Source: Fimbriimonadaceae bacterium (GTDB lineage Bacteria > Armatimonadota > Fimbriimonadia > Fimbriimonadales > Fimbriimonadaceae). Taken from it: a stretch of DNA of 61,565 nucleotides. The stretch lies in contig JADLBH010000030.1 in the NCBI GenBank assembly GCA_020847855.1, positions 1 through 61,565 on the forward strand, in the 5' to 3' direction. Positions 1 through 61,565 of the stretch are shown here, piece by piece. The translations under genes and the position numbers were made by a program. Each line of letters opens with the position of its first letter. Positions within the stretch are counted from its first letter, which is position 1. Under the pieces are notes generated by a model. The model was not told where the DNA came from. It worked only from the letters and a program-made list of their open reading frames with translations, and did not search any database.

Positions 1-46
1 ACTCTTAATCAGCGGGTCCAGGGTTCGAGTCCCTGACGGTCCACCA
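1..46 (+). tRNA. tRNA-Lys (anticodon CTT), 5' part outside the window
   Basis: The window opens inside the anticodon arm, so the 5' acceptor strand and D-arm are missing. Visible are the anticodon loop CTCTTAA at 2-8 with anticodon CTT at 4-6, the 3' anticodon stem TCAGC at 9-13, a T-arm at 19-35 (stem CAGGG, loop TTCGAGT, stem CCCTG), the acceptor 3' strand at 36-42, discriminator A43 and an encoded CCA at 44-46. Confidence 0.9.
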
Positions 47-67
47 CGAATGCCCGGCGGTGCGGCG

Positions 68-634
68 TTACTCCTTGAATTTGAACGGCCTACCGTTGGC
101 GGATTGCCACGCAGACTCTTGCTCTGGTGTGAGGAGAGCGGCGATCTCGTTGCTTGCGGCATCCTTGAGGGCGCGGATCTCCTTCGGGAGGCTTCGACCT
201 CGGTTCATCTGGAGCTGTTCGAGGATCTTCGCATCCGTTGCGCGGGCGATCGCTTGAATCTTGGCGTGTACCTCCTGCTCGATCTTGAACCGTGCCGCGA
301 CGACTTGTAGCCTGAGGATCAGGCGCCCATTGCGCTGAAACCACAGTTCTTCGAGGCGTTGCGCTTGTTTCTCATCGAGAATCGGCGTGATCTTCTCGTC
401 GAGGCCGATGGTCAAGTACTCCCGGTTCACGCTCAACGAGGAGAAGCTGTTCGTCTCCTCCTCCATGGCCTTGGTGATCGCCTTCTCTTGGTCACGGGTC
501 AGTTTGAGTTCCTTCTTGACCTCTGGGAGAAGGACGACGGCAATCTTTCCTTCGACACCGTACATCAGGCTTTGGGCAAAGCCAGCCTGAACCGCGAAGG
601 CAACGAGGAGTGCGAGCAGGGCGCGTGGCCGCAT
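68..634 (-). CDS. secreted protein of unknown function, 188 aa
   Basis: I do not recognise a family. The first 20 residues form a Sec-type signal peptide ending near FAQ. The mature part is highly charged and mostly helical, with many Lys/Glu/Arg, loosely like periplasmic Spy/CpxP-type helical proteins; that resemblance is only compositional. The start is supported by a -10-like TACATT (minus strand, 641-646) exactly 6 nt before the ATG, the leaderless arrangement seen repeatedly in this window. The gene diverges from the DinB-like gene at 704 and its 3' end faces the tRNA-Lys. Confidence 0.75.
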   Translation of the reverse strand: MRPRALLALLVAFAVQAGFAQSLMYGVEGKIAVVLLPEVKKELKLTRDQEKAITKAMEEETNSFSSLSVNREYLTIGLDEKITPILDEKQAQRLEELWFQRNGRLILRLQVVAARFKIEQEVHAKIQAIARATDAKILEQLQMNRGRSLPKEIRALKDAASNEIAALLTPEQESAWQSANGRPFKFKE

Positions 635-703
635 TGGGCCAATGTACCGCGATCTGCGGTCGGTGAGCGACGCAGCACCCTAATCCAGGTACAAAGAATC
701 CGT

Positions 704-1177
704 ATGACCATCCCGGAAGCAAAGCAGGTTTTCGAGATGTCGGTGGACCGGCTTCGCCGCATTCTGGCGAGCACGCCCGACGACCGGCTCCTTTGGAGTC
801 CCGCCCCATCGGCGAGGACCCCCCTGGCGCAGGTGGTCCATGCGGCGAACTCGATCGGCCACATCCACGCAGCGATGATGGGGAAGCGATACGAGACCCC
901 TACCATGGAAGAGGCGGACGCGGAGTTTTTGGCACTGGAGAGCACGATCACCCGGCGTGAGGACGCACTCGCAATGCTCGATGAAAAGAGCGAGGCCTAC
1001 GTGCGATGGTTGGACGAGCTTCCGGCGGAGCGACTAAGTGATTCTGTGCCACTCCCGTTCGACCTTGGCGAGGCCCCGCTCGAGTTCATGCTCATGTTCC
1101 CGGCCTGGCACACGAACGACCACGCAGCGCAAATGGACTACATCCAGACGTGCTATGGCGATCGTTCGTGGAACTGA
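704..1177 (+). CDS. DinB-family protein
   Basis: The 157-aa product looks like a DinB/YfiT four-helix protein. Histidines in the usual metal-site pattern are visible: one in VVHAAN near residue 46 and a pair in the C-terminal AWHTNDHAAQ. The family includes thiol-dependent metalloenzymes and stress-induced proteins, but the substrate cannot be predicted. I chose the ATG at 704 because the longer open frame upstream runs antisense through the neighbouring secreted-protein gene and codes for no recognisable domain. The gene stands alone, divergent from the gene ending at 634. Confidence 0.75.
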   Translation: MTIPEAKQVFEMSVDRLRRILASTPDDRLLWSPAPSARTPLAQVVHAANSIGHIHAAMMGKRYETPTMEEADAEFLALESTITRREDALAMLDEKSEAYVRWLDELPAERLSDSVPLPFDLGEAPLEFMLMFPAWHTNDHAAQMDYIQTCYGDRSWN

Positions 1178-1335
1178 GTCGCTAGAATCCGTGGTGTTTG
1201 GATCCGTTCTCGTAGCGGTTGGCCTTCACGAAAGCAAGGGGCGCACGAGCCTTCCATGGCTCGCGCATCGGGACTCAAGCTGGCTTCCTCTCTCTCCGAC
1301 GGGCAAGTAGCGCACCAAGGCCGACAGCAGGCCGG

Positions 1336-2525
1336 TCAATGTGACAGGGTCGGGAACCGCGGCCTGCGGGGAGCTACGCACAATTCGACTGGGTCACCGC
1401 GAGATCGGTGCCCACATCCTTCTTGCTCCCACGCCTCCTCCCGACAGAGGGCATCGAGTTCGTCTAGCCGCTGCAACCCCAGTTGGAGATCACCCGCGAA
1501 CATACTTCCACAGCTCAAAGTGCTCAGGAACTGTAGGCGATCACGTTGTGGCATGTCGCTCGCAAGTAGCCGCTCGCCTTCTTCCAGGGCCGCGGCCATC
1601 GGTCGACGTGCCCCCGGGTAACGATCCGCGCCACGATGAGGCTCGGCTTTGCCCGCGGGCCTCCGCATGCAACTTCAAGAAGCCGCAGCGCCGCCTCGGG
1701 CCGACGCTCTACTTCGACCGTAATGGCAGGGCTACACGTTAGGCTATGCAGCGCCCCAGAGTCCTCGTTTGCGCAATGCTCGGCGAGGCGACGGGTCAGA
1801 GCTTCCTCCTCGCCACAAAAAAGAGCTTTGGCCAGGCATCCATGCCTTCTTACGGTCTCGGCGAGCTCGAGGGCTTCCGGGGAGAAGTAGTCTCGTTTTC
1901 CTTAAGGCGTGCTCGGGCTTTGGCCCAGTCTCTCAAGGTCGTCGTGGGGTCTCCCAATCGCGCGGTAGCGACGAGGGCGAGCTCCCAACGTTTCTCGTCG
2001 TGCGGGATGGGCTCCAAGCCCACCATTGCCGCCTCGAGTTGAACGTCCCATCGGTGGAGCTTGTCCGCGAGCTCGGCCAGACGGAGGAGCTTGCTGATCG
2101 CTTCGAGGTTCCACTCGAGGCACTCCGTCTCGGCCAAGGGCTCGGGCACACCGGATAGGAGAGTCAACCCAAGCGGCACCATTAACCCGTAGAGGGACTC
2201 CAACTCTTCGATCTCGGAACATGGTTGGGAGGGCCGTGACTGCTCGTGGACACTCCATGCGTCAACCTCAACCTCGCCAAGCGCGAACTGCACGACATCG
2301 TCCGTCACTGACAAGTAAGGAAAAGATCGGACCGCGAGAGCCCTAGCCGCAAGCGGTTCATCGCCGCCTTCCGCGCCACACTAGGGAACAAGGTCTCTAC
2401 AATCTCCGAGCGGGCTTCGGAAAAAGGACCGCAAGGAGAGCCTTAGGAGATTTGGAGTCGCAGCGCGCCTCGACTCCGTTTACGAAGAGCTTGACCCTCC
2501 CGAGCAATTCGATCCGAACCGCCAC
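1336..2525 (-). pseudogene. decayed SARP/BTAD-type transcriptional regulator
   Basis: No intact frame spans this stretch, but fragments in successive minus-strand frames align in order to one SARP-like regulator. A GTG at 2525 opens a winged-helix N-terminus (motifs RIELLGRVKLFVNG and SKSPKALLAVL) that stops near 2397. A second frame (about 2390-1850) supplies the end of that domain (FALGEVEVDAW) and a BTAD helical domain. A third frame (about 1900-1555) continues with YFSPEALELAE, and a fourth (to 1336) has TPR-like helices (LQLGLQRLDELDALC). At least three frameshifts are needed. The alternative of several unrelated small ORFs is unlikely because domain order is preserved. Confidence 0.65.
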
Positions 2526-2579
2526 GCTCCCGAGTGAACCATTTGCCAACCTCAAACCGGAACTCCGTTGCTCGGTGCT

Positions 2580-3629
2580 TTATTCCTTAGGGGCCCTGAT
2601 CCTAAACGTCCAAACCTCTTGGGAACGCACGCCAGGGCGTTGCTCTCCGCTCGGGACGACCCAGCGATCTCGCCACTGGACAACGGGAGCGGTGACCCTC
2701 GGAGCTGGGGTCGCGCCGCTCTCGAGCCATCGGTCGCGATTTAGGTCGTAACGGAGAACAGTATTCGGGAATCCGGGGTGGTCTCTTGCGGGCTTACCCG
2801 CCCAAGAGCCATCATCGCCACCGAGCAGGAAGAGCCCGCGTGCCGTAGTCGGGGCCGGGGATGGGGCGGCGACGGAAGGCGAGGGAAGGTCGGGCATCCG
2901 AACCCAAGACCGGCCGCCAAACGCGTACGCGTCGCGAAGGTAGGTCCGCACGGCTTGACCGTTGCTGTCAGGCTTCAACGAGGCTCCTCCGATGACCCAG
3001 AACCGGCCCTGGCAAGAGGCTGCCGTTGCGAGGATCCTCCCATCTCCCGGAAGGGGGGGCAACTCGCGCCAGGCGGGATGCTTTGCCGATAGATCGAGTG
3101 CGAACACCTGGGCCGATGCCGTCGTGGAATCCGGCGACTCTTGCCCACCCGCAACGAACAACCTGCTACCCACGAGCGCACCGCAAGCATTGGCAACCGG
3201 CAAAGGGAGGGCTGGGAGGGGGGTGGTCACAATCCCTCCCTCGATAAACTCTACAGCGAAGGTCTCGGCGTAGTGTCGCTCGCGATCGGAACCCCCGACG
3301 CACACCATCCGTTCGCCGAAGGAAACCGAAACGCCGTAGGCGAGCTGCCGCGGAAGCAGCCCGACCTTCTGCCACTTCCCGGCCGCGCTCTGGAGGGCGT
3401 AGACCGTCCGATACCAAGCCTTAGCCCCCCCTTCCCACGGTCGCTTGAGCGGGAAGTTGGCCCCGCCCGCAACCAGGAGGGTACCGTGGCTCACGCCCGC
3501 AAAGGGGGCCGCGAACCCTTCGGGATCGGGAATGTCGGGCAACCGGCCCCAGTCGAGTGGGGTTTCGCCACCCGTTTGCGGCACAAGGAGGCTCCCAGCG
3601 AGCGCGCAGAGCGCCATCAGGGGGCTCAT
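2580..3629 (-). CDS. kelch-repeat N-acetylneuraminate epimerase-like protein (NanM/cyclically permuted mutarotase family)
   Basis: The 349-aa protein starts with a short signal peptide (SPLMALCALAGSLLV) and then carries kelch-type beta-propeller repeats: LLVAGGANF, MVCVGGSD, LFVAGGQ, FWVIGGASL and LFLLGGDDG recur at about 50-60 residue spacing. NanM-type enzymes convert alpha- to beta-N-acetylneuraminate in the periplasm. The ATG at 3629 overlaps the stop of the upstream lyase gene by 4 nt (ATGA), supporting both this start and translational coupling. With the lyase and MFS transporter upstream it completes a sialic-acid operon. Sialic-acid specificity comes from context; other sugar mutarotases share the fold. 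Confidence 0.8.
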   Translation of the reverse strand: MSPLMALCALAGSLLVPQTGGETPLDWGRLPDIPDPEGFAAPFAGVSHGTLLVAGGANFPLKRPWEGGAKAWYRTVYALQSAAGKWQKVGLLPRQLAYGVSVSFGERMVCVGGSDRERHYAETFAVEFIEGGIVTTPLPALPLPVANACGALVGSRLFVAGGQESPDSTTASAQVFALDLSAKHPAWRELPPLPGDGRILATAASCQGRFWVIGGASLKPDSNGQAVRTYLRDAYAFGGRSWVRMPDLPSPSVAAPSPAPTTARGLFLLGGDDGSWAGKPARDHPGFPNTVLRYDLNRDRWLESGATPAPRVTAPVVQWRDRWVVPSGEQRPGVRSQEVWTFRIRAPKE

Positions 3630-4534
3630 CGCGTCCCCCACTCGAAGAATCCGATCGCGTCGAGCTCGCTTCGGAGGGCTTCCTCTCCGCCAGGGGAGAG
3701 CCGCTTGTTCGGTAGGCGCGGCACACCGACGTCCACTCCCAAGAATCCCATGGTCGCTTTCGCCGCCGCAATATAGCCATAGGACGCGAGAGCGCCGATC
3801 AGCCGCACGGATCGTTCCTGTTCGCACCTTGCCGCCTCATTGTCGCCGCGCTCAAATGCGGCGATCAGGCGGTGGTAAACGGGGGCAGCGAAGTTGAAGC
3901 TGCTGCCGACGGCACCCTTAGCGCCTATGGCAAGCGCCCCAAGCATTGCTTCGTCCACCCCCCATGGGATATCAAGACCCGTCGCCAAGCACGCTAAGTA
4001 CGCGGCCATATCGGTGTTCGTGTACTTGATCCCGGCCAAGTTGGGGATGTGCGCCGGTGCCTTCGCCAGGAAGTCCGGCATGGAAAAGGCGACGCCGGTC
4101 AGGGCCGGTATGTCGTAAAAGTAGAACGGCAATTCGGGCGAAGCGGACGCGATCTCGGAGCAACAGGAGATCAGTGTGTCCAGCGAGCTCGGTTTGAAGT
4201 ACATCGGTGATAGTGCCGAGACCGCGACGGCTCCGTGCCCAGCCGCGTGCGAGGCCAAGGAACGTGCGTCGCGAACGCAGTTGGAACCCACGTGCACGAC
4301 CACTTGGATCCCGTGGTGTGGGGCCGAAGCGACCCAAGCCTCCGTGAGTGTGAAGCGTTCCTCGAGGGAAAGCGAGTGGCTTTCTCCCGTGCTTCCGCCA
4401 ACGAAGACGGTCTTGACCCCGACGGAGGCAAGATGAGCCGCCTGCCCCCCCACCGCCGCCACATTCAGCTCGCCGTATACAGTAAAGGGGGTATGAACGG
4501 CAGCGACGAGGCCGTGCAGTCGTAACTCGCTCAT
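3626..4534 (-). CDS. nanA: N-acetylneuraminate lyase (DHDPS/NAL family)
   Basis: The 302-aa product is a TIM-barrel aldolase. The substrate carboxylate loop reads GGSTGES near residue 46, the tyrosine region reads YFYDIPALTG near residue 136, and the Schiff-base lysine is in GIKYTN near residue 168. YDIPALTG matches N-acetylneuraminate lyases (YHIPxLTG) better than dihydrodipicolinate synthase. The reaction cleaves Neu5Ac into ManNAc and pyruvate in the cytoplasm. The start overlaps the transporter stop by 4 nt and the stop overlaps the epimerase start by 4 nt, so the three genes form one coupled operon. Confidence 0.85.
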   Translation of the reverse strand: MSELRLHGLVAAVHTPFTVYGELNVAAVGGQAAHLASVGVKTVFVGGSTGESHSLSLEERFTLTEAWVASAPHHGIQVVVHVGSNCVRDARSLASHAAGHGAVAVSALSPMYFKPSSLDTLISCCSEIASASPELPFYFYDIPALTGVAFSMPDFLAKAPAHIPNLAGIKYTNTDMAAYLACLATGLDIPWGVDEAMLGALAIGAKGAVGSSFNFAAPVYHRLIAAFERGDNEAARCEQERSVRLIGALASYGYIAAAKATMGFLGVDVGVPRLPNKRLSPGGEEALRSELDAIGFFEWGTR

Positions 4535-5787
4535 GCCCCTTGAAGCTCCGGTGTAAGCTCGGGCTTGGGCCGCACGAGCAAGATCAGAACCGCGTTCACT
4601 GCGACGAGCAGGGCCCCCACACCGAGGATCGTTTCGAATGCGGCGCCTCGGTCGTTCAGTTTTCCAACCGCGATATCTGCGAAGCCGCCGATGCTCACGC
4701 TGAGAAAGTTCATGATCCCGTACCCGGTGGCCCGCATCTCGGGTCGAGCCAATTGTGCAAGGATCGGCATATTGTTGCAGTCAAACAAGCCAAACCCGAG
4801 CCCGAACAGCGACAAGAACACGATCGCGACACCGAGGCTCGGCGAGTGCCCTAGCCCATACAGGGCAGGGATCAAGAGCGCCATCCCGATCGCGCTGACG
4901 AACGTTCGACCGCGCACGTTCCGCCTCACCCACCGATCCGACATCCAACCACCGAGGAACAGTCCACCGAAGCCCGCAAGGTTGACATAGAGTCCCGCCG
5001 ACACCCCCGCTATCCCTTGGCTGATGTTGAACTGGTTCTTCAGCATGCTCGGCATCCAGTCCTTCATCATCCATCCAGGCATCGCGACGAGGGTGAAATA
5101 GACCGCAAGGACGAGGTAGGACGGGCTGGTCGCCAATGTGCGCAGGGTCGCCCACGGGCTGGGTCTTGGGCCTGCCGATTCCCCCCCGATGCGCGGTGGA
5201 TCCTTGAGCAGGAAGAGCAAGGGTAGGGAATAAAGGACGCCAAGGATCCCCGTCACGGTGAAGGCAAACCTCCACCCGAGCGCGGGGGAATCTGCCACGA
5301 AGCCTGCGAAGCCCCCGAGGATGATGCCGAGATAGATTGCGGCCATGTGGATACCCACGGCGCGGGACTTCGTGGCCCCAGTGTGGTAGTCCACGATCAA
5401 GGCGAGCGCTGCGGGGATGTAGAGCGCCTCGCTGATACCCATGGCGGTCCGCGTCCACAGCAGGGTCTGATAGGAGTCGGCATGGCCTGTCCACCACGTG
5501 ATCGCCGACCATACGAAGAGGCTGGAGCAGACGATCCAGCGCCGACTGAAGCGGTCCGCCAGATAGCCACCAATGGGGCTGAAGATCGCATAGACCCACT
5601 TGAACTGGGCGAGCATGATCCCCCAGTTCGTGTCCGACGCGATGTCCCGGATGTCGCCCATCACCGAGAACTTCATCGAGGCCAGCATCTGCCGGTCGAG
5701 GTAGTTCAGCAGAGCGACGGGAACGAGCAAGGCGACCACGAGCCACGCAGTCCGGATAGCAGAACGGCCGGTCTGAGAATCATGCAT
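4531..5787 (-). CDS. MFS transporter, probable sialic acid or sugar-acid uptake
   Basis: About 418 aa with 12 predicted membrane segments. The N-terminal NYLDRQMLA motif and the loop GGYLADRFSRRW are typical of the anion:cation symporter (ExuT/GudP-like) branch of the major facilitator superfamily. It is first in an operon with a NanA-like lyase and a NanM-like epimerase, so sialic acid is the likely substrate; this is inference from context. I chose the ATG at 5787 over a TTG 30 nt upstream because TAGGTT lies 5 nt before it, matching the leaderless pattern. Its stop overlaps the lyase start by 4 nt. Confidence 0.8.
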   Translation of the reverse strand: MHDSQTGRSAIRTAWLVVALLVPVALLNYLDRQMLASMKFSVMGDIRDIASDTNWGIMLAQFKWVYAIFSPIGGYLADRFSRRWIVCSSLFVWSAITWWTGHADSYQTLLWTRTAMGISEALYIPAALALIVDYHTGATKSRAVGIHMAAIYLGIILGGFAGFVADSPALGWRFAFTVTGILGVLYSLPLLFLLKDPPRIGGESAGPRPSPWATLRTLATSPSYLVLAVYFTLVAMPGWMMKDWMPSMLKNQFNISQGIAGVSAGLYVNLAGFGGLFLGGWMSDRWVRRNVRGRTFVSAIGMALLIPALYGLGHSPSLGVAIVFLSLFGLGFGLFDCNNMPILAQLARPEMRATGYGIMNFLSVSIGGFADIAVGKLNDRGAAFETILGVGALLVAVNAVLILLVRPKPELTPELQGA

Positions 5788-5853
5788 CGGCGAACCTAGC
5801 GAGCGAAGGTTACCCAAGCCCCCGGCCGCGGAGCAGTATGAATTAGAGGAGGG

Positions 5854-6252
5854 CTAGTCGAGCCGATACTCCTCGTCGCTCACCTTTTCGAGCCAATGGA
5901 CCGCGGCACCGTCGAGCATCTCGGCGATGGCGATGTGGGTCATGCCTGTGGTCGGGCTTGATCCATGCCAGTGCTTCTCGCCGGGAGCGAAACCAAGAAC
6001 GTCGCCGGGACGGATCTCCTCTACCGGCCCCCCTTCGGTCTGCGCCCAGCCCAAGCCGGCCGTGACGATGAGGGTCTGCCCGAGGGGATGCGTGTGCCAA
6101 GCCGTCCGGGCGCCGGGTTCGAAGGTGACAATAGCGCCGCTGACCCTCGCGGGTGCATCCGTCCGGAAGGAGCCTTCGATCCGCACCGTCCCGGTGAACC
6201 AATCCTGCGGACCCTGAGCCGAGGGTAGCGAACCGTTCCTAATGATCTCCAT
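5854..6252 (-). CDS. small cupin-domain protein
   Basis: The 132-aa protein is a single cupin barrel. Cupin motif 1 is visible as [13 protein letters not shown] and motif 2 as [18 protein letters not shown], giving the His/Glu-type metal ligands. Similar small cupins are annotated as quercetin-dioxygenase-like or mandelonitrile-lyase-like, but the substrate is not predictable. A -10-like TAGAAT lies 15 nt before the ATG. It diverges from the hemerythrin gene; the 63 bp between them hold both promoters. Confidence 0.85.
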
Positions 6253-6315
6253 GGTGGCCTGTGCTGGATTCTATCCGGCAAGCGCAGCCGCGGGCTCGGG
6301 TTCAATAGGTGAGGA

Positions 6316-6792
6316 ATGAAGAGACACGAGGCGCTGCAGCCCTTTTCGCGGGATCATAACGTCGGACTGGTGCTCGCCCGAAGGCTGTCCCGTGCCGATG
6401 CGGAGGATCCTCCTGGGCTCAAGAGCCTGGCCCAGGAGGTCACGGCCTATTGGCGAGGGGAAATGCAGGATCACTTCGCCGAGGAGGAGCGCCTACTCTC
6501 TCCGCTCGCGAGCCCGGAATCAGCCCAAAGGCTCCAGAGAGAGCACGCCGCCATCTCGGAACTGCTCCAAAGAGGCGAGGAACGCCTCGACGCCGGCGAA
6601 TTGAGCACCCTTGGCCAACTCCTGGACGAACACATCCGGTGGGAGGAGCGGGGGCTGTTCGTCGAGATCGAGAAGAACGCCACCCCTCAGCAGCTTCAAG
6701 ACCTCGCGCTCGCCACGAGCTTGGTGGAAGGGAAGCGTGCCCGATCCCCTTGGGCACCACGCAGGGGAGAGCTTATGAAGCGGAAGCAGTGA
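6316..6792 (+). CDS. hemerythrin-like (HHE domain) protein
   Basis: The 158-aa protein has the diiron ligand pattern of hemerythrin/HHE domains: FSRDHNVGL near residue 14, DHFAEEE near residue 53, EHAAI near residue 76 and DEHIRWEE near residue 105. Such proteins bind O2 or NO, or take part in Fe-S repair under nitrosative stress. The neighbouring CRP-family gene and the nitrate-respiration block nearby make a redox or NO role plausible but unproven. The C-terminal 25 residues are basic and poorly conserved. A GTGAGGA run just before the ATG may act as a close ribosome site. Confidence 0.85.
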   Translation: MKRHEALQPFSRDHNVGLVLARRLSRADAEDPPGLKSLAQEVTAYWRGEMQDHFAEEERLLSPLASPESAQRLQREHAAISELLQRGEERLDAGELSTLGQLLDEHIRWEERGLFVEIEKNATPQQLQDLALATSLVEGKRARSPWAPRRGELMKRKQ

Positions 6793-6865
6793 TCCCGACC
6801 CCATCGCCTGGCAGGGTTCCCGCCAGATCGTCAGCCGAACGCACACGTAAGGTTATACTGTCCGA

Positions 6866-7564
6866 ATGTCAGTACAACCGCAAGGCTCCGCTTTGTGGTA
6901 CATCCGGAAGCTCAACTTCTTTCCGGCGATGAGCGACGACGAGCTGCTCGCCTGCGCCCAGCGCACGAAGATGGAGAACGCGAGGCGCGGCGAGGCGCTC
7001 TCCCTCCCCTCGGAGGACGGGCAATATGCCTGGCTGGTCAAGGAGGGTCGAGTCAGGCTATTGCGAACGACGGCGGACGGACGCTCGCTCGCGCTCGACA
7101 TTTTGGGCCCTGGCGAGGTCGTAGGCGAGGCCGCCATCGTAGGGAACGAGGGTGGCGCGGAATACGTCGAAGCGATCGAGGACTGCATCCTGTGTCGGGT
7201 CTCGGCCGAGTTCCTGCGCGACCTTTGCGAAAAGAACCCTCAACTCTCCCTGGAGATCGGCAAGAACATAGGCCTCAAGCGGCTGCGGATCGAGAACCGC
7301 CTCACCGACATGCTTTTCTGCACCGTGCCCGTTCGGGTCGCCAAGGTTTTCGTTCAACTTGCGGCGAAGTTTGGAAAGGCGTCCGGCTCTGAGACCCTCA
7401 TTGACCTGAAACTTACCCATCAGGACATCGCCGACCTTGTCGGTGCCAACCGAGAAGCCGTCACGCGGGCCATTGACAAGCTCCTCGACGAAGGGATCGT
7501 CGGCTATCAAGGTCGGAAACTTGTCGTTCGCCAGCCAGCCGAGCTGGCCAAGATCGCTGGCTAG
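6866..7564 (+). CDS. CRP/FNR-family transcriptional regulator (CRP-type DNA contacts)
   Basis: The 232-aa protein has an N-terminal cyclic-nucleotide-type beta-roll (ILGPGEVVGEAAIVG near residue 80) and a C-terminal winged helix (LTHQDIADLVGANREAV). The recognition helix reads ANREAVTRAI, keeping the Arg-Glu-x3-Arg triad that E. coli CRP uses to read TGTGA. No FNR-like N-terminal cysteine cluster is present. TATACT at 6854-6859 sits exactly 6 nt before the ATG, implying a leaderless mRNA. A TGTGT-N6-ACACA palindrome lies 22 bp after this gene, in front of the next gene, and is its probable target. Confidence 0.85.
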   Translation: MSVQPQGSALWYIRKLNFFPAMSDDELLACAQRTKMENARRGEALSLPSEDGQYAWLVKEGRVRLLRTTADGRSLALDILGPGEVVGEAAIVGNEGGAEYVEAIEDCILCRVSAEFLRDLCEKNPQLSLEIGKNIGLKRLRIENRLTDMLFCTVPVRVAKVFVQLAAKFGKASGSETLIDLKLTHQDIADLVGANREAVTRAIDKLLDEGIVGYQGRKLVVRQPAELAKIAG

Positions 7565-7586
7565 CCCCTGAAGATCTTCTGCAAAA

Positions 7587-7602
7587 TGTGTCCGCCGACA
7601 CA
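7587..7602 (+). promoter_or_regulatory. CRP-like operator before the membrane-protein gene at 7672
   Basis: A perfect 16-bp palindrome, TGTGTC-CGCC-GACACA, centred at 7594.5. A -10-like TAGATT at 7624-7629 would place the start of transcription near 7636, so the operator is centred at about -41.5, the class II activator position. The core TGTG matches the half-site read by CRP-type Arg-Glu-Arg recognition helices, which the adjacent regulator has. Confidence 0.55.
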
Positions 7603-7671
7603 GAACGTAAAGTTGTTCGGTCGTAGATTGGCCAAAGGAAGCGTCGGCAAAGAGCCGACTGCTCAAACCAT

Positions 7672-8076
7672 ATGGCAATCACGACAACGTTCACCGAAAA
7701 CAAGACTGGTGTGGAACGTGCCTACCACATTCTGCACCTTGGCTTTATCGCGGCACCCCTGCTCGCGGGCGCCGACAAGTTCTTCAACCTGCTGACCGAC
7801 TGGACGCAGTACCTCGCCCCACAAGTCGCGACCGTGATCCCGGCCCAGACCTTCATGAAGGTCGTCGGCGCGGTGGAGATCGTAGCGGCGATCGTAGTGG
7901 CGGTGGCTCCGCGCTTCGGCGGCTACCTTGTGGCCGCCTGGCTTGGAGGCATCATCGTGAACCTTCTGATGATCCCCGGTCACTTCGACACCGCCCTGCG
8001 AGACCTGGGCCTACTGCTCGGTGCTCTCGCCCTCGCGCAATTGGCCCCAACGCAGGCGCGACACGCCAACAACTGA
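7672..8076 (+). CDS. small four-helix membrane protein, DoxX-like
   Basis: 134 aa with four hydrophobic segments: around 18-35 (ILHLGFIAAPLLAGADKFF), 58-80, 83-100 and 108-125. The layout resembles DoxX/DoxD-like quinone-associated membrane proteins, but no catalytic residues are known and the assignment is weak. It follows a CRP-family gene and a strong CRP-like palindrome and precedes an exported helical protein by 13 nt, so the pair is probably one regulated operon. The mRNA leader would be about 36 nt. Confidence 0.7.
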   Translation: MAITTTFTENKTGVERAYHILHLGFIAAPLLAGADKFFNLLTDWTQYLAPQVATVIPAQTFMKVVGAVEIVAAIVVAVAPRFGGYLVAAWLGGIIVNLLMIPGHFDTALRDLGLLLGALALAQLAPTQARHANN

Positions 8077-8089
8077 ACGCCAAGAGAAC

Positions 8090-8755
8090 ATGATGACGAT
8101 CCACAAGCACCTCGCCCCCCTCGCCTTGCTCCTCGCAACGGCGACTCTAGCCGCCAACTCGAGCGCCCAGACCGGGCACTCCACGACACCGATGACGAAG
8201 CCCGCCCAGATCAGTGCCCAGCAGCAGGCACTGGAGGGAGCCATGCGCAAGCTTTGGGAAGATCACGTCGCCTGGACCCGGCTCTATATCGTAAGCGCGG
8301 CGGCGGATCTTCCCGACAAAGGTGCGGTCGCAGGCCGCCTGCTTCAGAACCAGGCCGACATCGGCAACGCGGTCAAGCCGTTCTACGGCGACACGGCGGG
8401 CGACAAGCTGGCCGCGCTGCTGAAGGACCACATTCTGATCGCGGCTGACCTGGTGTCGGCGGCGAAGGCGGGCGACTCCGACGCCGTAGGGAAGAACGGC
8501 GAACGCTGGAACGCGAACGCCGACGAGATCGCGACGCTCCTCAGTGGAGCCAACCCGAAGAACTGGCCCGCCGATGAGATGCGCGCAATGATGCGCGAGC
8601 ACCTTGCACTGACGACCGAAGAAGCCGTAGCCCAGATCAAGGGCGACTGGGAGGGAAGCATCAAAGCGTACGACAAGGCGCGGGCACAGCTCCTCGCCAT
8701 GGCCGACATGCTGAGCCAAGGCATTGTGCGGCAGTTCCCTGACAGATTCAAGTAG
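8090..8755 (+). CDS. exported helical protein of unknown function
   Basis: 221 aa starting with a signal peptide (residues 1-27, cleaved near NSSAQ). The mature part is a helical bundle with regularly placed aromatic and acidic motifs: LWEDHVAWTRLYI, GRLLQNQADIGNAV and REHLALTTEEAV. I remember similar proteins of this length being annotated as hypothetical; the function is unknown. The start is the first of two adjacent ATGs, 13 nt after the stop of the membrane-protein gene, so the two are probably co-transcribed from the CRP-like promoter near 7636. Confidence 0.7.
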   Translation: MMTIHKHLAPLALLLATATLAANSSAQTGHSTTPMTKPAQISAQQQALEGAMRKLWEDHVAWTRLYIVSAAADLPDKGAVAGRLLQNQADIGNAVKPFYGDTAGDKLAALLKDHILIAADLVSAAKAGDSDAVGKNGERWNANADEIATLLSGANPKNWPADEMRAMMREHLALTTEEAVAQIKGDWEGSIKAYDKARAQLLAMADMLSQGIVRQFPDRFK

Positions 8756-8872
8756 CCCACACGAGGGGCGACACGGTAGGGCCTCGCTAGGAGTTGTGGC
8801 GGGGCTCTGCCCTTGAGGCTCGATCGGAGGGAGGAATCTCGTCGGCAACAAGGGGATACGTGCTCAGTTGTG

Positions 8873-9340
8873 TCACTCGATGATTCGCACCGCAATCTCT
8901 GGCGGTCCGTGACGCTCCAAATGCGCGAGCAGTCCCCCGAGCTCCCGAGGAACGAAGGCTTCCACCGACTCCTGGATTTCAGGCACCGACCACCATCGAA
9001 AGCGGAGAAGCCGGCTCAGCTCCTCTGCTTCGAGTCCCCCTGCATCGGGTGTGAAGTGCTCACATCGCACGAGAAAGAACCGCTCTTCCTCGATAAGGGG
9101 CCCTTCTGCCCTCGCCACGGTTCCTTGTCGAATCCACAGGAGCGGGCCCACCTCGAAGTCCTCGCGCCCGGTCTCTTCTCGTAGCTCGCGACTGAGTGCC
9201 GTAAGGGCGTCCTCACCGGGCTCGATACGTCCCCCAGGCATGATCCACAGATTCCTGGATCCCCCCACCATCTCCATGAGGAGAACTTGTCGGTCTGGCG
9301 TTAGCATCAGCCCGCGTGCGCAGAACTGCATGGAGGTCAT
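8873..9340 (-). CDS. NUDIX hydrolase
   Basis: The 155-aa protein carries a complete NUDIX box, starting GGRIEPGED near residue 40 and ending REETG, fitting G-x5-E-x7-REUxEExGU. NUDIX enzymes hydrolyse nucleoside diphosphates linked to another moiety; this substrate is unknown. I chose the ATG at 9340 rather than an upstream extension because the extension has no conserved sequence, and a TAGCGT hexamer lies 4 nt before this ATG. A second NUDIX gene occurs at 59944-60432. Confidence 0.8.
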   Translation of the reverse strand: MTSMQFCARGLMLTPDRQVLLMEMVGGSRNLWIMPGGRIEPGEDALTALSRELREETGREDFEVGPLLWIRQGTVARAEGPLIEEERFFLVRCEHFTPDAGGLEAEELSRLLRFRWWSVPEIQESVEAFVPRELGGLLAHLERHGPPEIAVRIIE

Positions 9341-9681
9341 TGTAACGCTACAGATTCCGCTTGAGCGATGACGAGGCTGCACCCTTGTTGTCGGGGCGTG
9401 GTTGCCTTCATGCCTCTCGCTAGGTTTTGAGACCAGCACCCGCTCCGTTCTCAATGGCACGCCAGTCAGTAGCCGTGGATTGAAGACCCAGTGGGCGACA
9501 AGGATTCTTAGAGATCGCATGCCGACACGGTGCCAGATTGCGTTCGGTAACGATGAAGACCGAGCAGTGCCTCATCTGTAGCTACCGCTGGGATTGCCTA
9601 AGGCGATCGTTATGGGCTAGGGCCACGAAGGATCGTTCAATATTGGCCGCAGTCACGCCGGTCGTGGAGTGTCGCCGGAGG
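9341..9681. other. 341-bp gap without a recognised gene
   Basis: No open frame here has a recognisable domain or a convincing start. The stretch holds the promoter of the NUDIX gene on its left and the region downstream of the tyrosine phenol-lyase stop on its right. I see no hairpin terminator or repeat. Confidence 0.5.
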
Positions 9682-11064
9682 CTACCGCGGGCGGAACCTG
9701 GCACGGAAGAAGCGGAGGTACTTAGGCTCGAAGGTAATCTTGAGGCCCGTCGTCTTTCGTCTCTCGGCATACGTCTCCCCGACGGCTTCGGCAGTGACGT
9801 CCATGTGGGCCTGTGTGTACACGCGCCGGGGAAGGGTCAGGCGCGTCAGCTCTAACGCAGGCCGGTTGTGGTCTCCGGTTTCCGCGTTTCTTCCTGCGCT
9901 GACGATCCCACGCTCCATCGCACGAATCCCGCTCTGAAGATAGAGGTTCGCAGCCAGGGTTTGGGCCGGAAAAGCGTCCTGGGGAAGGTGATCATAGAAA
10001 CTGCGGGCGTTCAGGAAGACCGCGTGGCCGCCGATCGGCACCACGACCGGGATCTTCCGCTTGAGTAGGGTCTCTCCCAGGTATTCGACCTGCCCGATCC
10101 TCGCGCGGATATGGTCGTCCGACATGCTCTCGGCGATGCCACGGGCCATGGCTTCGAGGTCGCGACCCGCGAGCCCTCCGTATGTGTGCAATCCCTCGTA
10201 CACGATCACCAGATTGCACGCTTCCTCGTACAGACGCTTGTCGTTTGTGGCGAGGAAGCCCCCGATGTTGACCAGCGAGTCCTTCTTTCCGCTCATCGTG
10301 CATCCGTCGGCCAGGGCGCAGATCTCGCGGACGATCTCAGCGACTGTCCAGTTCGAGTAGCCCTCCTCCTGGCGCTGGATGAAGTATGCGTTCTCCAGGA
10401 GCCGAGTCGCGTCCAGGTAGATCGGAATCCCATACTTGGATGTCAAGCTGCGAACCTGCCGCAGGTTTTCCATCGAGAACGGCTGGCCTCCCGCCATGTT
10501 CACGGTCCCAGCAATGCTTACGTAGGGAACCCGATCGGCTCCGACGCTCCGGATGAGGTCATCCAGCCTCTGCAGATCAACGTTGCCTTTGAAGGGGTGG
10601 GTCGAGTGAGGATCGTGTGCCTCGGCGATGATCACGTCCGCGAACGCGCCGCCCGCCAGTTCCTGGTGGAGGCGGGTGGTCGTAAAGTACATGTTGCCGG
10701 GAACGGTGTCGCCGGGCTTGATGAGCGATCGGCTGAGCAGGTGCTCGGCTCCCCGCCCTTGGTGGGTGGGCACCACGTGACGGAACCCGTAGTACTTTCG
10801 GACAGCGTTCACCAGGTGCTCGAAGTTTCGGCTGCCGGCGTAGGCTTCGTCGCCGAGCATCATCGCTGCCCACATCGAATCGCTCATGGCCGAAGTTCCG
10901 GAGTCGGTCAGAAGGTCTATGTAGACGTGCTTCGAGGGCACAAGAAACGTGTTGTAGCCCGCCAACCTGAGCACCCGCTCTCGCTCCTCGCGCGTGGACA
11001 TGGTCAGCGGCTCGACGGACTTGATCTTGAAGGGTTCTGCCCAGGATTGTTTGACGACGGACAT
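9682..11064 (-). CDS. tpl: tyrosine phenol-lyase (beta-tyrosinase)
   Basis: The 460-aa PLP enzyme belongs to the beta-eliminating lyase family shared by tyrosine phenol-lyase and tryptophanase. The PLP lysine is in TMSGKKDSLVN. Two diagnostic sites point to the phenol-lyase: YFTTTR near residues 126-131 (tryptophanases have FDTT) and RAMERGIVSAGRN, which keeps the substrate-phenol Arg (tryptophanases have VEIGS). The reaction splits L-tyrosine into phenol, pyruvate and ammonia. The ATG at 11064 is preferred because the 60 nt upstream in frame contain the operator at 11111 and a -10 at 11083-11088; the transcript should start near 11076. It stands alone in its transcription unit. Confidence 0.85.
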   Translation of the reverse strand: MSVVKQSWAEPFKIKSVEPLTMSTREERERVLRLAGYNTFLVPSKHVYIDLLTDSGTSAMSDSMWAAMMLGDEAYAGSRNFEHLVNAVRKYYGFRHVVPTHQGRGAEHLLSRSLIKPGDTVPGNMYFTTTRLHQELAGGAFADVIIAEAHDPHSTHPFKGNVDLQRLDDLIRSVGADRVPYVSIAGTVNMAGGQPFSMENLRQVRSLTSKYGIPIYLDATRLLENAYFIQRQEEGYSNWTVAEIVREICALADGCTMSGKKDSLVNIGGFLATNDKRLYEEACNLVIVYEGLHTYGGLAGRDLEAMARGIAESMSDDHIRARIGQVEYLGETLLKRKIPVVVPIGGHAVFLNARSFYDHLPQDAFPAQTLAANLYLQSGIRAMERGIVSAGRNAETGDHNRPALELTRLTLPRRVYTQAHMDVTAEAVGETYAERRKTTGLKITFEPKYLRFFRARFRPR

Positions 11065-11110
11065 GGCTGTGGGACGACTGTGAGTATCCGTTCCGTCGCG
11101 CCCTCGCTCC

Positions 11111-11124
11111 ATGACCTGCGTCAT
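11111..11124 (-). promoter_or_regulatory. ATGAC-N4-GTCAT operator of tyrosine phenol-lyase
   Basis: A perfect palindrome, ATGAC-CTGC-GTCAT on the plus strand. On the minus strand a GATACT -10 hexamer (11083-11088) follows after 22 nt, giving a start near 11076, so the operator centre (11117.5) lies at -41.5. The same 14-mer in reverse orientation occurs before the NarH-like gene. Confidence 0.65.
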
Positions 11125-11403
11125 AGGCCCGTTGTGCGGAAGGAGTGTCAGTAGGTCTTCAGGCTGGACTGATCGTGCGCGCTTCGCCTTGATAGCTTGC
11201 GTCGCTCGTGCTTTGGAGCTCGGTGTGGGCCCTGCGGACGGTCAGTCACCTAGCTTTCGCCCGCCCCGGCCTATCCAGCTCATGCATCAAGGACCGCGCC
11301 GTAGCCGCTCTAGGAAGTGGTTTGCTTGCGCCGCCTCCCGCTTGATCCGTAAGGATCTTGAAGGGTAGCCGCCGGTTGATGGCCCAGGGGTCATAAGGGT
11401 TCC

Positions 11404-12477
11404 CTATTCAGCGTTCGACCTTGCGCGGATGGAGCCGACTATCGAGACCACCATGCCCGTGAAAACGAGGGTCCATGCCGCGAGTGCGATGTACACAAAA
11501 GTCTGTGGAATCGGGGCGAGGAACGGCAGATCCATGGCTTGGGCCATCTGGTGGGTGGCGACCGTATACATCCCGAGCGGAAAGACGGCGCCCCAATAGA
11601 GGGGATCATAGCGAAAGGGAAACCGCTTGAACACGTAGCGCCACATCGCTAGGATGAAGAGCATGGGAATCCACCATGTCCCCGTCGCCCAATAGAAGAC
11701 CGTGAACCCTTTGATGAAGGATAGCAAAGATAGCAAGTAGGGAGCATCGCCGGAGTTCGAGATCAGCACCGCGCCCGCAAGCGTCGAGATCGCCATCGCG
11801 CCCATATTGATCCAGTAAGGCGGAGAGAGGTCTCCCGGCGAAAACTTGAAAAATGTGTAGCGATAGAAGATGAGCGACATCATCCATATGTAGAGCATCC
11901 CGCCGCACAGCCACATGGAGAGCGCGAGGAAATTGAACTCTAGTCGGAAAGGCTGGCCGTAGTGAGGGGCGAGAAGGGAGCTCAAGACCGCGACGGACTG
12001 CGTCGCCACCACCGCCAGGAGCCATGCGCCGGTGATGCCCTGGTCGAGCGTCGGCTTTTCCTCCTTGATCGTTAGGGCGGTGAAGATGGCATAGGTGAGC
12101 ACCGCCCAAAGCACGATGCCCAAGATCAGAAGCGCCAGGCCTACAGTGTGGTTGTTCGCAATGCGGACGAACTGGCTGCCCAACACACAGCATCCGGCCA
12201 CCGAGGTGAAGAAACCAGGGCTTCGCTTGTGGTCGAAAAGGTCGGCGAGGACGCTTCGCGGAAACCAGACCAACCGGAGGAGGTTCAAGACGGAAAGGAT
12301 GGAAAAAGCGGCAATGTTGAACCCAAAGAGCCCCCAGGCAAGGGCCGAAACCCCGAACAGGTGCATCGCGATGGACACGATGCCCGTGGCCATGACGAGC
12401 GCGAAATAGGGCGGCGGGAGGTTTTTGACCCCGGTGCGGAGGGCCCCTTCCCTCGCCTGAATTGGTTCTACATCCAT
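11404..12477 (-). CDS. TDT-family transporter (TehA/Mae1-like, SLAC1 fold)
   Basis: 357 aa with ten hydrophobic segments. The first segment PPPYFALVMATGIVSIA is typical of the tellurite-resistance/dicarboxylate transporter (TDT) family, which includes C4-dicarboxylate exporters, sulfite exporters and SLAC1-like anion channels. The substrate is uncertain. It diverges from the NarK-type transporter gene; about 200 bp between them hold a TATGAT hexamer 15 nt before this ATG and the nitrate-regulon operator on the other side. A role in anion movement linked to nitrate respiration is possible but only by position. Confidence 0.8.
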   Translation of the reverse strand: MDVEPIQAREGALRTGVKNLPPPYFALVMATGIVSIAMHLFGVSALAWGLFGFNIAAFSILSVLNLLRLVWFPRSVLADLFDHKRSPGFFTSVAGCCVLGSQFVRIANNHTVGLALLILGIVLWAVLTYAIFTALTIKEEKPTLDQGITGAWLLAVVATQSVAVLSSLLAPHYGQPFRLEFNFLALSMWLCGGMLYIWMMSLIFYRYTFFKFSPGDLSPPYWINMGAMAISTLAGAVLISNSGDAPYLLSLLSFIKGFTVFYWATGTWWIPMLFILAMWRYVFKRFPFRYDPLYWGAVFPLGMYTVATHQMAQAMDLPFLAPIPQTFVYIALAAWTLVFTGMVVSIVGSIRARSNAE

Positions 12478-12626
12478 AGCTTCAGGGGCAAGATCATAGC
12501 TTGGGGTGCTGGGCTTCGCACGGGAGCAGGTTGCCCGTGAGGGGTCTCATCGGCGGCATTCTATCCGATCGGAGTTCTCAAGTGAGCAGGGCAATGCCGA
12601 GGATCGTCCCTCCTGCGATCCAAGGT

Positions 12627-12640
12627 ATGACTTGAGTCAT
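12627..12640 (+). promoter_or_regulatory. ATGAC-N4-GTCAT operator of the NarK-type transporter
   Basis: A perfect palindrome, ATGAC-TTGA-GTCAT. A -10-like CATAAT follows at 12665-12670, predicting a transcript start near 12677, one base before the ATG at 12678. The operator centre is then at about -43.5, near the class II position. Confidence 0.65.
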
Positions 12641-12677
12641 AGTCGGCCACCACATGGTCGAGCCCATAATCACGACG

Positions 12678-14162
12678 ATGGGCGGTAGCGCGAGTCCCAA
12701 CCGAACCTTGCTGATGAACATCATCGCGTTCACCTCGTGTTTCGCGGTGTGGACGATGTACGGTGTCCTCATCACCTACCTGGTGGACAACAAGGTTCTC
12801 GTACTCGACAAGTCGCAGGTCGGACTGCTCATCGGTGTTCCCATCCTCACCGGCTCTATCATGAGATTGCCGATTGGGATCTTGACGGATCGGCTGGGGG
12901 GACGAACGGTCTTCCTTGCCGTGATGCTCTTTTCGGCCGCGGCCGTCTTGCTGACGAGTTTTGCCAACAGCTTCGCCACCTTCCTGCTAGGCGGACTCCT
13001 CTTCGGGATGTCGGGAACCTCGTTCTCGGCGGGAGTTGCTTACACCAGCCTCTACTTCCCCAAGGAGAAACAGGGCACGGCACTGGGCTTGTTTGGAATG
13101 GGCAACGTAGGGGCTGCCCTGACCACCCTCGGTGCGCCGGCCCTCCTTGACAAACTGACCAACGGTGGGCAGAACCTGGATGGCTGGCGGCAACTTCCCA
13201 TGATCTACGCGGGCATCCTCGTCGCGACCGCGGCCCTGTTCGCAATCTTCACAGAAAACAAGCGGTCCGAAGGCGCGGGAACGCGCACGTTGGCGAATAT
13301 GCTCAATCCTCTCCGAGACACCCGAGTTTGGCGCTTCGGCCTCTATTACTTCCTCCTCTTTGGCGGCTTCGTCGCTTTGGCCCAGTGGCTTGTCCCCTAT
13401 TACGTGAACGTGTACGGAATGTCCCTCGCGACGGCGGGCGTCTTGGCGTCGGCCTTTAGCCTGCCCTCGGCCATGACCAGGGCGATTGGAGGTTTCGTGG
13501 CCGACCGGTTTGGGGCTAGAACGACGCTCTATTGGGTCTTGAGCGGCTGCACCCTGCTGTTTCTCCTCCTGATGGCACCAAGGATGGACATCCGTTCGCC
13601 GGGAGAGGGCATCATGGCCGACCGAGCGGGCACGGTCACGGCGGTGGCCCAGGACGCGGTGACGATAGGTGAGCAGATCTATACGCTCAAAGTGCAAGCG
13701 CCGGACAAGACAGACCGAAATGAAGCCAACCTGATCCTGCCCACTTTTCAATCATGGCAGGAGCCCGCCGTGCAAGTGGGCCAGGAGGTCAAGAAGAAGG
13801 AGCTCGTTGCAAGGGGCGTTACCCACGTCTACTTTCAAGCCAATCAATGGGTCTTCACTGCGCTCGTGCTCTTGGCCGGTCTGCTGATGGGCGTTGGCAT
13901 GGCCGCCATCTTCAAGCACATTCCAAACTACTATCCCAACGATGTCGGGGCCGTCGGCGGCATCGTGGGGGTGGTAGGGGGGCTCGGAGGGTTCGTTTGC
14001 CCGATCATCTTCGGCTATCTGCTCAAGTCCGCTGGTCTTTGGACATCGTGCTGGTTCTTCTTTGCCATGCTAGCGCTCATTAGCGTTGTGTGGATGCATC
14101 TCGTCGTCCTCAAATTGGCGAAACACACGGATGTGGGTGATCAAGGCTACCAACCCCAGTAA
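12678..14162 (+). CDS. narK: nitrate/nitrite transporter, NarK type (NNP family, MFS)
   Basis: About 494 aa with 12 membrane segments. The NNP signatures are visible: an Arg in TM2 (IMRLPIGILTDRLGG), a glycine-rich TM5 stretch (GLFGMGNVGAALTT) and the C-terminal glycine-rich segment (GGIVGVVGGLGGFVCP). Nitrate-respiring bacteria use this family for nitrate uptake or nitrate/nitrite exchange. About 85 residues (13585-13840) inserted before the last membrane segments form a hydrophilic loop. ATG 12678 is chosen over 12654 because the upstream one lies between operator and -10 element. Expression is probably under the ATGAC-N4-GTCAT regulator. Confidence 0.87.
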   Translation: MGGSASPNRTLLMNIIAFTSCFAVWTMYGVLITYLVDNKVLVLDKSQVGLLIGVPILTGSIMRLPIGILTDRLGGRTVFLAVMLFSAAAVLLTSFANSFATFLLGGLLFGMSGTSFSAGVAYTSLYFPKEKQGTALGLFGMGNVGAALTTLGAPALLDKLTNGGQNLDGWRQLPMIYAGILVATAALFAIFTENKRSEGAGTRTLANMLNPLRDTRVWRFGLYYFLLFGGFVALAQWLVPYYVNVYGMSLATAGVLASAFSLPSAMTRAIGGFVADRFGARTTLYWVLSGCTLLFLLLMAPRMDIRSPGEGIMADRAGTVTAVAQDAVTIGEQIYTLKVQAPDKTDRNEANLILPTFQSWQEPAVQVGQEVKKKELVARGVTHVYFQANQWVFTALVLLAGLLMGVGMAAIFKHIPNYYPNDVGAVGGIVGVVGGLGGFVCPIIFGYLLKSAGLWTSCWFFFAMLALISVVWMHLVVLKLAKHTDVGDQGYQPQ

Positions 14163-14271
14163 GTCATAGCCGTGCAGCAAGGACGCAACTAACGATCAAC
14201 GCTTGAGTGCCAGATCGCTCTCCATCAGAGGACGGAAAACTGTCACACGAGGTGCACTCCAGCTCGAGGAC

Positions 14272-14568
14272 CTACCTGGTGCGTATCGGATGTGGGATGA
14301 ACTCCCCCTCCTCGTTTTGGTTCGTAAATGAGGAGGGGGGCAGGGGGGTGGAGACTCCCACCTTCGCCCAGTACATCGTGTTCAGCGGGAAGCCCTTGCG
14401 CGCGGTGTGGACCACCTCCTCGCGCTGCTTGTCCCTGTAGATGAACTCGCGCTGGTAGGCGGGGCGGATGTTGAGCTTGCCGAGGTAGCCGCGCACCCCC
14501 TCCTCCCCCGTGTCCGAGTAGCCGTCCACCAACTCGCGGACGGTCACGTTGCGCAGTTCAATCTTCAT
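14272..14568 (-). pseudogene. truncated DUF262 (GmrSD-type) gene, N-terminus only
   Basis: The first 70 codons match the start of DUF262 proteins, the nucleotide-binding half of GmrSD-type modification-dependent restriction enzymes: VTVRELVDGY, IRPAYQREFIY and GFPLNTMYW are characteristic. The family normally continues with a catalytic DGQQR motif and several hundred residues. Here the frame runs instead into the palindromic element at 14304-14340 and ends after 98 codons, so the gene is truncated. The ATG at 14568 is 6 nt after the stop of the PD-(D/E)XK-like gene, so they were one operon. Confidence 0.65.
14304..14340. repeat. G/C-rich palindromic element at the truncation point
   Basis: A 10-bp perfect inverted repeat, CCCCCTCCTC (14304-14313) and GAGGAGGGGG (14330-14339), around a 16-nt loop containing TTCGTAAAT. 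A further C/G-rich pair (CAGGGGGG and flanking CCACC) follows. It sits exactly where the DUF262 frame loses similarity. It may be a mobile REP/MITE-like unit, or act as a hairpin downstream of narK. Only one copy is seen in this window. Confidence 0.5.
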
Positions 14569-14574
14569 GTCTGC

Positions 14575-14955
14575 TCAAAAGGGCACCACCCGGTGCCCAG
14601 CCTCGTCCAGGAAGAGGAACTCGAGCGGCGCCGTCAGCGGCCCGACCCGCTTCAAATAGCGTTGCGCCACTTCGATGTCCCTTCCAAAGACCATGAACCG
14701 CCGCGATGCTTCCACCTTTTGCAAGAGCCAGATGCACTCCGCGATCGCTTGCCACTTCGCGGCGGGAACAGAGATGTTCTTGAGCCACTTGCAATCGCCG
14801 ACGATGCTCCCGTCCTCGCTCACCAAGTCGAACTTCCACGGCACTGTTCCGCCCACAAGGACCGACCGCTCCTTGAGCTCCGTCCCCCAGAGTTCCGAGA
14901 AGTAATCCCGGGCGCAGCCCTCGAAGGACTTCCAATCGCAGGCGACCCAGGTCAC
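14575..14955 (-). CDS. PD-(D/E)XK nuclease-like protein
   Basis: The 126-aa protein has the arrangement WKFDLVSEDGSIVGDCKW near residues 49-66, i.e. Asp, about 10 residues, then Asp-Cys-Lys, which fits the core of PD-(D/E)XK nucleases. The preceding strand/helix and following AECIWLLQK helix agree. Which DNA or RNA it would cut is unknown. I chose the GTG at 14955 because it overlaps the zinc-ribbon stop by 4 nt (GTGA), as at other junctions here; an ATG at 14985 is possible. It precedes the truncated DUF262 gene. Confidence 0.6.
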   Translation of the reverse strand: MTWVACDWKSFEGCARDYFSELWGTELKERSVLVGGTVPWKFDLVSEDGSIVGDCKWLKNISVPAAKWQAIAECIWLLQKVEASRRFMVFGRDIEVAQRYLKRVGPLTAPLEFLFLDEAGHRVVPF

Positions 14956-15107
14956 TTCGCTTTCGGCTTCCCGCAGACAATGCACCGGCCCGTGTTGTGG
15001 GCGAAGTTGCCATGCTCGCCTTCACAGAAGCCGCGGTCGCACTTCGAGCAGTACCGTCGTGTTTGCCGCCGCCGCTGAAACGCGTCGCGGCATATCCAGC
15101 AGTCCAC
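14952..15107 (-). CDS. small cysteine-rich zinc-ribbon-like protein
   Basis: A 51-codon frame with cysteine pairs CWIC, CSKC and CIVC plus a lone CEGEH, so it could hold two zinc sites. I do not recognise the family. The frame is open upstream as far as the TAG that ends the next gene (15177-15179) and contains no ATG, so the GTG at 15107 is a guess; CTG or ATT further up are alternatives. Its TGA overlaps the GTG of the nuclease-like gene by 4 nt, which supports it being a real gene in that operon. Confidence 0.45.
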   Translation of the reverse strand: MDCWICRDAFQRRRQTRRYCSKCDRGFCEGEHGNFAHNTGRCIVCGKPKAK

Positions 15108-15176
15108 CCACTCGCCCTTCTCAATCAGTGCCTTTGCGTTTTCGTCGTTGTCGCTCGTCTCTTCTAACCCCCCATC

Positions 15177-15863
15177 CTAGCTGTGCGCGATCACCGTCAG
15201 CGTCGAGGACCAGTCCGTCGTCACCGCGTCGTTGTCCACATACGCCGCCTGGTAGCGCCGCTCCTCCGGCGGCCCGGAGGCAAGAGGCGGGCGGTTGTCC
15301 ACGAAGGGCGGGTTCATGTCCGTGCCCAGGTCGGTCCAGGTCGTCTCCGCCCCGCGCTGCGAGCGCACCCGCAGCCCGTCGTGCCCTTGCCGCGGCCAAT
15401 CCACCTGCACGTTGTAGCCCGGCAGCGCGGTCCCGGTCAGCGCGGGCGGGGTCGTCCCCGGCGCGCTCGTCGTGCCCACGATCCCCAGGTCCTGCCCGAT
15501 CGCCGGCGTATAGCCGGGGTCCGATTTGATCCGGTTCGCGATCTGCCGGTACCAGGCGATCAGCCCCATGATCGAGCCCAGGCCGAAGGCGGGGTAGGCG
15601 GTGGCGGTCGGCGGGGTCGGGAGCGCGGTCCCCAGGGGCGCGTAGAGCACGATGTCCTTCACCTGGGTGTACTCCTGGGCGTCCTCGCGGATGTTGTTCA
15701 CCGTGTTCACCGCGTTGGCCAGGTTGGTCGAGTTCGTGTTCGCCTGGGTCACGTCGGCGGCGACGATGGTGGTGAGGGCGGGCTCGTGGACGGCGAGCTT
15801 GACCGCGAAGTTCTGGGCGAACGAGATCAACTGCGTCTCGGTGAGGTCGAGAAAATCAGCCAT
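15177..15863 (-). CDS. protein of unknown function with helical N-terminus and Fn3-like C-terminus
   Basis: 228 aa, no signal peptide. Residues 1-125 are helical and Asn/Ala/Thr-rich; residues 130-228 look like a fibronectin-III-type beta domain (NVQVDWPRQGHDGLRVRSQ, then ERRYQAAYVDNDAV and the end SSTLTVIA). A proline/threonine-rich linker (TSAPGTTPPALTG) joins them. I recall unannotated bacterial proteins with this architecture but no function. Its entire upstream region is the 21-bp satellite at 15868-16224. The next gene downstream is the zinc-ribbon frame, which continues in the same reading frame after this gene's TAG. Confidence 0.65.
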   Translation of the reverse strand: MADFLDLTETQLISFAQNFAVKLAVHEPALTTIVAADVTQANTNSTNLANAVNTVNNIREDAQEYTQVKDIVLYAPLGTALPTPPTATAYPAFGLGSIMGLIAWYRQIANRIKSDPGYTPAIGQDLGIVGTTSAPGTTPPALTGTALPGYNVQVDWPRQGHDGLRVRSQRGAETTWTDLGTDMNPPFVDNRPPLASGPPEERRYQAAYVDNDAVTTDWSSTLTVIAHS

Positions 15864-15867
15864 GGTG

Positions 15868-16224
15868 TTGTGTTTGTACCCCTTCTCCCTCTATTCGCGG
15901 AGCGCGCGCCCGTATTCCTGCCCGTTCCCCTTGTATTCTTGAGCCGCCCCCTTGTGATTTTGCGTCCCACCCTCGTAGGCGCGTCGCAAAAACATGGGGG
16001 TACGCGGCTCCCCCTTGTGTTTTTGCGGCTCACCCTCGTGTTTTTGTCGCTCAACCCTAGGGGTACGCGGCGCCCCCTTGTGTTTTTGTCGCTCACCCTT
16101 GTGTTTTTGTGGCTCACCCCTGTATGCGCGCGGCTCCCCCCTGGGGGTGGACGGCGCGCCTACGGGGGTGCGGGGCGCGCGGACGGGGGTTTTGAGTCTG
16201 GGGAGGGGGCTTTGAGCCTGGCGC
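15868..16224. repeat. tandem array of about 17 degenerate 21-bp units
   Basis: From 15868 to 16224 the sequence divides into 21-bp units without a single indel. Two types are interspersed: a T-tract type (TTGTGTTTTTGTCGCTCACC plus C) and a GC-rich type (starting CTAGGGGTACGCGG). The most regular units are 15994-16140. 21 bp equals two DNA turns, so the T5 tracts face the same side. It fills the whole interval between the methylase stop and the start of the gene at 15863. Because 21 bp is 7 codons, several frames stay open and give false heptad-repeat ORFs. It is not CRISPR: there are no unique spacers. Confidence 0.8.
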
Positions 16225-16235
16225 GGCCCCTCGCC

Positions 16236-17345
16236 TCACCCGCGCTTGCGCTTGATGATGAGGCGCTTGTAGACGGCTCGCTTGGTGCTTGCGAGGCCGA
16301 GTTTTGTGCGGCCGACATTACCGACATACTCGGGTCCGAGTCGGGTGACCCCCATGGCTGCGGCTGAGTATCCGTCGGTGCTGCCGCCAATGATCTCGAA
16401 CTGGTCGGGATTATATTTGTCGAGGAAGGTGATGGGGACGCCCATCGCGCCGTCGTAGTCCTCGGGGATGTCGGCGACCTTGCCTACCTCGATCGCGTCG
16501 TAGTTGTCGTAGGTCGGATACTCGGCGGGGGAGTATTTCTTGAAGAGCTTGATCTCCTCGTGCCGCTTCGCATGGTCCATGTTCGTGAACCACATGATGC
16601 TGCCCATGCTGAAGTATTTCACGCCGTTCTCGACCTTCTTCCGCGACTCGGTTTGGATGTCGTAGTCCGGCGGGACCTGGAACCACTTCGTTCCGCCGTT
16701 GTCCACGCCGAGCCAGACCTTGTTCTGCTTGATGAGGATGAAAACTTCCTTGTACGTGATGGCGTTCTGGTTCCCGATGATGAGGAACTTCTTTTTGTGC
16801 GCGACGAGCTGGGCGACGTACTCGCGGAAGAGGGAGAAGGGCGGGTTGGTGACGACGACGTCCGCCTCCTCGAGCATCTGGACGCACGCCTTGCTGCGGA
16901 AGTCGCCGCCGGGGTAGGTCCCGTCCCCCTGGAGCGGGCGGGCGACGTTCTTCTTGCGCCGGAGGAGCTCGCGGACGTCCTGCTCGTCGATCGCGCCGTC
17001 CTTGTTGAGGTCGGGGACCTCGACGATCTCGACGGCGTAGGGCTCCTTGGACTTTGGCTTGAGGCCCTCGATCTCGAAGAGGGGGAGCTGGCCGCCGACG
17101 ACGGGCGAGCCGGCGTAGGTGGTGGCGATGAGCTTTTTGAGCTTGAGGTCGTTGAAGTTGAGGGCGAAGTACTTGAAGAAGTTGGACTCGTAGGGGTCGT
17201 CGCAGTTGCAGAGGACGGTCTTGCCTTCGAGGTGCTTTCGGTAGTGGCGGAGTTCGTTGGCGATGTCGGCCATCTGGGTGTAGAACTCGTCCTGCTTGGC
17301 GCGCTTGGCCTGGGAGAGGGTGCGGTTTCCGGCGGTGGCGGCCAT
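16236..17345 (-). CDS. adenine-specific DNA methyltransferase, EcoRI-methylase family
   Basis: The 369-aa protein matches the EcoRI-type N6-adenine methylase family. The N-terminus has KQDEFYTQMADI and LCNCDDPYESNFFKYF; the catalytic motif is VVVTNPPFSLF near residues 163-173. An EF-hand-like loop, DLNKDGAIDEQD, occurs near residues 112-123 before the catalytic part. The ATG at 17345 is supported by TAGAAT 7 nt upstream. No cognate restriction enzyme is adjacent; the nearest candidates are the PD-(D/E)XK-like protein and DUF262 remnant beyond the satellite. It may be an orphan methylase or the remnant of a restriction-modification system. Confidence 0.85.
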   Translation of the reverse strand: MAATAGNRTLSQAKRAKQDEFYTQMADIANELRHYRKHLEGKTVLCNCDDPYESNFFKYFALNFNDLKLKKLIATTYAGSPVVGGQLPLFEIEGLKPKSKEPYAVEIVEVPDLNKDGAIDEQDVRELLRRKKNVARPLQGDGTYPGGDFRSKACVQMLEEADVVVTNPPFSLFREYVAQLVAHKKKFLIIGNQNAITYKEVFILIKQNKVWLGVDNGGTKWFQVPPDYDIQTESRKKVENGVKYFSMGSIMWFTNMDHAKRHEEIKLFKKYSPAEYPTYDNYDAIEVGKVADIPEDYDGAMGVPITFLDKYNPDQFEIIGGSTDGYSAAAMGVTRLGPEYVGNVGRTKLGLASTKRAVYKRLIIKRKRG

Positions 17346-17393
17346 GGGTGTGATTCTATTCGATTGGGGGCGGGGCAGGTACAACTTGGCCAA

Positions 17394-17855
17394 ATGAGTC
17401 AGCACACCGCGCGGATCGGATGGAACCTTCGGGCAGACGACGAGTTTGCCAAGGGGCGCTACAGTCGCGACCATGAGTGGGAGTTTGACAGCGGGGTCAA
17501 GGTGCCGGCGTCCACTGCCATGTCGGAGATCGCGTCGCCGGACACGGTGGACCCCGAGGAGGCACTCGTAGCCGCTCTTGCGAGCTGCCATATGATGACG
17601 TTCCTCTACTTCGTGCGCAAGGGCGGCTTCGTCGTGGAATCCTATGACGACACCGCCGTAGGGGAGACGGACAAGAACGACCGCGGTAAGACTTATGTCG
17701 CCCGCGTCACGCTCAGCCCGGCGATCCGGTTCGCGGGCAGCGCCCCCACCCAGGCCGAGCTCGACGAGATGCACCACCGCGCCCACGAGGACTGCTTCAT
17801 CGCCAACTCCGTCGTGGCCGAGGTCACGGTCGCGGCACGGATCGTGAACGACTAG
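17394..17855 (+). CDS. OsmC-family protein
   Basis: The 153-aa protein fits OsmC/Ohr-type peroxidases: DPEEALVAALASCHMMTFLY near residues 53-72 holds the first redox cysteine. The second position is near EDCFIANSV toward the C-terminus. Such proteins reduce organic hydroperoxides with a Cys pair. TACAAC lies 8 nt before the ATG at 17394. Its stop overlaps the convergent monooxygenase gene in the 4-nt sequence CTAG. Confidence 0.85.
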   Translation: MSQHTARIGWNLRADDEFAKGRYSRDHEWEFDSGVKVPASTAMSEIASPDTVDPEEALVAALASCHMMTFLYFVRKGGFVVESYDDTAVGETDKNDRGKTYVARVTLSPAIRFAGSAPTQAELDEMHHRAHEDCFIANSVVAEVTVAARIVND

Positions 17856-18208
17856 CGCGAAACGACGGAATACGTCACAAACCGCGAGGTCATCGGGGGC
17901 TCCTCGCCCGCAGCCTTTGCCTTGCGGATGTCCTCGAAGCCCCGCTTGTGGCCCTCCAAGAACTCGGGGGAGCCGACCCACCCGTCGAAGCACGACTTGT
18001 CCTTCCAGTAGCTCACGATTAGATAAGGTTCTGGCTGGTCCTCGGCGCGCAACACCTGCATCCCCAGAAAGCCCGGCATGGTGTCAATCATCTTCGCCCT
18101 GGAGCAGAACAGGCACTCGAAGCGCTCCGAGTAGTGCGGCTTGCAATCAATATAGTTGACGGCAACGTAGCCCACTTGTTCCAGGTCGAGCTGACCTGTG
18201 GTCTGCAT
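17852..18208 (-). CDS. antibiotic biosynthesis monooxygenase-domain protein, possible heme-degrading type
   Basis: The 118-aa protein is a single ABM ferredoxin-like domain. An Asn in VAVNYIDCKP, a Trp in VSYWKD and a His in EGHKRGF occupy the places of the Asn-Trp-His set of IsdG/HmoB heme oxygenases. Heme degradation is therefore possible, although many ABM proteins act on other substrates. I chose ATG 18208 because the longer frame upstream has no domain. The stop overlaps the OsmC gene stop by 4 nt (CTAG). Confidence 0.75.
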   Translation of the reverse strand: MQTTGQLDLEQVGYVAVNYIDCKPHYSERFECLFCSRAKMIDTMPGFLGMQVLRAEDQPEPYLIVSYWKDKSCFDGWVGSPEFLEGHKRGFEDIRKAKAAGEEPPMTSRFVTYSVVSR

Positions 18209-18303
18209 GCGGGATACAGGACAACCGTCCGACTTCGGCCCAGGGCTCATGCGCCCAGTATGGCCCCGCGACAACCGGGCTCTGGGCCGCTTTGCCGGCC
18301 TCC

Positions 18304-19128
18304 CTATGGTCGAGCGCCGGGAGTGGGCAAGGAGAAGCACGGTAAGGGGAGGGAACCGGACGAGGCTCGCGGCGAGGAGCCTCCCTGGGGCTGGATCCGG
18401 TGGGGCGGGCCGATCGCGGAAAGCGGACGGATGACACCGAGGATCCACTTCCGAATCTCGGGCTCGGTCAGGTCAATCGCGCCGGATCCGTGGTAGGGCA
18501 CGCCGCCGTTTAGTACGGCCCAGCCATAATAGGGCAGCGTGTTGCCCTGAGTGCTAAAGGCATAGGAGATCACCCCCACGAGCCGCCCGTTCAAAAAGCA
18601 CGCCCCCCCCGAGTCTCCGTTCACGGCGGCTGCGTCCGGGTCTGTGCCGAGCATCGAGACTAGGGCGGGCCCTAGTCCAAACATGTTCCACTTCCAAGCG
18701 ATGGAATTCGTACCGGCGTGCCTGCCGAAGTTTCCATAGCGGATGTCGTATCCGTGCCACTGAAAGTTGGGATACCCGGTACCACCGTACCCCACCCATG
18801 TCACGGAAGCCCCGATGGGTGCGGATGCGCCCAGCGGGTGCCAGCCGGGCAAATCTTGATCGAAGAGAAAGATGGCAAGGTCGTGTTGCGGGTGGTTCAC
18901 CCGTTGCGCGGCCGTAAAGATCTGACCGTTCAAGCCAAACGTGAGGCCGGGGACGTGCTTCGCTGTGATCATCGCTCTCCGGGCGATCGCGGTACCCGAG
19001 CCACCCCCGCATTCCCCGACGAACCTATACTGTAGATCCAGCCCGCGATCCGGAGCGACGGCATACGCTGGCGACGCCACGAAGAACACCGCTAGCCAAA
19101 GGCTAGCCTTGCCGCTCACGTTAATCAT
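18304..19128 (-). CDS. secreted trypsin-like serine protease
   Basis: The 274-aa protein begins with a signal peptide (residues 1-23, cleaved near AYAVA). The chymotrypsin-fold triad is complete: His in ITAKHVPG near residue 58, Asp in PQHDLAIF near residue 84 and Ser in NGDSGGACF near residue 171. It is therefore probably an active extracellular protease; the substrate is unknown. The last 40 residues are Pro/Ser-rich and probably disordered. A TATGCT hexamer sits exactly 6 nt before the ATG, giving a leaderless start. Confidence 0.85.
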   Translation of the reverse strand: MINVSGKASLWLAVFFVASPAYAVAPDRGLDLQYRFVGECGGGSGTAIARRAMITAKHVPGLTFGLNGQIFTAAQRVNHPQHDLAIFLFDQDLPGWHPLGASAPIGASVTWVGYGGTGYPNFQWHGYDIRYGNFGRHAGTNSIAWKWNMFGLGPALVSMLGTDPDAAAVNGDSGGACFLNGRLVGVISYAFSTQGNTLPYYGWAVLNGGVPYHGSGAIDLTEPEIRKWILGVIRPLSAIGPPHRIQPQGGSSPRASSGSLPLPCFSLPTPGARP

Positions 19129-19197
19129 GGTGACAGCATACCGCTCGTGCTACACCCATATCGTGCAACACGGTCCAAGGCCACCAAGCAGCTGACC

Positions 19198-20340
19198 TCA
19201 GCGGCCACTCGCGAGCCGGTCGAGCTCGGAGAGTGTGAACCGGACGCTTACGATATAAGGGGGCTCGCCTGCCGTCCAATGGCCGTAGGTCGTGCAAACG
19301 AACGTCCCGTCCGGCAAGACCTCGACCCCCGGATAAGCACAGTCGGAGCCGTCCTTATTGTCCATGAGCCGGACGCGGTATTGGCCGGGCTTGCCCTTCT
19401 CGATGTCCTCGAAGCCCCCCACCCAAGCGACCCAATCGCCGTAGGTCGGACTGTCCGGGGCCATGTCCCGGAAGCTCACCACGAGGCGGCCGTCTGGAGC
19501 GTATTTTGCCGTGTGACGGTCGCCGGTCAGCTCGGCCGCAACCTCACGAGGTTTCGACCATGTGGCCCCTTCGTCGTCGGAGAAGATCACGTGGGAGTGC
19601 TTGACCCTCCGGTTCTCGCGCAAGAGGACGGCGAGCCGCTTGCCATCCGGCGAGCGCACCACCCCCGGTTCGCAAAGATGGATGTCCGAGCCGCTCCAGA
19701 CGACCTCGGGTGTGCCCCAGGTGAGTCCGCCGTCTTTCGAGAGGGTTTGGTACAGCGTAAAGGTGCCCGTTGCCTTACCGCCCTGGGTAAAGAAGCGGCC
19801 GTCGTCATGGAACATTGCGAGGTAGTCCCCGTTCCGCAGTCGCTCGACAAAGCCCATCACGACGATCCCGCCCCAATCCCCCACTTTTTGGAGGGGGGTC
19901 CAGGTCTTACCGTCGTCCTCGCTGGAGGCGAGACGGGCAGGGTAGAGACCGGACCACAAGATGAGCCGCTTCTTGCCCGTCTTTGGGTCTAGGACGCGGT
20001 GGATCGTGGGCGTCTCCCGGCTGGTGGACCAGTTCTCAGGCACGGGGAGGCGATCGCTCCACGTCTTTCCGCCATCCTCGCTTCGCTTGAGGATGATCTG
20101 GCCCTGTCCGTGACCTTTGGGGTAGACGGCGAGGATCGTTTTGCCGTCTTCTAGGAGCAGCGTCGAGACGTGCCCCAGGTATTGACCTGCCTCCCGATCC
20201 ACGACGACCTGTCTGCTTCCGTCCTGCGAAAGGTCGAGAGCTCGGCTCTGCGCTTGTCCCGAGCTGATTTGGGAGAACGGCATCGGCGTATCGCTGGCTC
20301 CGGCCAGAGCGGCGATGACCAGTACAAGGGCAGTCACCAT
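19198..20340 (-). CDS. exo-alpha-sialidase (BNR/Asp-box repeats)
   Basis: 380 aa with an N-terminal signal peptide (TALVLVIAALAGASD). Four Asp-box repeats with the pattern S-x-D-x-G-x-T-W are visible: SEDGGKTW, SEDDGKTW, SKDGGLTW and SDDEGATW, as in six-bladed sialidases. The family cleaves terminal sialic acids from glycans; some members act on other sugars. This enzyme would supply the NanA/NanM/MFS operon at 2580-5787, about 14 kb away. ATG 20340 follows a TAGGAT hexamer by 7 nt. The longer frame upstream overlaps the nitrate-reductase gene and is not coding. Confidence 0.8.
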   Translation of the reverse strand: MVTALVLVIAALAGASDTPMPFSQISSGQAQSRALDLSQDGSRQVVVDREAGQYLGHVSTLLLEDGKTILAVYPKGHGQGQIILKRSEDGGKTWSDRLPVPENWSTSRETPTIHRVLDPKTGKKRLILWSGLYPARLASSEDDGKTWTPLQKVGDWGGIVVMGFVERLRNGDYLAMFHDDGRFFTQGGKATGTFTLYQTLSKDGGLTWGTPEVVWSGSDIHLCEPGVVRSPDGKRLAVLLRENRRVKHSHVIFSDDEGATWSKPREVAAELTGDRHTAKYAPDGRLVVSFRDMAPDSPTYGDWVAWVGGFEDIEKGKPGQYRVRLMDNKDGSDCAYPGVEVLPDGTFVCTTYGHWTAGEPPYIVSVRFTLSELDRLASGR

Positions 20341-20407
20341 CACCTTGATCCTACCAGAGGCGCAGGTCTCAGAACCGATTCGCGCCGTGGTCGGACAACA
20401 TCGTTGG

Positions 20408-22843
20408 CTACGCCTTCCGGATATCCACCCTGGTGTCCTTCCAATGCTGCCCAGGGGCATAAACGGCAGGAAGATAGTAGTTCTCGTGGGTGGGCTTGAC
20501 CTTTTGGTGTGTGTGGACCGAGTGGTACTTACCCCCACCGAGGTAGCGATCCCACCAGCCATGGTCCACGCAGAGCACTCCGGGCTTGATCGTCTCGGTG
20601 ATCAGTGCCCACAGCTTGTAAGAGCCGTTGTTGTTGAAGATCTCCACCGGGTCGCCGTCTCGAATGCCCCTTCGGATGGCGTCAATGGGGTTGATCTCCA
20701 CCACGGCGCCTCGGTTCAGGTTGAGAAGCACGCGGTTGTTGGAGTGGGTCGAGTGGACGCGCCACTTGCTATGGGGGGTCACGATGCTCAGCGGCAGGGC
20801 TTGATCCTCGGGAGACAGGTGCGAGAACGCAGGCTTGAATACCGGGATCTCCTCCCCTAGGGCCTGGAATTCGGGCTCTTCCTTGTAAAACTCCATCCGA
20901 CCGGTCTTCAGGAACTCGCGCTGGGCCCCTTCGGGGAAAGGATAGGCTCGCGGCGGGAAGGGCTTGTCCTCGAGAAACTGCTCGTCACACCCGACCTCGG
21001 GGTCATGGACATTCAGGCGCACGGGTCCCTGGGTGAGCTGCTCATAGGTGATTCCGGCCACCTCTTTCCCCCCTCCTTGCAGGAGAATCTCGATGATCTG
21101 CTCCTCTGTGTAGTCCAGCTCCTTGGCAAGCTCGGGGTTGACCCGTTTCATGATCTCCTGAATCATCCAGAGCTCGGTGCGCGAATCGTATTGCGGAGGG
21201 ACCACCTCCTGCTGGATCTGAAGGTACGGGTGGCACGAGGTGCCCACGAGTTCCCGCTTCTCCCAGAACGTGGGCGCGGGAAGCACGACGTCGCTGTACT
21301 CGCAGGTGGGCGTCATCGAGAAGTCAATCGTGACGAAGAGCTCAAGGTTGTCAATCGAGCGCTTCAGGGGATCCGAGAACTCGGTGACAAGGGGGTTTCC
21401 GTGCGACACAAAGAGGGCCTTGAACCCACTCTTGGGATACTTGATCTTGGGATTGATGCTCTCCGTGGGCCCGCCCAGGACGAAGTAGTGCATCGGCACA
21501 CCGTTCGGCCGCTTGCCTCCAGGGAACCACCACGAGCTCACGTCGAGCCGGAAGTGGTGCTGGCCGGAGTAGATGGAAATGGACTCCCCTGGTTTGCCGT
21601 GGGCCCCGACCAGCGCGGAGAGGAGCAGGATCGAACGGATCGTCAAGTCCCCGTGAAGGCGGTGGTTCACACCCATCCCGATGATGATCGAGCTCGGGCG
21701 GTTGAGCGCATACTCCTTGGCGATCTCGCGGATGGTCGCAGCGGGGATGTCGGTCTGCGCCTCGACGTTCTCCGGCTTGTAAGTATCCCGCATGATCGAG
21801 TCTTCCAAGATCTGGAAGACTGGCGTGACCTTCACTCGTGCGCCGTGGATCTCGACTTCACGAGTGCCTTGGAACGCAGGGCGGACGCCCTCCCCGAGCG
21901 CGAGGGTCTCGGTGGGAAGCTTGTAGAGCGAGTCGGTGACCTCGTTCCAGACCATGAACTCCATGTCCGAGCCCATGCCCACGTCGGAAGCACGGAGCCT
22001 CTGACCGTTGTCGGCCCGGATGAGCGTGCCGCAGTCCGTGTACTTTCTGAGGAAGTCCCAGTCCACCCAGCCGTTCTCAAGGACCGTGTAGCACATAGAG
22101 AGCGCGAGGAGACCGTCCGTGCCAGGATGGATCGGGATCCAAAGGTCCGCGCCCTTGGCGGTCTGGCTGCACCTCGGGTCAATGGCGATGATCTTACAGT
22201 TGTTGCGCTGCTTCGCGACCTTCGTCAGGAACTGGGCATCAGGAATCCGGGTCTGGAAGACGTTGCTGGACCAAAGGATCGCGGTCTTCGCATGTCCCCA
22301 GCTCTTCGTCTCGCACTCGACGCAGTCAATCCCCATCGTGTGGGTGAACCCCATGGAGATGTCGCCGTTGAAGTCATAGGCGGTCGCCAAGGTCATGCCG
22401 AGCAAGGACGCCATCCGCACCTGGGCCCCCTTTTGGACGTACCCCGTCCCCACGACTTGGTTGAAGAGCAGCATGCTCTCCGGCCCGTGCCGCTCCATGA
22501 TCGAGACCATGCGCGAGGCGATATAGTCCAGGGCCTCGTCCCAGCTCGCTTCCTTCCACTTGCCCTCGCCTCGCTCCCCGACCCGGATCAGAGGAGTCTT
22601 GACCCGGTCAGGGCCATAGATCATGTGGGTCATGGACATGCCCCGTAGACACCCACGGGGGTTGTACTCCTCACACGGATAGTCCGCGGCGGGCTTGAGG
22701 TCAACGATCACGTCGTCCACGACGGTGGCGAGCCAGCCACAGGCACCGGTGCAGTTCGGACTGTCCGTCGTCCTCACCACGCGCGCCTCGCCTGGGAGTC
22801 GCTCCGACCCAAACCGTCCAGGTACCGTCATTCTTGTCGCCAT
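20408..22843 (-). CDS. molybdopterin oxidoreductase, NarG-like (probable nitrate reductase catalytic subunit)
   Basis: The 811-aa protein is a DMSO-reductase-family enzyme. The N-terminal cluster motif is D-x3-C-x3-C-x29-C (SPNCTGACGW, then NPRGCLRG). Asp takes the place of the His ligand seen in E. coli NarG. FNGDISMGF aligns with the NarG segment carrying the Asp ligand of molybdenum, so it belongs to the type II branch. It is about 400 residues shorter than NarG. There is no twin-arginine signal, so it should act in the cytoplasm. The NarH- and NarI-like partners lie 11 kb away and no NarJ chaperone is visible. Nitrate as substrate is inferred from NarK, NnrS and the shared operator. The ATG at 22843 follows GAGAAG. 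Confidence 0.8.
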   Translation of the reverse strand: MATRMTVPGRFGSERLPGEARVVRTTDSPNCTGACGWLATVVDDVIVDLKPAADYPCEEYNPRGCLRGMSMTHMIYGPDRVKTPLIRVGERGEGKWKEASWDEALDYIASRMVSIMERHGPESMLLFNQVVGTGYVQKGAQVRMASLLGMTLATAYDFNGDISMGFTHTMGIDCVECETKSWGHAKTAILWSSNVFQTRIPDAQFLTKVAKQRNNCKIIAIDPRCSQTAKGADLWIPIHPGTDGLLALSMCYTVLENGWVDWDFLRKYTDCGTLIRADNGQRLRASDVGMGSDMEFMVWNEVTDSLYKLPTETLALGEGVRPAFQGTREVEIHGARVKVTPVFQILEDSIMRDTYKPENVEAQTDIPAATIREIAKEYALNRPSSIIIGMGVNHRLHGDLTIRSILLLSALVGAHGKPGESISIYSGQHHFRLDVSSWWFPGGKRPNGVPMHYFVLGGPTESINPKIKYPKSGFKALFVSHGNPLVTEFSDPLKRSIDNLELFVTIDFSMTPTCEYSDVVLPAPTFWEKRELVGTSCHPYLQIQQEVVPPQYDSRTELWMIQEIMKRVNPELAKELDYTEEQIIEILLQGGGKEVAGITYEQLTQGPVRLNVHDPEVGCDEQFLEDKPFPPRAYPFPEGAQREFLKTGRMEFYKEEPEFQALGEEIPVFKPAFSHLSPEDQALPLSIVTPHSKWRVHSTHSNNRVLLNLNRGAVVEINPIDAIRRGIRDGDPVEIFNNNGSYKLWALITETIKPGVLCVDHGWWDRYLGGGKYHSVHTHQKVKPTHENYYLPAVYAPGQHWKDTRVDIRKA

Positions 22844-22899
22844 GATCTTCTCGGGCCCCGTGCCGATTCGAATCGTACGGGCGATGCCGCCCAAGTACC

Positions 22900-22913
22900 A
22901 TGATCTAGGTCAT
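22900..22913 (-). promoter_or_regulatory. nitrate-regulon operator of the NarG-like gene
   Basis: ATGAT-CTAG-GTCAT on the plus strand, one mismatch from the ATGAC-N4-GTCAT consensus. On the minus strand TACGAT (22872-22877) follows after 22 nt, predicting a start near 22865, which places the operator centre (22906.5) at -41.5. A 22-nt leader then precedes the ATG. Confidence 0.65.
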
Positions 22914-22925
22914 AGTAGGCCAAGC

Positions 22926-22939
22926 ATGACGACGGTCAT
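22926..22939 (+). promoter_or_regulatory. nitrate-regulon operator of the CRP/FNR gene (autoregulation)
   Basis: A perfect palindrome, ATGAC-GACG-GTCAT, centred 42.5 bp before the ATG at 22975 and 26 bp from the divergent operator. No good -10 hexamer is visible, so the promoter is less sure than the site itself. Confidence 0.6.
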
Positions 22940-22974
22940 GGAGCAGCCGCCAGCATTGCGGAACCATCTCGCCC

Positions 22975-23721
22975 ATGGGCATGCTCGATCCATCGGGCAT
23001 CATAGAAGCCGCAGTGAGCGCCATTCCGGAGCGTCCATCGGTTCAGTCCGTGATAGGTTCCTGCTCCATCCTAAACCCGCTGCACGAGGCTGAGCGGGAG
23101 AAGGTGATCGAAGGTTCTCAGATGGCGTTTGCAGAGAGGTCGGAAACGATCTGGCTCGCGGGCATGTCGAGCAAGTTCTTCGCGGTGCTGGGGAGCGGCT
23201 TCGTGAAGATGACGAGGAACGCTCCCCACGGGACCGAGATCGCGGTCGAGCTCTTGGGGCCGGGGCAGTGCTTTGGCCTGCTTGCCGCACTCGAGGGCCG
23301 CGACTTTCCCTTGAGCGCCACCGCGGTGACCCCCTGCTGGTACCTCAAGACGCCGTCGAGCGTGATCACCGAGGTCTATGCCACGAACGCCGACCTGCGC
23401 GACCAAATGCTCCGCACCCTAGGGCCAAGGCTTCGACGGGCACACGAGATGATGGCTCGGCTCAGTAGCGGCAAGGTCGAGCAACGAGTCGCCGCCGTCC
23501 TTCTCATCCTGGGCGAGTCCTACGGGCGGCTCGGCAAGCACGGTGGGGTCCGCCTCAACGTCCCGCTCACCAGGCAAGACATCGCCGAAATGGCGGGCAC
23601 GACCGTTGAGACGTGCATCCGGGTCATGAGCAAGTGGCAGAAGGCGGCGACCGTCACGACCGATCATCAAGTGATCACGATTCGAAAGCCCCATGTCCTG
23701 AACGAGACCCTTTCCGAATAG
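22975..23721 (+). CDS. CRP/FNR-family regulator, candidate controller of the nitrate regulon
   Basis: The 248-aa protein has a beta-roll sensor domain (ELLGPGQCFGLLAALEG near residues 92-108) and a winged-helix DNA-binding domain (LTRQDIAEMAGTTVETCIRVM). The recognition helix reads VETCIRVM. E. coli FNR has Glu-x2-Ser-Arg at these places, so Glu and Arg are kept but Ser is Ile. That fits a half-site keeping the FNR TGA core with altered flanks (ATGAC instead of TTGAT). The FNR four-cysteine N-terminal pattern is absent, so the signal may be NO or heme-linked; this is inference. It heads an operon with the CMD gene (2-nt gap) and mobA. Confidence 0.85.
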   Translation: MGMLDPSGIIEAAVSAIPERPSVQSVIGSCSILNPLHEAEREKVIEGSQMAFAERSETIWLAGMSSKFFAVLGSGFVKMTRNAPHGTEIAVELLGPGQCFGLLAALEGRDFPLSATAVTPCWYLKTPSSVITEVYATNADLRDQMLRTLGPRLRRAHEMMARLSSGKVEQRVAAVLLILGESYGRLGKHGGVRLNVPLTRQDIAEMAGTTVETCIRVMSKWQKAATVTTDHQVITIRKPHVLNETLSE

Positions 23722-23723
23722 CC

Positions 23724-24038
23724 ATGCCGAAGCTCCCCAATCGTTACACTCAGTTCCTCGAGCGCTATCCCAGCATCGGAGGCGCCTACCACGACCTGGG
23801 CGAGGCCGTGAAATCCTCTGGCCCCCTCGATCCCAAGGTGCAAGCCCTCGTCAAGCTGGGCATCGCCATCGGTGCCCGCATGGAGGGCGCGGTACACAGT
23901 CACGTGCGCAAGGCCAAGGAGGCGGGTGCCACTGCGGACGAGATTCGACACGCCGTGCTCCAAGCGACGACAACGCTCGGCTTTCCTGGAATGATGGCCG
24001 CACTGAGCTGGGCGAACGACGTTTTGGAAGAAGGGTAA
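23724..24038 (+). CDS. carboxymuconolactone decarboxylase (AhpD-like) family protein
   Basis: The 104-aa protein is a single all-helical CMD domain: VKLGIAIGARMEGAVHSH near residues 46-63 and ADEIRHAVLQATTTLGFPG are typical. The CxxC pair of AhpD peroxidases is absent, replaced by Glu-Gly-Ala-Val-His, as in a common cysteine-less branch with no assigned function. It lies 2 nt after the CRP/FNR gene and directly before mobA, so a link to Moco or nitrate metabolism is suggested by context only. Confidence 0.8.
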   Translation: MPKLPNRYTQFLERYPSIGGAYHDLGEAVKSSGPLDPKVQALVKLGIAIGARMEGAVHSHVRKAKEAGATADEIRHAVLQATTTLGFPGMMAALSWANDVLEEG

Positions 24039-24587
24039 TTGGAGGTCGAAGCCGTGATCCTGGGCGGGGGTTCGAGCCGACGCATGGGGCTGGACAAAGC
24101 TGCGATCCTCATGAACGGCGAGCCCATGATCGAACGCCTCGTTCGCCTGCTCGCCAGTGCAGGATACAGTTCAACCGTCCTCGGGCCGCAGGGCACCGCG
24201 GACCGTGAGCCCGGCTCTGGCCCTCTGCGCGCGCTCGCTGACTTCAGCCCGTCTGCTCCTTGGGTCTTCGTCTGTGCCTGTGATCTGCCTAGATTTGATC
24301 CTGTGGCTGTGGGGTACCTGAGGTCTCAAGCCGAGGGGTTCGACGCCGTGATCCCAACGAGGGGGGGGCGCCCTCAGCCCCTTGCCGCTCTATATTCTGC
24401 GCGGGCCTTTCAAGTTGCGAAGAGCCTAGATTCCAACGAGCGGCGAGTCATGGCCTGGGTCGAGCTCCTTCACACCAGGTTGGTCACGGAGGACGAAATG
24501 AAGGCGGAGGGCATCTCCCCCATTTCCCTGACGAGCGCGAATACGCCGGAGGAATGGCAACGACTCGTCGCGGGCGAGCCGGTATGA
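24039..24587 (+). CDS. mobA: molybdenum cofactor guanylyltransferase MobA
   Basis: The 182-aa product has the nucleotidyltransferase signature ILGGGSSRRMGLDKA near residues 7-21 and VCACDLPRFDP near residues 78-88, as in MobA. The enzyme joins GMP to molybdopterin to make the bis-MGD cofactor needed by DMSO-reductase-family enzymes such as the NarG-like protein here. The start appears to be the TTG at 24039, immediately after the TAA of the CMD gene; no ATG fits. The stop codon lies inside the operator that precedes moaA. Confidence 0.85.
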   Translation: MEVEAVILGGGSSRRMGLDKAAILMNGEPMIERLVRLLASAGYSSTVLGPQGTADREPGSGPLRALADFSPSAPWVFVCACDLPRFDPVAVGYLRSQAEGFDAVIPTRGGRPQPLAALYSARAFQVAKSLDSNERRVMAWVELLHTRLVTEDEMKAEGISPISLTSANTPEEWQRLVAGEPV

Positions 24588-24597
24588 CAAACCTCAT
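24584..24597 (+). promoter_or_regulatory. nitrate-regulon operator before moaA
   Basis: ATGAC-AAAC-CTCAT, one mismatch from the consensus, overlapping the mobA stop codon. Its centre is 42.5 bp before the moaA ATG. TAGGGT at 24620-24625 sits at -10 spacing and 7 nt before that ATG, so moaA may have a leaderless transcript of its own. Confidence 0.5.
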
Positions 24598-24632
24598 AGT
24601 CCCCTCGGTCTCGGAAGGGTAGGGTTATACCG

Positions 24633-25616
24633 ATGGAGTTGCTCACCGATTCCTTCGGGCGGGTACACAGCTACCTCCGGGTATCCGTGACCGACCGGTG
24701 CAACCTACGGTGCCGCTACTGCATGCCGCCCGAGGGCCTAGAATGGATCCCCAGATCGGAAGTCCTCAGCTTCGAAGAGATCGAGCGGCTCGTGAGGCTC
24801 TTTGTGGGCATCGGAATCGCAAAGATCCGGCTAACCGGGGGCGAGCCGACGGTTCGCAAAGGGATCGCCGACCTGATCTCTCGCCTCTCGGCCATCGCGG
24901 GCCCGGTGCCGCTTTGGATGACCACGAACGGAACCACGCTCGCGGAAAACGCAACAACCTACCGGAGGGCCGGGCTCACCGGGGTCAATGTCTCGTTGGA
25001 CTCGCTTCAGCGACAGCGGTATCGCGAGGTCACGATGCGCGACGAACTCGACCGCGTCCTCCTCGGGATAGATGCGGCGCTTGAAGCCGGGTTTGAGAGT
25101 GTCAAGATCAACGTGGTGGTCATGGCGGGGGTCAATGAGGAGGAAATCGTGGACTTTGTCGAACTGGCAAGGGACCGACCCCTCCACGTCCGATTCATCG
25201 AGTTCATGCCCTTTGCTGGTAATGGGTGGTCACAAGCCAAGTTGTTCCCCTATGCCGCGATGAGGGAGAGGATCGAAGGGCGGTTTCCCCTCCTCTCCCT
25301 GCCGGGTCGCGCTTCCGATGTGGGCAAGGACTTCACAGTCGAGGGCTTTGCGGGCAAGATCGGCTTCGTGACCTCGATGACTGAACACTTTTGTGACGGG
25401 TGCAACCGGCTCAGGCTCACTGCCGAGGGAGGGCTCAAGACGTGCCTCTTCTCGCGGGCCGAACGCGACCTGCGCGGACCCATGCGAGCGGGCTCCTCCG
25501 ACGAGGAACTCGCCGTGCTCATCCGTGACGAACTGATGCGCAAGTGGCGAGGGCACCCGCCCATGGACCGCCTTGCGCAAGTGCCGAACAAGAGCATGGT
25601 GGCGATCGGTGGCTAA
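24633..25616 (+). CDS. moaA: GTP 3',8-cyclase MoaA
   Basis: The 327-aa radical-SAM enzyme has the first cluster motif CNLRCRYC near residues 22-29. The second-cluster cysteines are at CDGCNRLRLTAEGGLKTCLF. It ends with the Gly-Gly tail that MoaA inserts into its active site. It catalyses the first step of molybdopterin synthesis, from GTP to 3',8-cyclo-GTP. It is followed by the moaC-moaB fusion with an 8-nt overlap and probably starts the Moco operon that runs to 30441. Confidence 0.95.
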   Translation: MELLTDSFGRVHSYLRVSVTDRCNLRCRYCMPPEGLEWIPRSEVLSFEEIERLVRLFVGIGIAKIRLTGGEPTVRKGIADLISRLSAIAGPVPLWMTTNGTTLAENATTYRRAGLTGVNVSLDSLQRQRYREVTMRDELDRVLLGIDAALEAGFESVKINVVVMAGVNEEEIVDFVELARDRPLHVRFIEFMPFAGNGWSQAKLFPYAAMRERIEGRFPLLSLPGRASDVGKDFTVEGFAGKIGFVTSMTEHFCDGCNRLRLTAEGGLKTCLFSRAERDLRGPMRAGSSDEELAVLIRDELMRKWRGHPPMDRLAQVPNKSMVAIGG

Positions 25617-26523
25617 GCTCGGCATGCGAGACGTCTCGCACAAGTCGTCCAGCCTCCGCGAGGCAAGTGCCACCGCGACTCTCTTGGTCTCACCCGCCAC
25701 GATCCGCTTGGTGAGAGATGGGGACTGTCCGAAGGGCGATCCGTTTCCGGTCGCCCGTGTGGCTGCGATTCAAGCCGCAAAAGCGACGGCCCAACTGATC
25801 CCCTATTGTCACCCCGTACCTGTGGATTGGGTGGAAATCGAGTTCGCCGTCCTGGAGGAGAGCATCGAGTGTACGGCGACGGTACGAGCCGTGTACCGAA
25901 CCGGTGTGGAGATGGAGGCCCTCACCGCCGCCTCGGTCGCCGCATTGAACCTCTTTGACTGCCTCAAGCCGGTGGACTCGGATATGGCGATCTCGTCGGT
26001 GAGGCTGCTGGGAAAGTCCGGCGGGAAATCGGACGCAGAGGGGAGCGGCAAGTTCTTGGCCACGGTCATCGTGGTCTCCGACTCGGTTGCGCGCGGAGAG
26101 TCTGAAGACGCTTCGGGTCGGCTGCTCGTAGAACGCCTCACTGGGCTCGGTGGGGAAGTGGCGGGGCCCAATGTCGTGCCGGACGAGATCGAGGAGATCC
26201 AGCAAGCCCTGCGGAGGATCGAGGGTGGAAGGCTCGTCCTTCTGACCGGTGGCACAGGGGCCGGGCCCCGAGACACGACGCCCGAGGCCGTCCTACCCTT
26301 GCTATCAAGACGCCTTCCCGGTGTGGAGCACAGGCTACATGCCTTTGGACAGGAGAGGTTCCCTTCCGCCATGTTGGGTCGCCCTACCGCCGGGATCATA
26401 GGCGAGAACATCGTGATCGCAATTCCCGGTTCCCCCTCGGCCGCGAGGGACGCGGTGGACGCACTGTTCCCGTATCTTCTCCATACGTTTCCAGTCATGA
26501 AGGGAGAGAAGCATGGTGGCTGA
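25609..26523 (+). CDS. MoaC-MoaB/MogA fusion protein
   Basis: The 304-aa product joins two Moco enzymes. Residues 1-150 are MoaC, cyclic pyranopterin monophosphate synthase, with DVSHKSSSLREA, IPYCHPVPVDW and GVEMEALTAASVAAL. Residues 160-304 are a MoaB/MogA-type molybdopterin adenylyltransferase domain with VVSDSVARGE and LLTGGTGAGPRDTTPEA. The fusion would couple the second step with adenylylation of molybdopterin. Start: the GTG at 25609 overlaps moaA by 8 nt; an ATG at 25624 gives an equally good MoaC start. The 3' end overlaps moeA by 11 nt. Confidence 0.9.
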   Translation: MAKLGMRDVSHKSSSLREASATATLLVSPATIRLVRDGDCPKGDPFPVARVAAIQAAKATAQLIPYCHPVPVDWVEIEFAVLEESIECTATVRAVYRTGVEMEALTAASVAALNLFDCLKPVDSDMAISSVRLLGKSGGKSDAEGSGKFLATVIVVSDSVARGESEDASGRLLVERLTGLGGEVAGPNVVPDEIEEIQQALRRIEGGRLVLLTGGTGAGPRDTTPEAVLPLLSRRLPGVEHRLHAFGQERFPSAMLGRPTAGIIGENIVIAIPGSPSAARDAVDALFPYLLHTFPVMKGEKHGG

Positions 26524-27724
26524 GAAGCGAGCTTTGGTGAGCCTCGAGGATGCGCTCGCGGCCGTGACCGAGGGCGTGGATCCTCTCGGCACCGAGGTCG
26601 TCAAGGTCCAAGACGTTGTAGGCCGGGCTCTTGTGGGTCCTCTCCGTGCGCCGATGGACTTGCCCCCGTTCGACAACTCTGCGGTGGATGGCTTCGCAAT
26701 TGCCGGGACGGACGTACAGACGGTCGCCTCTGACAGTTTTCGACTCGTGGGCGAGGCCAAGGCTGGGGATCGTGCCCGATTGTTGCATCCTGGCGAGACT
26801 CTGCGCATTTTCACGGGTGCGATGATCCCCAAAGGGTGCGATGCCGTAGTGATGCAGGAGGACGCCCGTGTGCAAGACGGAATCGTGACCTTCGGGGTGG
26901 GGGCGCGCACCGGCGAAAACATCCGGCGGGCGGGTACTGAGGCCAAAGCGGGAGCACAACTCCCGTCCGGGCTTCAGGCAAACCCTGCGACCCTCGCGAT
27001 GCTCGCGAGCGCGAGCTTCGAACAGGTCGAGGTCCGAAAGAAGCCGGTCGTGGCAATCGTGGCCACCGGCGACGAGCTTGTGGCGCCGGGCTCGACGCTG
27101 GCCCCCGGCCAGATCTACGAGTCCAACGCCCCTGCGCTCGCCGTGGCCGCCTGCGCGATGGGCTGCGAGGTCGCTTCGGTTCGTTCGGTCGCGGACGATC
27201 GAGACGCGATCTCCAGGGCTTGCTCCGACGCGCTGGAGTCGTGCGATGTGCTCGTGACGAGCGGCGGGGTCTCGGTAGGTGCCCATGACCTTGTCCGCCC
27301 GGTCTTGCGCGAGTTGGGCGTGGAGGAGCGCTTCGCCGGGGTAGCGATCAAGCCGGGGAAACCGGTAGTGTTCGGTAAGCGTGGCACGTGCTCCGTGTTC
27401 GGACTGCCAGGGAATCCCATGTCCGCGCTCGTTGGTTTCGCCGTGCTCGTTCGACCTCACCTCCTGGCCCGTCTCGGGGTCTGGCAAGGATTCATCGAGG
27501 TCTCGGGACGGTTGTTGCATCCGTTGACCAAGAAGGCAGGGCGCGTGGAGCTCGTCCCGGCGAACTTTCGCGATGGAGTTTTCGATGCCTTCGTAGATCG
27601 AGCTTCCTACAAGCCCAGTCTGCTCGCTGCGGCGAACGTTCTCGTATGGCTTCCCGCGGAAGGGCAGGTTTTTGAAGAGGGTACAGAGATGCGAGCGTTG
27701 GTGCTGGATTGGGGGCCGTCGTGA
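26513..27724 (+). CDS. moeA: molybdopterin molybdenumtransferase MoeA
   Basis: The 403-aa protein has MoeA landmarks: PPFDNSAVDGFAI near residues 55-67, RIFTGAMIPKGCDAVVMQE near residues 100-118, VATGDEL near residue 183, TSGGVSVGAHD near residue 251 and FGLPGNPMS near residue 300. It inserts molybdate into adenylylated molybdopterin. The ATG at 26513 overlaps the moaC-moaB end by 11 nt, and its stop overlaps the moaD GTG by 4 nt, so translation of the three genes is coupled. Confidence 0.93.
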   Translation: MVAEKRALVSLEDALAAVTEGVDPLGTEVVKVQDVVGRALVGPLRAPMDLPPFDNSAVDGFAIAGTDVQTVASDSFRLVGEAKAGDRARLLHPGETLRIFTGAMIPKGCDAVVMQEDARVQDGIVTFGVGARTGENIRRAGTEAKAGAQLPSGLQANPATLAMLASASFEQVEVRKKPVVAIVATGDELVAPGSTLAPGQIYESNAPALAVAACAMGCEVASVRSVADDRDAISRACSDALESCDVLVTSGGVSVGAHDLVRPVLRELGVEERFAGVAIKPGKPVVFGKRGTCSVFGLPGNPMSALVGFAVLVRPHLLARLGVWQGFIEVSGRLLHPLTKKAGRVELVPANFRDGVFDAFVDRASYKPSLLAAANVLVWLPAEGQVFEEGTEMRALVLDWGPS

Positions 27725-27966
27725 GGAGAACGGTCCGGGTCGAGTTTTGCGCGAGTCTGAGAGACCAGGCCGGCCGAGCGGTGACACAGCTCGAAACCGA
27801 GGCGACGACGTGTGGCGACCTGTACCGTGAATTGCAGGAGCGGTATGCCTTCACCCTCCCGGAAAGCCTTGTCAAGTTCGGTCTCGGCAACGAAATCTGC
27901 GGGGGGGAGTCGGTGCTCGAAGGGCACGACGTTGTTGTGTTGATCCCTCCCGTTTGCGGCGGTTAG
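27721..27966 (+). CDS. moaD: molybdopterin synthase small subunit MoaD
   Basis: The 81-aa ubiquitin-like protein ends in VCGG; the terminal Gly-Gly is the carrier for the thiocarboxylate. The N-terminal strand VRVEFCASLRDQAG and the end HDVVVLIPPVCGG are typical MoaD features. It donates sulfur to cyclic pyranopterin monophosphate within molybdopterin synthase. The GTG at 27721 overlaps the moeA stop (GTGA). The next gene encodes its partner MoaE and its activating MoeB-type domain in one protein. Confidence 0.9.
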   Translation: MRRTVRVEFCASLRDQAGRAVTQLETEATTCGDLYRELQERYAFTLPESLVKFGLGNEICGGESVLEGHDVVVLIPPVCGG

Positions 27967-27967
27967 G

Positions 27968-29413
27968 ATGTTTCAAATCACGGCGGATCCGATTGTTCCG
28001 GTGGAGGTGGGCGGCTCCTCGGCGGGCGGGATCGTCGTTTTTGAGGGCAAGGTTCGAGACTCGAACCAGGGCAAAAGGGTGACACTGCTCGAGTACGAGT
28101 GCCACACGCCCCTTGCAGAGGCAGAGGGGGGGAGAGTCCTCGAGGAGGCTGTTCGAGACTTTGGCCTCGAGGGCGCCCGAGTGGTCCACCGTGTCGGGAT
28201 CCTTGAGATCGGCGAAACCGCGGTGTGGGTCGGCGTCGCCGGTCGGCACCGTGGGGAGGCGTTTCGCGCATGCGCTCACATCATGGACCAGATCAAGGCG
28301 AGGGTTCCCATCTGGAAGCGCGAGCACTACGACGATGGAACCTCGGAGTGGCTTGGGTGCCACAGCGACGCCGCTGAGCCTGACGGCGAGTATCACTCCC
28401 GGCATCGGAGCCTTCCCGAGATCGGTGTGGACGGTCTCCGGCGCCTCTCCGAAACTCGTGTGCTCGTGGTCGGGACTGGTGGCTTGGGTTGTGCAGCCTT
28501 GCCATATCTGGCAGGGGCCGGCTTCGGATTCATTGGGATCGCCGATGGCGACACCGTCCAGTCGAGTAACCTGCACCGACAGCCGCTCTTTGGCATGGAG
28601 GACGTCGGCAAGGGCAAGGCGACCCTCGCTCGGTTGGCCCTTTCGCGCCTGAATCCTACCGTTCGTGTGACCGCCTTGCCGCACCTTGACGCCAGGAACA
28701 TCGAGGCGATTCTCGAGGATTTCGACATCGTCTTAGACGGTAGCGACAACTTCACGATCAAGTTCCTTCTCAACGATATGGCGAGAAAGCTCGGCAAGCC
28801 GCTCGTCACTGCGAGCGTACACCGCTTCGAAGGCATGATCCTCACGGTCTTGCCCGACCCAGCTTCGAGCTGCCTTCGGTGCCTCTGGGAAGTGCCCCCG
28901 GTGGACGGGTGTGTCGGCAATTGCTCGGAGGAGGGGGTACTCGGTGCCTTGCCCGGCGTCTTCGGGGCTCTCCAAGCCGCCGAAGTGATCCAAGTCGCCT
29001 TGAACGGTAAAGGCGCCCTCAGCACGAGCATGATGATCCTCGACCTGCGCGATATGAGGCAGCGTTTGCTCTCTCGCAGTGTGAGCCCTTCTTGCCCCCT
29101 CTGTAGCGGGGCACCCAGCCGAGAGGGCGTTCACATGAGACTGGGTGACGCCCTCGCCCAAGGAATGACCGTTCTGGACATTCGTGAGCGGGCGGAGAGG
29201 GAAGCCGATTCCGGCGTGAAAGGCTCGGTGCACGTGCCCATGAGCGACCCGCAAAGCTTGCTGGCGGAGGCGGGACGGCTTCCGGGCCCATTCCTGCTGG
29301 TTTGTGCCCATGGAGTTCGATCCACGCAGGCCGCATATTGGCTGCGAGAGATGGGATTTGCCGCCTATTCGATGCCAGGCGGGACGGAAGCCCTCAGGGA
29401 GCAAACGAAATGA
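27968..29413 (+). CDS. MoaE-MoeB-rhodanese triple fusion
   Basis: The 481-aa product has three parts. Residues 1-135 are MoaE, the large molybdopterin synthase subunit (GIVVFEGKVRD, YECHTPLAE, PIWKREHY). Residues 140-385 are a ThiF/MoeB E1-like domain (VVGTGGLGCAALPYLAGAG, QSSNLHRQ, zinc pairs CLRC and CPLC, cysteine in GNCSEEGVLG) that would adenylylate MoaD. Residues 390-481 are a rhodanese domain with active-site cysteine in LVCAHGVRS, for sulfur transfer. One chain would activate, sulfurate and use MoaD. It starts 1 nt after moaD and overlaps the dehydrogenase gene by 4 nt (ATGA). Confidence 0.9.
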   Translation: MFQITADPIVPVEVGGSSAGGIVVFEGKVRDSNQGKRVTLLEYECHTPLAEAEGGRVLEEAVRDFGLEGARVVHRVGILEIGETAVWVGVAGRHRGEAFRACAHIMDQIKARVPIWKREHYDDGTSEWLGCHSDAAEPDGEYHSRHRSLPEIGVDGLRRLSETRVLVVGTGGLGCAALPYLAGAGFGFIGIADGDTVQSSNLHRQPLFGMEDVGKGKATLARLALSRLNPTVRVTALPHLDARNIEAILEDFDIVLDGSDNFTIKFLLNDMARKLGKPLVTASVHRFEGMILTVLPDPASSCLRCLWEVPPVDGCVGNCSEEGVLGALPGVFGALQAAEVIQVALNGKGALSTSMMILDLRDMRQRLLSRSVSPSCPLCSGAPSREGVHMRLGDALAQGMTVLDIRERAEREADSGVKGSVHVPMSDPQSLLAEAGRLPGPFLLVCAHGVRSTQAAYWLREMGFAAYSMPGGTEALREQTK

Positions 29414-30441
29414 ACGCACCCCAAGCCAAGCCGAGTACCAACGGGCTTTCCACCAGGGAAGCCATCTTCGTCACCGAAGGCGACGGTCTCCTAGCCAAGA
29501 TGCTTGCCACAAGATTCGGGGCGGACGCAGTTCGTGTCTTTCCCGGCACCCTCGATTCTCAGGAAGAAGAGATCGAGTCCGTTCGGGCTATCGCGATCAC
29601 GGTGAGGTCACAGACCGGGGCCGCGGATATGGATCGGTTTCCCTCGCTCGAAGTCATCACCACCGGATCGGCAGGCTACGACCACATTGACCTTGCGGCA
29701 GCGCAGGAGCGCGGGATTAAGGTCTGCAACGTGCCCGACTACGGGCCCGCGGTGGCCGAGTTCAACATGGCACTTTTGCTCGCACTCAGCCGCAAGCTCC
29801 ATCGCGCCTATCTCCAGACGCGAGATCACGACTTCGACCCGCTTGAGCTGCTGGGCCATAACCTCACAGGGCGGACCCTGGGCGTGATTGGAACCGGAAA
29901 CATCGGTGCCAAGCTCGCCCAATTGGCATCGGCGTTCGGAATGCGCGTGGTCGCCACCGATCCTAGTCCTCGCGCTGAAGTGCCAGCGGAGTACATAGCC
30001 ATGGACGACCTGCTGCGGCAGGCGGACATGATCTCCCTTTGCTGCCCCTTGACGGACAAGACGAGGCACATGATCGGCTTCGAGGAGTTCAAGGCGATGA
30101 AGCCGGGTGTCCTGATGGTGAACACTTCGCGAGGGGCGGTGGTGGACACGCAAGCACTGTTGTGGGCCTTGGGAGAGGATATCGTCGCGGCGGTCGCCCT
30201 GGACGTCCTCGAAGGCGAGACCCTGATCCTGCCTGGGGAATGGAGCGACACCTTGATCCATGACCCGACACAACGCGAGGCGTTGGAAATCGCCGAGGGG
30301 CTCACGCTCACCTGCCATCCCAAGGTCTTGGTGACCCCGCACATCGCGTATTACACCGCGGACTCGCTGCAGGCGATCCGCGAAGTCACGGTCGAGAACG
30401 TCGCCGCGTATGCCGCGGGTGCTCCCCAGAACCTTTGCTAG
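29410..30441 (+). CDS. D-isomer-specific 2-hydroxyacid dehydrogenase
   Basis: The 343-aa protein has the NAD-binding motif GVIGTGNIGAKLAQ near residues 157-170, the catalytic Arg in NTSRGAVVD near residue 240, and the catalytic His in VTPHIAYYT near residue 311. GSAGYDHIDL near residue 80 is also typical. Members reduce pyruvate to D-lactate or act on similar 2-keto acids. It is the last gene of the Moco operon, overlapping the fusion gene by 4 nt, although its chemistry has no obvious place in Moco synthesis. Its stop overlaps the nnrS stop as CTAG. Confidence 0.85.
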   Translation: MNAPQAKPSTNGLSTREAIFVTEGDGLLAKMLATRFGADAVRVFPGTLDSQEEEIESVRAIAITVRSQTGAADMDRFPSLEVITTGSAGYDHIDLAAAQERGIKVCNVPDYGPAVAEFNMALLLALSRKLHRAYLQTRDHDFDPLELLGHNLTGRTLGVIGTGNIGAKLAQLASAFGMRVVATDPSPRAEVPAEYIAMDDLLRQADMISLCCPLTDKTRHMIGFEEFKAMKPGVLMVNTSRGAVVDTQALLWALGEDIVAAVALDVLEGETLILPGEWSDTLIHDPTQREALEIAEGLTLTCHPKVLVTPHIAYYTADSLQAIREVTVENVAAYAAGAPQNLC

Positions 30442-31799
30442 CAGGTTGCCGCCACACGCACCGACCGCGGCAGGAGAAGCCGGACCATGACGGAGGCCCA
30501 ACACACGAGCCCGACGAGCTCGATGAACCCGGTCGCCCCCATGGGCGCGAAGGCGGCAGGGAAGTAGTCGGTCGCTACCTCCAAACCTACCCGTCCAAGG
30601 TTCCCGAGATTGAGCAGCCACCACGCGGCCCAAAGCGCCTTCGTACCAATCTCCGCGGAGCCGGTCATCCGAGTCGCGACGTGGTAACCCACTCCGAGGA
30701 TCATCTGCGAGATGAACCCCACGGTCAAAGCGTGGCGGATCGCTCCAGTGTAAGCATGGGAGAAGGGCTCGCCGATCACGGACAAGTGTAGTCGCTCGAA
30801 GCTCGCCAAGGACGCGGCCACCAGCAGCCACACGAACCCTGCCTTCAAGAACTTCTGGCTCGCGTTGGGACGCAAGACGGGCTCGAGCACGCCCAGGGAG
30901 ACGATCATGCAGACCGCGCCAAGGCCCAAGAAGGCGGCCCCCAGGCGGAAGACGGTGTCCGACCCCGGTGTAAGACCCGCGTTGAAGTACGCGATCCAGC
31001 CCGTCATGCGGAGTGCAAGGCCAAGAATCCACGCCCCATAACCCAGGAGGCCCCAAGTGCGCTTCGCTTCCCGAAAGCCCAAGCAGCCGGGGAACTTGCT
31101 CGCGGCGACGCCGAAGACCATGGTCGCAACAAAGCCAAGGAACTGGGCCTCGCGGAGAGGAGTGGCCCATCTCGCCACAAACGCTATCGAGGCGGACGTG
31201 TCTGCCTGGTGCGTACCGACGAACACAAACGGGTCCGCAAGAGCAACGACGGCCCAGAAGAGCAACGATGTCGTAACGAAGAGGAGGGGCCAACCCGACG
31301 AAGGCCGGGACGGGTCGCGGTTCTTCGCGATATTGAGGACCATGGTGCCGATCGCGGCGATCTGCAATGTGCTCGACGCGACCCCGAGCCAAACCCATCG
31401 AGAAGGATCCGCTTGGGCCAGCGGTTCCGCTGCAAACCTCAGAACAATGCCGCCTGCCATCAGCCAGAGGCACCAGTTTGCCAGCCTCGTGAGGCTCGGC
31501 AGGCTCCTCGCCGAGGCACCGTGCTGCTGCAGGGTAAACCCCATCACGAAGAATCCGACCCAACCGTAGAGCTGTGAGTTCGCGTGTGCGAGCACGTACG
31601 GGGTCCACGCGGTCGCCGTGTACGAGCCTTGCCGGGCGATTCCGTGCAAGGCGAGCGCACCGAGCAAGCAACCCACAGTCAGGAGCGTTGCGATGCCCGC
31701 GAGGAAGAAGGGTCGAAAAACGGCCACGGGAACCTTGCCGGGCTCTGACCTCTCCGATGCTAGCCGCAGCATTGTGAGCCCAGTTCGGCCCGTGACCAT
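30438..31799 (-). CDS. nnrS: NnrS-family membrane protein
   Basis: 453 aa with about 12 membrane segments. FRPFFLAGIATLL near residue 28, HANSQLYGWVGFFVMGF near residue 69, and histidines such as SHAYTGAIRHALTVGF fit NnrS, a heme- and copper-containing membrane protein of denitrifiers that protects against NO stress. The ATG at 31799 is exactly 41.5 bp from the centre of the upstream operator, so it probably has a leaderless transcript of its own besides read-through from the cytochrome b gene 60 bp upstream. An internal ATG at 31772 is a weaker alternative start. Confidence 0.85.
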   Translation of the reverse strand: MVTGRTGLTMLRLASERSEPGKVPVAVFRPFFLAGIATLLTVGCLLGALALHGIARQGSYTATAWTPYVLAHANSQLYGWVGFFVMGFTLQQHGASARSLPSLTRLANWCLWLMAGGIVLRFAAEPLAQADPSRWVWLGVASSTLQIAAIGTMVLNIAKNRDPSRPSSGWPLLFVTTSLLFWAVVALADPFVFVGTHQADTSASIAFVARWATPLREAQFLGFVATMVFGVAASKFPGCLGFREAKRTWGLLGYGAWILGLALRMTGWIAYFNAGLTPGSDTVFRLGAAFLGLGAVCMIVSLGVLEPVLRPNASQKFLKAGFVWLLVAASLASFERLHLSVIGEPFSHAYTGAIRHALTVGFISQMILGVGYHVATRMTGSAEIGTKALWAAWWLLNLGNLGRVGLEVATDYFPAAFAPMGATGFIELVGLVCWASVMVRLLLPRSVRVAATC

Positions 31800-31833
31800 A
31801 GTTTCAATTTGGAGACGTCCGCGGGCCGGAACC

Positions 31834-31847
31834 ATGACGGCCGTCAT
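31834..31847 (-). promoter_or_regulatory. ATGAC-N4-GTCAT operator of nnrS
   Basis: The site ATGAC-GGCC-GTCAT is a complete 14-bp palindrome, including its centre. It fills the 59-bp gap between the cytochrome b stop and the nnrS start, centred 41.5 bp before the nnrS ATG. A weak CAAATT lies at -10 spacing. Confidence 0.65.
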
Positions 31848-31858
31848 ACCGTGGGACC

Positions 31859-33055
31859 TTACTCCACAGCGGGAGCGCCGCCTTCTTGGGCAGGGGCCGA
31901 ATGGTGCGAGCTTGGTGGGGTTTCGAGGATCCCCTTGAGAGTCATGAGCCCGATCAGGAGGATGACTCCCATTCCGACGAGCATGACCCAGCCCCGCTTT
32001 GCCGGGTGCCTCGACTTCGATCGGTCGAGCCAAGGAAGGGCGAACATCCCCACCGTGATCAGACCTGGGATCACCAGGGTGGCAAGGGCCTCGTAGCCGG
32101 GAGGCATGATCTTCAAGAGCTCGTAGAGCCCGAGGAAGTACCACTCGGGCCGTGGGGTGAAGTCCGTGCCTGCCGGATCGGCCATCGCCTCCAGTCCGGG
32201 CGGCAGGTTGAGCGTGAGCCAGAACAAAGCGGCAAGTCCCGCCACCACAACGACCGCGTCCTTGAAGAGCTGGTTCGGGAAGAAGGGCTGGGGCTTGCCC
32301 TTCTGGGGCATCACCGGGCCCGCGATGTGATGGCGCCGCACCAGGTACAGGTGGAGGCCGACGAGCCCCATGAGCGCCGCGGGGAGGAGCATGACATGAA
32401 CCGCATAGAACCGGGTGAGCGTCAGTGCGCCCACCTCCTCTCCCCCACGGACCAGGATCAGCAGCTCGTGCCCGATGAACGGAACGGTGGCCGCGATGCG
32501 GGTTCCTACGACGGTGGCCCAGTACGCCTTCTGGTCCCATGGAAGCAGGTACCCGGTGAAGGAGAACCCGAGCATCACTTGGAAGATGAGCACGCCACAG
32601 ACCCAAGTGAGTTCACGGGGCTTCTTATAGGAGCCCCAGAAGAAGACCCGTAGGGTGTGCATCACCATCACGACGACAATGAGCGCGGAGCCCCAAACGT
32701 GCAATCCCCGGATGATCGCGCCCGCGGCGACTTCCGTCGTCAGGTGCTTCACCGAGTTGTACGCCGTCTGCGGGGCTGGGCTGTAGTACATCGCCATGAG
32801 GACCCCGGTCGTGAACTGGAACGCAAGGAGCGTGAGGAGGAGGTTTCCGAGGGTTTGCCACCACCCGACTCCGGGTGGCATCGGCTCGTCAAGGTTCTTC
32901 CGGACGAAACCCCACCAGCCGAGACGAAGCTCCATCCAGTCGCGAAGCCCCGGACGCTCCATGGCGAGTCGCTCCTCGGGCTGAAGATCGCCGGGGGCGG
33001 TGACGATGGGACGTTCTTCGGTTTCGAACGAGTGAGGCTCGGGTTCCTTGATCAT
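31859..33055 (-). CDS. cytochrome b of a bc-type complex (fused b and subunit-IV parts)
   Basis: The 398-aa membrane protein has both halves of a bc/b6f cytochrome b. Heme-ligand histidines occur in IIRGLHVWGS and VVMVMHTLR, and the second pair in FYAVHVMLLP and LVGLHLYLVRRHH. The quinol-site motif appears as PEWYFLGLYELLK (PEWY). The last 80 residues add three further helices. The first 60 residues are a cytoplasmic extension. It would move electrons from menaquinol to the Rieske protein encoded 4 nt upstream. No cytochrome c1 gene follows; the cytochrome c in this operon is fused to a NarI-like protein. The ATG at 33055 is chosen because it starts the conserved region. Confidence 0.88.
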   Translation of the reverse strand: MIKEPEPHSFETEERPIVTAPGDLQPEERLAMERPGLRDWMELRLGWWGFVRKNLDEPMPPGVGWWQTLGNLLLTLLAFQFTTGVLMAMYYSPAPQTAYNSVKHLTTEVAAGAIIRGLHVWGSALIVVVMVMHTLRVFFWGSYKKPRELTWVCGVLIFQVMLGFSFTGYLLPWDQKAYWATVVGTRIAATVPFIGHELLILVRGGEEVGALTLTRFYAVHVMLLPAALMGLVGLHLYLVRRHHIAGPVMPQKGKPQPFFPNQLFKDAVVVVAGLAALFWLTLNLPPGLEAMADPAGTDFTPRPEWYFLGLYELLKIMPPGYEALATLVIPGLITVGMFALPWLDRSKSRHPAKRGWVMLVGMGVILLIGLMTLKGILETPPSSHHSAPAQEGGAPAVE

Positions 33056-33059
33056 TCGC

Positions 33060-33563
33060 TTACACCTTGCGGCCGATAAGGATTCGGCCACGCTCGATCT
33101 TTACGGGGTGTTGGACAAGGCCGGTGGGTGGAGGGCCGGAGACGACCTTGCCCTCCTTGTCGAAGACCCCACCGTGGCACGGGCAGAAATAGCGCTGCTG
33201 ATCACCTTGGAATGTGATCCGACACCCTAGGTGGGTGCAGGCTGGGTCGAAGCACTTGACCCCGTTCGGGGTTCGGTGCAGGTAGACGGTGTACTTCCGC
33301 TCTACAGTCTGGTAGCCGTCCACGATGGGGATGACATAGCTCACCTCGCGCGTCTCCCCTTCTGCGAGCTGATCGTCGCCAAGCACGTCCACCCACTTGA
33401 GCTTCGACCGCCGCGAGAGCGGAGACAGCACGAAGCGCACGGCCGGCGCCGCCAAAGACGCCAGGACGCCCAGGTTGAGCACCATGACGATCGCCCCGAG
33501 CGTGGACCTTCTGCTCGGGCCGTTCTGTTGCTTCTTCTCGGATTGGTTCTGGAGTTCAGGCAT
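33060..33563 (-). CDS. Rieske iron-sulfur protein
   Basis: The 167-aa protein has both cluster motifs: CTHLGC near residue 109 and CPCHGGVFD near residue 127, each giving one Cys and one His to the [2Fe-2S] centre. A twin-arginine-like start (SRRSTLG, residues 18-24) followed by a hydrophobic helix suggests Tat export and membrane anchoring. It is encoded between the cytochrome c-NarI fusion and cytochrome b genes, so it belongs to a quinol-oxidising complex feeding nitrate reduction. Confidence 0.9.
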   Translation of the reverse strand: MPELQNQSEKKQQNGPSRRSTLGAIVMVLNLGVLASLAAPAVRFVLSPLSRRSKLKWVDVLGDDQLAEGETREVSYVIPIVDGYQTVERKYTVYLHRTPNGVKCFDPACTHLGCRITFQGDQQRYFCPCHGGVFDKEGKVVSGPPPTGLVQHPVKIERGRILIGRKV

Positions 33564-33574
33564 CGTTGGGTTCT

Positions 33575-34693
33575 CTAGGGGTAGTAACGAAGTTTCACGT
33601 CGTCGGCTTGATCGGGTGCAACCCGCCGAATGACGTCCAAGGCGATTCGCTCCGACTTGTGGTGCCGGCCCGGCGCGGGCTCGCGTACGAACCCGATGTC
33701 AATCCCACTCGCGGTCACGGCATCGGTCACGCGGTTGAGCCCGACCATGATGGGGACGATCCATGCATGCTGGAACCTCGTGAAGGGGGCCGAAACGAAG
33801 AGTGCGCACACGCAGAGCAAGTGATAGATGTAGATCGGCATGACCCACCCGAAGGCGGTCGTCCGATTGATGACCAGGGTCAAGATTCCGCTCAACACCG
33901 TATGGAAGAGGAGCGTCACAAAGAGATAGTCGCGGCCCAGGGTCAGGCCGTTGTCAATGTAGTCGTCGGTCTTGTACCGAACCATCACGTACGCGACCCC
34001 CACGAGGACCGCAATGCCGGAAACGATCGGGAGGATTTTGAGTGGGTCGCTGAGCGCAAGGTCGGCGCGGGTCGGGTTATAAATCTGGATCAGCACGTCG
34101 GCAAGGGCCAGGCCGATCATCCCGTAGAGCATCAGGGCGTGCATGAACCATCGGTGCTTGTTGGACTTCCACAGGCTCGCGACCAATAGCCCGTCCACGA
34201 TCAGCGACCGCACGAAAACGCCGAACGCCTTGAAGCGACCGAACCTGCGCAAGGCAGGCCGCATGTACTTGAAACCTGCCAAGCCCACCCAGTAGTTGAT
34301 TCCTCGAACGATGAAAATGGCGCTCAAGAGCGAGGCGCCTAGGAAGATCAGGGCGACGTTCTTGGTGCTCAGCAGCCCCCCCACGCGGAAGGCGACCGGG
34401 ATCTCGTCCGGTTTCCACTGCTTGGCATTGAGCTCACGATAGAGCTCGTCCACGTCTTTGTCGCTGAGTTGGCTCGCGGGGGTGGCGGGCATCATGCCTT
34501 TGCCGTTCCGCACGACCTTGACGAACGCCTCGCGCTCGATCTTCGGCCTCACGATCGGCGGTCCCAGTCCCCCCATGGCGGACATCCCGTGGCAACCCAT
34601 GCAGGAACTGGTCCCGTATACGTCGCGGGTGGGGGACTCGGCGTGGGCGAGCCCAGGCACTAGCAGGAGCAAGGCAAGTGCCAGATTTCTCAC
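33575..34693 (-). CDS. cytochrome c fused to a NarI-like membrane cytochrome b
   Basis: The 372-aa protein has a signal peptide (residues 1-18), then a monoheme cytochrome c domain with SSCMGCHGM near residues 29-37 and a likely axial Met in KGMMPA. From about residue 105 there are five or six membrane helices with histidines in HRWFMHALMLYG and LLFHTVLSG, resembling NarI/DsrM-type gamma subunits. This could carry electrons between the bc complex and the NarH-like protein. The start overlaps the NarH-like stop by 4 nt (ATGA). I have not seen this exact fusion described; membrane topology is inferred. Confidence 0.75.
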   Translation of the reverse strand: MRNLALALLLLVPGLAHAESPTRDVYGTSSCMGCHGMSAMGGLGPPIVRPKIEREAFVKVVRNGKGMMPATPASQLSDKDVDELYRELNAKQWKPDEIPVAFRVGGLLSTKNVALIFLGASLLSAIFIVRGINYWVGLAGFKYMRPALRRFGRFKAFGVFVRSLIVDGLLVASLWKSNKHRWFMHALMLYGMIGLALADVLIQIYNPTRADLALSDPLKILPIVSGIAVLVGVAYVMVRYKTDDYIDNGLTLGRDYLFVTLLFHTVLSGILTLVINRTTAFGWVMPIYIYHLLCVCALFVSAPFTRFQHAWIVPIMVGLNRVTDAVTASGIDIGFVREPAPGRHHKSERIALDVIRRVAPDQADDVKLRYYP

Positions 34694-35379
34694 AGCGAGA
34701 CCTCCGTGACTTCGGGCGATGCGGCGTGACCTAGGGTCGAGACGTCTTGGGCGGCAAGCGTCCCAAGGTACTGGCCGCTGGGCTCGGTGCCTGCCTCAGG
34801 CAAGAGCTTGAAGGGAGTGCGGCCTGTCTCTCGCTCCTCCGAGGCGATGTACTGTCGAAGTAGCCCCCCCTCGTCGTCAAGATCGCCGAAGATGCGGGCG
34901 TTGGTCGGGCATGCGACGACGCACGCCGGGTCGAGACCCTCGTCCACACGGTGGGCGCAGTACGTACACTTTCGGGCGACGCCGCTCGTCAAGCGAGGCT
35001 TGACATAGTCCTTCTCGTAGGCCTCGTCCTCGTTGAGGTACCAGTCCTCCGAGGGTTGCAAGATGATATTGCCGTAGGGGCACGCGGAGACGCACGCACC
35101 GGTACCCCTACAGCGATCTTGATCAATGAGAACGATCCCGTCCTGACGCTTGACGATCGCCTTGTTCGGGCACGCCTTGAGGCAGGGGGGGTTCTCGCAA
35201 TGGTTACAGAGGACGGGGATGTAAATCCTTTTGACGTCAGGATAGCGACCGGCCTCCACGTTCAAGACGCGCGCAAAGAAGACGTCCATCGGCGTCCCGT
35301 TCTCCTGCTTGCACGCCACTGTGCATGCGTCGCAGCCGATGCACCGTGTGAGGTCTATGAGCATGGACAGCCGCGCCAT
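34690..35379 (-). CDS. NarH-like iron-sulfur electron-transfer subunit
   Basis: The 229-aa ferredoxin-like protein has four cluster motifs: RCIGCDACTVAC, CNHCENPPCLKAC, CRGTGACVSACP and KCTYC with a distant CVVACP. In the third, Thr replaces the second Cys. E. coli NarH has Trp there and binds a [3Fe-4S] cluster, so one [3Fe-4S] and three [4Fe-4S] clusters are predicted. It should connect the NarI-like protein to the NarG-like catalytic subunit. It is less than half the length of NarH and nearer DmsB or PsrB in size. The ATG at 35379 is 44.5 bp from the operator centre, nearly leaderless. Confidence 0.85.
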   Translation of the reverse strand: MARLSMLIDLTRCIGCDACTVACKQENGTPMDVFFARVLNVEAGRYPDVKRIYIPVLCNHCENPPCLKACPNKAIVKRQDGIVLIDQDRCRGTGACVSACPYGNIILQPSEDWYLNEDEAYEKDYVKPRLTSGVARKCTYCAHRVDEGLDPACVVACPTNARIFGDLDDEGGLLRQYIASEERETGRTPFKLLPEAGTEPSGQYLGTLAAQDVSTLGHAASPEVTEVSL

Positions 35380-35416
35380 ATGGGTGCATTCTCATTCGGC
35401 GTGACGGGCCGGTGCC

Positions 35417-35430
35417 ATGACGCAGGTCAT
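35417..35430 (-). promoter_or_regulatory. ATGAC-N4-GTCAT operator of the narH-like operon
   Basis: A perfect palindrome, ATGAC-GCAG-GTCAT, whose reverse complement equals the tyrosine phenol-lyase operator. GAGAAT (35388-35393, minus strand) follows at -10 spacing. The transcript should start near 35381 and cover the NarH-like, cytochrome c-NarI, Rieske and cytochrome b genes. Confidence 0.65.
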
Positions 35431-35479
35431 AGTCGCTCACCTACGCCCTCCTTTGCCAGCCTGCCGGTAAGATCGCTCC

Positions 35480-36106
35480 ATGGTGACGACCGCGCTCCTC
35501 CTCGCTCTGCTCCCCGAGCGGGGGTTCGAAAGGCTCTTCAATGGCAAAGACCTCACAGGCTGGAAGGGGCTCGTCGCCTCCCCTCCCGAGCGGGCCAAGA
35601 TGACCAAGGAGGCGCTCGCGTCCGCTCAGGCCGATGCGGACGCAAGGATGCGAGAACACTGGACCGTCGAGAACGGTGTCCTTTCGTTCGATGGCAAGGG
35701 GGAAAGCCTCTGCACCGCCGAGGACTATTCCGACTTCGAGCTCCTGGTGGACTGGAAGATCCTCAAGGGCGGCGATAGCGGCATCTACCTGAGGGGCAGC
35801 CCGCAGGTTCAGATCTGGGACGATCCCGAAGGCTCGGGAGCCTTCTACAACAACCAAGCACACCCATCCAAGCCCATCGTCCGGGCCGACTATCCCGTGG
35901 GCCAGTGGAACCGGTTCCGCATCCGCATGGTCGGGGAGCGGGCGACGGTTTGGCTCAACGGCCGACTGGTCACGGACAACGTCGTGATGGAGAACTACTG
36001 GGAGCGCGGCAAGCCGATCTATCCCTCCGGTCAGATTGAGCTCCAAAACCACGGAAACCGCCTCTGGTTCCGCGAGGTCTGGCTGAAGAGGCTGGGAGGC
36101 GACTAG
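35480..36106 (+). CDS. DUF1080 (3-keto-disaccharide hydrolase-like) protein
   Basis: The 208-aa protein is a concanavalin-like DUF1080 domain: FERLFNGKDLTGWKG near residues 16-30, WKILKGGDSGIYLRG near residue 94, and YPSGQIELQNHGNRLWFREVW at the end are hallmarks. Members act on glycans or 3-keto sugars and are usually secreted. Here the N-terminus is a short hydrophobic stretch (TTALLLALLPE), so export is uncertain. TAAGAT at 35468-35473 is exactly 6 nt before the ATG, giving a leaderless start. It diverges from the nitrate operon. Confidence 0.85.
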   Translation: MVTTALLLALLPERGFERLFNGKDLTGWKGLVASPPERAKMTKEALASAQADADARMREHWTVENGVLSFDGKGESLCTAEDYSDFELLVDWKILKGGDSGIYLRGSPQVQIWDDPEGSGAFYNNQAHPSKPIVRADYPVGQWNRFRIRMVGERATVWLNGRLVTDNVVMENYWERGKPIYPSGQIELQNHGNRLWFREVWLKRLGGD

Positions 36107-36681
36107 ACCGCGTTCACGCGGTCGTGTCTCGTCCTCCATGTGCCTGCACCCAAGGCGAGGACCTAGCCGAGTGCAGAAGAGGCGGATTGCGTAGGAACGC
36201 CATCGGCGAAGCCGACCCGAGTTTCGGACTAGCGTCGAAATGTGGCACGAGACGACCGAGCCGTGGCGATGATGTATGCCCTTGACATGAGACTTCAACC
36301 CGTGTTCGATGCTGCGCTTCTCTTGCTGGGAACGGCGAACACCTCGCGACCAATGCACCCGTGAGCTATCTGGCACTGGACCAAGAGATGAAGGCTCGCT
36401 TCTCGTATCGCGCGACTACCCGAACTGCCGTGACGCTTTGGGATGTGGATATTGACAGCGTCCGCTGGAACCTCTACGACTAGGTTCGACCCCTTCGGTT
36501 GGGTTTGGACACGAGTCGGGTAGCGACGCTCCTCCCACCGACCCGCGGGCACGCTCACGTCTCACACCCGTGCGATTCTGCGACGAGCCTGCTCTCAATC
36601 GGTACCGGTCCCACCTTGGCCTCCCTTCCTTCGGCCTAGGACGGCGAGACCCCTGACATGGCATAATGCAGTGCCCAGCGC
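36107..36681. other. 575-bp gap, no clear gene; possible gene remnant
   Basis: No convincing complete gene is visible. A plus-strand frame from about 36330 to 36483 reads like a protein C-terminus (NAPVSYLALDQEM, then TLWDVDIDSVRWNLYD and TAG) but has no start or upstream domain, so it may be a relic. The last part is the promoter region of the tRNA pair. Confidence 0.35.
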
Positions 36682-36757
<76 letters not shown>

Positions 36758-36763
36758 TTCTGT

Positions 36764-36839
36764 GCCGCGGTAGCTCAGTTGGTAGAGCATAGCACTGAAA
36801 ATGCTAGGGTCGCCGGTTCAAGTCCGGCCTGCGGCACCA
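36764..36839 (+). tRNA. tRNA-Phe (anticodon GAA)
   Basis: A complete cloverleaf: acceptor GCCGCGG pairs with CTGCGGC, the anticodon loop CTGAAAA carries GAA, and the T-arm CCGG-TTCAAGT-CCGG is present. Discriminator A is followed by an encoded CCA. Confidence 0.95.
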
Positions 36840-37026
36840 CCTTGCTTTTGTCCGTCCTCGAGCCTTGAGTGGTCGTCCCGGCCGCCCGTCGGGGACGTCG
36901 TTCCAGGGTCTCGCAACTCGGGCGGAACCGGGCAGAGGGCCCTCCGTCGGCTCCAGGTCACCTTGACGTCCCGCGTGCCGCGAGTCCGCACGGTACTTTC
37001 ACCCTCGCGGGGCCGTCCCGAAAGGT

Positions 37027-38172
37027 ATGCGCCTTCTTGCATTGTTCGCCGTTAGCCTGGTTGCGATGGTCGCGATGGCCCAGACGGGGGTGATCAAGCC
37101 CAAGGACAAGATCACGCTGTCCTGTGCGCAAGAGAAGGCGATGGACGGCGAGTACGAAGTGAACGGGGACGGCGTCGTGCAATTACCGTTCCTGGGAATC
37201 GTCGAGATCGCGGGGCTCTCCCCTCAAGACGCGGAAACTCGCATCGAGAAACTCCTCTCGGACGAGCGGATCGTGACGAACGCCCAAGTCACGATCGCGG
37301 TCGTCGGCGCGCCCGGGGTTCCCCAAGTGCCGCCGAACAAAGAGCCCGCCCCCAAGAAGCCATCGCCCGAGAAGCCGGTCACGAACCCTCAACGCGCCAG
37401 TGTCTTCGGTGCAGTGGAGTCGAAGGTTGACTTTGAGGTCGTGCCAGGATCCACGCTCGGCACCGCACTGGCGATGGTGAAGCCGAGCCCGAAGGCAGAC
37501 CTGGGTTCCGTGCTCTTGACTCGGGCCGACGGAAGCGCATTCTCGTTCGATTGTCGCGACGGAGCCCCGGACGTGCCCCTCTACGCTGGAGACAGGATCG
37601 AGATTCCTGATCTCACGGAGCCTCAGACGATCACCGTGCTCGGGGCCGTGGTGAGCCCAGGCGCCGTCGAGTTCTATCCGGGGCTCACGGTCGCCGACGC
37701 CATCGAGAAGTGCGGCGGAGTGACCCCAGGGACCGATGGCCCGAGCATCACCTTAGTCCGCAAGGGCACAAGAACCAAGCTCGCTTGGCCCGAGGAGGCA
37801 CGAGCCACAACGATACAAGCCGACGATGCCGTCGAGGTTCTGGCCTACGGAGCCCTGGGCAACGTCACCGTGGAAGGCTCGGTGAGACGGCCCGGCTACT
37901 ATACGGTCGGCGAAAGCACGACCCTCGGATCTTTGATCAAGTCGGCAGGCGGTGCCGAGCGAGGCTCGAACCTCACTCGCGTGGCCGTGCTCCGAGCCGG
38001 AGAGAAAAAGCCCTCGTACTTCGACTATCTCGCGATCGAACAAGGTCTGCAGGGCGACGTCCCCCTCCGCTCCGGCGACCGGGTCCAGATTGACGGCCCA
38101 GGCAAACGACGCTATGGGCCTGGCGCGGCCGCGGGCATCGTCGGCCTCGCCTGGTTGATCCTGGGCCGCTAG
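37027..38172 (+). CDS. polysaccharide export protein with SLBB domains
   Basis: The 381-aa protein has a signal peptide (cleaved near AMAQT), a Wza-type polysaccharide export domain (EYEVNGDGVVQLPFLGIVEI near residues 42-61), a proline/lysine-rich linker, and two or three SLBB-like ligand-binding domains (ITVLGAVVSPGAVEFYPGLT and VTVEGSVRRPGYYTVGE). It ends in a hydrophobic helix (AAAGIVGLAWLIL). Such proteins form outer-membrane channels for capsule or exopolysaccharide. The ATG follows GAAAGG. Its stop overlaps the convergent gene stop as CTAG. Confidence 0.85.
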   Translation: MRLLALFAVSLVAMVAMAQTGVIKPKDKITLSCAQEKAMDGEYEVNGDGVVQLPFLGIVEIAGLSPQDAETRIEKLLSDERIVTNAQVTIAVVGAPGVPQVPPNKEPAPKKPSPEKPVTNPQRASVFGAVESKVDFEVVPGSTLGTALAMVKPSPKADLGSVLLTRADGSAFSFDCRDGAPDVPLYAGDRIEIPDLTEPQTITVLGAVVSPGAVEFYPGLTVADAIEKCGGVTPGTDGPSITLVRKGTRTKLAWPEEARATTIQADDAVEVLAYGALGNVTVEGSVRRPGYYTVGESTTLGSLIKSAGGAERGSNLTRVAVLRAGEKKPSYFDYLAIEQGLQGDVPLRSGDRVQIDGPGKRRYGPGAAAGIVGLAWLILGR

Positions 38173-40430
38173 TCGCGCAGGAAGGCGACCGGCGGCCTCG
38201 GGCCGTCCGCCAAGAAGGGCGTAGGCGAGAGCACCAGTGCGTCCAGCAGGAAGCTCACCGGCCGCTCCGAGCTCGAAATGAGCTTGACGACCACGGTGCC
38301 CGACTCGATTTTGGTCGGCCCGAACGGCACCCAGCGAAACCCGCCGCCATAAAGGCTGACCGGCGGGCCAGTGGGACGCATGGTCGCCCCACCGATCACG
38401 AGTTGAAGCGTGCTCAAGGTGTCGTCGTCCGCATCCGTGGAGAGCCAGGCCTCAAACTGCCCTTGCGCCTTGGAACTGAACGACCAGGACGACCAGGGCG
38501 AAGAGGGCTGGCCCGGCCACCCTGCGGCGGCCTCGCTCGCCCGTCCGAGAGACGCGCTCTCATGGACCACCCCGGTCGCTAAGGAGCCTGCCTCGACCCG
38601 GTCAAGGCTGATCCATGCATACGGAGCGCAGGCCACCGTCAGCCGGCGAGCCTGCCTATCCAGGAGTTCGAGTGAGCCGAGTGGATCGAGGTCAATGGAT
38701 TCGAGCGCGGCTCGGAGGTTGAGCTTCTCGCCGCCCGCTACGTCCACCCAAGCGCCGTACCTCTCGATGATTCGAGTGAGCACCTCGGTCACCGCCGCGA
38801 TCGCGTCCTCCGAGCCGGGAAGCCGTTCGTTGCCCGAGACGATCACGGGCTTGCCGCCCAGGTCGAACTCGATCGTGTGCTTGCCTTTCTTCAGCTTCAC
38901 CTCCGTACCGTCCGTGCTCGTGACCACGATCGTCTTCGGGTCGGCACAGCGCATCTTCACGGGTTCAGGCTGGCCCTCGCGCCAGACGACGAGCTTGTTC
39001 CCGTCCCTGCCGGGCAACCGGTAGCCACGAACGCTCGCCCAGTAAGGGATGGGGGTTCCAGAATCGGCAAAGGGCAACCAGAGGGTGTTGCCGCCCGTCC
39101 GGGACACGAACACCGAGCCGAGCATCTGGGAAGGGAAGGGAAGGGCGGTGAGGGACCAGTCTGCCGCGTCGGGGTCGGTCGTCCGCGCTGCGAGGGCGAT
39201 CTTCGGGAGGTCCGTCGGGTCTGGAGAGCGGAAGAACGCGCCACGGAATCCACTGGAAAGCAGCTCGGCCCAGATTTCGTCCACACCGACCTTCGAGGAC
39301 GAGATCCCGGTCGCCCACAGGGCGCGCACGCGCCCCTTCATGGCAAGGCCGAGCCCCGAACCCGTGGAATCCAGGATTTCAGCGAGGTTGCCAGCCTTCA
39401 CGCCGAGGGCGACCCCGTCCTCACCGGTGTCCCCCAGAGAACCATGGTTCGTCAGGATTGGAACTCGCGTCAACTCCCGGATTCCCGCGACGAACGCACC
39501 GAGCCTCTGCGCTTGTTGCAGACGACGAAACTCCTCGATATCGTTCCATGCCAACGACGTGGCATCGTTGGCCGAGTACAGCTTGTCCTGCACAGGGTCG
39601 AACAGAGAAGCCACCCCCCTGCCCGAGCTCCAAAGCGGGATCAAGCGTGCCACCGATGTGAAGTCCTGGAGATCGTTGGACGCGATGGACCAGGCCCGCG
39701 TGAGGGCGGAGACCGCCTGGTACTTGGATTCGAGGTAGGCCGCGAAGTCGCCCAGGTGGGTGCTGCCCACCTCTTTCGCGTGGAAGCCCTCGGCGTAGCC
39801 CGGAGGCTCGTCGCCGAGCGGCGCGACGACTGCACGCAAGCCCGCGCCGAAGGGCGATGCCTTGAGTGCCCGGTATAGACCGTCGCGACGGGCACTGAAA
39901 CGCTCCCCCAAATCCGGAAGCAAAGACTCCTTCATGCGCGGGTAAAGGAGGAGCGTGCGGTCGTTCCCCACTTCCCGACCCAGTTGCACTGCAAAGCTAC
40001 CGTCGCCCGCGACGACCGAGTGCAGCGCGATGCTGCGATCCCGGTTTTTTGCGACCACCACGAGCAACTCGGAGGCTCCTGGAACCGAAATGACCATCGT
40101 AGGGTCGGTCGGGCTCTCGCGCCGGAGGTGTTGTGGCGCCACCAACCACGCTTCCGCCTTGGGCCAAGCTTCCGCAGGTCGAATCGCGTAGTTCACCTTC
40201 GCCGCTTCCAATGCGGCCTGAGTCTCCTTCCATCCGGTGCCGTCAGACCGGATCGTGACGAGCAAGTCCGAGACACCCGAGGCCGCTGCTGAGGCGATCT
40301 GGGCCTCCGAGCCGTCCACTTCCACGCCGACTGGGATCCAGGGCTTCCCATTGAACAAGAAGGTGCGGTGGTCGTTCACCTCCCAATCGGCCGGTCGTGG
40401 GGCGAGCAGGACTGCGGCAAGAAGTGTCAT
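38169..40430 (-). CDS. large secreted protein of unknown function, possibly carbohydrate-active
   Basis: 753 aa after a short signal peptide ([17 protein letters not shown]). The N-terminal [19 protein letters not shown] is like the opening of glycoside-hydrolase TIM barrels acting on beta-glycans. About residues 210-430 contain barrel-like segments ([33 protein letters not shown]), and the C-terminal part looks like beta-sandwich domains. I cannot assign a family or catalytic residues. TACTCT lies 7 nt before the ATG, and only 35 bp separate this start from the divergent transketolase start. Confidence 0.7.
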
Positions 40431-40437
40431 GTGGATC

Positions 40438-40459
40438 AGAGTACCGTAGAGGGTACATT
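40438..40459. promoter_or_regulatory. ultra-compact divergent leaderless promoter pair
   Basis: The minus-strand TACTCT (40438-40443) serves the secreted-protein gene and the plus-strand TACATT (40454-40459) serves transketolase. Each is 6-7 nt from its start codon. The -35 region of each promoter must overlap the other gene's initiation region. Confidence 0.55.
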
Positions 40460-40465
40460 CGTTCG

Positions 40466-42376
40466 GTGCCCAACGCAATCGTGGCCAACGACCAGTTGTG
40501 CGTCAACGTGATCCGCGGCCTTGCGATGGACGCGGTCGAGGCCGCAGGCTCGGGTCACCCAGGCATGCCGATGGGGTGTGCGGACATCGCGCACGTCCTG
40601 TGGACTCAGTTCCTGAAGTACGACCCGCGCTCGCCCGAGTGGCCGGACAGGGACCGCTTCGTCCTCTCGGCGGGGCACGGGAGCATGTTGCTCTACGCCA
40701 TGCTCTACCTCACTGGCTACGACTTGAGCCTAGACGACCTTCGATCGTTCCGGCAGTGGGGAAGCATCACGCCAGGCCACCCCGAGAACGGGATCACCCC
40801 CGGTGTGGAGATGGCGACCGGGCCCCTGGGCCAGGGAGTCTCGACCGCGGTGGGGATGGCGGTCGCCGAGAGATTCCTGCGGCACAGCGCACCGGGCATG
40901 TACGACCACCGCACCTACGTGATCGCCTCGGACGGCGACCTGATGGAAGGCATCAGCCACGAGGCGTGTGCTTGGGCTGGACACCAAGCGCTCGACCGCC
41001 TCACCGTCCTCTATGACGATAACCGGATCACGATTGACGGGCCCACCTCGCTCGCCTACTCCGAGGACTGGGGCCAGCGCATGGAAGCCTACGGTTGGCA
41101 CGTCCAAAAGTGCGAAGGCAACGACCGCCGCGCCGTGGCCGATGCGATCCAAGCCGCGATCGAGGTGACCGACCGACCCTCGATCATCGGCTGTCGCACC
41201 ACGATCGGATATGGAAGCCCTGGCAAGGGAGGAACCTCCTCGGCCCATGGCGCGGCGCTCGGGGCCTCCGAGGTCCTTGCGGCCAAGGAGCAACTCGGCT
41301 TGCCCACAGATCTGACCTTTTGGGTGCCTGTCGAGGCGCTCGAGACCTACCGTAAGGCTGGAGCGCGCAGTTCGAACGAGCGAGAGGAGTGGTACGCCCG
41401 TTGGGGAGACTCTCCAAGCCCGACTTTCCAACTTGGCCCGCTCCCTGAGTTTCCCAAGCCCGAGGCGACGAGGAACTCGAGCGGGAAGGCGATCGCGTCC
41501 ATTGCGGCGGGAAGCGAGACATTTGTCAGTGGGTGTGCCGACCTCGCAGAGAGCGTCAAGACGAACATCCCCAACGAACCGGCCCAATCCGCTTCCAACC
41601 CAACCGGGCGAAACCTCTTCTACGGGGTGCGCGAGCACGGCATGGCGGCGATCAGCAACGGCATCAACCTCCACGGAGGCATGCGCTCGGCGTGCGGGAC
41701 ATTCTTGGTCTTCAGCGACTATTGTCGTCCTTCGATCCGGCTGGCCGCGCTCATGCACTGCCCCAGCCTCTTTGTCTTCTCCCATGACAGCATCGGGCTC
41801 GGTGAGGACGGCCCCACTCATCAACCAGTGGAGCACGTCATGTCGCTCCGGGCGATCCCTAACTTGGACGTATGGCGACCGGCGGACGGGGCGGAGACTT
41901 GGGCGGCATGGGGAGCTGCGCTCGCTCGGGTGACCGGGCCCTCGGCCCTCGTGCTTACCCGGCAGTCGGTGCCCCAGCTCGGCGACCCTACGAAGGCGGC
42001 CCTTGGGGGATACGCGGTGAGGTCGGAGGAACGGCCACAGATCGTCCTCGTCGGGACGGGCAGCGAAGTTCAGGTCGCGCTCCGGGCAGCGGAGATCCTC
42101 GCTGCCGAGGGTCATGCCGCGCAAGTGGTGAGCCTCCCGTGTTGGGAGGTGTTCGAGCGTCAGAGCCCTGAGTATAAGGCGACCGTGTTCCCAGAAAGCG
42201 TCCCCATCGTCTCGGTGGAGGCAGGGACGACCCTGGGCTGGCAGAAGTACGCCCGTGCCTCGGTCGGCTTGGACCACTTCGGTGCCTCCGCCCCTGCAGA
42301 GAGGCTCTATCGCGAGTTTGGGATCACGGCCGAGGCCGTTGCCGATCAAGCGAGAAGGCTTATTTCTTCTTCGTAG
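40466..42376 (+). CDS. tkt: transketolase
   Basis: The 636-aa TPP enzyme has [18 protein letters not shown] near residues 29-46, the TPP/Mg motif [13 protein letters not shown] near residue 155, and the pyrimidine-domain sequence [13 protein letters not shown] near residue 390 with [13 protein letters not shown] near residue 452. It transfers two-carbon units in the pentose phosphate pathway. I chose the GTG at 40466: TACATT lies 6 nt upstream and the protein begins at the usual point. The more distal in-frame start would overlap the divergent gene. The 3' end overlaps the convergent gene by 17 nt. Confidence 0.93.
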
Positions 42377-42956
42377 CCCGCTTCTTGCCGCCAGGCCCCA
42401 GCTCGATGCCTTCGGAATTGCCTTCGAAGACGGCCCGAAACCGGATTCTTCGATTGAGGTCGCCGCTACTCAGCGTGGCCCAGTTCACTCGCTCCAAGGA
42501 CCAGTGCCAGCCGATGTCGGTTGGCGAGTACTGGAACTCCACACCCGTCTCCAGGATATCGCTCACGAGGGTCTTGAGATCGTTCCGACCTTTCAAGAGG
42601 GCTTCTGCGGCGGCCAGGCTCGGCTTGACGTGGAGCGAGAGCGTTACGGGCTCCTCTTCCACGGTCTTGGCCGTCTTCTTTCCCTTTTCCGCATCCAGGG
42701 CGAGCTGAATCTGTTCGACCTCGCGCAAAAGGGAGCGTGTCAAAGGCTCGAACGACTCCTTGTCCCACGAGAACTCTTGGCCGTCGTGGATAGCGATCGC
42801 AGACCGGCCAGACTGGAGCAGCGCCGCCGAGACGAGCGCAACGTCGGTCGGCTTCAGGTCCTTGTAACTCTTGCGCACAGCGTCGAACGCAAGTTCGGGT
42901 TTGGTTAGGTTGATCGGTAGCAATTCCAAATCCTCAGCGGGGGAAGCGCGGCCCAA
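42360..42956 (-). CDS. protein of unknown function, 198 aa
   Basis: No family recognised. The sequence is soluble, without signal peptide or membrane segment. A Lys/Thr/Glu-rich linker ([13 protein letters not shown]) splits a helical N-terminal half from a C-terminal half containing [16 protein letters not shown]. It ends in a Lys-rich tail ([10 protein letters not shown]). The start is probably the TTG at 42956; an ATG 21 nt further up is out of frame. It overlaps the transketolase 3' end by 17 nt and diverges from the BMP lipoprotein gene. Confidence 0.6.
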
Positions 42957-43004
42957 CGGCGTGCGCCATAATCGGGCATCTTACCTGCGCGAAGAGGAAT
43001 CACG

Positions 43005-44030
43005 ATGAACCGATGGGTATCTCTTGGAATTGCGGCCCTGACGATGGCTGGGTGCAACGCACCGAGCCCGACCACGGGCACTACGACGGAAGGCGAGAAG
43101 CCCATGACGGTCGGAATCGTCTTCGACACCGGCGGTTTGGGTGACAAGTCCTTCAATGACAGCGCCTATCGGGGGATGCAAAAGGCCGAGAAGGAGCTCG
43201 GGATCAAGATCCTCAAGGTGGAGAGCACCAAGGAGAGCGACTATGAGACCAACCTCGCGCAGCTCGCCGAGCAAGGCGCTCAGCTCGTGATCGGGGTGGG
43301 CATCAGCATGCGGCCCGCTCTGGAGAAGGTAGCCCCGACCCACAAGGACACCAAGTTCGTGAGCATAGACGGTGCCCCCTTGGAGATGGACAACGTCCGG
43401 ACGATCCAATTCAAGGAGGAGGAGGGAAGCTACCTCGTCGGATACCTCGCCGGACTCGTCTCCAAGAGCGGGAAGATCGGCTTTGTCGGGGGTCAGGAGA
43501 TCCCGCTCATCAAGAAGTTCGAGTATGGGTACAGGGCCGGTGCCCTGGCCGCGAACCCGAAGATCGTCGTCCTGCCCGCCAAGTTCACTGGGAACTGGGA
43601 CAACCAGGACACGGCCAAGGTCGCGGCGAACCTCCTCTACGGTCAGGGAGCGGACATCGTCTACCACGCTGCGGGACGGGCGGGCCTGGGCGTGATCGCG
43701 GCGGCGAAAGACTCCGGGAAGTATGCGATCGGCGTGGACAGCGACCAAGACGACCTCGCACCGGGGAGCGTGCTCACCTCCATGGTGAAGAACGTGGACG
43801 AGAGCATCTTCCTCACGATCAAGGACCTCACAGAGGGCAGGTTCAGTCCAGGCGTGGCCGTCTATGGCCTCAAGGAAGGAGGGGTGGGAACGACCCACTT
43901 CGAGCACACGGAGCACGCGATCGGCGAGCAGAACATTCACAAGCTCGAAGAGGCGAAGAAGGGCATCCTGAGCGGGGCCATCCAGGTGCCCTACGACGAG
44001 GCGACCTTCGAGGCCGCGTCGAAGGGCTAG
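43005..44030 (+). CDS. BMP-family (BmpA/PnrA-like) substrate-binding lipoprotein
   Basis: The 341-aa protein has a lipoprotein signal peptide with lipobox TMAGC (Cys18). The BMP fold is shown by VGIVFDTGGLGDKSFNDSAY near residues 36-55, VSIDGAPLEMDNV near residue 123, YLVGYLAGLVSKSGKIGFVGG near residue 144 and YHAAGRAGLGVIAAAKD near residue 220. Such proteins bind nucleosides for an ABC importer. No permease or ATPase genes are next to it. Unlike most genes here it has a clear ribosome site, GAAGAGGA, 6-7 nt before the ATG. Confidence 0.88.
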   Translation: MNRWVSLGIAALTMAGCNAPSPTTGTTTEGEKPMTVGIVFDTGGLGDKSFNDSAYRGMQKAEKELGIKILKVESTKESDYETNLAQLAEQGAQLVIGVGISMRPALEKVAPTHKDTKFVSIDGAPLEMDNVRTIQFKEEEGSYLVGYLAGLVSKSGKIGFVGGQEIPLIKKFEYGYRAGALAANPKIVVLPAKFTGNWDNQDTAKVAANLLYGQGADIVYHAAGRAGLGVIAAAKDSGKYAIGVDSDQDDLAPGSVLTSMVKNVDESIFLTIKDLTEGRFSPGVAVYGLKEGGVGTTHFEHTEHAIGEQNIHKLEEAKKGILSGAIQVPYDEATFEAASKG

Positions 44031-44275
44031 TCGCTCGCCTCGGGGCTGCACTCGCAGGCCGGGCCGCAAGGCTCGGCCTGGGCCTCGCTGGGGGCGCTGC
44101 AATAGTCGTTCGAGTGAAACCCACTTCCCTTGAACAGGATCCCCGCGGGTTGGATGAGGCGCTTCAGCGAGCCCTTGCGGCCACAATCGCAGTCGGCGAG
44201 CGGTGGGTCGGACATGCGTTGCTCGGCCTCCTTCGTGACGCCGCACGCGGAGCACTCATAAACGTAAGTGGGCAT
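44027..44275 (-). CDS. FmdB-family zinc-ribbon protein
   Basis: The 82-aa protein has the FmdB N-terminus MPTYVYECSACG with CSAC and a second pair CDCG, forming a small zinc ribbon. The C-terminus is enriched in Cys/Glu/Ala (CGPACECSPEASD). FmdB proteins were named as regulators of formamidase genes, but the general role is unknown. The stop overlaps the BMP gene stop as CTAG. Confidence 0.8.
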   Translation of the reverse strand: MPTYVYECSACGVTKEAEQRMSDPPLADCDCGRKGSLKRLIQPAGILFKGSGFHSNDYCSAPSEAQAEPCGPACECSPEASD

Positions 44276-44357
44276 GGTCTCTCACGGCCCATGGTAGGCC
44301 TCTAGTTCTCAGATTATGGCAGAATGAGGGAGCCCCACCAGGATCTTCCTGTCCAGC

Positions 44358-45110
44358 ATGACACCCCAGATCTTTGCCTTCGGAGACCTCCCGGTCATCG
44401 GCGTGCTCGTGCTCCTGGAAGGGCTCCTTTCCGCGGACAATGCCCTTGTGCTCGCGCTCATGGTGCGGCACTTGCCGTCCAAGCTTCAGCGCCGTGCGCT
44501 CCTTTATGGCTTGGGCGGGGCGTTCGTCTTCCGGCTCGTCGCGATCATGGTCGCGGCATGGATCATCCGGCTGTGGTGGCTCCAGGCGATCGGTTCCGCG
44601 TACCTGTTGTTCCTCCTGATCAAGCACTTTGTCGCGCACAGCCAGAAGGAGGGCGGGAAGCAGGAGCCTGCCCGGAAGGCGGGCTTCTGGCAGACCGTGA
44701 TCTTGGTCGAGCTCACCGACATCGCCTTCGCGATTGACTCCGTCGTTGCCGCGATCGGCATCGAGCACCGCCAAGAGAAGCTCTGGGTGATCTATTTCGG
44801 TGCGGTGATCGGGATCGTGCTCCTTCGCTTCGCCGCGTCCGCCTTCATCAAATTGCTCGAAAGGTTCCCGTCGCTCGAGCACATGGCCTATGTCCTGGTC
44901 GGCTGGGTGGGGGTGAAGCTCGCCTTCCTCGCCGGCCACAACTATGTCCTCGCCTACAACAAGGACAACAAGGTGCCGCTCACCTTCACGATCCCCATGA
45001 TGGACAAGGTGGTGTTTTGGGCGGTTTTGGCGACGATCATCGTTGGCTTCCTGGTTCATGGAGTCCGGGGACGAAAGCGACAAGACGCCGAACCGCCCCC
45101 GGCTGAGTAA
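44358..45110 (+). CDS. TerC-family membrane protein
   Basis: 250 aa with seven hydrophobic segments. The two TerC signature motifs with acidic residues in membrane helices are present: LLSADNALVLALM near residues 23-35 and ELTDIAFAIDSVVAA near residues 118-132. TerC proteins are linked to manganese efflux and metallation of exported proteins in other bacteria. No yybP-ykoY-like manganese riboswitch is evident in the 80 bp upstream. The start is the first ATG of the conserved N-terminus; the promoter is not clear. Confidence 0.88.
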   Translation: MTPQIFAFGDLPVIGVLVLLEGLLSADNALVLALMVRHLPSKLQRRALLYGLGGAFVFRLVAIMVAAWIIRLWWLQAIGSAYLLFLLIKHFVAHSQKEGGKQEPARKAGFWQTVILVELTDIAFAIDSVVAAIGIEHRQEKLWVIYFGAVIGIVLLRFAASAFIKLLERFPSLEHMAYVLVGWVGVKLAFLAGHNYVLAYNKDNKVPLTFTIPMMDKVVFWAVLATIIVGFLVHGVRGRKRQDAEPPPAE

Positions 45111-45171
45111 CCGAGACCCCATAGGCAAAGCTCACACGGCCCACGCTCGGAGCGAGTAACCTCCGATCGCT

Positions 45172-46242
45172 GTGGGCAAAGTGAAAGTCGGTGTCATCGG
45201 AACGGGAATGATCGGTCTGGGTTGCCACATCCCAGGGTATCTCTCCATCCCGGACGAGTGCGAGGTCGCGTGGGTGTGCGATCTCCTGGACGAGCCTCTC
45301 AAGGACGCGAGCGCTCTGGCCGCCGGCGCGAAGACGACCAAAGACTATCGAGACCTCTTGAACGACCCCGAGGTCGTCGCTGTCTCTGTTGCGGTGCCCA
45401 ATCTCTCCCATGAAAAGCTGACCATAGAGGCGCTCCAGGCTGGAAAACACGTCCTGTGCGAGAAGCCCCTCGCGATGAACGCCCAAGAGGCACGGGCGAT
45501 GTGCAAGGCGGCCAAGGACGCAGGAAAGATCCTCCAAGTCGCCCTACAGATGCGGTTTGGCGGGGGGGCAAGGTTCGCGCGGGAGTTCATTGATGCGGGC
45601 CACTTGGGGGACGTCCACTATGCGAGGGCGCAGGCCCTGCGACGGCGGGGGGTGCCTGGCTGGGGCGTCTTCATTGACAAGGCTCAGCAGGGTGGCGGCC
45701 CGCTCATTGACATCGGCGTCCATATCCTTGACCTCACACTCTTCCTCATGGGCTATCCCCAGCCCGTGAGCGCCACGGCCCAGACCTGGGACACATTAGG
45801 CCGCGACCCTTCGCTCTATAACGGGATGGGCGACTATGACCGGGCAAAGTTCACCGTCGAGGACATGGCGGTCGGGATGATCCGGTTCAAGGACGGCTCC
45901 GTTGTCGTGCTCGAGTCCTCCTTTATGGCCAACATCAAGGACGAGCAGTTCCGAACTGAGATCATGGGAACCAAGGCCGGAATCTTGGTGAAAGGAGGAG
46001 GCGAGGATCCTGTCGAGATCTACACGGAACAAGACCGGCAGCTCTTCGACCTGAAGCCGCGCAACGTCCCCGAAGTGCCTTCCAGTCACACCGCTGAGGT
46101 CCAAGCCTTCGTTCACGCCGTCGCTGAAGGGTCGCCCTCGCCCGTGCCAGGGGAGCAGGGGCTTGTCTTGAACGCGATCTTCGATGCGATGTACCGCTCC
46201 GCGGCCACCGGAAAGGAACAATCGGTGGACGCCTCCGTCTAG
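45172..46242 (+). CDS. Gfo/Idh/MocA-family oxidoreductase
   Basis: The 356-aa protein has the NAD(P) motif VGVIGTGMIGLG near residues 5-16, the EKP motif in HVLCEKPLAMN near residue 95, and GGGPLIDIGVHILDL near residue 176, where Asp and His form the catalytic pair. These enzymes oxidise sugars or inositols. The start is a GTG; TAACCT lies 9 nt upstream. The next gene begins 18 nt after its stop but has its own TACAAT promoter element. Confidence 0.88.
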   Translation: MGKVKVGVIGTGMIGLGCHIPGYLSIPDECEVAWVCDLLDEPLKDASALAAGAKTTKDYRDLLNDPEVVAVSVAVPNLSHEKLTIEALQAGKHVLCEKPLAMNAQEARAMCKAAKDAGKILQVALQMRFGGGARFAREFIDAGHLGDVHYARAQALRRRGVPGWGVFIDKAQQGGGPLIDIGVHILDLTLFLMGYPQPVSATAQTWDTLGRDPSLYNGMGDYDRAKFTVEDMAVGMIRFKDGSVVVLESSFMANIKDEQFRTEIMGTKAGILVKGGGEDPVEIYTEQDRQLFDLKPRNVPEVPSSHTAEVQAFVHAVAEGSPSPVPGEQGLVLNAIFDAMYRSAATGKEQSVDASV

Positions 46243-46260
46243 GCCCCGCTACAATCCGCC

Positions 46261-48627
46261 ATGCTCTTCGCCTTCGCCTTCGCCTTCCCGCCGAGCCTGC
46301 AGGACGAGATCGAGCTCTCCAAGGGCTTGGTGATCGAGGCCTCGGCCCGAGTGAAGCCAGGCGTCTACAATTTGGCCTCCGCCAGCGAAACGGGCCAAGT
46401 GGCGACGATCACAGTCCGTGGAAAAGGGATCACGGTGGACTTCCAAGGGGCGACCCTCTCCGGCTCACGCGAGGACACCCCGCCCGACCAGCGCAAAGGG
46501 ATCGGGATTCGCATTGACGGCGAGAACGTCACGATCAAGAACGCCAAGATCCGCGGTTACAAGGTCGGACTCATTGCCTGGAACGTCAAAGGGCTGAAGC
46601 TTCTGGACTGTGACGTCTCCTACAACTGGAGGCAGCGCCTGCTGAGCGACCGAGAGAAGGAGGACGCCGCCGACTGGATGAGCTACCACAAGAACGAGGA
46701 CAACGAGTGGCTGCGATATGGGGCAGGGGCCTATCTTAGCGGGTGTAAGGACTTCGAGGTCAGGGCCCTGCGAGCGACCGGCGGCCAGTGCGGCCTCATG
46801 CTTACGAACTGCTCGTTGGGCCTGGTCTGGAACTGCGACATCAGCTTTATGAGCGCGGTCGGTCTGGGTCTGTATCGCAGTAGCTTGAACCGAGTCATGC
46901 ACAACCGGTTCGACTGGTGCGTAAGGGGCTATAGCCATGGCGTCTACAACCGGGGCCAGGACTCCACCGGCATCCTGGTCTACGAGCAGTCGAATGCCAA
47001 CACGTTCGCCTACAATTCTGCGACCCACGGCGGGGACGGGTTCTTCCTCTGGGCAGGTCAGTCCACGATGGACACCGGAGCGGGAGGGTGCAACGACAAC
47101 GTCCTCTACGGCAACGACTTCAGCCACTCGCCCGCGAATGGGATCGAGGCGACCTTCAGCCGCAACTCTTTCGTGAACAACCGTTTGCAGGATTGTTGGC
47201 ACGGGGTCTGGGGCGGGTACTCCTACGACAGTCTGATCCTGGGCAACGTCTTCGGGTACAACGCCGAGTCCATCGCGATCGAGCACGGTCAGTACAACCG
47301 GATCGTCGGAAACACGTTCTTCCACGACGCAAACTCGGTGATGCTCTGGCAGAACGACCGGGAGCCCGATCCGAACTGGGGATATCCGCAGTTTCGCGAT
47401 ACTCGGAACTGCGGCACGGAGGTTGCCCACAACCGATTCTCCGGCGCCAGCGACGTTGCAATTGACCTTGGCACAGGCACAAGGGTCAAGGTGGAGGCGA
47501 ACGAGATCGAGGAAGCCAAGGTCGCCTTCTCGCTGCACGGTACTCACCAGGGGACCCTCCTTAGCGGGAACTCCGTCGAGGGCCCGATGCCGCCACCGCA
47601 CGAGGGCGTGGAGATCCACGCCGGGCAGCGCGTGGACTCGACTTGCGAGCCTCCTGTGGCGATCATGACGCGGGGAGGGAGCCAGATCGTCCGGAACGAG
47701 GCGAAGGGCGCGGAATATGCCGCCCAGTTCCTGGGTGGCTGGAACCCGTGGCCGGATAAGGCCGTGCTCCCGCCCAGGCTCGCCCCAGGGCTGGACGAGC
47801 TCTCCCGCCTCGATACTTGGGTTCGGAAGCTCGCCCCTCAGCCCCTTGCCGGAGGTATGGACCCGTTCCTCCAGCACGGTACGCCTCGGGGCCGACAATT
47901 CATCCTCGTGGACGAATGGGGGCCGTACGATTTTCGGCGACCCTTGCTCTGGCCATCGCGGACGGAACCGCTCGATACCGAAGAGTTCGAGGTTCTGGGC
48001 CCCAAGGGAAGCTGGAAGGCGGTCACGGTGGAAGGCTGCACCCTGAGCGCGAGCACCGGAACCGTGCCCGGCAACGTTCGGATCACGGGGCGAAAGGGGA
48101 CTTGGCAAGTCGTCCTCGAATACACAGGGGCGGCGACCACCGATTCGTGGGGACGGCAGACCGCGGCGGGCCAGCCGGTGCGTTTTGGGTCGGGCGAGGA
48201 CAAGGTCGCCATCCGTTGGGACGTCCGATGGTATGCATGGGAGGAAGAGAAGTCCGATCCCCGCGAGAACAGGGACTCCTTCGACGCCGTTCTTGCCGGT
48301 CCGCCGATCGCAACGTCGCAACAGGATGCCCTAGACTTTGCCTCCGGCGGATCGCCGCACGAGGGAGTGCCCTCCGACTACTTCGCAACGACTGCGGACG
48401 GCACCTTTGAGGTGCAGGCAGGACGGTACACGGTCGAGGTGACCACGGACGACGGCGTTCGGCTGAGCTTGGACGGTCAGACCCTCATCAACGAATGGAA
48501 GTACCAAGGGCCGACCACGTACCAAGCCACCGTGGATCTCGAAGCTGGGAAGCACGCGCTGAAGGTGGCCCACTTCGAGATCAACGGTTACACCGCGCTC
48601 AAAGTGAGGTTGAGGCCGGTTCGGTAA
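46261..48627 (+). CDS. secreted right-handed beta-helix protein with C-terminal PA14-like domain
   Basis: 788 aa. A short hydrophobic N-terminus is followed by beta-helix repeats from about residue 60 to 470, with many turns such as NRVMHNRFDW, NTFAYNSAT, NDNVLYGNDFS and NRIVGNTFF, the NosD/pectate-lyase-like pattern of Asn ladders. About residues 680-788 look like a PA14 domain (GRYTVEVTTDDGVRLSLDGQ, then KHALKVAHFEINGY). It probably binds or cleaves polysaccharides outside the cell. TACAAT at 46250-46255 lies 5 nt before the ATG, so the mRNA is likely leaderless despite the close upstream gene. Confidence 0.85.
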   Translation: MLFAFAFAFPPSLQDEIELSKGLVIEASARVKPGVYNLASASETGQVATITVRGKGITVDFQGATLSGSREDTPPDQRKGIGIRIDGENVTIKNAKIRGYKVGLIAWNVKGLKLLDCDVSYNWRQRLLSDREKEDAADWMSYHKNEDNEWLRYGAGAYLSGCKDFEVRALRATGGQCGLMLTNCSLGLVWNCDISFMSAVGLGLYRSSLNRVMHNRFDWCVRGYSHGVYNRGQDSTGILVYEQSNANTFAYNSATHGGDGFFLWAGQSTMDTGAGGCNDNVLYGNDFSHSPANGIEATFSRNSFVNNRLQDCWHGVWGGYSYDSLILGNVFGYNAESIAIEHGQYNRIVGNTFFHDANSVMLWQNDREPDPNWGYPQFRDTRNCGTEVAHNRFSGASDVAIDLGTGTRVKVEANEIEEAKVAFSLHGTHQGTLLSGNSVEGPMPPPHEGVEIHAGQRVDSTCEPPVAIMTRGGSQIVRNEAKGAEYAAQFLGGWNPWPDKAVLPPRLAPGLDELSRLDTWVRKLAPQPLAGGMDPFLQHGTPRGRQFILVDEWGPYDFRRPLLWPSRTEPLDTEEFEVLGPKGSWKAVTVEGCTLSASTGTVPGNVRITGRKGTWQVVLEYTGAATTDSWGRQTAAGQPVRFGSGEDKVAIRWDVRWYAWEEEKSDPRENRDSFDAVLAGPPIATSQQDALDFASGGSPHEGVPSDYFATTADGTFEVQAGRYTVEVTTDDGVRLSLDGQTLINEWKYQGPTTYQATVDLEAGKHALKVAHFEINGYTALKVRLRPVR

Positions 48628-48705
48628 GGACCCAGTTCTTGAACCGAGGTTTCGCGCAAAAGCGTCAATATGGTGAAGGCCGCGTTCAGGCCGGGACACT
48701 ACACT

Positions 48706-49785
48706 ATGAGAACATCGTTCCTACTCTTGTCAGCGACGCTCGGCCTCGCTGCCATCGCACCCGCGCAGGCCCAGCTCGCGATCGGGAGCGACGCCCCCGC
48801 GCTCAAGGTGGAGAAGTGGGTCAAGGGCGACGCAGTCAAGACCTTTGAGCCGGGCAAGGTTTACGTCGTGGAGTTTTGGGCGACTTGGTGCGGCCCCTGC
48901 AAGGAGAGCATCCCCCACATCACCGAAATGGCCAAGAAGCACAAGGACGCTACCTTCATCGGGGTGAGCGTCTGGGAAGACCCCGAGGCCAAGGACAACG
49001 CACACATCGCCAAAGTGGAGAAGTTCGTGTCGGACATGGGCTCGAAGATGGACTACCTCGTGGCGGCCGACGGCTTCGAAGGAACCATGGCCAAGACGTG
49101 GATGGAAGCGGCGAAACAGCCAGGAATCCCCACCGCGTTCGTCGTGGACGGCAAGGGCAAGATCGCCTGGATCGGCCACCCCATGGAGCTGGAGGAGGTT
49201 CTAACCGGCGTGCTCGCAGGCACCTTCGACACTGCCGCCGCCGCCAAGCAGAGCGAGGCCCAGGCGAAGATGGAACAAGAGCGGGAAGCCCTCTTCCAGC
49301 CGCTCAGCGAGGCGATGGGCAACAACGACCACGAGGCGGTCGTCAAGGAGATTGACAAGATCATCGCCAAGGAGCCAATGTACGAGGAGAGCCTGGCTTC
49401 CGTGAAGTTCGAGAGCATGCTCCGATCCAACGAGGCCGAGGCCTACAAGTACGGTGACAGCCTCGCGAACGGCATCTACAAGGCGAACCCCATGGCCCTG
49501 AACAACATCGCGTGGGCCGTGGTGAGCGACGTCTTCCCGGAGCTGGCCCAACCCGATCTAGCCAAGGCGCTCGCCTGGTCCGAGAAGGCGGACAAGCTCA
49601 GCGAGGGCAAGAACCCGTACATCGTGGACACCCTCGCCTATGTCTGGTTCCGGAAAGGCGACTTGAAGAAGGCGATCGAGATTCAGACCCGCGCGGTCAA
49701 GCTGGCCGAGGAGGACAAGGAGTTCGACTCGATCACGCTCACCGAGATGAAGGAAAGGCTCGCAGAGTTCAAGAAGAAGGGCTGA
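48706..49785 (+). CDS. TlpA-like thioredoxin-fold protein with TPR-like C-terminus
   Basis: The 359-aa protein has a signal peptide (cleaved near AQAQL), a redox domain with WATWCGPCKESIPH near residues 62-75 (CxxC), and a cis-Pro loop GIPTAF. From residue 190 onward it is helical with tetratricopeptide-like repeats (MALNNIAWAV, YIVDTLAYVWFRKGDLKKAI). It probably reduces or moves disulfides outside the cytoplasm. I chose ATG 48706, just before the signal peptide; an in-frame ATG at 48670 would add 12 residues. A hairpin terminator follows. Confidence 0.87.
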   Translation: MRTSFLLLSATLGLAAIAPAQAQLAIGSDAPALKVEKWVKGDAVKTFEPGKVYVVEFWATWCGPCKESIPHITEMAKKHKDATFIGVSVWEDPEAKDNAHIAKVEKFVSDMGSKMDYLVAADGFEGTMAKTWMEAAKQPGIPTAFVVDGKGKIAWIGHPMELEEVLTGVLAGTFDTAAAAKQSEAQAKMEQEREALFQPLSEAMGNNDHEAVVKEIDKIIAKEPMYEESLASVKFESMLRSNEAEAYKYGDSLANGIYKANPMALNNIAWAVVSDVFPELAQPDLAKALAWSEKADKLSEGKNPYIVDTLAYVWFRKGDLKKAIEIQTRAVKLAEEDKEFDSITLTEMKERLAEFKKKG

Positions 49786-49804
49786 ACGAAACGCCCTACA
49801 GCGA

Positions 49805-49837
49805 AAAGGCCGACCCCAGGGTCGGCCTTTCTCCTTT
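49805..49837 (+). terminator. rho-independent terminator after the TlpA-like gene
   Basis: An 11-bp stem AAAGGCCGACC / GGTCGGCCTTT (49805-49815, 49820-49830) with a 4-nt loop CCAG, followed by a T-rich stretch CTCCTTT. It is the only clear intrinsic terminator I see in the window and could also act for the convergent ABC-F gene. Confidence 0.8.
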
Positions 49838-50018
49838 GGAGAGCGAGCCAGGCACAAAGAAAGAGCGCGCCCGCAGTTGGAGACGGAACGCGCCAAGCTA
49901 TTCGTTCTGAGGGCACGCTCTCCTCTCCGATAGTGTGCGGGGCCTGCTCCTCTGGCCCAGCGACTTTGGTCGCCAGACAGGGAGCAGAGTACCGCCAATC
50001 GCAAATCCTGTCAAGAAC

Positions 50019-51941
50019 CTAAAGTCCCAATCCAGGGTTCTTGCCGGGCTCGCCTTGCAATCCTTCCAGAGATTCGAGCTGGGTGCAGGCCGCCTCCCAC
50101 TGCCCGATCACGGTGGCGATCTTGCCGGTGAGCGCAGAGTGATCGCGACCCAGGGCCGCGAGGTCGTCCGCTGGCTGCGGCGCAGAGAGCCGCATACTGA
50201 GCGACTCCATCTCGCGTTCGAGCCGAGCAACCTCCGCCTCTCGGTTCTCGACCTCCTTCATCGCCTCTTGGATCGCCTTGCTCAGCTCGCGTTGGGTCAT
50301 TCCCACGGCGGCTGGTGCCTCTCGCGCTCCATGGGTCGGGATGGCAGGGGTTTGCTCGCGCCGGAGCCTGTATTCGCCGAAGCTCCCAGGGAAGAGCGCG
50401 CATCCCGCCTTGCGGACGTCCAACGTGTGGTCGGTCAACTCGCCCAAGAGCCACCGGTCGTGGGACACGAGGATCAATGTGCCTTCGAACTCCTTCAGAG
50501 TCTCCGCCAGGGCTTCGCGGCTGTCCATATCGAGATGGTTCGTGGGCTCGTCCAGAACGAGCAGGTTGGGTGCGGCCTGGGTCAGCATTGCGAGCACGAG
50601 CTTGTTCCGCTCGCCGCCAGAAAGCGATGAGACCGGGCGCAGCACATCGTCCCCGCCCAATAGGAAGCGCCCGAGCAAGCTCCGTGCCTGACCTTCTGTG
50701 AGGTCGAAGCCATAAACGAGATGGTGCAATGCCGTCTTGGCGAGATCGAGGTCTTGCGCGTCCTGCGCGAAGTAGCCCAGGCGGATCGCGGAGCCGAGCT
50801 TCGCCGTGCCGTGCACCGGATCCATGATCCCTAACAGGGTCTTGGCGAGGGTGGACTTGCCCGCGCCGTTCTCGCCCACCATCCCCCACCGCTCGCCATA
50901 GCGCACCGTCCAGTCCAACGCGGGGAGCAACGGGACGCCGTCATAGCCCCATTGGAGCGACCTGCACTCCACTGCGACGTTCCCAGAGCGGGGCGCCTTG
51001 ACGAAGCCCGCCGCCATCCCACGCTCGTCCTTCACGACCTGGGTTCGCGATGCCTCTAGCTTTTCAAGCTGTTTGAGCCTGCCGCGGGCTTGCGCGGTGC
51101 GCTCGCTGCCCATGAACCGTCGAACGTACTCGTCGAGCGCGGCTGCCTGCGCCGACTCCTTCTTTGCCGTCCGGGCCGTGCGCTCCGCCTCCTCAGATCG
51201 GAGCCTGACGTATTGGCTGTACGAGCCGGGATATTCGAATGCGCGGCCGCTTCGAAGCTCGACGAAATGGTCGGCTGTCGCCTCCAGGAATCTTCGGTCG
51301 TGGCTCACGAGGAGGACGGTCCCGTGATATCCGTGGATCCAACGTTCCAGCCACTCCGTGGCGTCCAGGTCCAAGTGATTCGTCGGCTCATCGAGGATGA
51401 TCAGGTCAGGCTCGGCGAGGAGCATTCGTGCCAGCGCAACCCTCGTAGCTTGGCCGCCACTCAGATCGCCGACCCTACGCTCGAATTCCGCCTCCTCTAT
51501 GCCGAGCTTGCTCAGGACGGACCTCGCATCGTGGTCGAGGCTGTACCCTTCCTCGTCGAGGAAGCGCTCCTGGAGCAGGGCAAACTCCTCGAGCAAGTCT
51601 GGGCCGTCATCGCCCGCCTCCATCCGGGCGGTCAATTCAGCAAGACGGTCGCGAAGGCTGGCCAGCTCGGATTGGGCCCGCATGACCTCGTCCCAGACCG
51701 TTCGCTCGGCCGATCCGGCCTGGGACTGGCTCATATAGGCGACGCGAGTGCCCGATGCCAGGGCCACCGAGCCCGAATCGGCCTGCTCCTCGCCGACTAG
51801 GATTTTCAGGAGCGTGCTCTTGCCACACCCGTTGCGACCGACGATCGCCGTCGTGCTTCCTTGGGCAACGCGAAACGACACGTCCTCAAGGACGATTTCG
51901 TTCGCGAATCCTTTGGCAAGGTGGGAGACGGTGACGAGCAT
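50019..51941 (-). CDS. ABC-F family ATPase (Uup/YdiF-like)
   Basis: The 640-aa soluble protein has two ATP-binding domains and no membrane segments. Walker A: VGRNGCGKSTL near residue 35 and GENGAGKSTL near residue 355. Signatures LSGGQ and LSGGE are present, each followed by a Walker B ending LDEPTNHLD. A charged linker of about 80 residues lies between them. A coiled-coil C-terminus (VENREAEVARLEREMESL) resembles Uup. ABC-F proteins act on the ribosome. The ATG at 51941 is chosen as the family's normal start; the longer frame upstream is antisense to the GNAT gene. Confidence 0.9.
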   Translation of the reverse strand: MLVTVSHLAKGFANEIVLEDVSFRVAQGSTTAIVGRNGCGKSTLLKILVGEEQADSGSVALASGTRVAYMSQSQAGSAERTVWDEVMRAQSELASLRDRLAELTARMEAGDDGPDLLEEFALLQERFLDEEGYSLDHDARSVLSKLGIEEAEFERRVGDLSGGQATRVALARMLLAEPDLIILDEPTNHLDLDATEWLERWIHGYHGTVLLVSHDRRFLEATADHFVELRSGRAFEYPGSYSQYVRLRSEEAERTARTAKKESAQAAALDEYVRRFMGSERTAQARGRLKQLEKLEASRTQVVKDERGMAAGFVKAPRSGNVAVECRSLQWGYDGVPLLPALDWTVRYGERWGMVGENGAGKSTLAKTLLGIMDPVHGTAKLGSAIRLGYFAQDAQDLDLAKTALHHLVYGFDLTEGQARSLLGRFLLGGDDVLRPVSSLSGGERNKLVLAMLTQAAPNLLVLDEPTNHLDMDSREALAETLKEFEGTLILVSHDRWLLGELTDHTLDVRKAGCALFPGSFGEYRLRREQTPAIPTHGAREAPAAVGMTQRELSKAIQEAMKEVENREAEVARLEREMESLSMRLSAPQPADDLAALGRDHSALTGKIATVIGQWEAACTQLESLEGLQGEPGKNPGLGL

Positions 51942-51999
51942 GGTTCGGAGCGACGGTTGTACCCGGCACGGCTTCCCGCGAGGCAGGTAGCTTTCAGGG

Positions 52000-52578
52000 A
52001 TGGAGGGATGGTTCCGGGCCGTACCGCTGCAGGGCTTTGGAATCCGTCTGGAACTGGTCGAGGAGCGACATCTGGAGGGTCTGGTCGCGAGCACGGACAG
52101 CGAGACGTTCCGCTGGTTCCCATCTGCCCCATCGCGCCGAAGCCCAGACGCCATGCGAGAGCACCTGACATCACGGCTCGAGCCAGGTCACTCGGTCTAT
52201 GCGGTCTGCTGCGACCGAAGTGGCGAGGTCTTGGGGAGCAGTGCCTTCTATGACGTCGTCCCACGGCACCGGGCCTTGGAAATCGGTTACACGTGGTTCG
52301 CCGAAGAGCACCGAGGGACTCACGCGAACCCGGCGACGAAGCTCCTGATGCTGTCCCATGCCTTTGAAGCCTGTAGGGCCGTCCGAGTCCAACTCAAGAC
52401 CGACGAAAGGAACATGGCGAGTCGGGCCGCCCTCGCCAAGCTCGGTGCTACGGAAGAGGGTCGCCTGCGCCGACACCGCCTCATGCCTGACGGCTTCTGG
52501 CGTACAACCGTCTACTTTTCTATCCTGGAGGAGGAGTGGCCCGAAGTGAGAGAACGCTTGCTCGCACGTCTCCAGTAG
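52000..52578 (+). CDS. GNAT-family acetyltransferase (RimJ/RimL-like)
   Basis: The 192-aa protein fits the RimJ/RimL-like GNAT branch: IRLELVEERHLEGL near residues 15-28, EIGYTWFAEEHRGTHANPATK near residues 93-113 (acetyl-CoA loop) and ERNMASRAALAKLGATEEG near residue 138. It would acetylate a protein N-terminus or a small amine. TAGCTT at 51988-51993 is 6 nt before the ATG, so the start is probably leaderless. It diverges from the ABC-F gene with 58 bp between start codons. Confidence 0.85.
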   Translation: MEGWFRAVPLQGFGIRLELVEERHLEGLVASTDSETFRWFPSAPSRRSPDAMREHLTSRLEPGHSVYAVCCDRSGEVLGSSAFYDVVPRHRALEIGYTWFAEEHRGTHANPATKLLMLSHAFEACRAVRVQLKTDERNMASRAALAKLGATEEGRLRRHRLMPDGFWRTTVYFSILEEEWPEVRERLLARLQ

Positions 52579-52797
52579 GGACAAGTTGTGAATACATTCC
52601 TGGGAAAGTCCTTCCTACCTAGGGAGTCACACTAGTAGACACCTGCCGTGTACCATAAGGGTGTGAACAACCTGTGGACGGGAACCCTTCCCCGAACTCG
52701 TCGCGGCTTATCCCCGATGCCGGGTCGCTCAGAAGTCTCGCCTGATGGCGTGTCTCCCTGTCGCAATGCGGCGAGCGGGTGACAGACTGGTTCGTCC
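52579..52797. promoter_or_regulatory. dnaB upstream region with several DnaA-box-like 9-mers
   Basis: This 219-bp gap contains sequences within two or three mismatches of TTATCCACA: GTATTCACA near 52590 (minus), TTGTTCACA and CGTCCACAG near 52662-52680 (minus), and TTATCCCCG near 52708 (plus). They might be DnaA sites controlling dnaB. None is perfect, no AT-rich unwinding element is present, and no dnaA or dnaN gene is nearby, so an origin is unlikely. Confidence 0.25.
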
Positions 52798-54219
52798 ATG
52801 GCTACTAGCCCCTACGCGGCCGTTTCCCTGCCGGATCGGGTACCGCCCCACAACATGGAGGCGGAAATGGCCTCGCTCGGGGCCATGCTCCTGGGGGATC
52901 GCGGTACGGACTCGATCCTCACGATCCTGAACGAGGACGACTTCTACTCTCCTGCGCACCGCGAAATCTTTCGCGCGTGTCATGCGATCGCCGGGGCGGG
53001 CAAGGCGGTGGATCTCGTCACGCTCAGGAACGAACTGAGCCAGCGGGAGTCGCTCGATGGGGTGGGAGGACTCGATTATCTCATCCAGCTCGCGGAGTCG
53101 GTTCCCAGCGCGAGCAACGCTCCCTATTACGCCGGGATCGTGCTGGACTTGGCGACCCTTCGCCGATTGGAGTCGGCAGGGCACGACATCGTCGCCCTCG
53201 TCCACGACCGCGAGAAAGACGCCGACGACAAGGTGGACGAGGCGGAGTCCCTTGTTTTCGAGGTAGGTCGCAAGCGCCTGGGGCGGCAGTTCGCGTCCGT
53301 GAAGTCCTTGGCCAAGGAGTTCTTCAGCGACGTGGATCACCTCATCGAGACGGGCGAACCGATCTTGGGCCAGGCCAGTGGGTTCAAGGACCTCGACGAT
53401 ATGACCACCGGCTTCTACGGCGGCGATTTTGTGATCCTAGCCGCCCGGCCTTCGATGGGCAAGACGAGCCTCGCCATGAACATCGCCATGAACGTCGCGA
53501 GGGCAGGGAAGGGATCCGTAGCGGTATTCAGTCTGGAAATGAGCGCGAAACAGCTCGTCCGACGCATGGTCTCCACGATCTCCGGCGTACCGACACAGGT
53601 GCTCAAGAAGAGCAACTTGGAGACCCGCGATTATCAGCGGCTCGCCGATGCCTGCGAGGACTTGTACAGCTTGCCGCTCATGATTGACGACACCAGCGAC
53701 GTCTCCGCGCTGGAGATGCGGGGCAAGTGCAGGCGGCTCAAGGCCGACCACGGGCTGGCCATGGTCGTGGTGGACTACCTCCAGCTCATGCGCGGATCGC
53801 GCAAGAGCGAGAACCGAACCCAGGAGGTGAGCGACATCGCCCGGGCCCTGAAGAGCCTGGCCAAGGAACTCGACGTGCCGGTCTTGGCACTCAGCCAGCT
53901 GAACCGAGGGGTCGAGAGCCGACCTGACAAGCGACCGCAACTGAGCGACATCCGCGAGTCGGGATCAATCGAGGCAGAGGCAGACCTCGTTATGTTCATC
54001 TATCGGGACTCGTACTACCGCGCCAAGGAGGAGGGCACCGGCAGCCAGAACACCGATGAGGCTGAGGTTGCGGAGATCATCGTGGGCAAGCACCGCAACG
54101 GGCCCACGGGGGTTCGGCTCCTGGGCTTCCAGCGAGCCTACACCCGGTTCACCCTCCTCGATGCGCAGTCGAAGGAGGAGTACTTCCAGAAGCTCCGATC
54201 CAAGGGTTCGGACGACTAG
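52798..54219 (+). CDS. dnaB: replicative DNA helicase DnaB
   Basis: The 473-aa protein has the DnaB N-terminal helical domain (NMEAEMASLGAMLLGD near residues 19-34), Walker A ARPSMGKTSLAM near residue 216, and Walker B VVVDYLQLM near residue 324. ALSQLNRGVESRPDKRPQLS near residue 364 and the arginine-finger region VGKHRNGPTG near residue 425 complete the RecA-like motor. It unwinds DNA at the replication fork as a hexamer. No intein is present. The stop overlaps the convergent dihydroorotase stop as CTAG. Confidence 0.95.
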   Translation: MATSPYAAVSLPDRVPPHNMEAEMASLGAMLLGDRGTDSILTILNEDDFYSPAHREIFRACHAIAGAGKAVDLVTLRNELSQRESLDGVGGLDYLIQLAESVPSASNAPYYAGIVLDLATLRRLESAGHDIVALVHDREKDADDKVDEAESLVFEVGRKRLGRQFASVKSLAKEFFSDVDHLIETGEPILGQASGFKDLDDMTTGFYGGDFVILAARPSMGKTSLAMNIAMNVARAGKGSVAVFSLEMSAKQLVRRMVSTISGVPTQVLKKSNLETRDYQRLADACEDLYSLPLMIDDTSDVSALEMRGKCRRLKADHGLAMVVVDYLQLMRGSRKSENRTQEVSDIARALKSLAKELDVPVLALSQLNRGVESRPDKRPQLSDIRESGSIEAEADLVMFIYRDSYYRAKEEGTGSQNTDEAEVAEIIVGKHRNGPTGVRLLGFQRAYTRFTLLDAQSKEEYFQKLRSKGSDD

Positions 54220-55544
54220 GGCTGGAAAACCAGGGGACGACCAAGACCGCTCTCTGCAAGCTCCCCGTCGAGCATCGCGGGCCGACCTCCGACGAACGTA
54301 TGAACGGGCCTCCCGGCAAGCCTCCGACCGAGGAAGGGCGACCAGCCACACTTGCTCTGGAGCCAAGTCTCCGTGACCTCAAAGGTTGCGTTCAGGTCCA
54401 CCACGGTAAGGTCGGCGTCCATCCCGACCTCCAGGGCCCCCTTGGTCGGCAGTCGGAACAGCCGTGCCGGGTTCGCGCTGAGCATCGCAACGGCTCTGCC
54501 GAGGTCAATCCTGCCCGCGCACACGGCATCCAGTACCACCGGCAGCATGGTCTGCACCCCAGGGATTCCCGAGGGCGAGCTGGGATAGGGCCTGCTCTTC
54601 TCTTCGCGCGTGTGGGGGGCGTGATCGCTTCCAAAGACGTCGAAGACTCCGGCGGCGGCTGCCCCCCATAGGGCCTCGCGGTGCCGTGCCTCGCGGATCG
54701 GCGTGTTCATCTGGATGTGCGAACCAAGCTCGGCATAGTCGTCGCTCGTGAACGTCAAGTGCTGGGGTGTGACCTCGCACGAGGTTCCAAGGCCCGACTC
54801 TTTTGCCTGCTGGAGCAAGGCGATCTCCTCTGCGGTGGAAACGTGGAGGATATGGACCGGCCTGCGGGTCTCGGCGCTCAGGGCGAGGATCCTTCGTGTG
54901 GCGGCCGTGGAACTCTCGACGCTTCGGATCGCTGGGTGGTCGCGAACGTCGGGCGACCCTGCCCACGCAGCCCTGTTGGCAAGGATGATCTCCTCGTCCT
55001 CCGAGTGGATCGCGACCCGGTGCCGACCGTTCTGGAGCACCTTTCGGAGCGAGGCGTCGTCGGCGACGAGCAAAGGCCCAGTCGAAGACGCCATGAAGAC
55101 CTCGCCGATCCCCGGAGAGTGCGGGAGGTTCTCGAGCTCTGCGAGGTGGTCCAAATTGTCCATCGAAGCCCCGATCCAGAAACCGTAGTGACACCAAGCT
55201 CGGCCCGCCGCGAGGGCCAACTTTTCGGAGAGAGCCTCGGGCGTGGTCGTCGTGGGGTCGGTGTTCGGTTCTTCCAGGACCGCAGTGACGCCCCCCGCCA
55301 CCGCCGCTCTCGTGCCAGACTCCAAATCCTCCTTGTGGGTCAGTCCGGGCTCGCGAAAGTGGACCTGGGAGTCAATGACTCCGGGAAGGATCGCGAGGCC
55401 TCGGGCATCCAGTGTCTCGACGGCCTGCCCTTCGAGGCTGCCCACAGCGGCGAGCTTGCCTCCGCGAATCCCGATGTCGCCCCGGTAGAGCCTGCCTTCC
55501 ACGCAAAGGCTCGCACCCAGGATCGCATAGTCATAGAGCGGCAC
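54216..55544 (-). CDS. dihydroorotase (variant lacking the first metal-ligand His)
   Basis: The 442-aa amidohydrolase has the dihydroorotase signature GVIDSQVHFREPGLTHKED near residues 57-75, where the usual His-x-His is Gln-Val-His. The usual carbamylated-lysine region reads VFMASSTGPLLV with no Lys; HILHVST and GSDHAPHTREEK supply later ligands. Similar DxQVHFR proteins, common in Bacteroidota as I recall, are annotated as dihydroorotases. It would close carbamoyl-aspartate to dihydroorotate, though the altered metal site makes activity uncertain. The GTG at 55544 follows CACAAT by 6 nt. Confidence 0.8.
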   Translation of the reverse strand: MPLYDYAILGASLCVEGRLYRGDIGIRGGKLAAVGSLEGQAVETLDARGLAILPGVIDSQVHFREPGLTHKEDLESGTRAAVAGGVTAVLEEPNTDPTTTTPEALSEKLALAAGRAWCHYGFWIGASMDNLDHLAELENLPHSPGIGEVFMASSTGPLLVADDASLRKVLQNGRHRVAIHSEDEEIILANRAAWAGSPDVRDHPAIRSVESSTAATRRILALSAETRRPVHILHVSTAEEIALLQQAKESGLGTSCEVTPQHLTFTSDDYAELGSHIQMNTPIREARHREALWGAAAAGVFDVFGSDHAPHTREEKSRPYPSSPSGIPGVQTMLPVVLDAVCAGRIDLGRAVAMLSANPARLFRLPTKGALEVGMDADLTVVDLNATFEVTETWLQSKCGWSPFLGRRLAGRPVHTFVGGRPAMLDGELAESGLGRPLVFQP

Positions 55545-55585
55545 GGCTCCATTGTGGCCCCGGAGCGTTGGTATGCTCGAAACCA

Positions 55586-56278
55586 ATGGCGGAGGAGCCG
55601 CTCGTGACCGTGATCGTGCCCGTGCTCAACGAGGAGTCCACGATCCGAGAGGTGATCACTCGGCTCCTCGCCTTGCCGCTCGCCGTCCAAGTGATCGTCG
55701 TGGACGATGCGAGCACGGACAGGACGCCCGAGATCCTGCGCGAGTTCGCAAGTCGGATCCACGTGCTACAAAATGAGTCGAAGTCCGGCAAGGGCGCGGC
55801 GATCCGTCAATCCTTGCCTTACGCCACCGGCAAGGTGGTGGTGATCCAAGACGCGGACCTGGAATACTCGCCAGAGGAACTTCCCAGCCTCGTGCAGCCG
55901 ATCTTGGACGGGCACTATGCCGTGGTCTATGGCAACCGCTTCCATCACGGATACCCCCGCGGGATGGCCTTTCCCAACAAGGTCGTGAACTGGCTCCTCT
56001 CCCGAACCGTGGGATGGCTATTCGGCCACAGAATAAGTGACGAGGCCACGTGCTACAAGGCGTTTCGGAAGGACATCCTCGACGCAATGGAGCTCCAATG
56101 CACGCGGTTCGAGTTTTGCCCTGAGACCACGGCGAAGACCCTTCGCATGGGCGAGCACATCCACGAGGTGCCCATCCACTATCAGCCTCGCACCAAGGAG
56201 GCAGGGAAGAAGATCCGATGGACGGACGCGCCCGATGCCTTCCTCACCCTTTGGAAGTATCGCCGGTGGCGCCCATGA
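55586..56278 (+). CDS. family 2 glycosyltransferase (dolichol-phosphate mannosyltransferase-like)
   Basis: The 230-aa GT-A protein has VTVIVPVLNEESTI near residues 7-20, VIVVDDASTDRTPEIL near residues 36-51, and a catalytic DAD in VVVIQDADLEYSPEEL near residue 88. YGNRFHHGYPRGM and DEATCYKAFRKDIL follow. No C-terminal membrane helices are present, so it is the soluble DPM1-like type that probably uses a polyprenyl-phosphate acceptor. TATGCT lies 8 nt before the ATG. The start codon is 41 bp from the divergent dihydroorotase start. Confidence 0.87.
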   Translation: MAEEPLVTVIVPVLNEESTIREVITRLLALPLAVQVIVVDDASTDRTPEILREFASRIHVLQNESKSGKGAAIRQSLPYATGKVVVIQDADLEYSPEELPSLVQPILDGHYAVVYGNRFHHGYPRGMAFPNKVVNWLLSRTVGWLFGHRISDEATCYKAFRKDILDAMELQCTRFEFCPETTAKTLRMGEHIHEVPIHYQPRTKEAGKKIRWTDAPDAFLTLWKYRRWRP

Positions 56279-57068
56279 CCGGGATCTGGGCCGATCCGCT
56301 CGCCACGATCGCCCCATCGGGCAGCTCGATCGCCTCGACGGTCATCGCCCCTTCGAGATGAAGGTCGGCCGAGAGGTCTACCACCGGGTTGAGGGCATCG
56401 AGGACGATCTGTGCGGTCTGAGGGTCGGTGCGACGCCAATCGAACCACACCTTGGCCTCGCTCAGAACCAGCTTGTCCCCGTCTTCGATGCCGAGCTTGG
56501 CGAGGACGGAGAACCCGGTCGTCACAACGAGGAACGTCCCCCGGCCCTCGACCCACACATGGCCCCGGTCCACCTTGACCCGAATCTCCGTGATCTCTGG
56601 ATACTTCGCAAGCAGGAACGGAGGCAAAGCCTCGGCGCTCACCCGCACCGAGGCCCGGCCCAGGCCACACTTGGAGAGCCGGAAGCGTTTGTGCGCGAGC
56701 GCCTCGGCGAAGTCGTAGCGGCACGATGGGAACTCTGCGGTCAAGCTCTCCACCGCCAACCCGGCCAGGAAAAAGTCGTGAAGCTCAAGCCGGAGCCGCT
56801 TGGCGATGCCCTTCTTTGACCGCTCAGGCTCGGTGTAGAGAGGCAACCGTTCGATCGAGAACCGGCTCGCGCGGATCGTCACCGAGTCCATCTCGCCCCA
56901 GGCCGCAGCGAGGCCGTTCGGCCTTGCGTTCACGGAGACCTGCCTATCCCCGCCCTGCAGGCGCGAAGAGATCTCGGCAGCGGCGGCGCGCTCGAACCGC
57001 TTCTCCTCCTCTCCCGCAAGGCCGATCGAGCCACCGAAGAGCAGGAGTCCCAAGAGGTACCCACTCAT
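56244..57068 (-). CDS. exported protein, DUF2993 (LmeA-like)
   Basis: 274 aa with a signal peptide (SGYLLGLLLFGGSIGLAG). The remaining sequence alternates beta strands in a lipid-binding-like pattern: DSVTIRASRFSIERLPL, ITEIRVKVDRGHVWVEG and DLHLEGAMTVEAIELPDG fit DUF2993 proteins, some of which act as mannosyltransferase partners or lipid carriers. The assignment is moderate. The 3' end overlaps the convergent glycosyltransferase gene by 35 nt. The very long frame upstream is antisense to ygfZ and not coding. Confidence 0.65.
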   Translation of the reverse strand: MSGYLLGLLLFGGSIGLAGEEEKRFERAAAAEISSRLQGGDRQVSVNARPNGLAAAWGEMDSVTIRASRFSIERLPLYTEPERSKKGIAKRLRLELHDFFLAGLAVESLTAEFPSCRYDFAEALAHKRFRLSKCGLGRASVRVSAEALPPFLLAKYPEITEIRVKVDRGHVWVEGRGTFLVVTTGFSVLAKLGIEDGDKLVLSEAKVWFDWRRTDPQTAQIVLDALNPVVDLSADLHLEGAMTVEAIELPDGAIVASGSAQIPVMGATGDTSKG

Positions 57069-57119
57069 AGACGCCTCGCGAAGCCTGCTTTCGTTGAATG
57101 GTGCAGGGGAGGAAAAAGC

Positions 57120-58070
57120 GTGCCCATGTCTACCGTGCATCGTACAACCTACGAGGAGCTTTATCGTGCCTGTGCTTGGCTGCCGCTGCCGCAAAGTACC
57201 TTCGTGCGACTGACTGGACAAGATGCGAAGGGCTGGCTCCAAGGCCAGGTATCCCAAGACTTGCGTGACCTTGTCCCTGGAGACTCCGCCGAGGCGTGTT
57301 TGCTCAAGCCGACCGGACAGATCGAGGCGATCGTGACCGTGTACCTCGTCGAGGGTGGAGCCGTCATCGCAACCTCGGATCCGGAACCGATCGCGGAGCG
57401 GATTCGCCGGTTCGTGGTCATGGAGGATGTCGCGTTGAGCCCATCTGTGTCTGAGTGCGCGAGCCTCCAAGGGCCGGAGTCCTCGGCCCGACTCGGCAAG
57501 CTCGTGGGTTCCACCGCCTCGAACGTTGTTGCTGGAGACTTGGGCGGAATCCCTGTCCAGGCCTTCCGCGCGCCCCGAACGGGCCCCGGCGGTTGGGATC
57601 TTGTCTACCCTCAAGGGACCGCCGATGCGGTTCGCAAGGCCTTGGACGACCCTCCAGTCGGCGACGTCGAACTGCTCCAACTTGCGATGTTGGAGATCGG
57701 CTCGCCCGTTCCCGGCCTCGACATTACCAAGAAGACGCTCCCCCCCGAGCTCGGACCGCACTTTGAAGACCGGTACGTGAGCTACAAGAAGGGCTGTTAT
57801 AACGGCCAAGAGGTCATGGCGAGACTCAAGGCTCGGGGGCACACGAACCTCACTTGGGTACGACTCACTTCCGAGGCGGCCCTCGCACCTTGCACGAGCC
57901 TCACGGCGCCCGACGGAAGCGAGGCTGGCACCGTCACCCGCTTCGCGGTAAGCCCGCAACAAGGCACGATCGGAGCGGCATGGGTGCGGAACCGCTGGGC
58001 ACTGCGCGGCACCGCCCTCCGTGCCGAAGGAACCGCCGTGACGGTGACGGCGTGGCCTGCGCCAGGCTAA
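57120..58070 (+). CDS. ygfZ: YgfZ/GcvT-domain folate-binding protein
   Basis: The 316-aa protein has the YgfZ signature KKGCYNGQEVMAR near residues 222-234, including the conserved Cys, plus FVRLTGQDAKGWLQGQVSQDL near residues 28-48 typical of GcvT-like folate proteins. YgfZ uses tetrahydrofolate and helps assemble iron-sulfur clusters, including that of MiaB. The start is GTG 57120 or ATG 57126. Its TAA overlaps the convergent TMEM14 gene stop by 4 nt (CTAA). Confidence 0.88.
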   Translation: MPMSTVHRTTYEELYRACAWLPLPQSTFVRLTGQDAKGWLQGQVSQDLRDLVPGDSAEACLLKPTGQIEAIVTVYLVEGGAVIATSDPEPIAERIRRFVVMEDVALSPSVSECASLQGPESSARLGKLVGSTASNVVAGDLGGIPVQAFRAPRTGPGGWDLVYPQGTADAVRKALDDPPVGDVELLQLAMLEIGSPVPGLDITKKTLPPELGPHFEDRYVSYKKGCYNGQEVMARLKARGHTNLTWVRLTSEAALAPCTSLTAPDGSEAGTVTRFAVSPQQGTIGAAWVRNRWALRGTALRAEGTAVTVTAWPAPG

Positions 58071-58420
58071 GGGGAAGCCTTGTGCTTCCTCCGGGAGGCC
58101 ATATGACCGACCCCGAGCACTCCCAGCACCGCGAGGGCCAGCACGAGGTTGCCCGCCGCCATCCCGATGGACTTGCCCGACTGGGCAAGGGTGGCGATTC
58201 GATAGACCCAGAATCCCGCGAGACCCAGGCAGACGACGCCCGCTGTGCGGAAAGCCATGCCGGGCTTCGATTTCGCCATCGCGGCACAACCGATCAGGGC
58301 CAGCCCGGTGAGGCCGCCGACGATCAGGGACATCGTGCTCCGGATCGAGGGTGCGAGATAGGCGCCGAGTCCGCCCGCGATGTTCAGAACTCCATAGATC
58401 GCAAGAATCGCCCTGTACAC
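58067..58420 (-). CDS. TMEM14-like small membrane protein
   Basis: The 117-aa protein has four hydrophobic helices: residues 3-22 (AILAIYGVLNIAGGLGAYL), 28-45, 53-70 and 83-105. The glycine-rich pattern is like the TMEM14 family; its bacterial function is unknown. The GTG at 58420 is preferred because TATCGT is exactly 6 nt upstream. It is 48 bp from the divergent purF start codon. Confidence 0.7.
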   Translation of the reverse strand: MYRAILAIYGVLNIAGGLGAYLAPSIRSTMSLIVGGLTGLALIGCAAMAKSKPGMAFRTAGVVCLGLAGFWVYRIATLAQSGKSIGMAAGNLVLALAVLGVLGVGHMASRRKHKASP

Positions 58421-58468
58421 CCTTCCACGATACCGGTAGAGGCAGCGATACGCTGGTACCCTGGAAAG

Positions 58469-59947
58469 ATGGCGACCGCGCCCGCGTGGGACTCCGACCG
58501 TCCCAAGGAAGAGTGTGGGGTGGTCGGGCTCTGTGTGCCAGGTCAGGACGTGGCGAGACTCGCCTTCTTCTCGCTCTTCGCGCTCCAGCACCGAGGTCAA
58601 GAATCCGCGGGGATCGCGGTGGGAGACGGGCACCAGGTTCACATGCACCAGAACATGGGGCTCGTGAGCCAGGTCTTCGACGAAGACTCCCTTCGCTCCT
58701 TGCCAGGGAGCGTCGCGATCGGTCACACGAGATATAGCACCGCGGGCGCCTCCGTGCTCCGAAACGCCCAACCGATCTTTTGCACGAGCACGGTCGGCGA
58801 CGTTGCCGTCGCCCACAACGGCAACCTCGTGAACGCTTATGCCCTGCGAAAGGAGATGGAGGAGGAAGGCGAACGGTTCGACTCCACCGCCGACAGCGAA
58901 CTCATTGCGAGGCTCTTCGTGAACGCGCTTCCGCGCGGCCCCTTCGAGGCCGTTCGCGAGGTCATGCGCAGGACGGTGGGTACCTACAGCGTGTGCGTCC
59001 TCACGCCCAAGTGCGTGGTCGGCTTCCGTGACCCGAACGGAGTGCGACCGCTCGTCTTTGGAACCTTGAGCGACGGCTGGATGATGGCCAGCGAGACGTG
59101 CGCGTTTTGGCCCGTCGGTGGAACGCCCGTTCGAGAGGTGGAGCCTGGCGAGGCGGTGCTCTTGGACGCGGACGGGCTCCAGTCCGAAAAGATTGTCCCA
59201 GGCGAGCCCGAGCGCCTTTGCCTCTTTGAGACGATCTACTTTGCGCGGCCCGACAGCGTGATGCACGGCACTACGCTCTATTCGGCTCGCGAGCGCATGG
59301 GTGAGGCCCTCGCCCGAGAGCACCCCGTGGACGCAGACATCGTCGTGCCAGTGCCGGACTCAGGGATCCCCGCCGCCCACGGGTTCAGTCGAGAGTCGAA
59401 AATTCGATTTCATGAGGTGATGATGAAGAGCCGGTACATCCATCGCACGTTCATCCAACCGGACCAAAGAATGCGCGAGATGGGGGTGCGGATGAAGCTC
59501 GCACCCTTGCAAAACGAGATCGAAGGGATGCGGATCGTTCTGGTGGACGACTCGATCGTGAGGGCGACAACGACTGGGCAGATCGTGAAGCTCATGCGGG
59601 AGTCGGGCGCGTCCGAGGTACACGTTCGGATCACGGCCCCTCCCATCCAGTGGCCCTGCTTCTATGGGATAGACATGGCGAGCCGGGACGAGCTTGCCGC
59701 GGCAAAGATGACGATTGAGGAGATCCGGGTCCACATCGGGGCGGACAGCCTGGGCTATCTCAGTATCGAAGGGGCGACGTCCGCAGTGGGGCCGCAGAGC
59801 GACCGGTACTGCCTTGCCTGCTTTAGCGGGAAGTATCCGATCCCCATCCCGGACTCCATACGGCGCGACCCGTTCGCAGACGATCCCGACGTTGTGGGAC
59901 AGATGGCGACGCTCGAGGTTCAGCAAGGCTCACTTTTCCAAGACTAG
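58469..59947 (+). CDS. purF: amidophosphoribosyltransferase PurF
   Basis: The 492-aa protein has an Ntn-hydrolase glutaminase domain whose nucleophile Cys16 follows a short propeptide (PKEECGVVGLCVPG), plus LQHRGQESAGIAV, SVAIGHTRYST and VAHNGNLVNA. The phosphoribosyltransferase domain has the PRPP loop IVLVDDSIVRATTTGQIVK near residue 356. CLACFSGKYP near residue 448 supplies cluster-type cysteines. It makes phosphoribosylamine in purine synthesis. TACCCT lies 6 nt before the ATG; the intervening GGAAAG could also help as a ribosome site. The stop overlaps the convergent NUDIX stop as CTAG. Confidence 0.95.
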   Translation: MATAPAWDSDRPKEECGVVGLCVPGQDVARLAFFSLFALQHRGQESAGIAVGDGHQVHMHQNMGLVSQVFDEDSLRSLPGSVAIGHTRYSTAGASVLRNAQPIFCTSTVGDVAVAHNGNLVNAYALRKEMEEEGERFDSTADSELIARLFVNALPRGPFEAVREVMRRTVGTYSVCVLTPKCVVGFRDPNGVRPLVFGTLSDGWMMASETCAFWPVGGTPVREVEPGEAVLLDADGLQSEKIVPGEPERLCLFETIYFARPDSVMHGTTLYSARERMGEALAREHPVDADIVVPVPDSGIPAAHGFSRESKIRFHEVMMKSRYIHRTFIQPDQRMREMGVRMKLAPLQNEIEGMRIVLVDDSIVRATTTGQIVKLMRESGASEVHVRITAPPIQWPCFYGIDMASRDELAAAKMTIEEIRVHIGADSLGYLSIEGATSAVGPQSDRYCLACFSGKYPIPIPDSIRRDPFADDPDVVGQMATLEVQQGSLFQD

Positions 59948-60432
59948 ACCTGGAACCGGTTCCTAGCCTCGATGTGCCGGCTCATGCACTCGAAAGAGTG
60001 CTCGAAGAGAGCCTTGGTCAACGGGTTCCAAAGGTGGTAGATGCCGGGCAGCTCGCCGAGGGTCACGAACTGCCTCCCCTTGGACTCGAACTCTGGAGGG
60101 ATGTCGTGAAGCTCCACGACCAGGGCGGTGTAAAGGTCGGCATAGCGAACCTCACCCTTGCTCGATATGCGATAGCATCCGAGGTACAGGATGTCACTGA
60201 GCACCGCCCCCGCCTCTTCGCGCGCTTCCCGCGCTGCGGCCTCGATCGAGCTCTCGTCCGGCTCGACGCGGCCACTAGGGATGCACCATCCTCGGTCCTC
60301 GATGTTACAGAGCAGAACCTGATCCTCGGACCAAGGAAAGACGAGAGCGGCAAAGGCTCGAAACGGGGCCCGGAAAGGCGCTGGGTGGAACGCCAGCTTC
60401 TGGTGACCGTACTTCCCGGCAGGGAACCTCAC
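59944..60432 (-). CDS. NUDIX hydrolase
   Basis: The 162-aa protein has a complete NUDIX box from GRVEPDESSIEAA to REAREEAGA near residues 60-85. The GTG at 60432 overlaps the lepB stop by 4 nt (GTGA), so this start is preferred over in-frame codons further up, which would lie inside lepB. The two genes are co-transcribed. The substrate is unknown. Confidence 0.85.
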   Translation of the reverse strand: MRFPAGKYGHQKLAFHPAPFRAPFRAFAALVFPWSEDQVLLCNIEDRGWCIPSGRVEPDESSIEAAAREAREEAGAVLSDILYLGCYRISSKGEVRYADLYTALVVELHDIPPEFESKGRQFVTLGELPGIYHLWNPLTKALFEHSFECMSRHIEARNRFQV

Positions 60433-60962
60433 TCCGGAACCCTGCGCTTGCCCCTGGTGAGCAAGAGGGCGCCGAACGCGACCACCCCCACTCCCAGGGG
60501 GGCCAAGAGCCACACGTCGTTCTCCCTTGCCACCATCTTCCCCAAGACCTCGCTCTCATCGAACGGACCCAAGTTGCGCGAGTCCTCGGAGACCGGGCGG
60601 TTGTCCCCGACTACGTACAGGCTCCCGCTGGGGACCCTGTACACCCCGCGCCGGATGGACCAACTGGTGGGAGCAATCTCAAAGTTGACCGGGTCCCCGC
60701 CAAGGCCGATCACCCGCTTGATGAGCGGCTCGCCGCCCTCCGGGTTCCTGACCACCACGATGTCATTGCGCCCCACCTCGCCAACGAGCCAGTACGCCCG
60801 GCTGATCAACAGTCTGTCCCCGCCTTGAAGCGTGGGCAACATGGACTCCCCTTTGACTTGAACGGTGTGGAAGTGCTTCAGCCCATAAATGAGGAAGGCC
60901 AGCGTGAAAAGAAGTACGACGGTCAACCCGGTGACTGCGAATCGGGACGGCTTGTTCTTCAT
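60429..60962 (-). CDS. lepB: signal peptidase I
   Basis: The 177-aa protein has an N-terminal membrane helix (FAVTGLTVVLLFTLAFLIYG), the catalytic Ser in VKGESMLPTL near residue 42, the catalytic Lys in PLIKRVIGLGGD near residue 81, and the later boxes LYVVGDNRPVSEDSR near residue 116. A second hydrophobic segment near the C-terminus (LLAPLGVGVVAFGALLL) suggests two membrane spans. It removes signal peptides of Sec-exported proteins. A 15-bp interrupted palindrome (GCGGT-TATAC-ACCGC, 60984-60998) lies over the likely promoter. Confidence 0.92.
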   Translation of the reverse strand: MKNKPSRFAVTGLTVVLLFTLAFLIYGLKHFHTVQVKGESMLPTLQGGDRLLISRAYWLVGEVGRNDIVVVRNPEGGEPLIKRVIGLGGDPVNFEIAPTSWSIRRGVYRVPSGSLYVVGDNRPVSEDSRNLGPFDESEVLGKMVARENDVWLLAPLGVGVVAFGALLLTRGKRRVPE

Positions 60963-61063
60963 CGGGAGAGCGGCTCGTATAGCGCGGTTATACACCGCCC
61001 GACACGAAACCCGAAGCCACGGCTATACTGTCGGCAACCTCTCAGGTCAGGGATGCCGGCCCG

Positions 61064-61565
61064 ATGAACGAGTTTGCCCGCCTATTGTCCGAGTCGCCCG
61101 AAGCGAAGCTCTTGGCCGCCGCTTTCGGCCTCTCGCTCGTCCTCACGGCATCCATGGCCTGGATGCTGGTCGCGCAGCGCAAGAGATGGGCAAGCCTGCT
61201 TGCCGGGGCCCAGGGTGCGAACCTCGAGGAGATGTTGCACCGGAACTTGGACCAGCTATCACGGCTCAGCACGAGCGTCGCCGAGTTGACCCAGCGAGCC
61301 CAGACCCTCGAAGGGAAGGTGAAGTCGTCCATTCGGTATGTGGGCACCGTGAAGTACGACGCGTTCGGTGAGGTCGGCGGGAGGCAGAGCTTCGCACTCG
61401 CCTTCTATGACGAGGAGGGCCACGGGGCCGTGGTCACGAGTCAAGTTGGCCGCGAGGTGTGTCGCGTCTATTGCAAGGAACTCAACAATGGCCAGCCCGA
61501 CCTACCGCTCTCTCAAGAGGAAGGTCAGGCCATCGAGGCCGCCGTAGACTCCAAGTCGAGGGCGC
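61064..61565 (+). CDS. DUF4446 protein, 3' end outside the window
   Basis: The visible 167 codons encode an N-terminal membrane helix (LLAAAFGLSLVLTASMAWML), a coiled-coil stretch (MLHRNLDQLSRLSTSVAELT), then IRYVGTVKYDAFGEVGGRQSFA and FYDEEGHGAVVTSQVGRE, typical of DUF4446. The function is unknown; in other bacteria the gene is often near chromosome-partition or replication genes. The ATG at 61064 is chosen because the ATG at 61053 is in another frame that stops at once. TATACT (61024-61029) gives a leader of about 30 nt. The frame is still open at 61565. Confidence 0.85.
   Translation, partial: MNEFARLLSESPEAKLLAAAFGLSLVLTASMAWMLVAQRKRWASLLAGAQGANLEEMLHRNLDQLSRLSTSVAELTQRAQTLEGKVKSSIRYVGTVKYDAFGEVGGRQSFALAFYDEEGHGAVVTSQVGREVCRVYCKELNNGQPDLPLSQEEGQAIEAAVDSKSRA

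Follow-up and report, generated by a model that had tools for sequence, protein, structure and literature searches.

A conserved Armatimonadota operon that may link a c1-less Rieske/cytochrome b complex to a nitrate reductase through a cytochrome c-NarI fusion

Textbook nitrate respiration skips the bc complex and gives up the Q-cycle. Several described systems come closer to combining the two. For Nar1 of Streptomyces coelicolor, a bc-linked route has been proposed from co-purification with the bcc-aa3 supercomplex in spores and remains unsettled: the cytoplasmic enzyme would be fed by a bc-type complex, with electrons moving through a c heme on to the NarI heme b and the Q-cycle kept (PMC7931247). 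In Thermus, a periplasmic cytochrome c acts with NarI of the cytoplasmic nitrate reductase NarCGHI; there, the cytochrome is a diheme protein in its own right (NarC), a NarJ accompanies the enzyme, and complex III is repressed while the enzyme operates (PMC7694296). In the Nap/Tor-Qcr system of Campylobacter jejuni, the Q-cycle is also coupled to nitrate reduction but the reductases are periplasmic, unlike the predicted cytoplasmic enzyme with a NarI-like subunit described below (PMC6195509). The haloarchaeal nar clusters do include, as the original prediction made from the DNA analysed here had stated, genes for a Rieske protein (NarB) and cytochrome b (NarC), next to those for a PcrA-like catalytic subunit (NarG) and NarH (PMC8301774); this NarG is Tat-exported and accompanied by an EbdC-like gamma subunit and a TorD chaperone, and the cluster has neither NarI nor a c-NarI fusion.

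The locus considered here lies in a stretch of 61,565 nucleotides (the window) from a Fimbriimonadaceae bacterium of the little-known phylum Armatimonadota. Its gene content quite probably specifies one respiratory system, in which a menaquinol-oxidising Rieske/cytochrome b complex devoid of c1 would feed a nitrate reductase via a c heme carried by the NarI-like subunit. The bc-to-nitrate-reductase wiring proposed for Streptomyces Nar1 seems to be encoded in the Armatimonadota genes themselves: in Streptomyces, separate loci encode the two complexes and Nar1 is of the usual NarGHI type, whereas in Armatimonadota they have an operon in common and the c heme resides within the NarI-like subunit.

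The genes for the Fe-S subunit, c-NarI, the Rieske protein and cytochrome b (Table 1) are tightly packed on the minus strand of the window (31859-35379) as a single transcription unit, with a GTGA overlap between the first two and gaps of ~11 and ~4 bp between the others. The NarG-like gene stands apart from this unit at a distance of 12 kb but has the operator consensus ATGACN4GTCAT in common with it; five of the seven exact copies of this operator in the 2.53-Mb genome fall inside the 61.6-kb window, compared with a chance expectation of ~0.17, and a second site with one mismatch is found at 22900-22913, on the NarG-like/regulator intergenic side. The operator upstream of narG is kept in 19 of 30 relatives, and the Crp/Fnr-type regulator is a candidate for the protein that binds it. 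NarK, NnrS and the molybdenum cofactor genes share either the neighbourhood or the operator with the nar unit. The original prediction had placed the four genes in one operon under a nitrate operator, followed by nnrS; the single operator-headed unit is confirmed, and nnrS does adjoin the cytochrome b gene but is preceded by its own operator and probably has its own promoter. Also as predicted, there is no cytochrome c1 gene in the 29-36 kb region of the window, and the only c-type heme sits on the NarI-like fusion, given that the sole CxxCH motif in a real gene of this region is that of c-NarI.

Table 1. Features of the nar locus and their coordinates in the window
Feature	Coordinates	Strand	Remarks
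NarK-type nitrate/nitrite transporter	12654..14162	+	TIGR00886; operator at 12627
Catalytic NarG-like molybdoenzyme	20408..22843	-	811 aa, type II DMSO reductase family
Operator ATGACGACGGTCAT	22926..22939		between NarG-like gene and Crp/Fnr-type regulator
Crp/Fnr-type regulator	22975..23721	+	divergent from NarG-like gene; Pfam HTH_Crp_2, cNMP_binding
Molybdenum cofactor genes	24039..29413	+	MobA, MoaA, MoaC-MoaB fusion, MoeA, MoaD, MoaE-ThiF-rhodanese fusion
nnrS	30438..~31772	-	adjoining unit under separate operator; Pfam NnrS
Operator ATGACGGCCGTCAT	31834..31847		precedes nnrS
b6-type cytochrome b	31859..~33055	-	~398 aa; His pairs 131/145 and 232/247; PEWY; no c-type heme domain
Rieske [2Fe-2S] protein	33060..33563	-	CTHLGC and CPCHGG motifs, twin-Arg start
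Cytochrome c-NarI/QmoC-like fusion	33575..34693	-	372 aa; Pfam, NCBIfam, AF2, Foldseek
NarH-like Fe-S subunit	34690..35379	-	229 aa; alignment A6
Operator ATGACGCAGGTCAT	35417..35430		before FeS-cNarI-Rieske-cytb unit, 38 bp upstream of FeS

Within the phylum, the NarG-like protein and c-NarI are found in an identical set of 37 out of 291 genomes, with an orthologue of the nar-linked cytochrome b in 36 of these carriers and the five genes contiguous, in the order NarG-FeS-cNarI-Rieske-cytb, in 33. The co-occurrence that the original prediction had suggested looking for, of the four genes together with the NarG-like gene, is seen in relatives, and their operon is headed by the same NarG-like subunit, not by another catalytic subunit. 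Judging from this pattern, the gene set is a conserved system. In one 64% complete genome (G057), NarG-FeS-cNarI occurs without adjoining Rieske and cytochrome b genes; a read-through ORF joining the three (1116 aa) was rejected as a true fusion, the contig having a coverage of 2.5 and the narG part being broken by a frameshift.

The NarG-like protein fails the narG family model TIGR01580 (257.5 bits against a cut-off of 1084 bits) and aligns with E. coli NarG only piecewise (28%); in a PDB search, it scores 441 bits with PcrA, 270 bits with NarG and 165 bits with NxrA. The molybdenum-ligand aspartate (D161, in a GD motif), a feature of the type II DMSO reductases, aligns with those of PcrA and NarG. 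These comparisons place the catalytic subunit among the relatives of type II DMSO reductases, nearer to PcrA than to E. coli NarG. It also belongs to a NarG-like clade that has no recognised chaperone and in which aspartate occupies the FS0 ligand position: the motif is DxxxCxxxC, not HxxxCxxxC, in every full-length member of alignment A1, with Asp27 replacing His. Perchlorate reductase PcrAB, the closest solved catalytic subunit, differs in this FS0 residue and in having a signal peptide, an associated chlorite dismutase and another gate: F164 and W461 of PcrA are Ala and His in the NarG-like protein, a gate distinct from those of both PcrA and NarG. Since PcrA gave the best PDB match, we weighed perchlorate reduction as the function, but rejected it because the gate residues differ and chlorite dismutase is missing, both from the genome (PF06778) and from the sampled neighbourhoods. 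The broader idea of the same wiring serving another oxyanion, (per)chlorate, selenate or arsenate, draws on this relationship and on the nearest plasmid relative of the catalytic subunit, which is 32% identical and adjoins chlorite dismutase; facing the same two objections and the operator in common with NarK, it is very unlikely. We infer nitrate as the substrate from the gene context, that is, NarK, NnrS and the operator. NarK or NnrS is present in only 18 of 34 neighbourhoods; homologues of NarK and of the Crp/Fnr-type regulator are found near the operon in 16 and 15 of the 34 relatives, respectively.

In the Fe-S protein, 15 Cys residues are invariant in alignment A6 (17 relatives), making up three four-Cys motifs plus a third motif with only three Cys (C-x5-C-x3-C), which resembles that of type II beta subunits bearing a [3Fe-4S] cluster.

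The c-NarI protein consists, in this order, of a signal peptide, a monoheme c domain (CMGCH, MMP), a five-helix membrane domain and a conserved basic C-terminal tail. Pfam recognises Cytochrome_CBB3 (45.8 bits) and, barely over the cut-off of 22.9, Nitrate_red_gam (23.9 bits), and the top NCBIfam model is QmoC. Sequence searches of the QmoC-like domain against solved structures gave no convincing match (NarI at E 0.05-0.1), so that fold comparison was needed. With the AF2 model (pLDDT 79), the top Foldseek match is NarI (E 0.01, probability 1.00); in a second comparison, NarI reaches Z 11.5 (181 residues aligned, rmsd 5.0), and other chains (EtfD, Z 12.5) do not separate the QmoC type from the NarI type. 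The membrane part is, on this modelling, QmoC/NarI-like with a NarI-like five-helix fold. Only three of the four heme-ligating histidines of NarI have counterparts (H187 and H205 are conserved, and one histidine, H185, stands for the two of helix 2), and an unbroken heme path across the membrane is therefore not assured. A c-NarI query found no match among plasmids, and its alignment yielded 27 pattern stretches in IMG/VR, with none confirmed.

The c domain is N-terminal, after the signal peptide, and the NarG-like protein lacks a signal peptide and in no relative has a Tat signal, which is why the c-heme side is predicted to be the outer one and the catalytic side cytoplasmic. The missing Tat signal likewise supports the earlier contention that the wiring is unlike that of the haloarchaeal nar system. 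In the proposed mechanism, menaquinol would be oxidised at the Qo site. One of its electrons would pass via the Rieske cluster to the externally placed c domain, recross the membrane by way of heme b in the NarI/QmoC-like domain, and travel along the four Fe-S clusters of the NarH-like subunit to the molybdenum site in the cytoplasmic NarG-like protein, at which nitrate would be reduced to nitrite; the other electron would enter the Q-cycle. The expected yield is ~4 charges per two electrons, against 2 for a quinol-oxidising NarGHI, so that nitrate respiration would supply the cell with roughly double the usual energy. As the best reading we infer Q-cycle-coupled nitrate respiration, and with it the substrate, the quinone type, the direction of electron flow and the physical supercomplex. 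Run in reverse, the chain would be a nitrite oxidase that passes electrons from nitrite through the NarG-like protein, the Fe-S subunit and c-NarI to the outer face, with a reversed bc complex making quinol. There is a precedent in the nitrite oxidoreductase of Nitrobacter, whose origin lies in a cluster resembling that of Thermus, NarI-like and c-type subunits included (PMC7694296), but NxrA is remote in the PDB search compared with PcrA, and the setting of NarK, NnrS, Crp/Fnr-type regulator and operator is that of a nitrate respirer, so this reversal appears extremely improbable.

The bc/b6f features are in place, namely the two His pairs and PEWY of cytochrome b and the Rieske ligands, which are invariant in 17 relatives. 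The Rieske CPCHGG motif has no Ser; a Ser at this place presumably raises the potential, and the Ser-less form would be as in the menaquinol types. None of the 37 nar-linked cytochromes b has CxxCH, nor does the operon include a c gene besides c-NarI. This bears on the unlikely alternative that c-NarI itself oxidises menaquinol, as in an ordinary NarGHI, its c domain shedding spare electrons to periplasmic acceptors, and that Rieske/cytochrome b is a separate quinol oxidase sharing the operon. The NarI fold of c-NarI and the proposed branching role of Thermus NarC, the cytochrome c subunit of NarGHI (PMC7694296), speak for this arrangement; however, the bc complex would then be acceptorless, with the c domain of cytochrome b lost and no other c heme in the operon, and the Q-site residues H66 and K86 of NarI lack counterparts in c-NarI. 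The genome also has neither NirK nor a second COX1/Nor-type oxidoreductase: its sole COX1 adjoins alternative complex III, with which the oxidase is paired. In family-by-family searches of the genome, the nar operon holds its sole bc-type cytochrome b and there is no NarGHI, so that the separate complete set of bc1 and NarGHI against which the original prediction had been staked is absent. The NarJ/TorD chaperone (PF02613) is absent from the genome as well, compared with its presence in 5 of 14 controls.

In close relatives, a c heme of the same kind is found on cytochrome b. The standalone Rieske/cytochrome b-c complexes of Armatimonadota have a cytochrome b of the same family, up to 59% identical, but, unlike the nar-linked ones, keep the c heme on cytochrome b or in an adjacent gene: among 15 cytochromes b sampled in the phylum outside the nar operon, 13 have it fused at their own C terminus, and next to each of the other two lies a CxxCH gene. 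Because no nar-linked cytochrome b has a fused c domain and every c-NarI bears a c heme, the c1-equivalent heme would have, in effect, switched partners, from cytochrome b to the reductase. The haloarchaeal cytochrome b shares no more than 27-29% identity with the nar-linked one and is distant in the tree; in view of this identity and the long branch, we rejected a haloarchaeal nar-cluster origin of the Rieske/cytochrome b pair. On balance, we slightly favour a hard-wired menaquinol:nitrate oxidoreductase supercomplex with the c1-equivalent heme moved to the membrane subunit of the reductase, no diffusible carrier and ~4 charges per nitrate, which arose within Armatimonadota, separately from the nar-bc clusters of haloarchaea. 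If so, this would be a natural stripped-down bc-linked nitrate route, with a single operon whose joining subunit bears the one c heme, and the hypothesis of bc-linked nitrate respiration becomes directly testable in the Armatimonadota system. Both kinds of cytochrome b, nar-linked and standalone, coexist in one genome (G102), where they are 59% identical.

Pfam and NCBIfam assign the five minus-strand genes at 30438-35379 to a four-cluster Fe-S protein (FeS, the NarH-like subunit), the fusion protein c-NarI, a Rieske protein, a cytochrome b of the b6 type and NnrS. In c-NarI, a cytochrome c domain at the N terminus precedes a C-terminal membrane domain of the NarI/QmoC type. Given the GTGA overlap between FeS and c-NarI, the 11-bp gap between c-NarI and the Rieske gene, and the likely cytochrome b start 4 bp past the Rieske stop, the first four genes form a single unit, which confirms the original prediction of one operon under the nitrate operator (inverted repeat ATGACN4GTCAT). 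The further statement that nnrS follows holds in that this gene adjoins the unit, but the intervening ~86 bp contain a separate operator. Among the real genes here, c-NarI alone has a CxxCH motif, so that, as predicted, there is no cytochrome c1 gene.

The location of the c heme stands out when the cytochromes b are compared. Among 15 other cytochromes b of the phylum (Armatimonadota), from outside the nar operon, 13 carry a C-terminally fused c-type cytochrome, and a CxxCH gene adjoins the remaining two. The nar-linked cytochromes b (36 with readable ORFs and that of the window) are ~400 aa long and devoid of CxxCH; in a maximum-likelihood tree, they form one group (90/77; 100/99 including the sister). 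That sister, 59% identical, is the other cytochrome b of genome G102 and is fused to cytochrome c. The nar-linked bc complex has thus lost the c heme present in its relatives, and the reductase membrane subunit carries one instead. The c domains of c-NarI and of the fused cytochromes b have in common only a short stretch around CxxCH; that of c-NarI was either moved from cytochrome b or newly recruited. Without c-NarI, the bc complex would find no electron acceptor within its own operon.

In 291 genomes of the phylum searched with c-NarI, the NarG-like protein and cytochrome b, full-length c-NarI and NarG-like proteins occur in an identical set of 37, such identity among related genomes partly reflecting kinship. 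Close cytochrome b orthologues (63-80%) are present in 36 of these, the window's own included, the exception being G057. Reading locus by locus bore out the suggested co-occurrence: in 33 genomes, the NarG-like, FeS, c-NarI, Rieske and cytochrome b genes lie on one strand in this fixed order, the other four being G124 and G129, where the contig breaks off, the window's genome, where the set is split, and G057, which has no adjoining Rieske or cytochrome b gene. The system is patchy inside families, so that loss or gain as one unit is the simplest reading. The pattern-found records in named genomes come from Armatimonadota (Fimbriimonadales, Chthonomonadia, HRbin16), with two exceptions by label, Methanoregulaceae (SJ84, L081) and Acidobacteria (SZAS-17, L096), close relatives of the system that may represent transfer or mis-binned contigs. 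The long G057 frame (see the table) may be an assembly error.

The AlphaFold2 model of c-NarI (mean pLDDT 79) comprises a cytochrome c domain, with class I cytochromes c matching residues 22-94, and a membrane-helix bundle. Its top Foldseek match is Escherichia coli NarI (E 0.01, probability 1.00). In a second structural comparison, NarI (Z 11.5, rmsd 5.0, 181 residues) and Mycobacterium smegmatis EtfD (Z 12.5) score below 13, which for helical bundles is no proof alone; NarI is well above unrelated proteins, in agreement with the Pfam match. In sequence alignment, NarI H187 and H205 are retained, but a single invariant His corresponds to the two of NarI helix 2, leaving the second heme's ligands uncertain. 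The NarI quinol-site residues H66 and K86 lack a counterpart. This pattern fits a subunit that has ceased to oxidize quinol. Five relatives (L042, L052, L054, L060, L069) encode tandem double cytochrome c domains in one c-NarI reading frame.

The NarG-like protein (~811 aa) and its relatives have no signal peptide. Its best solved-structure match, over nearly the whole length, is perchlorate reductase PcrA (441 bits; E. coli NarG, 270 bits), and the molybdenum Asp ligand is conserved. The fourth FS0 ligand is Asp in every full-length member and His in NarG, PcrA, ClrA and haloarchaeal NarG, and Ala and His take the place of the gate residues F164 and W461 of PcrA, so that these proteins constitute their own clade among type II enzymes. 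The context (NarK, NnrS, regulator and molybdenum-cofactor genes) suggests a nitrate reductase.

In the path that we infer, as regards substrate, quinone, direction of flow and physical contact alike, menaquinol would be oxidized at the Qo site and electrons would pass via Rieske to the outer-face c heme of c-NarI, then to heme b of the NarI-like domain, the Fe-S clusters and the cytoplasmic molybdenum. Electrons crossing inward would meet cytoplasmic protons, adding two charges to the two from the Q-cycle. Energetic arguments for such a path have been put forward for Streptomyces Nar1, nearest in working principle (menaquinol, -75 mV; nitrate, +430 mV; PMC7931247).

Haloarchaeal nar clusters (PMC8301774) likewise combine Rieske, cytochrome b and NarG but, as anticipated, differ in wiring: the enzyme is exported and NarI is absent, whereas the system described here has c-NarI and no signal peptide. 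Their cytochrome b is remote from that of the window, so the two associations probably have separate origins. In Thermus, NarC (PMC7694296) is a cytochrome c subunit of its own, for which an outward role has been proposed. In Campylobacter, the periplasmic reductases Nap and Tor are coupled to Qcr (PMC6195509), and in Methanoperedens, nar and Rieske/cytochrome b are separate clusters. A literature search, with most subscription journals outside its reach, found no published description of such an arrangement, which is likely novel. The earlier interpretation is thus supported and strengthened, and the system would represent bc-coupled nitrate respiration in a new form.

No separate complete bc1 plus NarGHI set was found elsewhere in the genome: the operon's cytochrome b is the sole member of its family, and a search with NarG found no other NarG-type enzyme, the sole further molybdoenzyme being a Nas-type protein on contig 34. 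The cluster encoding it contains no detected cytochrome b; similar Rieske/Fe-S pairs adjoin several nar operons of relatives. The single COX1 gene shares a cluster, as read from ORFs, with SCO, CoxB and a full alternative complex III, so the aerobic chain can do without the bc complex. Profile searches that gave matches in several of 14 control genomes found no chlorite dismutase, NirK or NarJ/TorD-family protein in this genome.

Five of the seven exact operators in the whole 2.53-Mb genome lie inside the window (2.4% of the genome). Of 30 related loci, 19 have the repeat, with at most one mismatch, no more than 250 bp upstream of narG, compared with ~1.2 predicted from the loci's overall density. 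The operator common to both ties the NarG-like gene to its partner genes 12 kb away.

Operators and other features in the window and related loci
Feature	Location	Position	Remark
Operator	window	35417	exact; before FeS
Operator	window	31834	exact; before nnrS
Operator	window	22926	exact; between NarG-like and Crp/Fnr-type regulator genes
Operator-like site	window	22900	one mismatch; companion of 22926
Operator	window	12627	exact; before NarK-type transporter gene
Operator	window	11111-11124	exact; overlaps annotated start of tyrosine phenol-lyase-like gene
Tyrosine phenol-lyase-like gene	window	9682-11124	TIGR02618 above cut-off
MoaC-MoaB fusion	window	25573-26523	
MoaE-ThiF-rhodanese fusion	window	27968-29413	
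Operator	L073	around 9806	exact
Operator	G000:C37	406074	exact
Nas-type cluster	contig 34 (L071)	5249-9903	Fe-S protein, membrane-anchored Rieske, QmoC-like membrane protein, catalytic subunit (NasC model 825 bits)
Standalone Rieske/cytochrome b pair	G102 (L113)	4832-6842	cytochrome c fused to cytochrome b; absent from nar-linked copy
Operon remnant	G184 (L070)	9788-11611	Rieske, cytochrome b and 52 C-terminal c-NarI residues kept; NarG, FeS, remaining c-NarI lost
Fused frame	G057 (L068)	7219-10569	NarG end, FeS, c-NarI in 1116 aa; narG broken upstream; coverage 2.5; no Rieske/cytochrome b beside; SLAC1 gene next

The true start of the tyrosine phenol-lyase-like gene is probably downstream of the annotated one. 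Of the two exact operators outside the window, that on C1 sits where a sensor histidine kinase-like gene ends, ahead of one resembling a LuxR-type response regulator.
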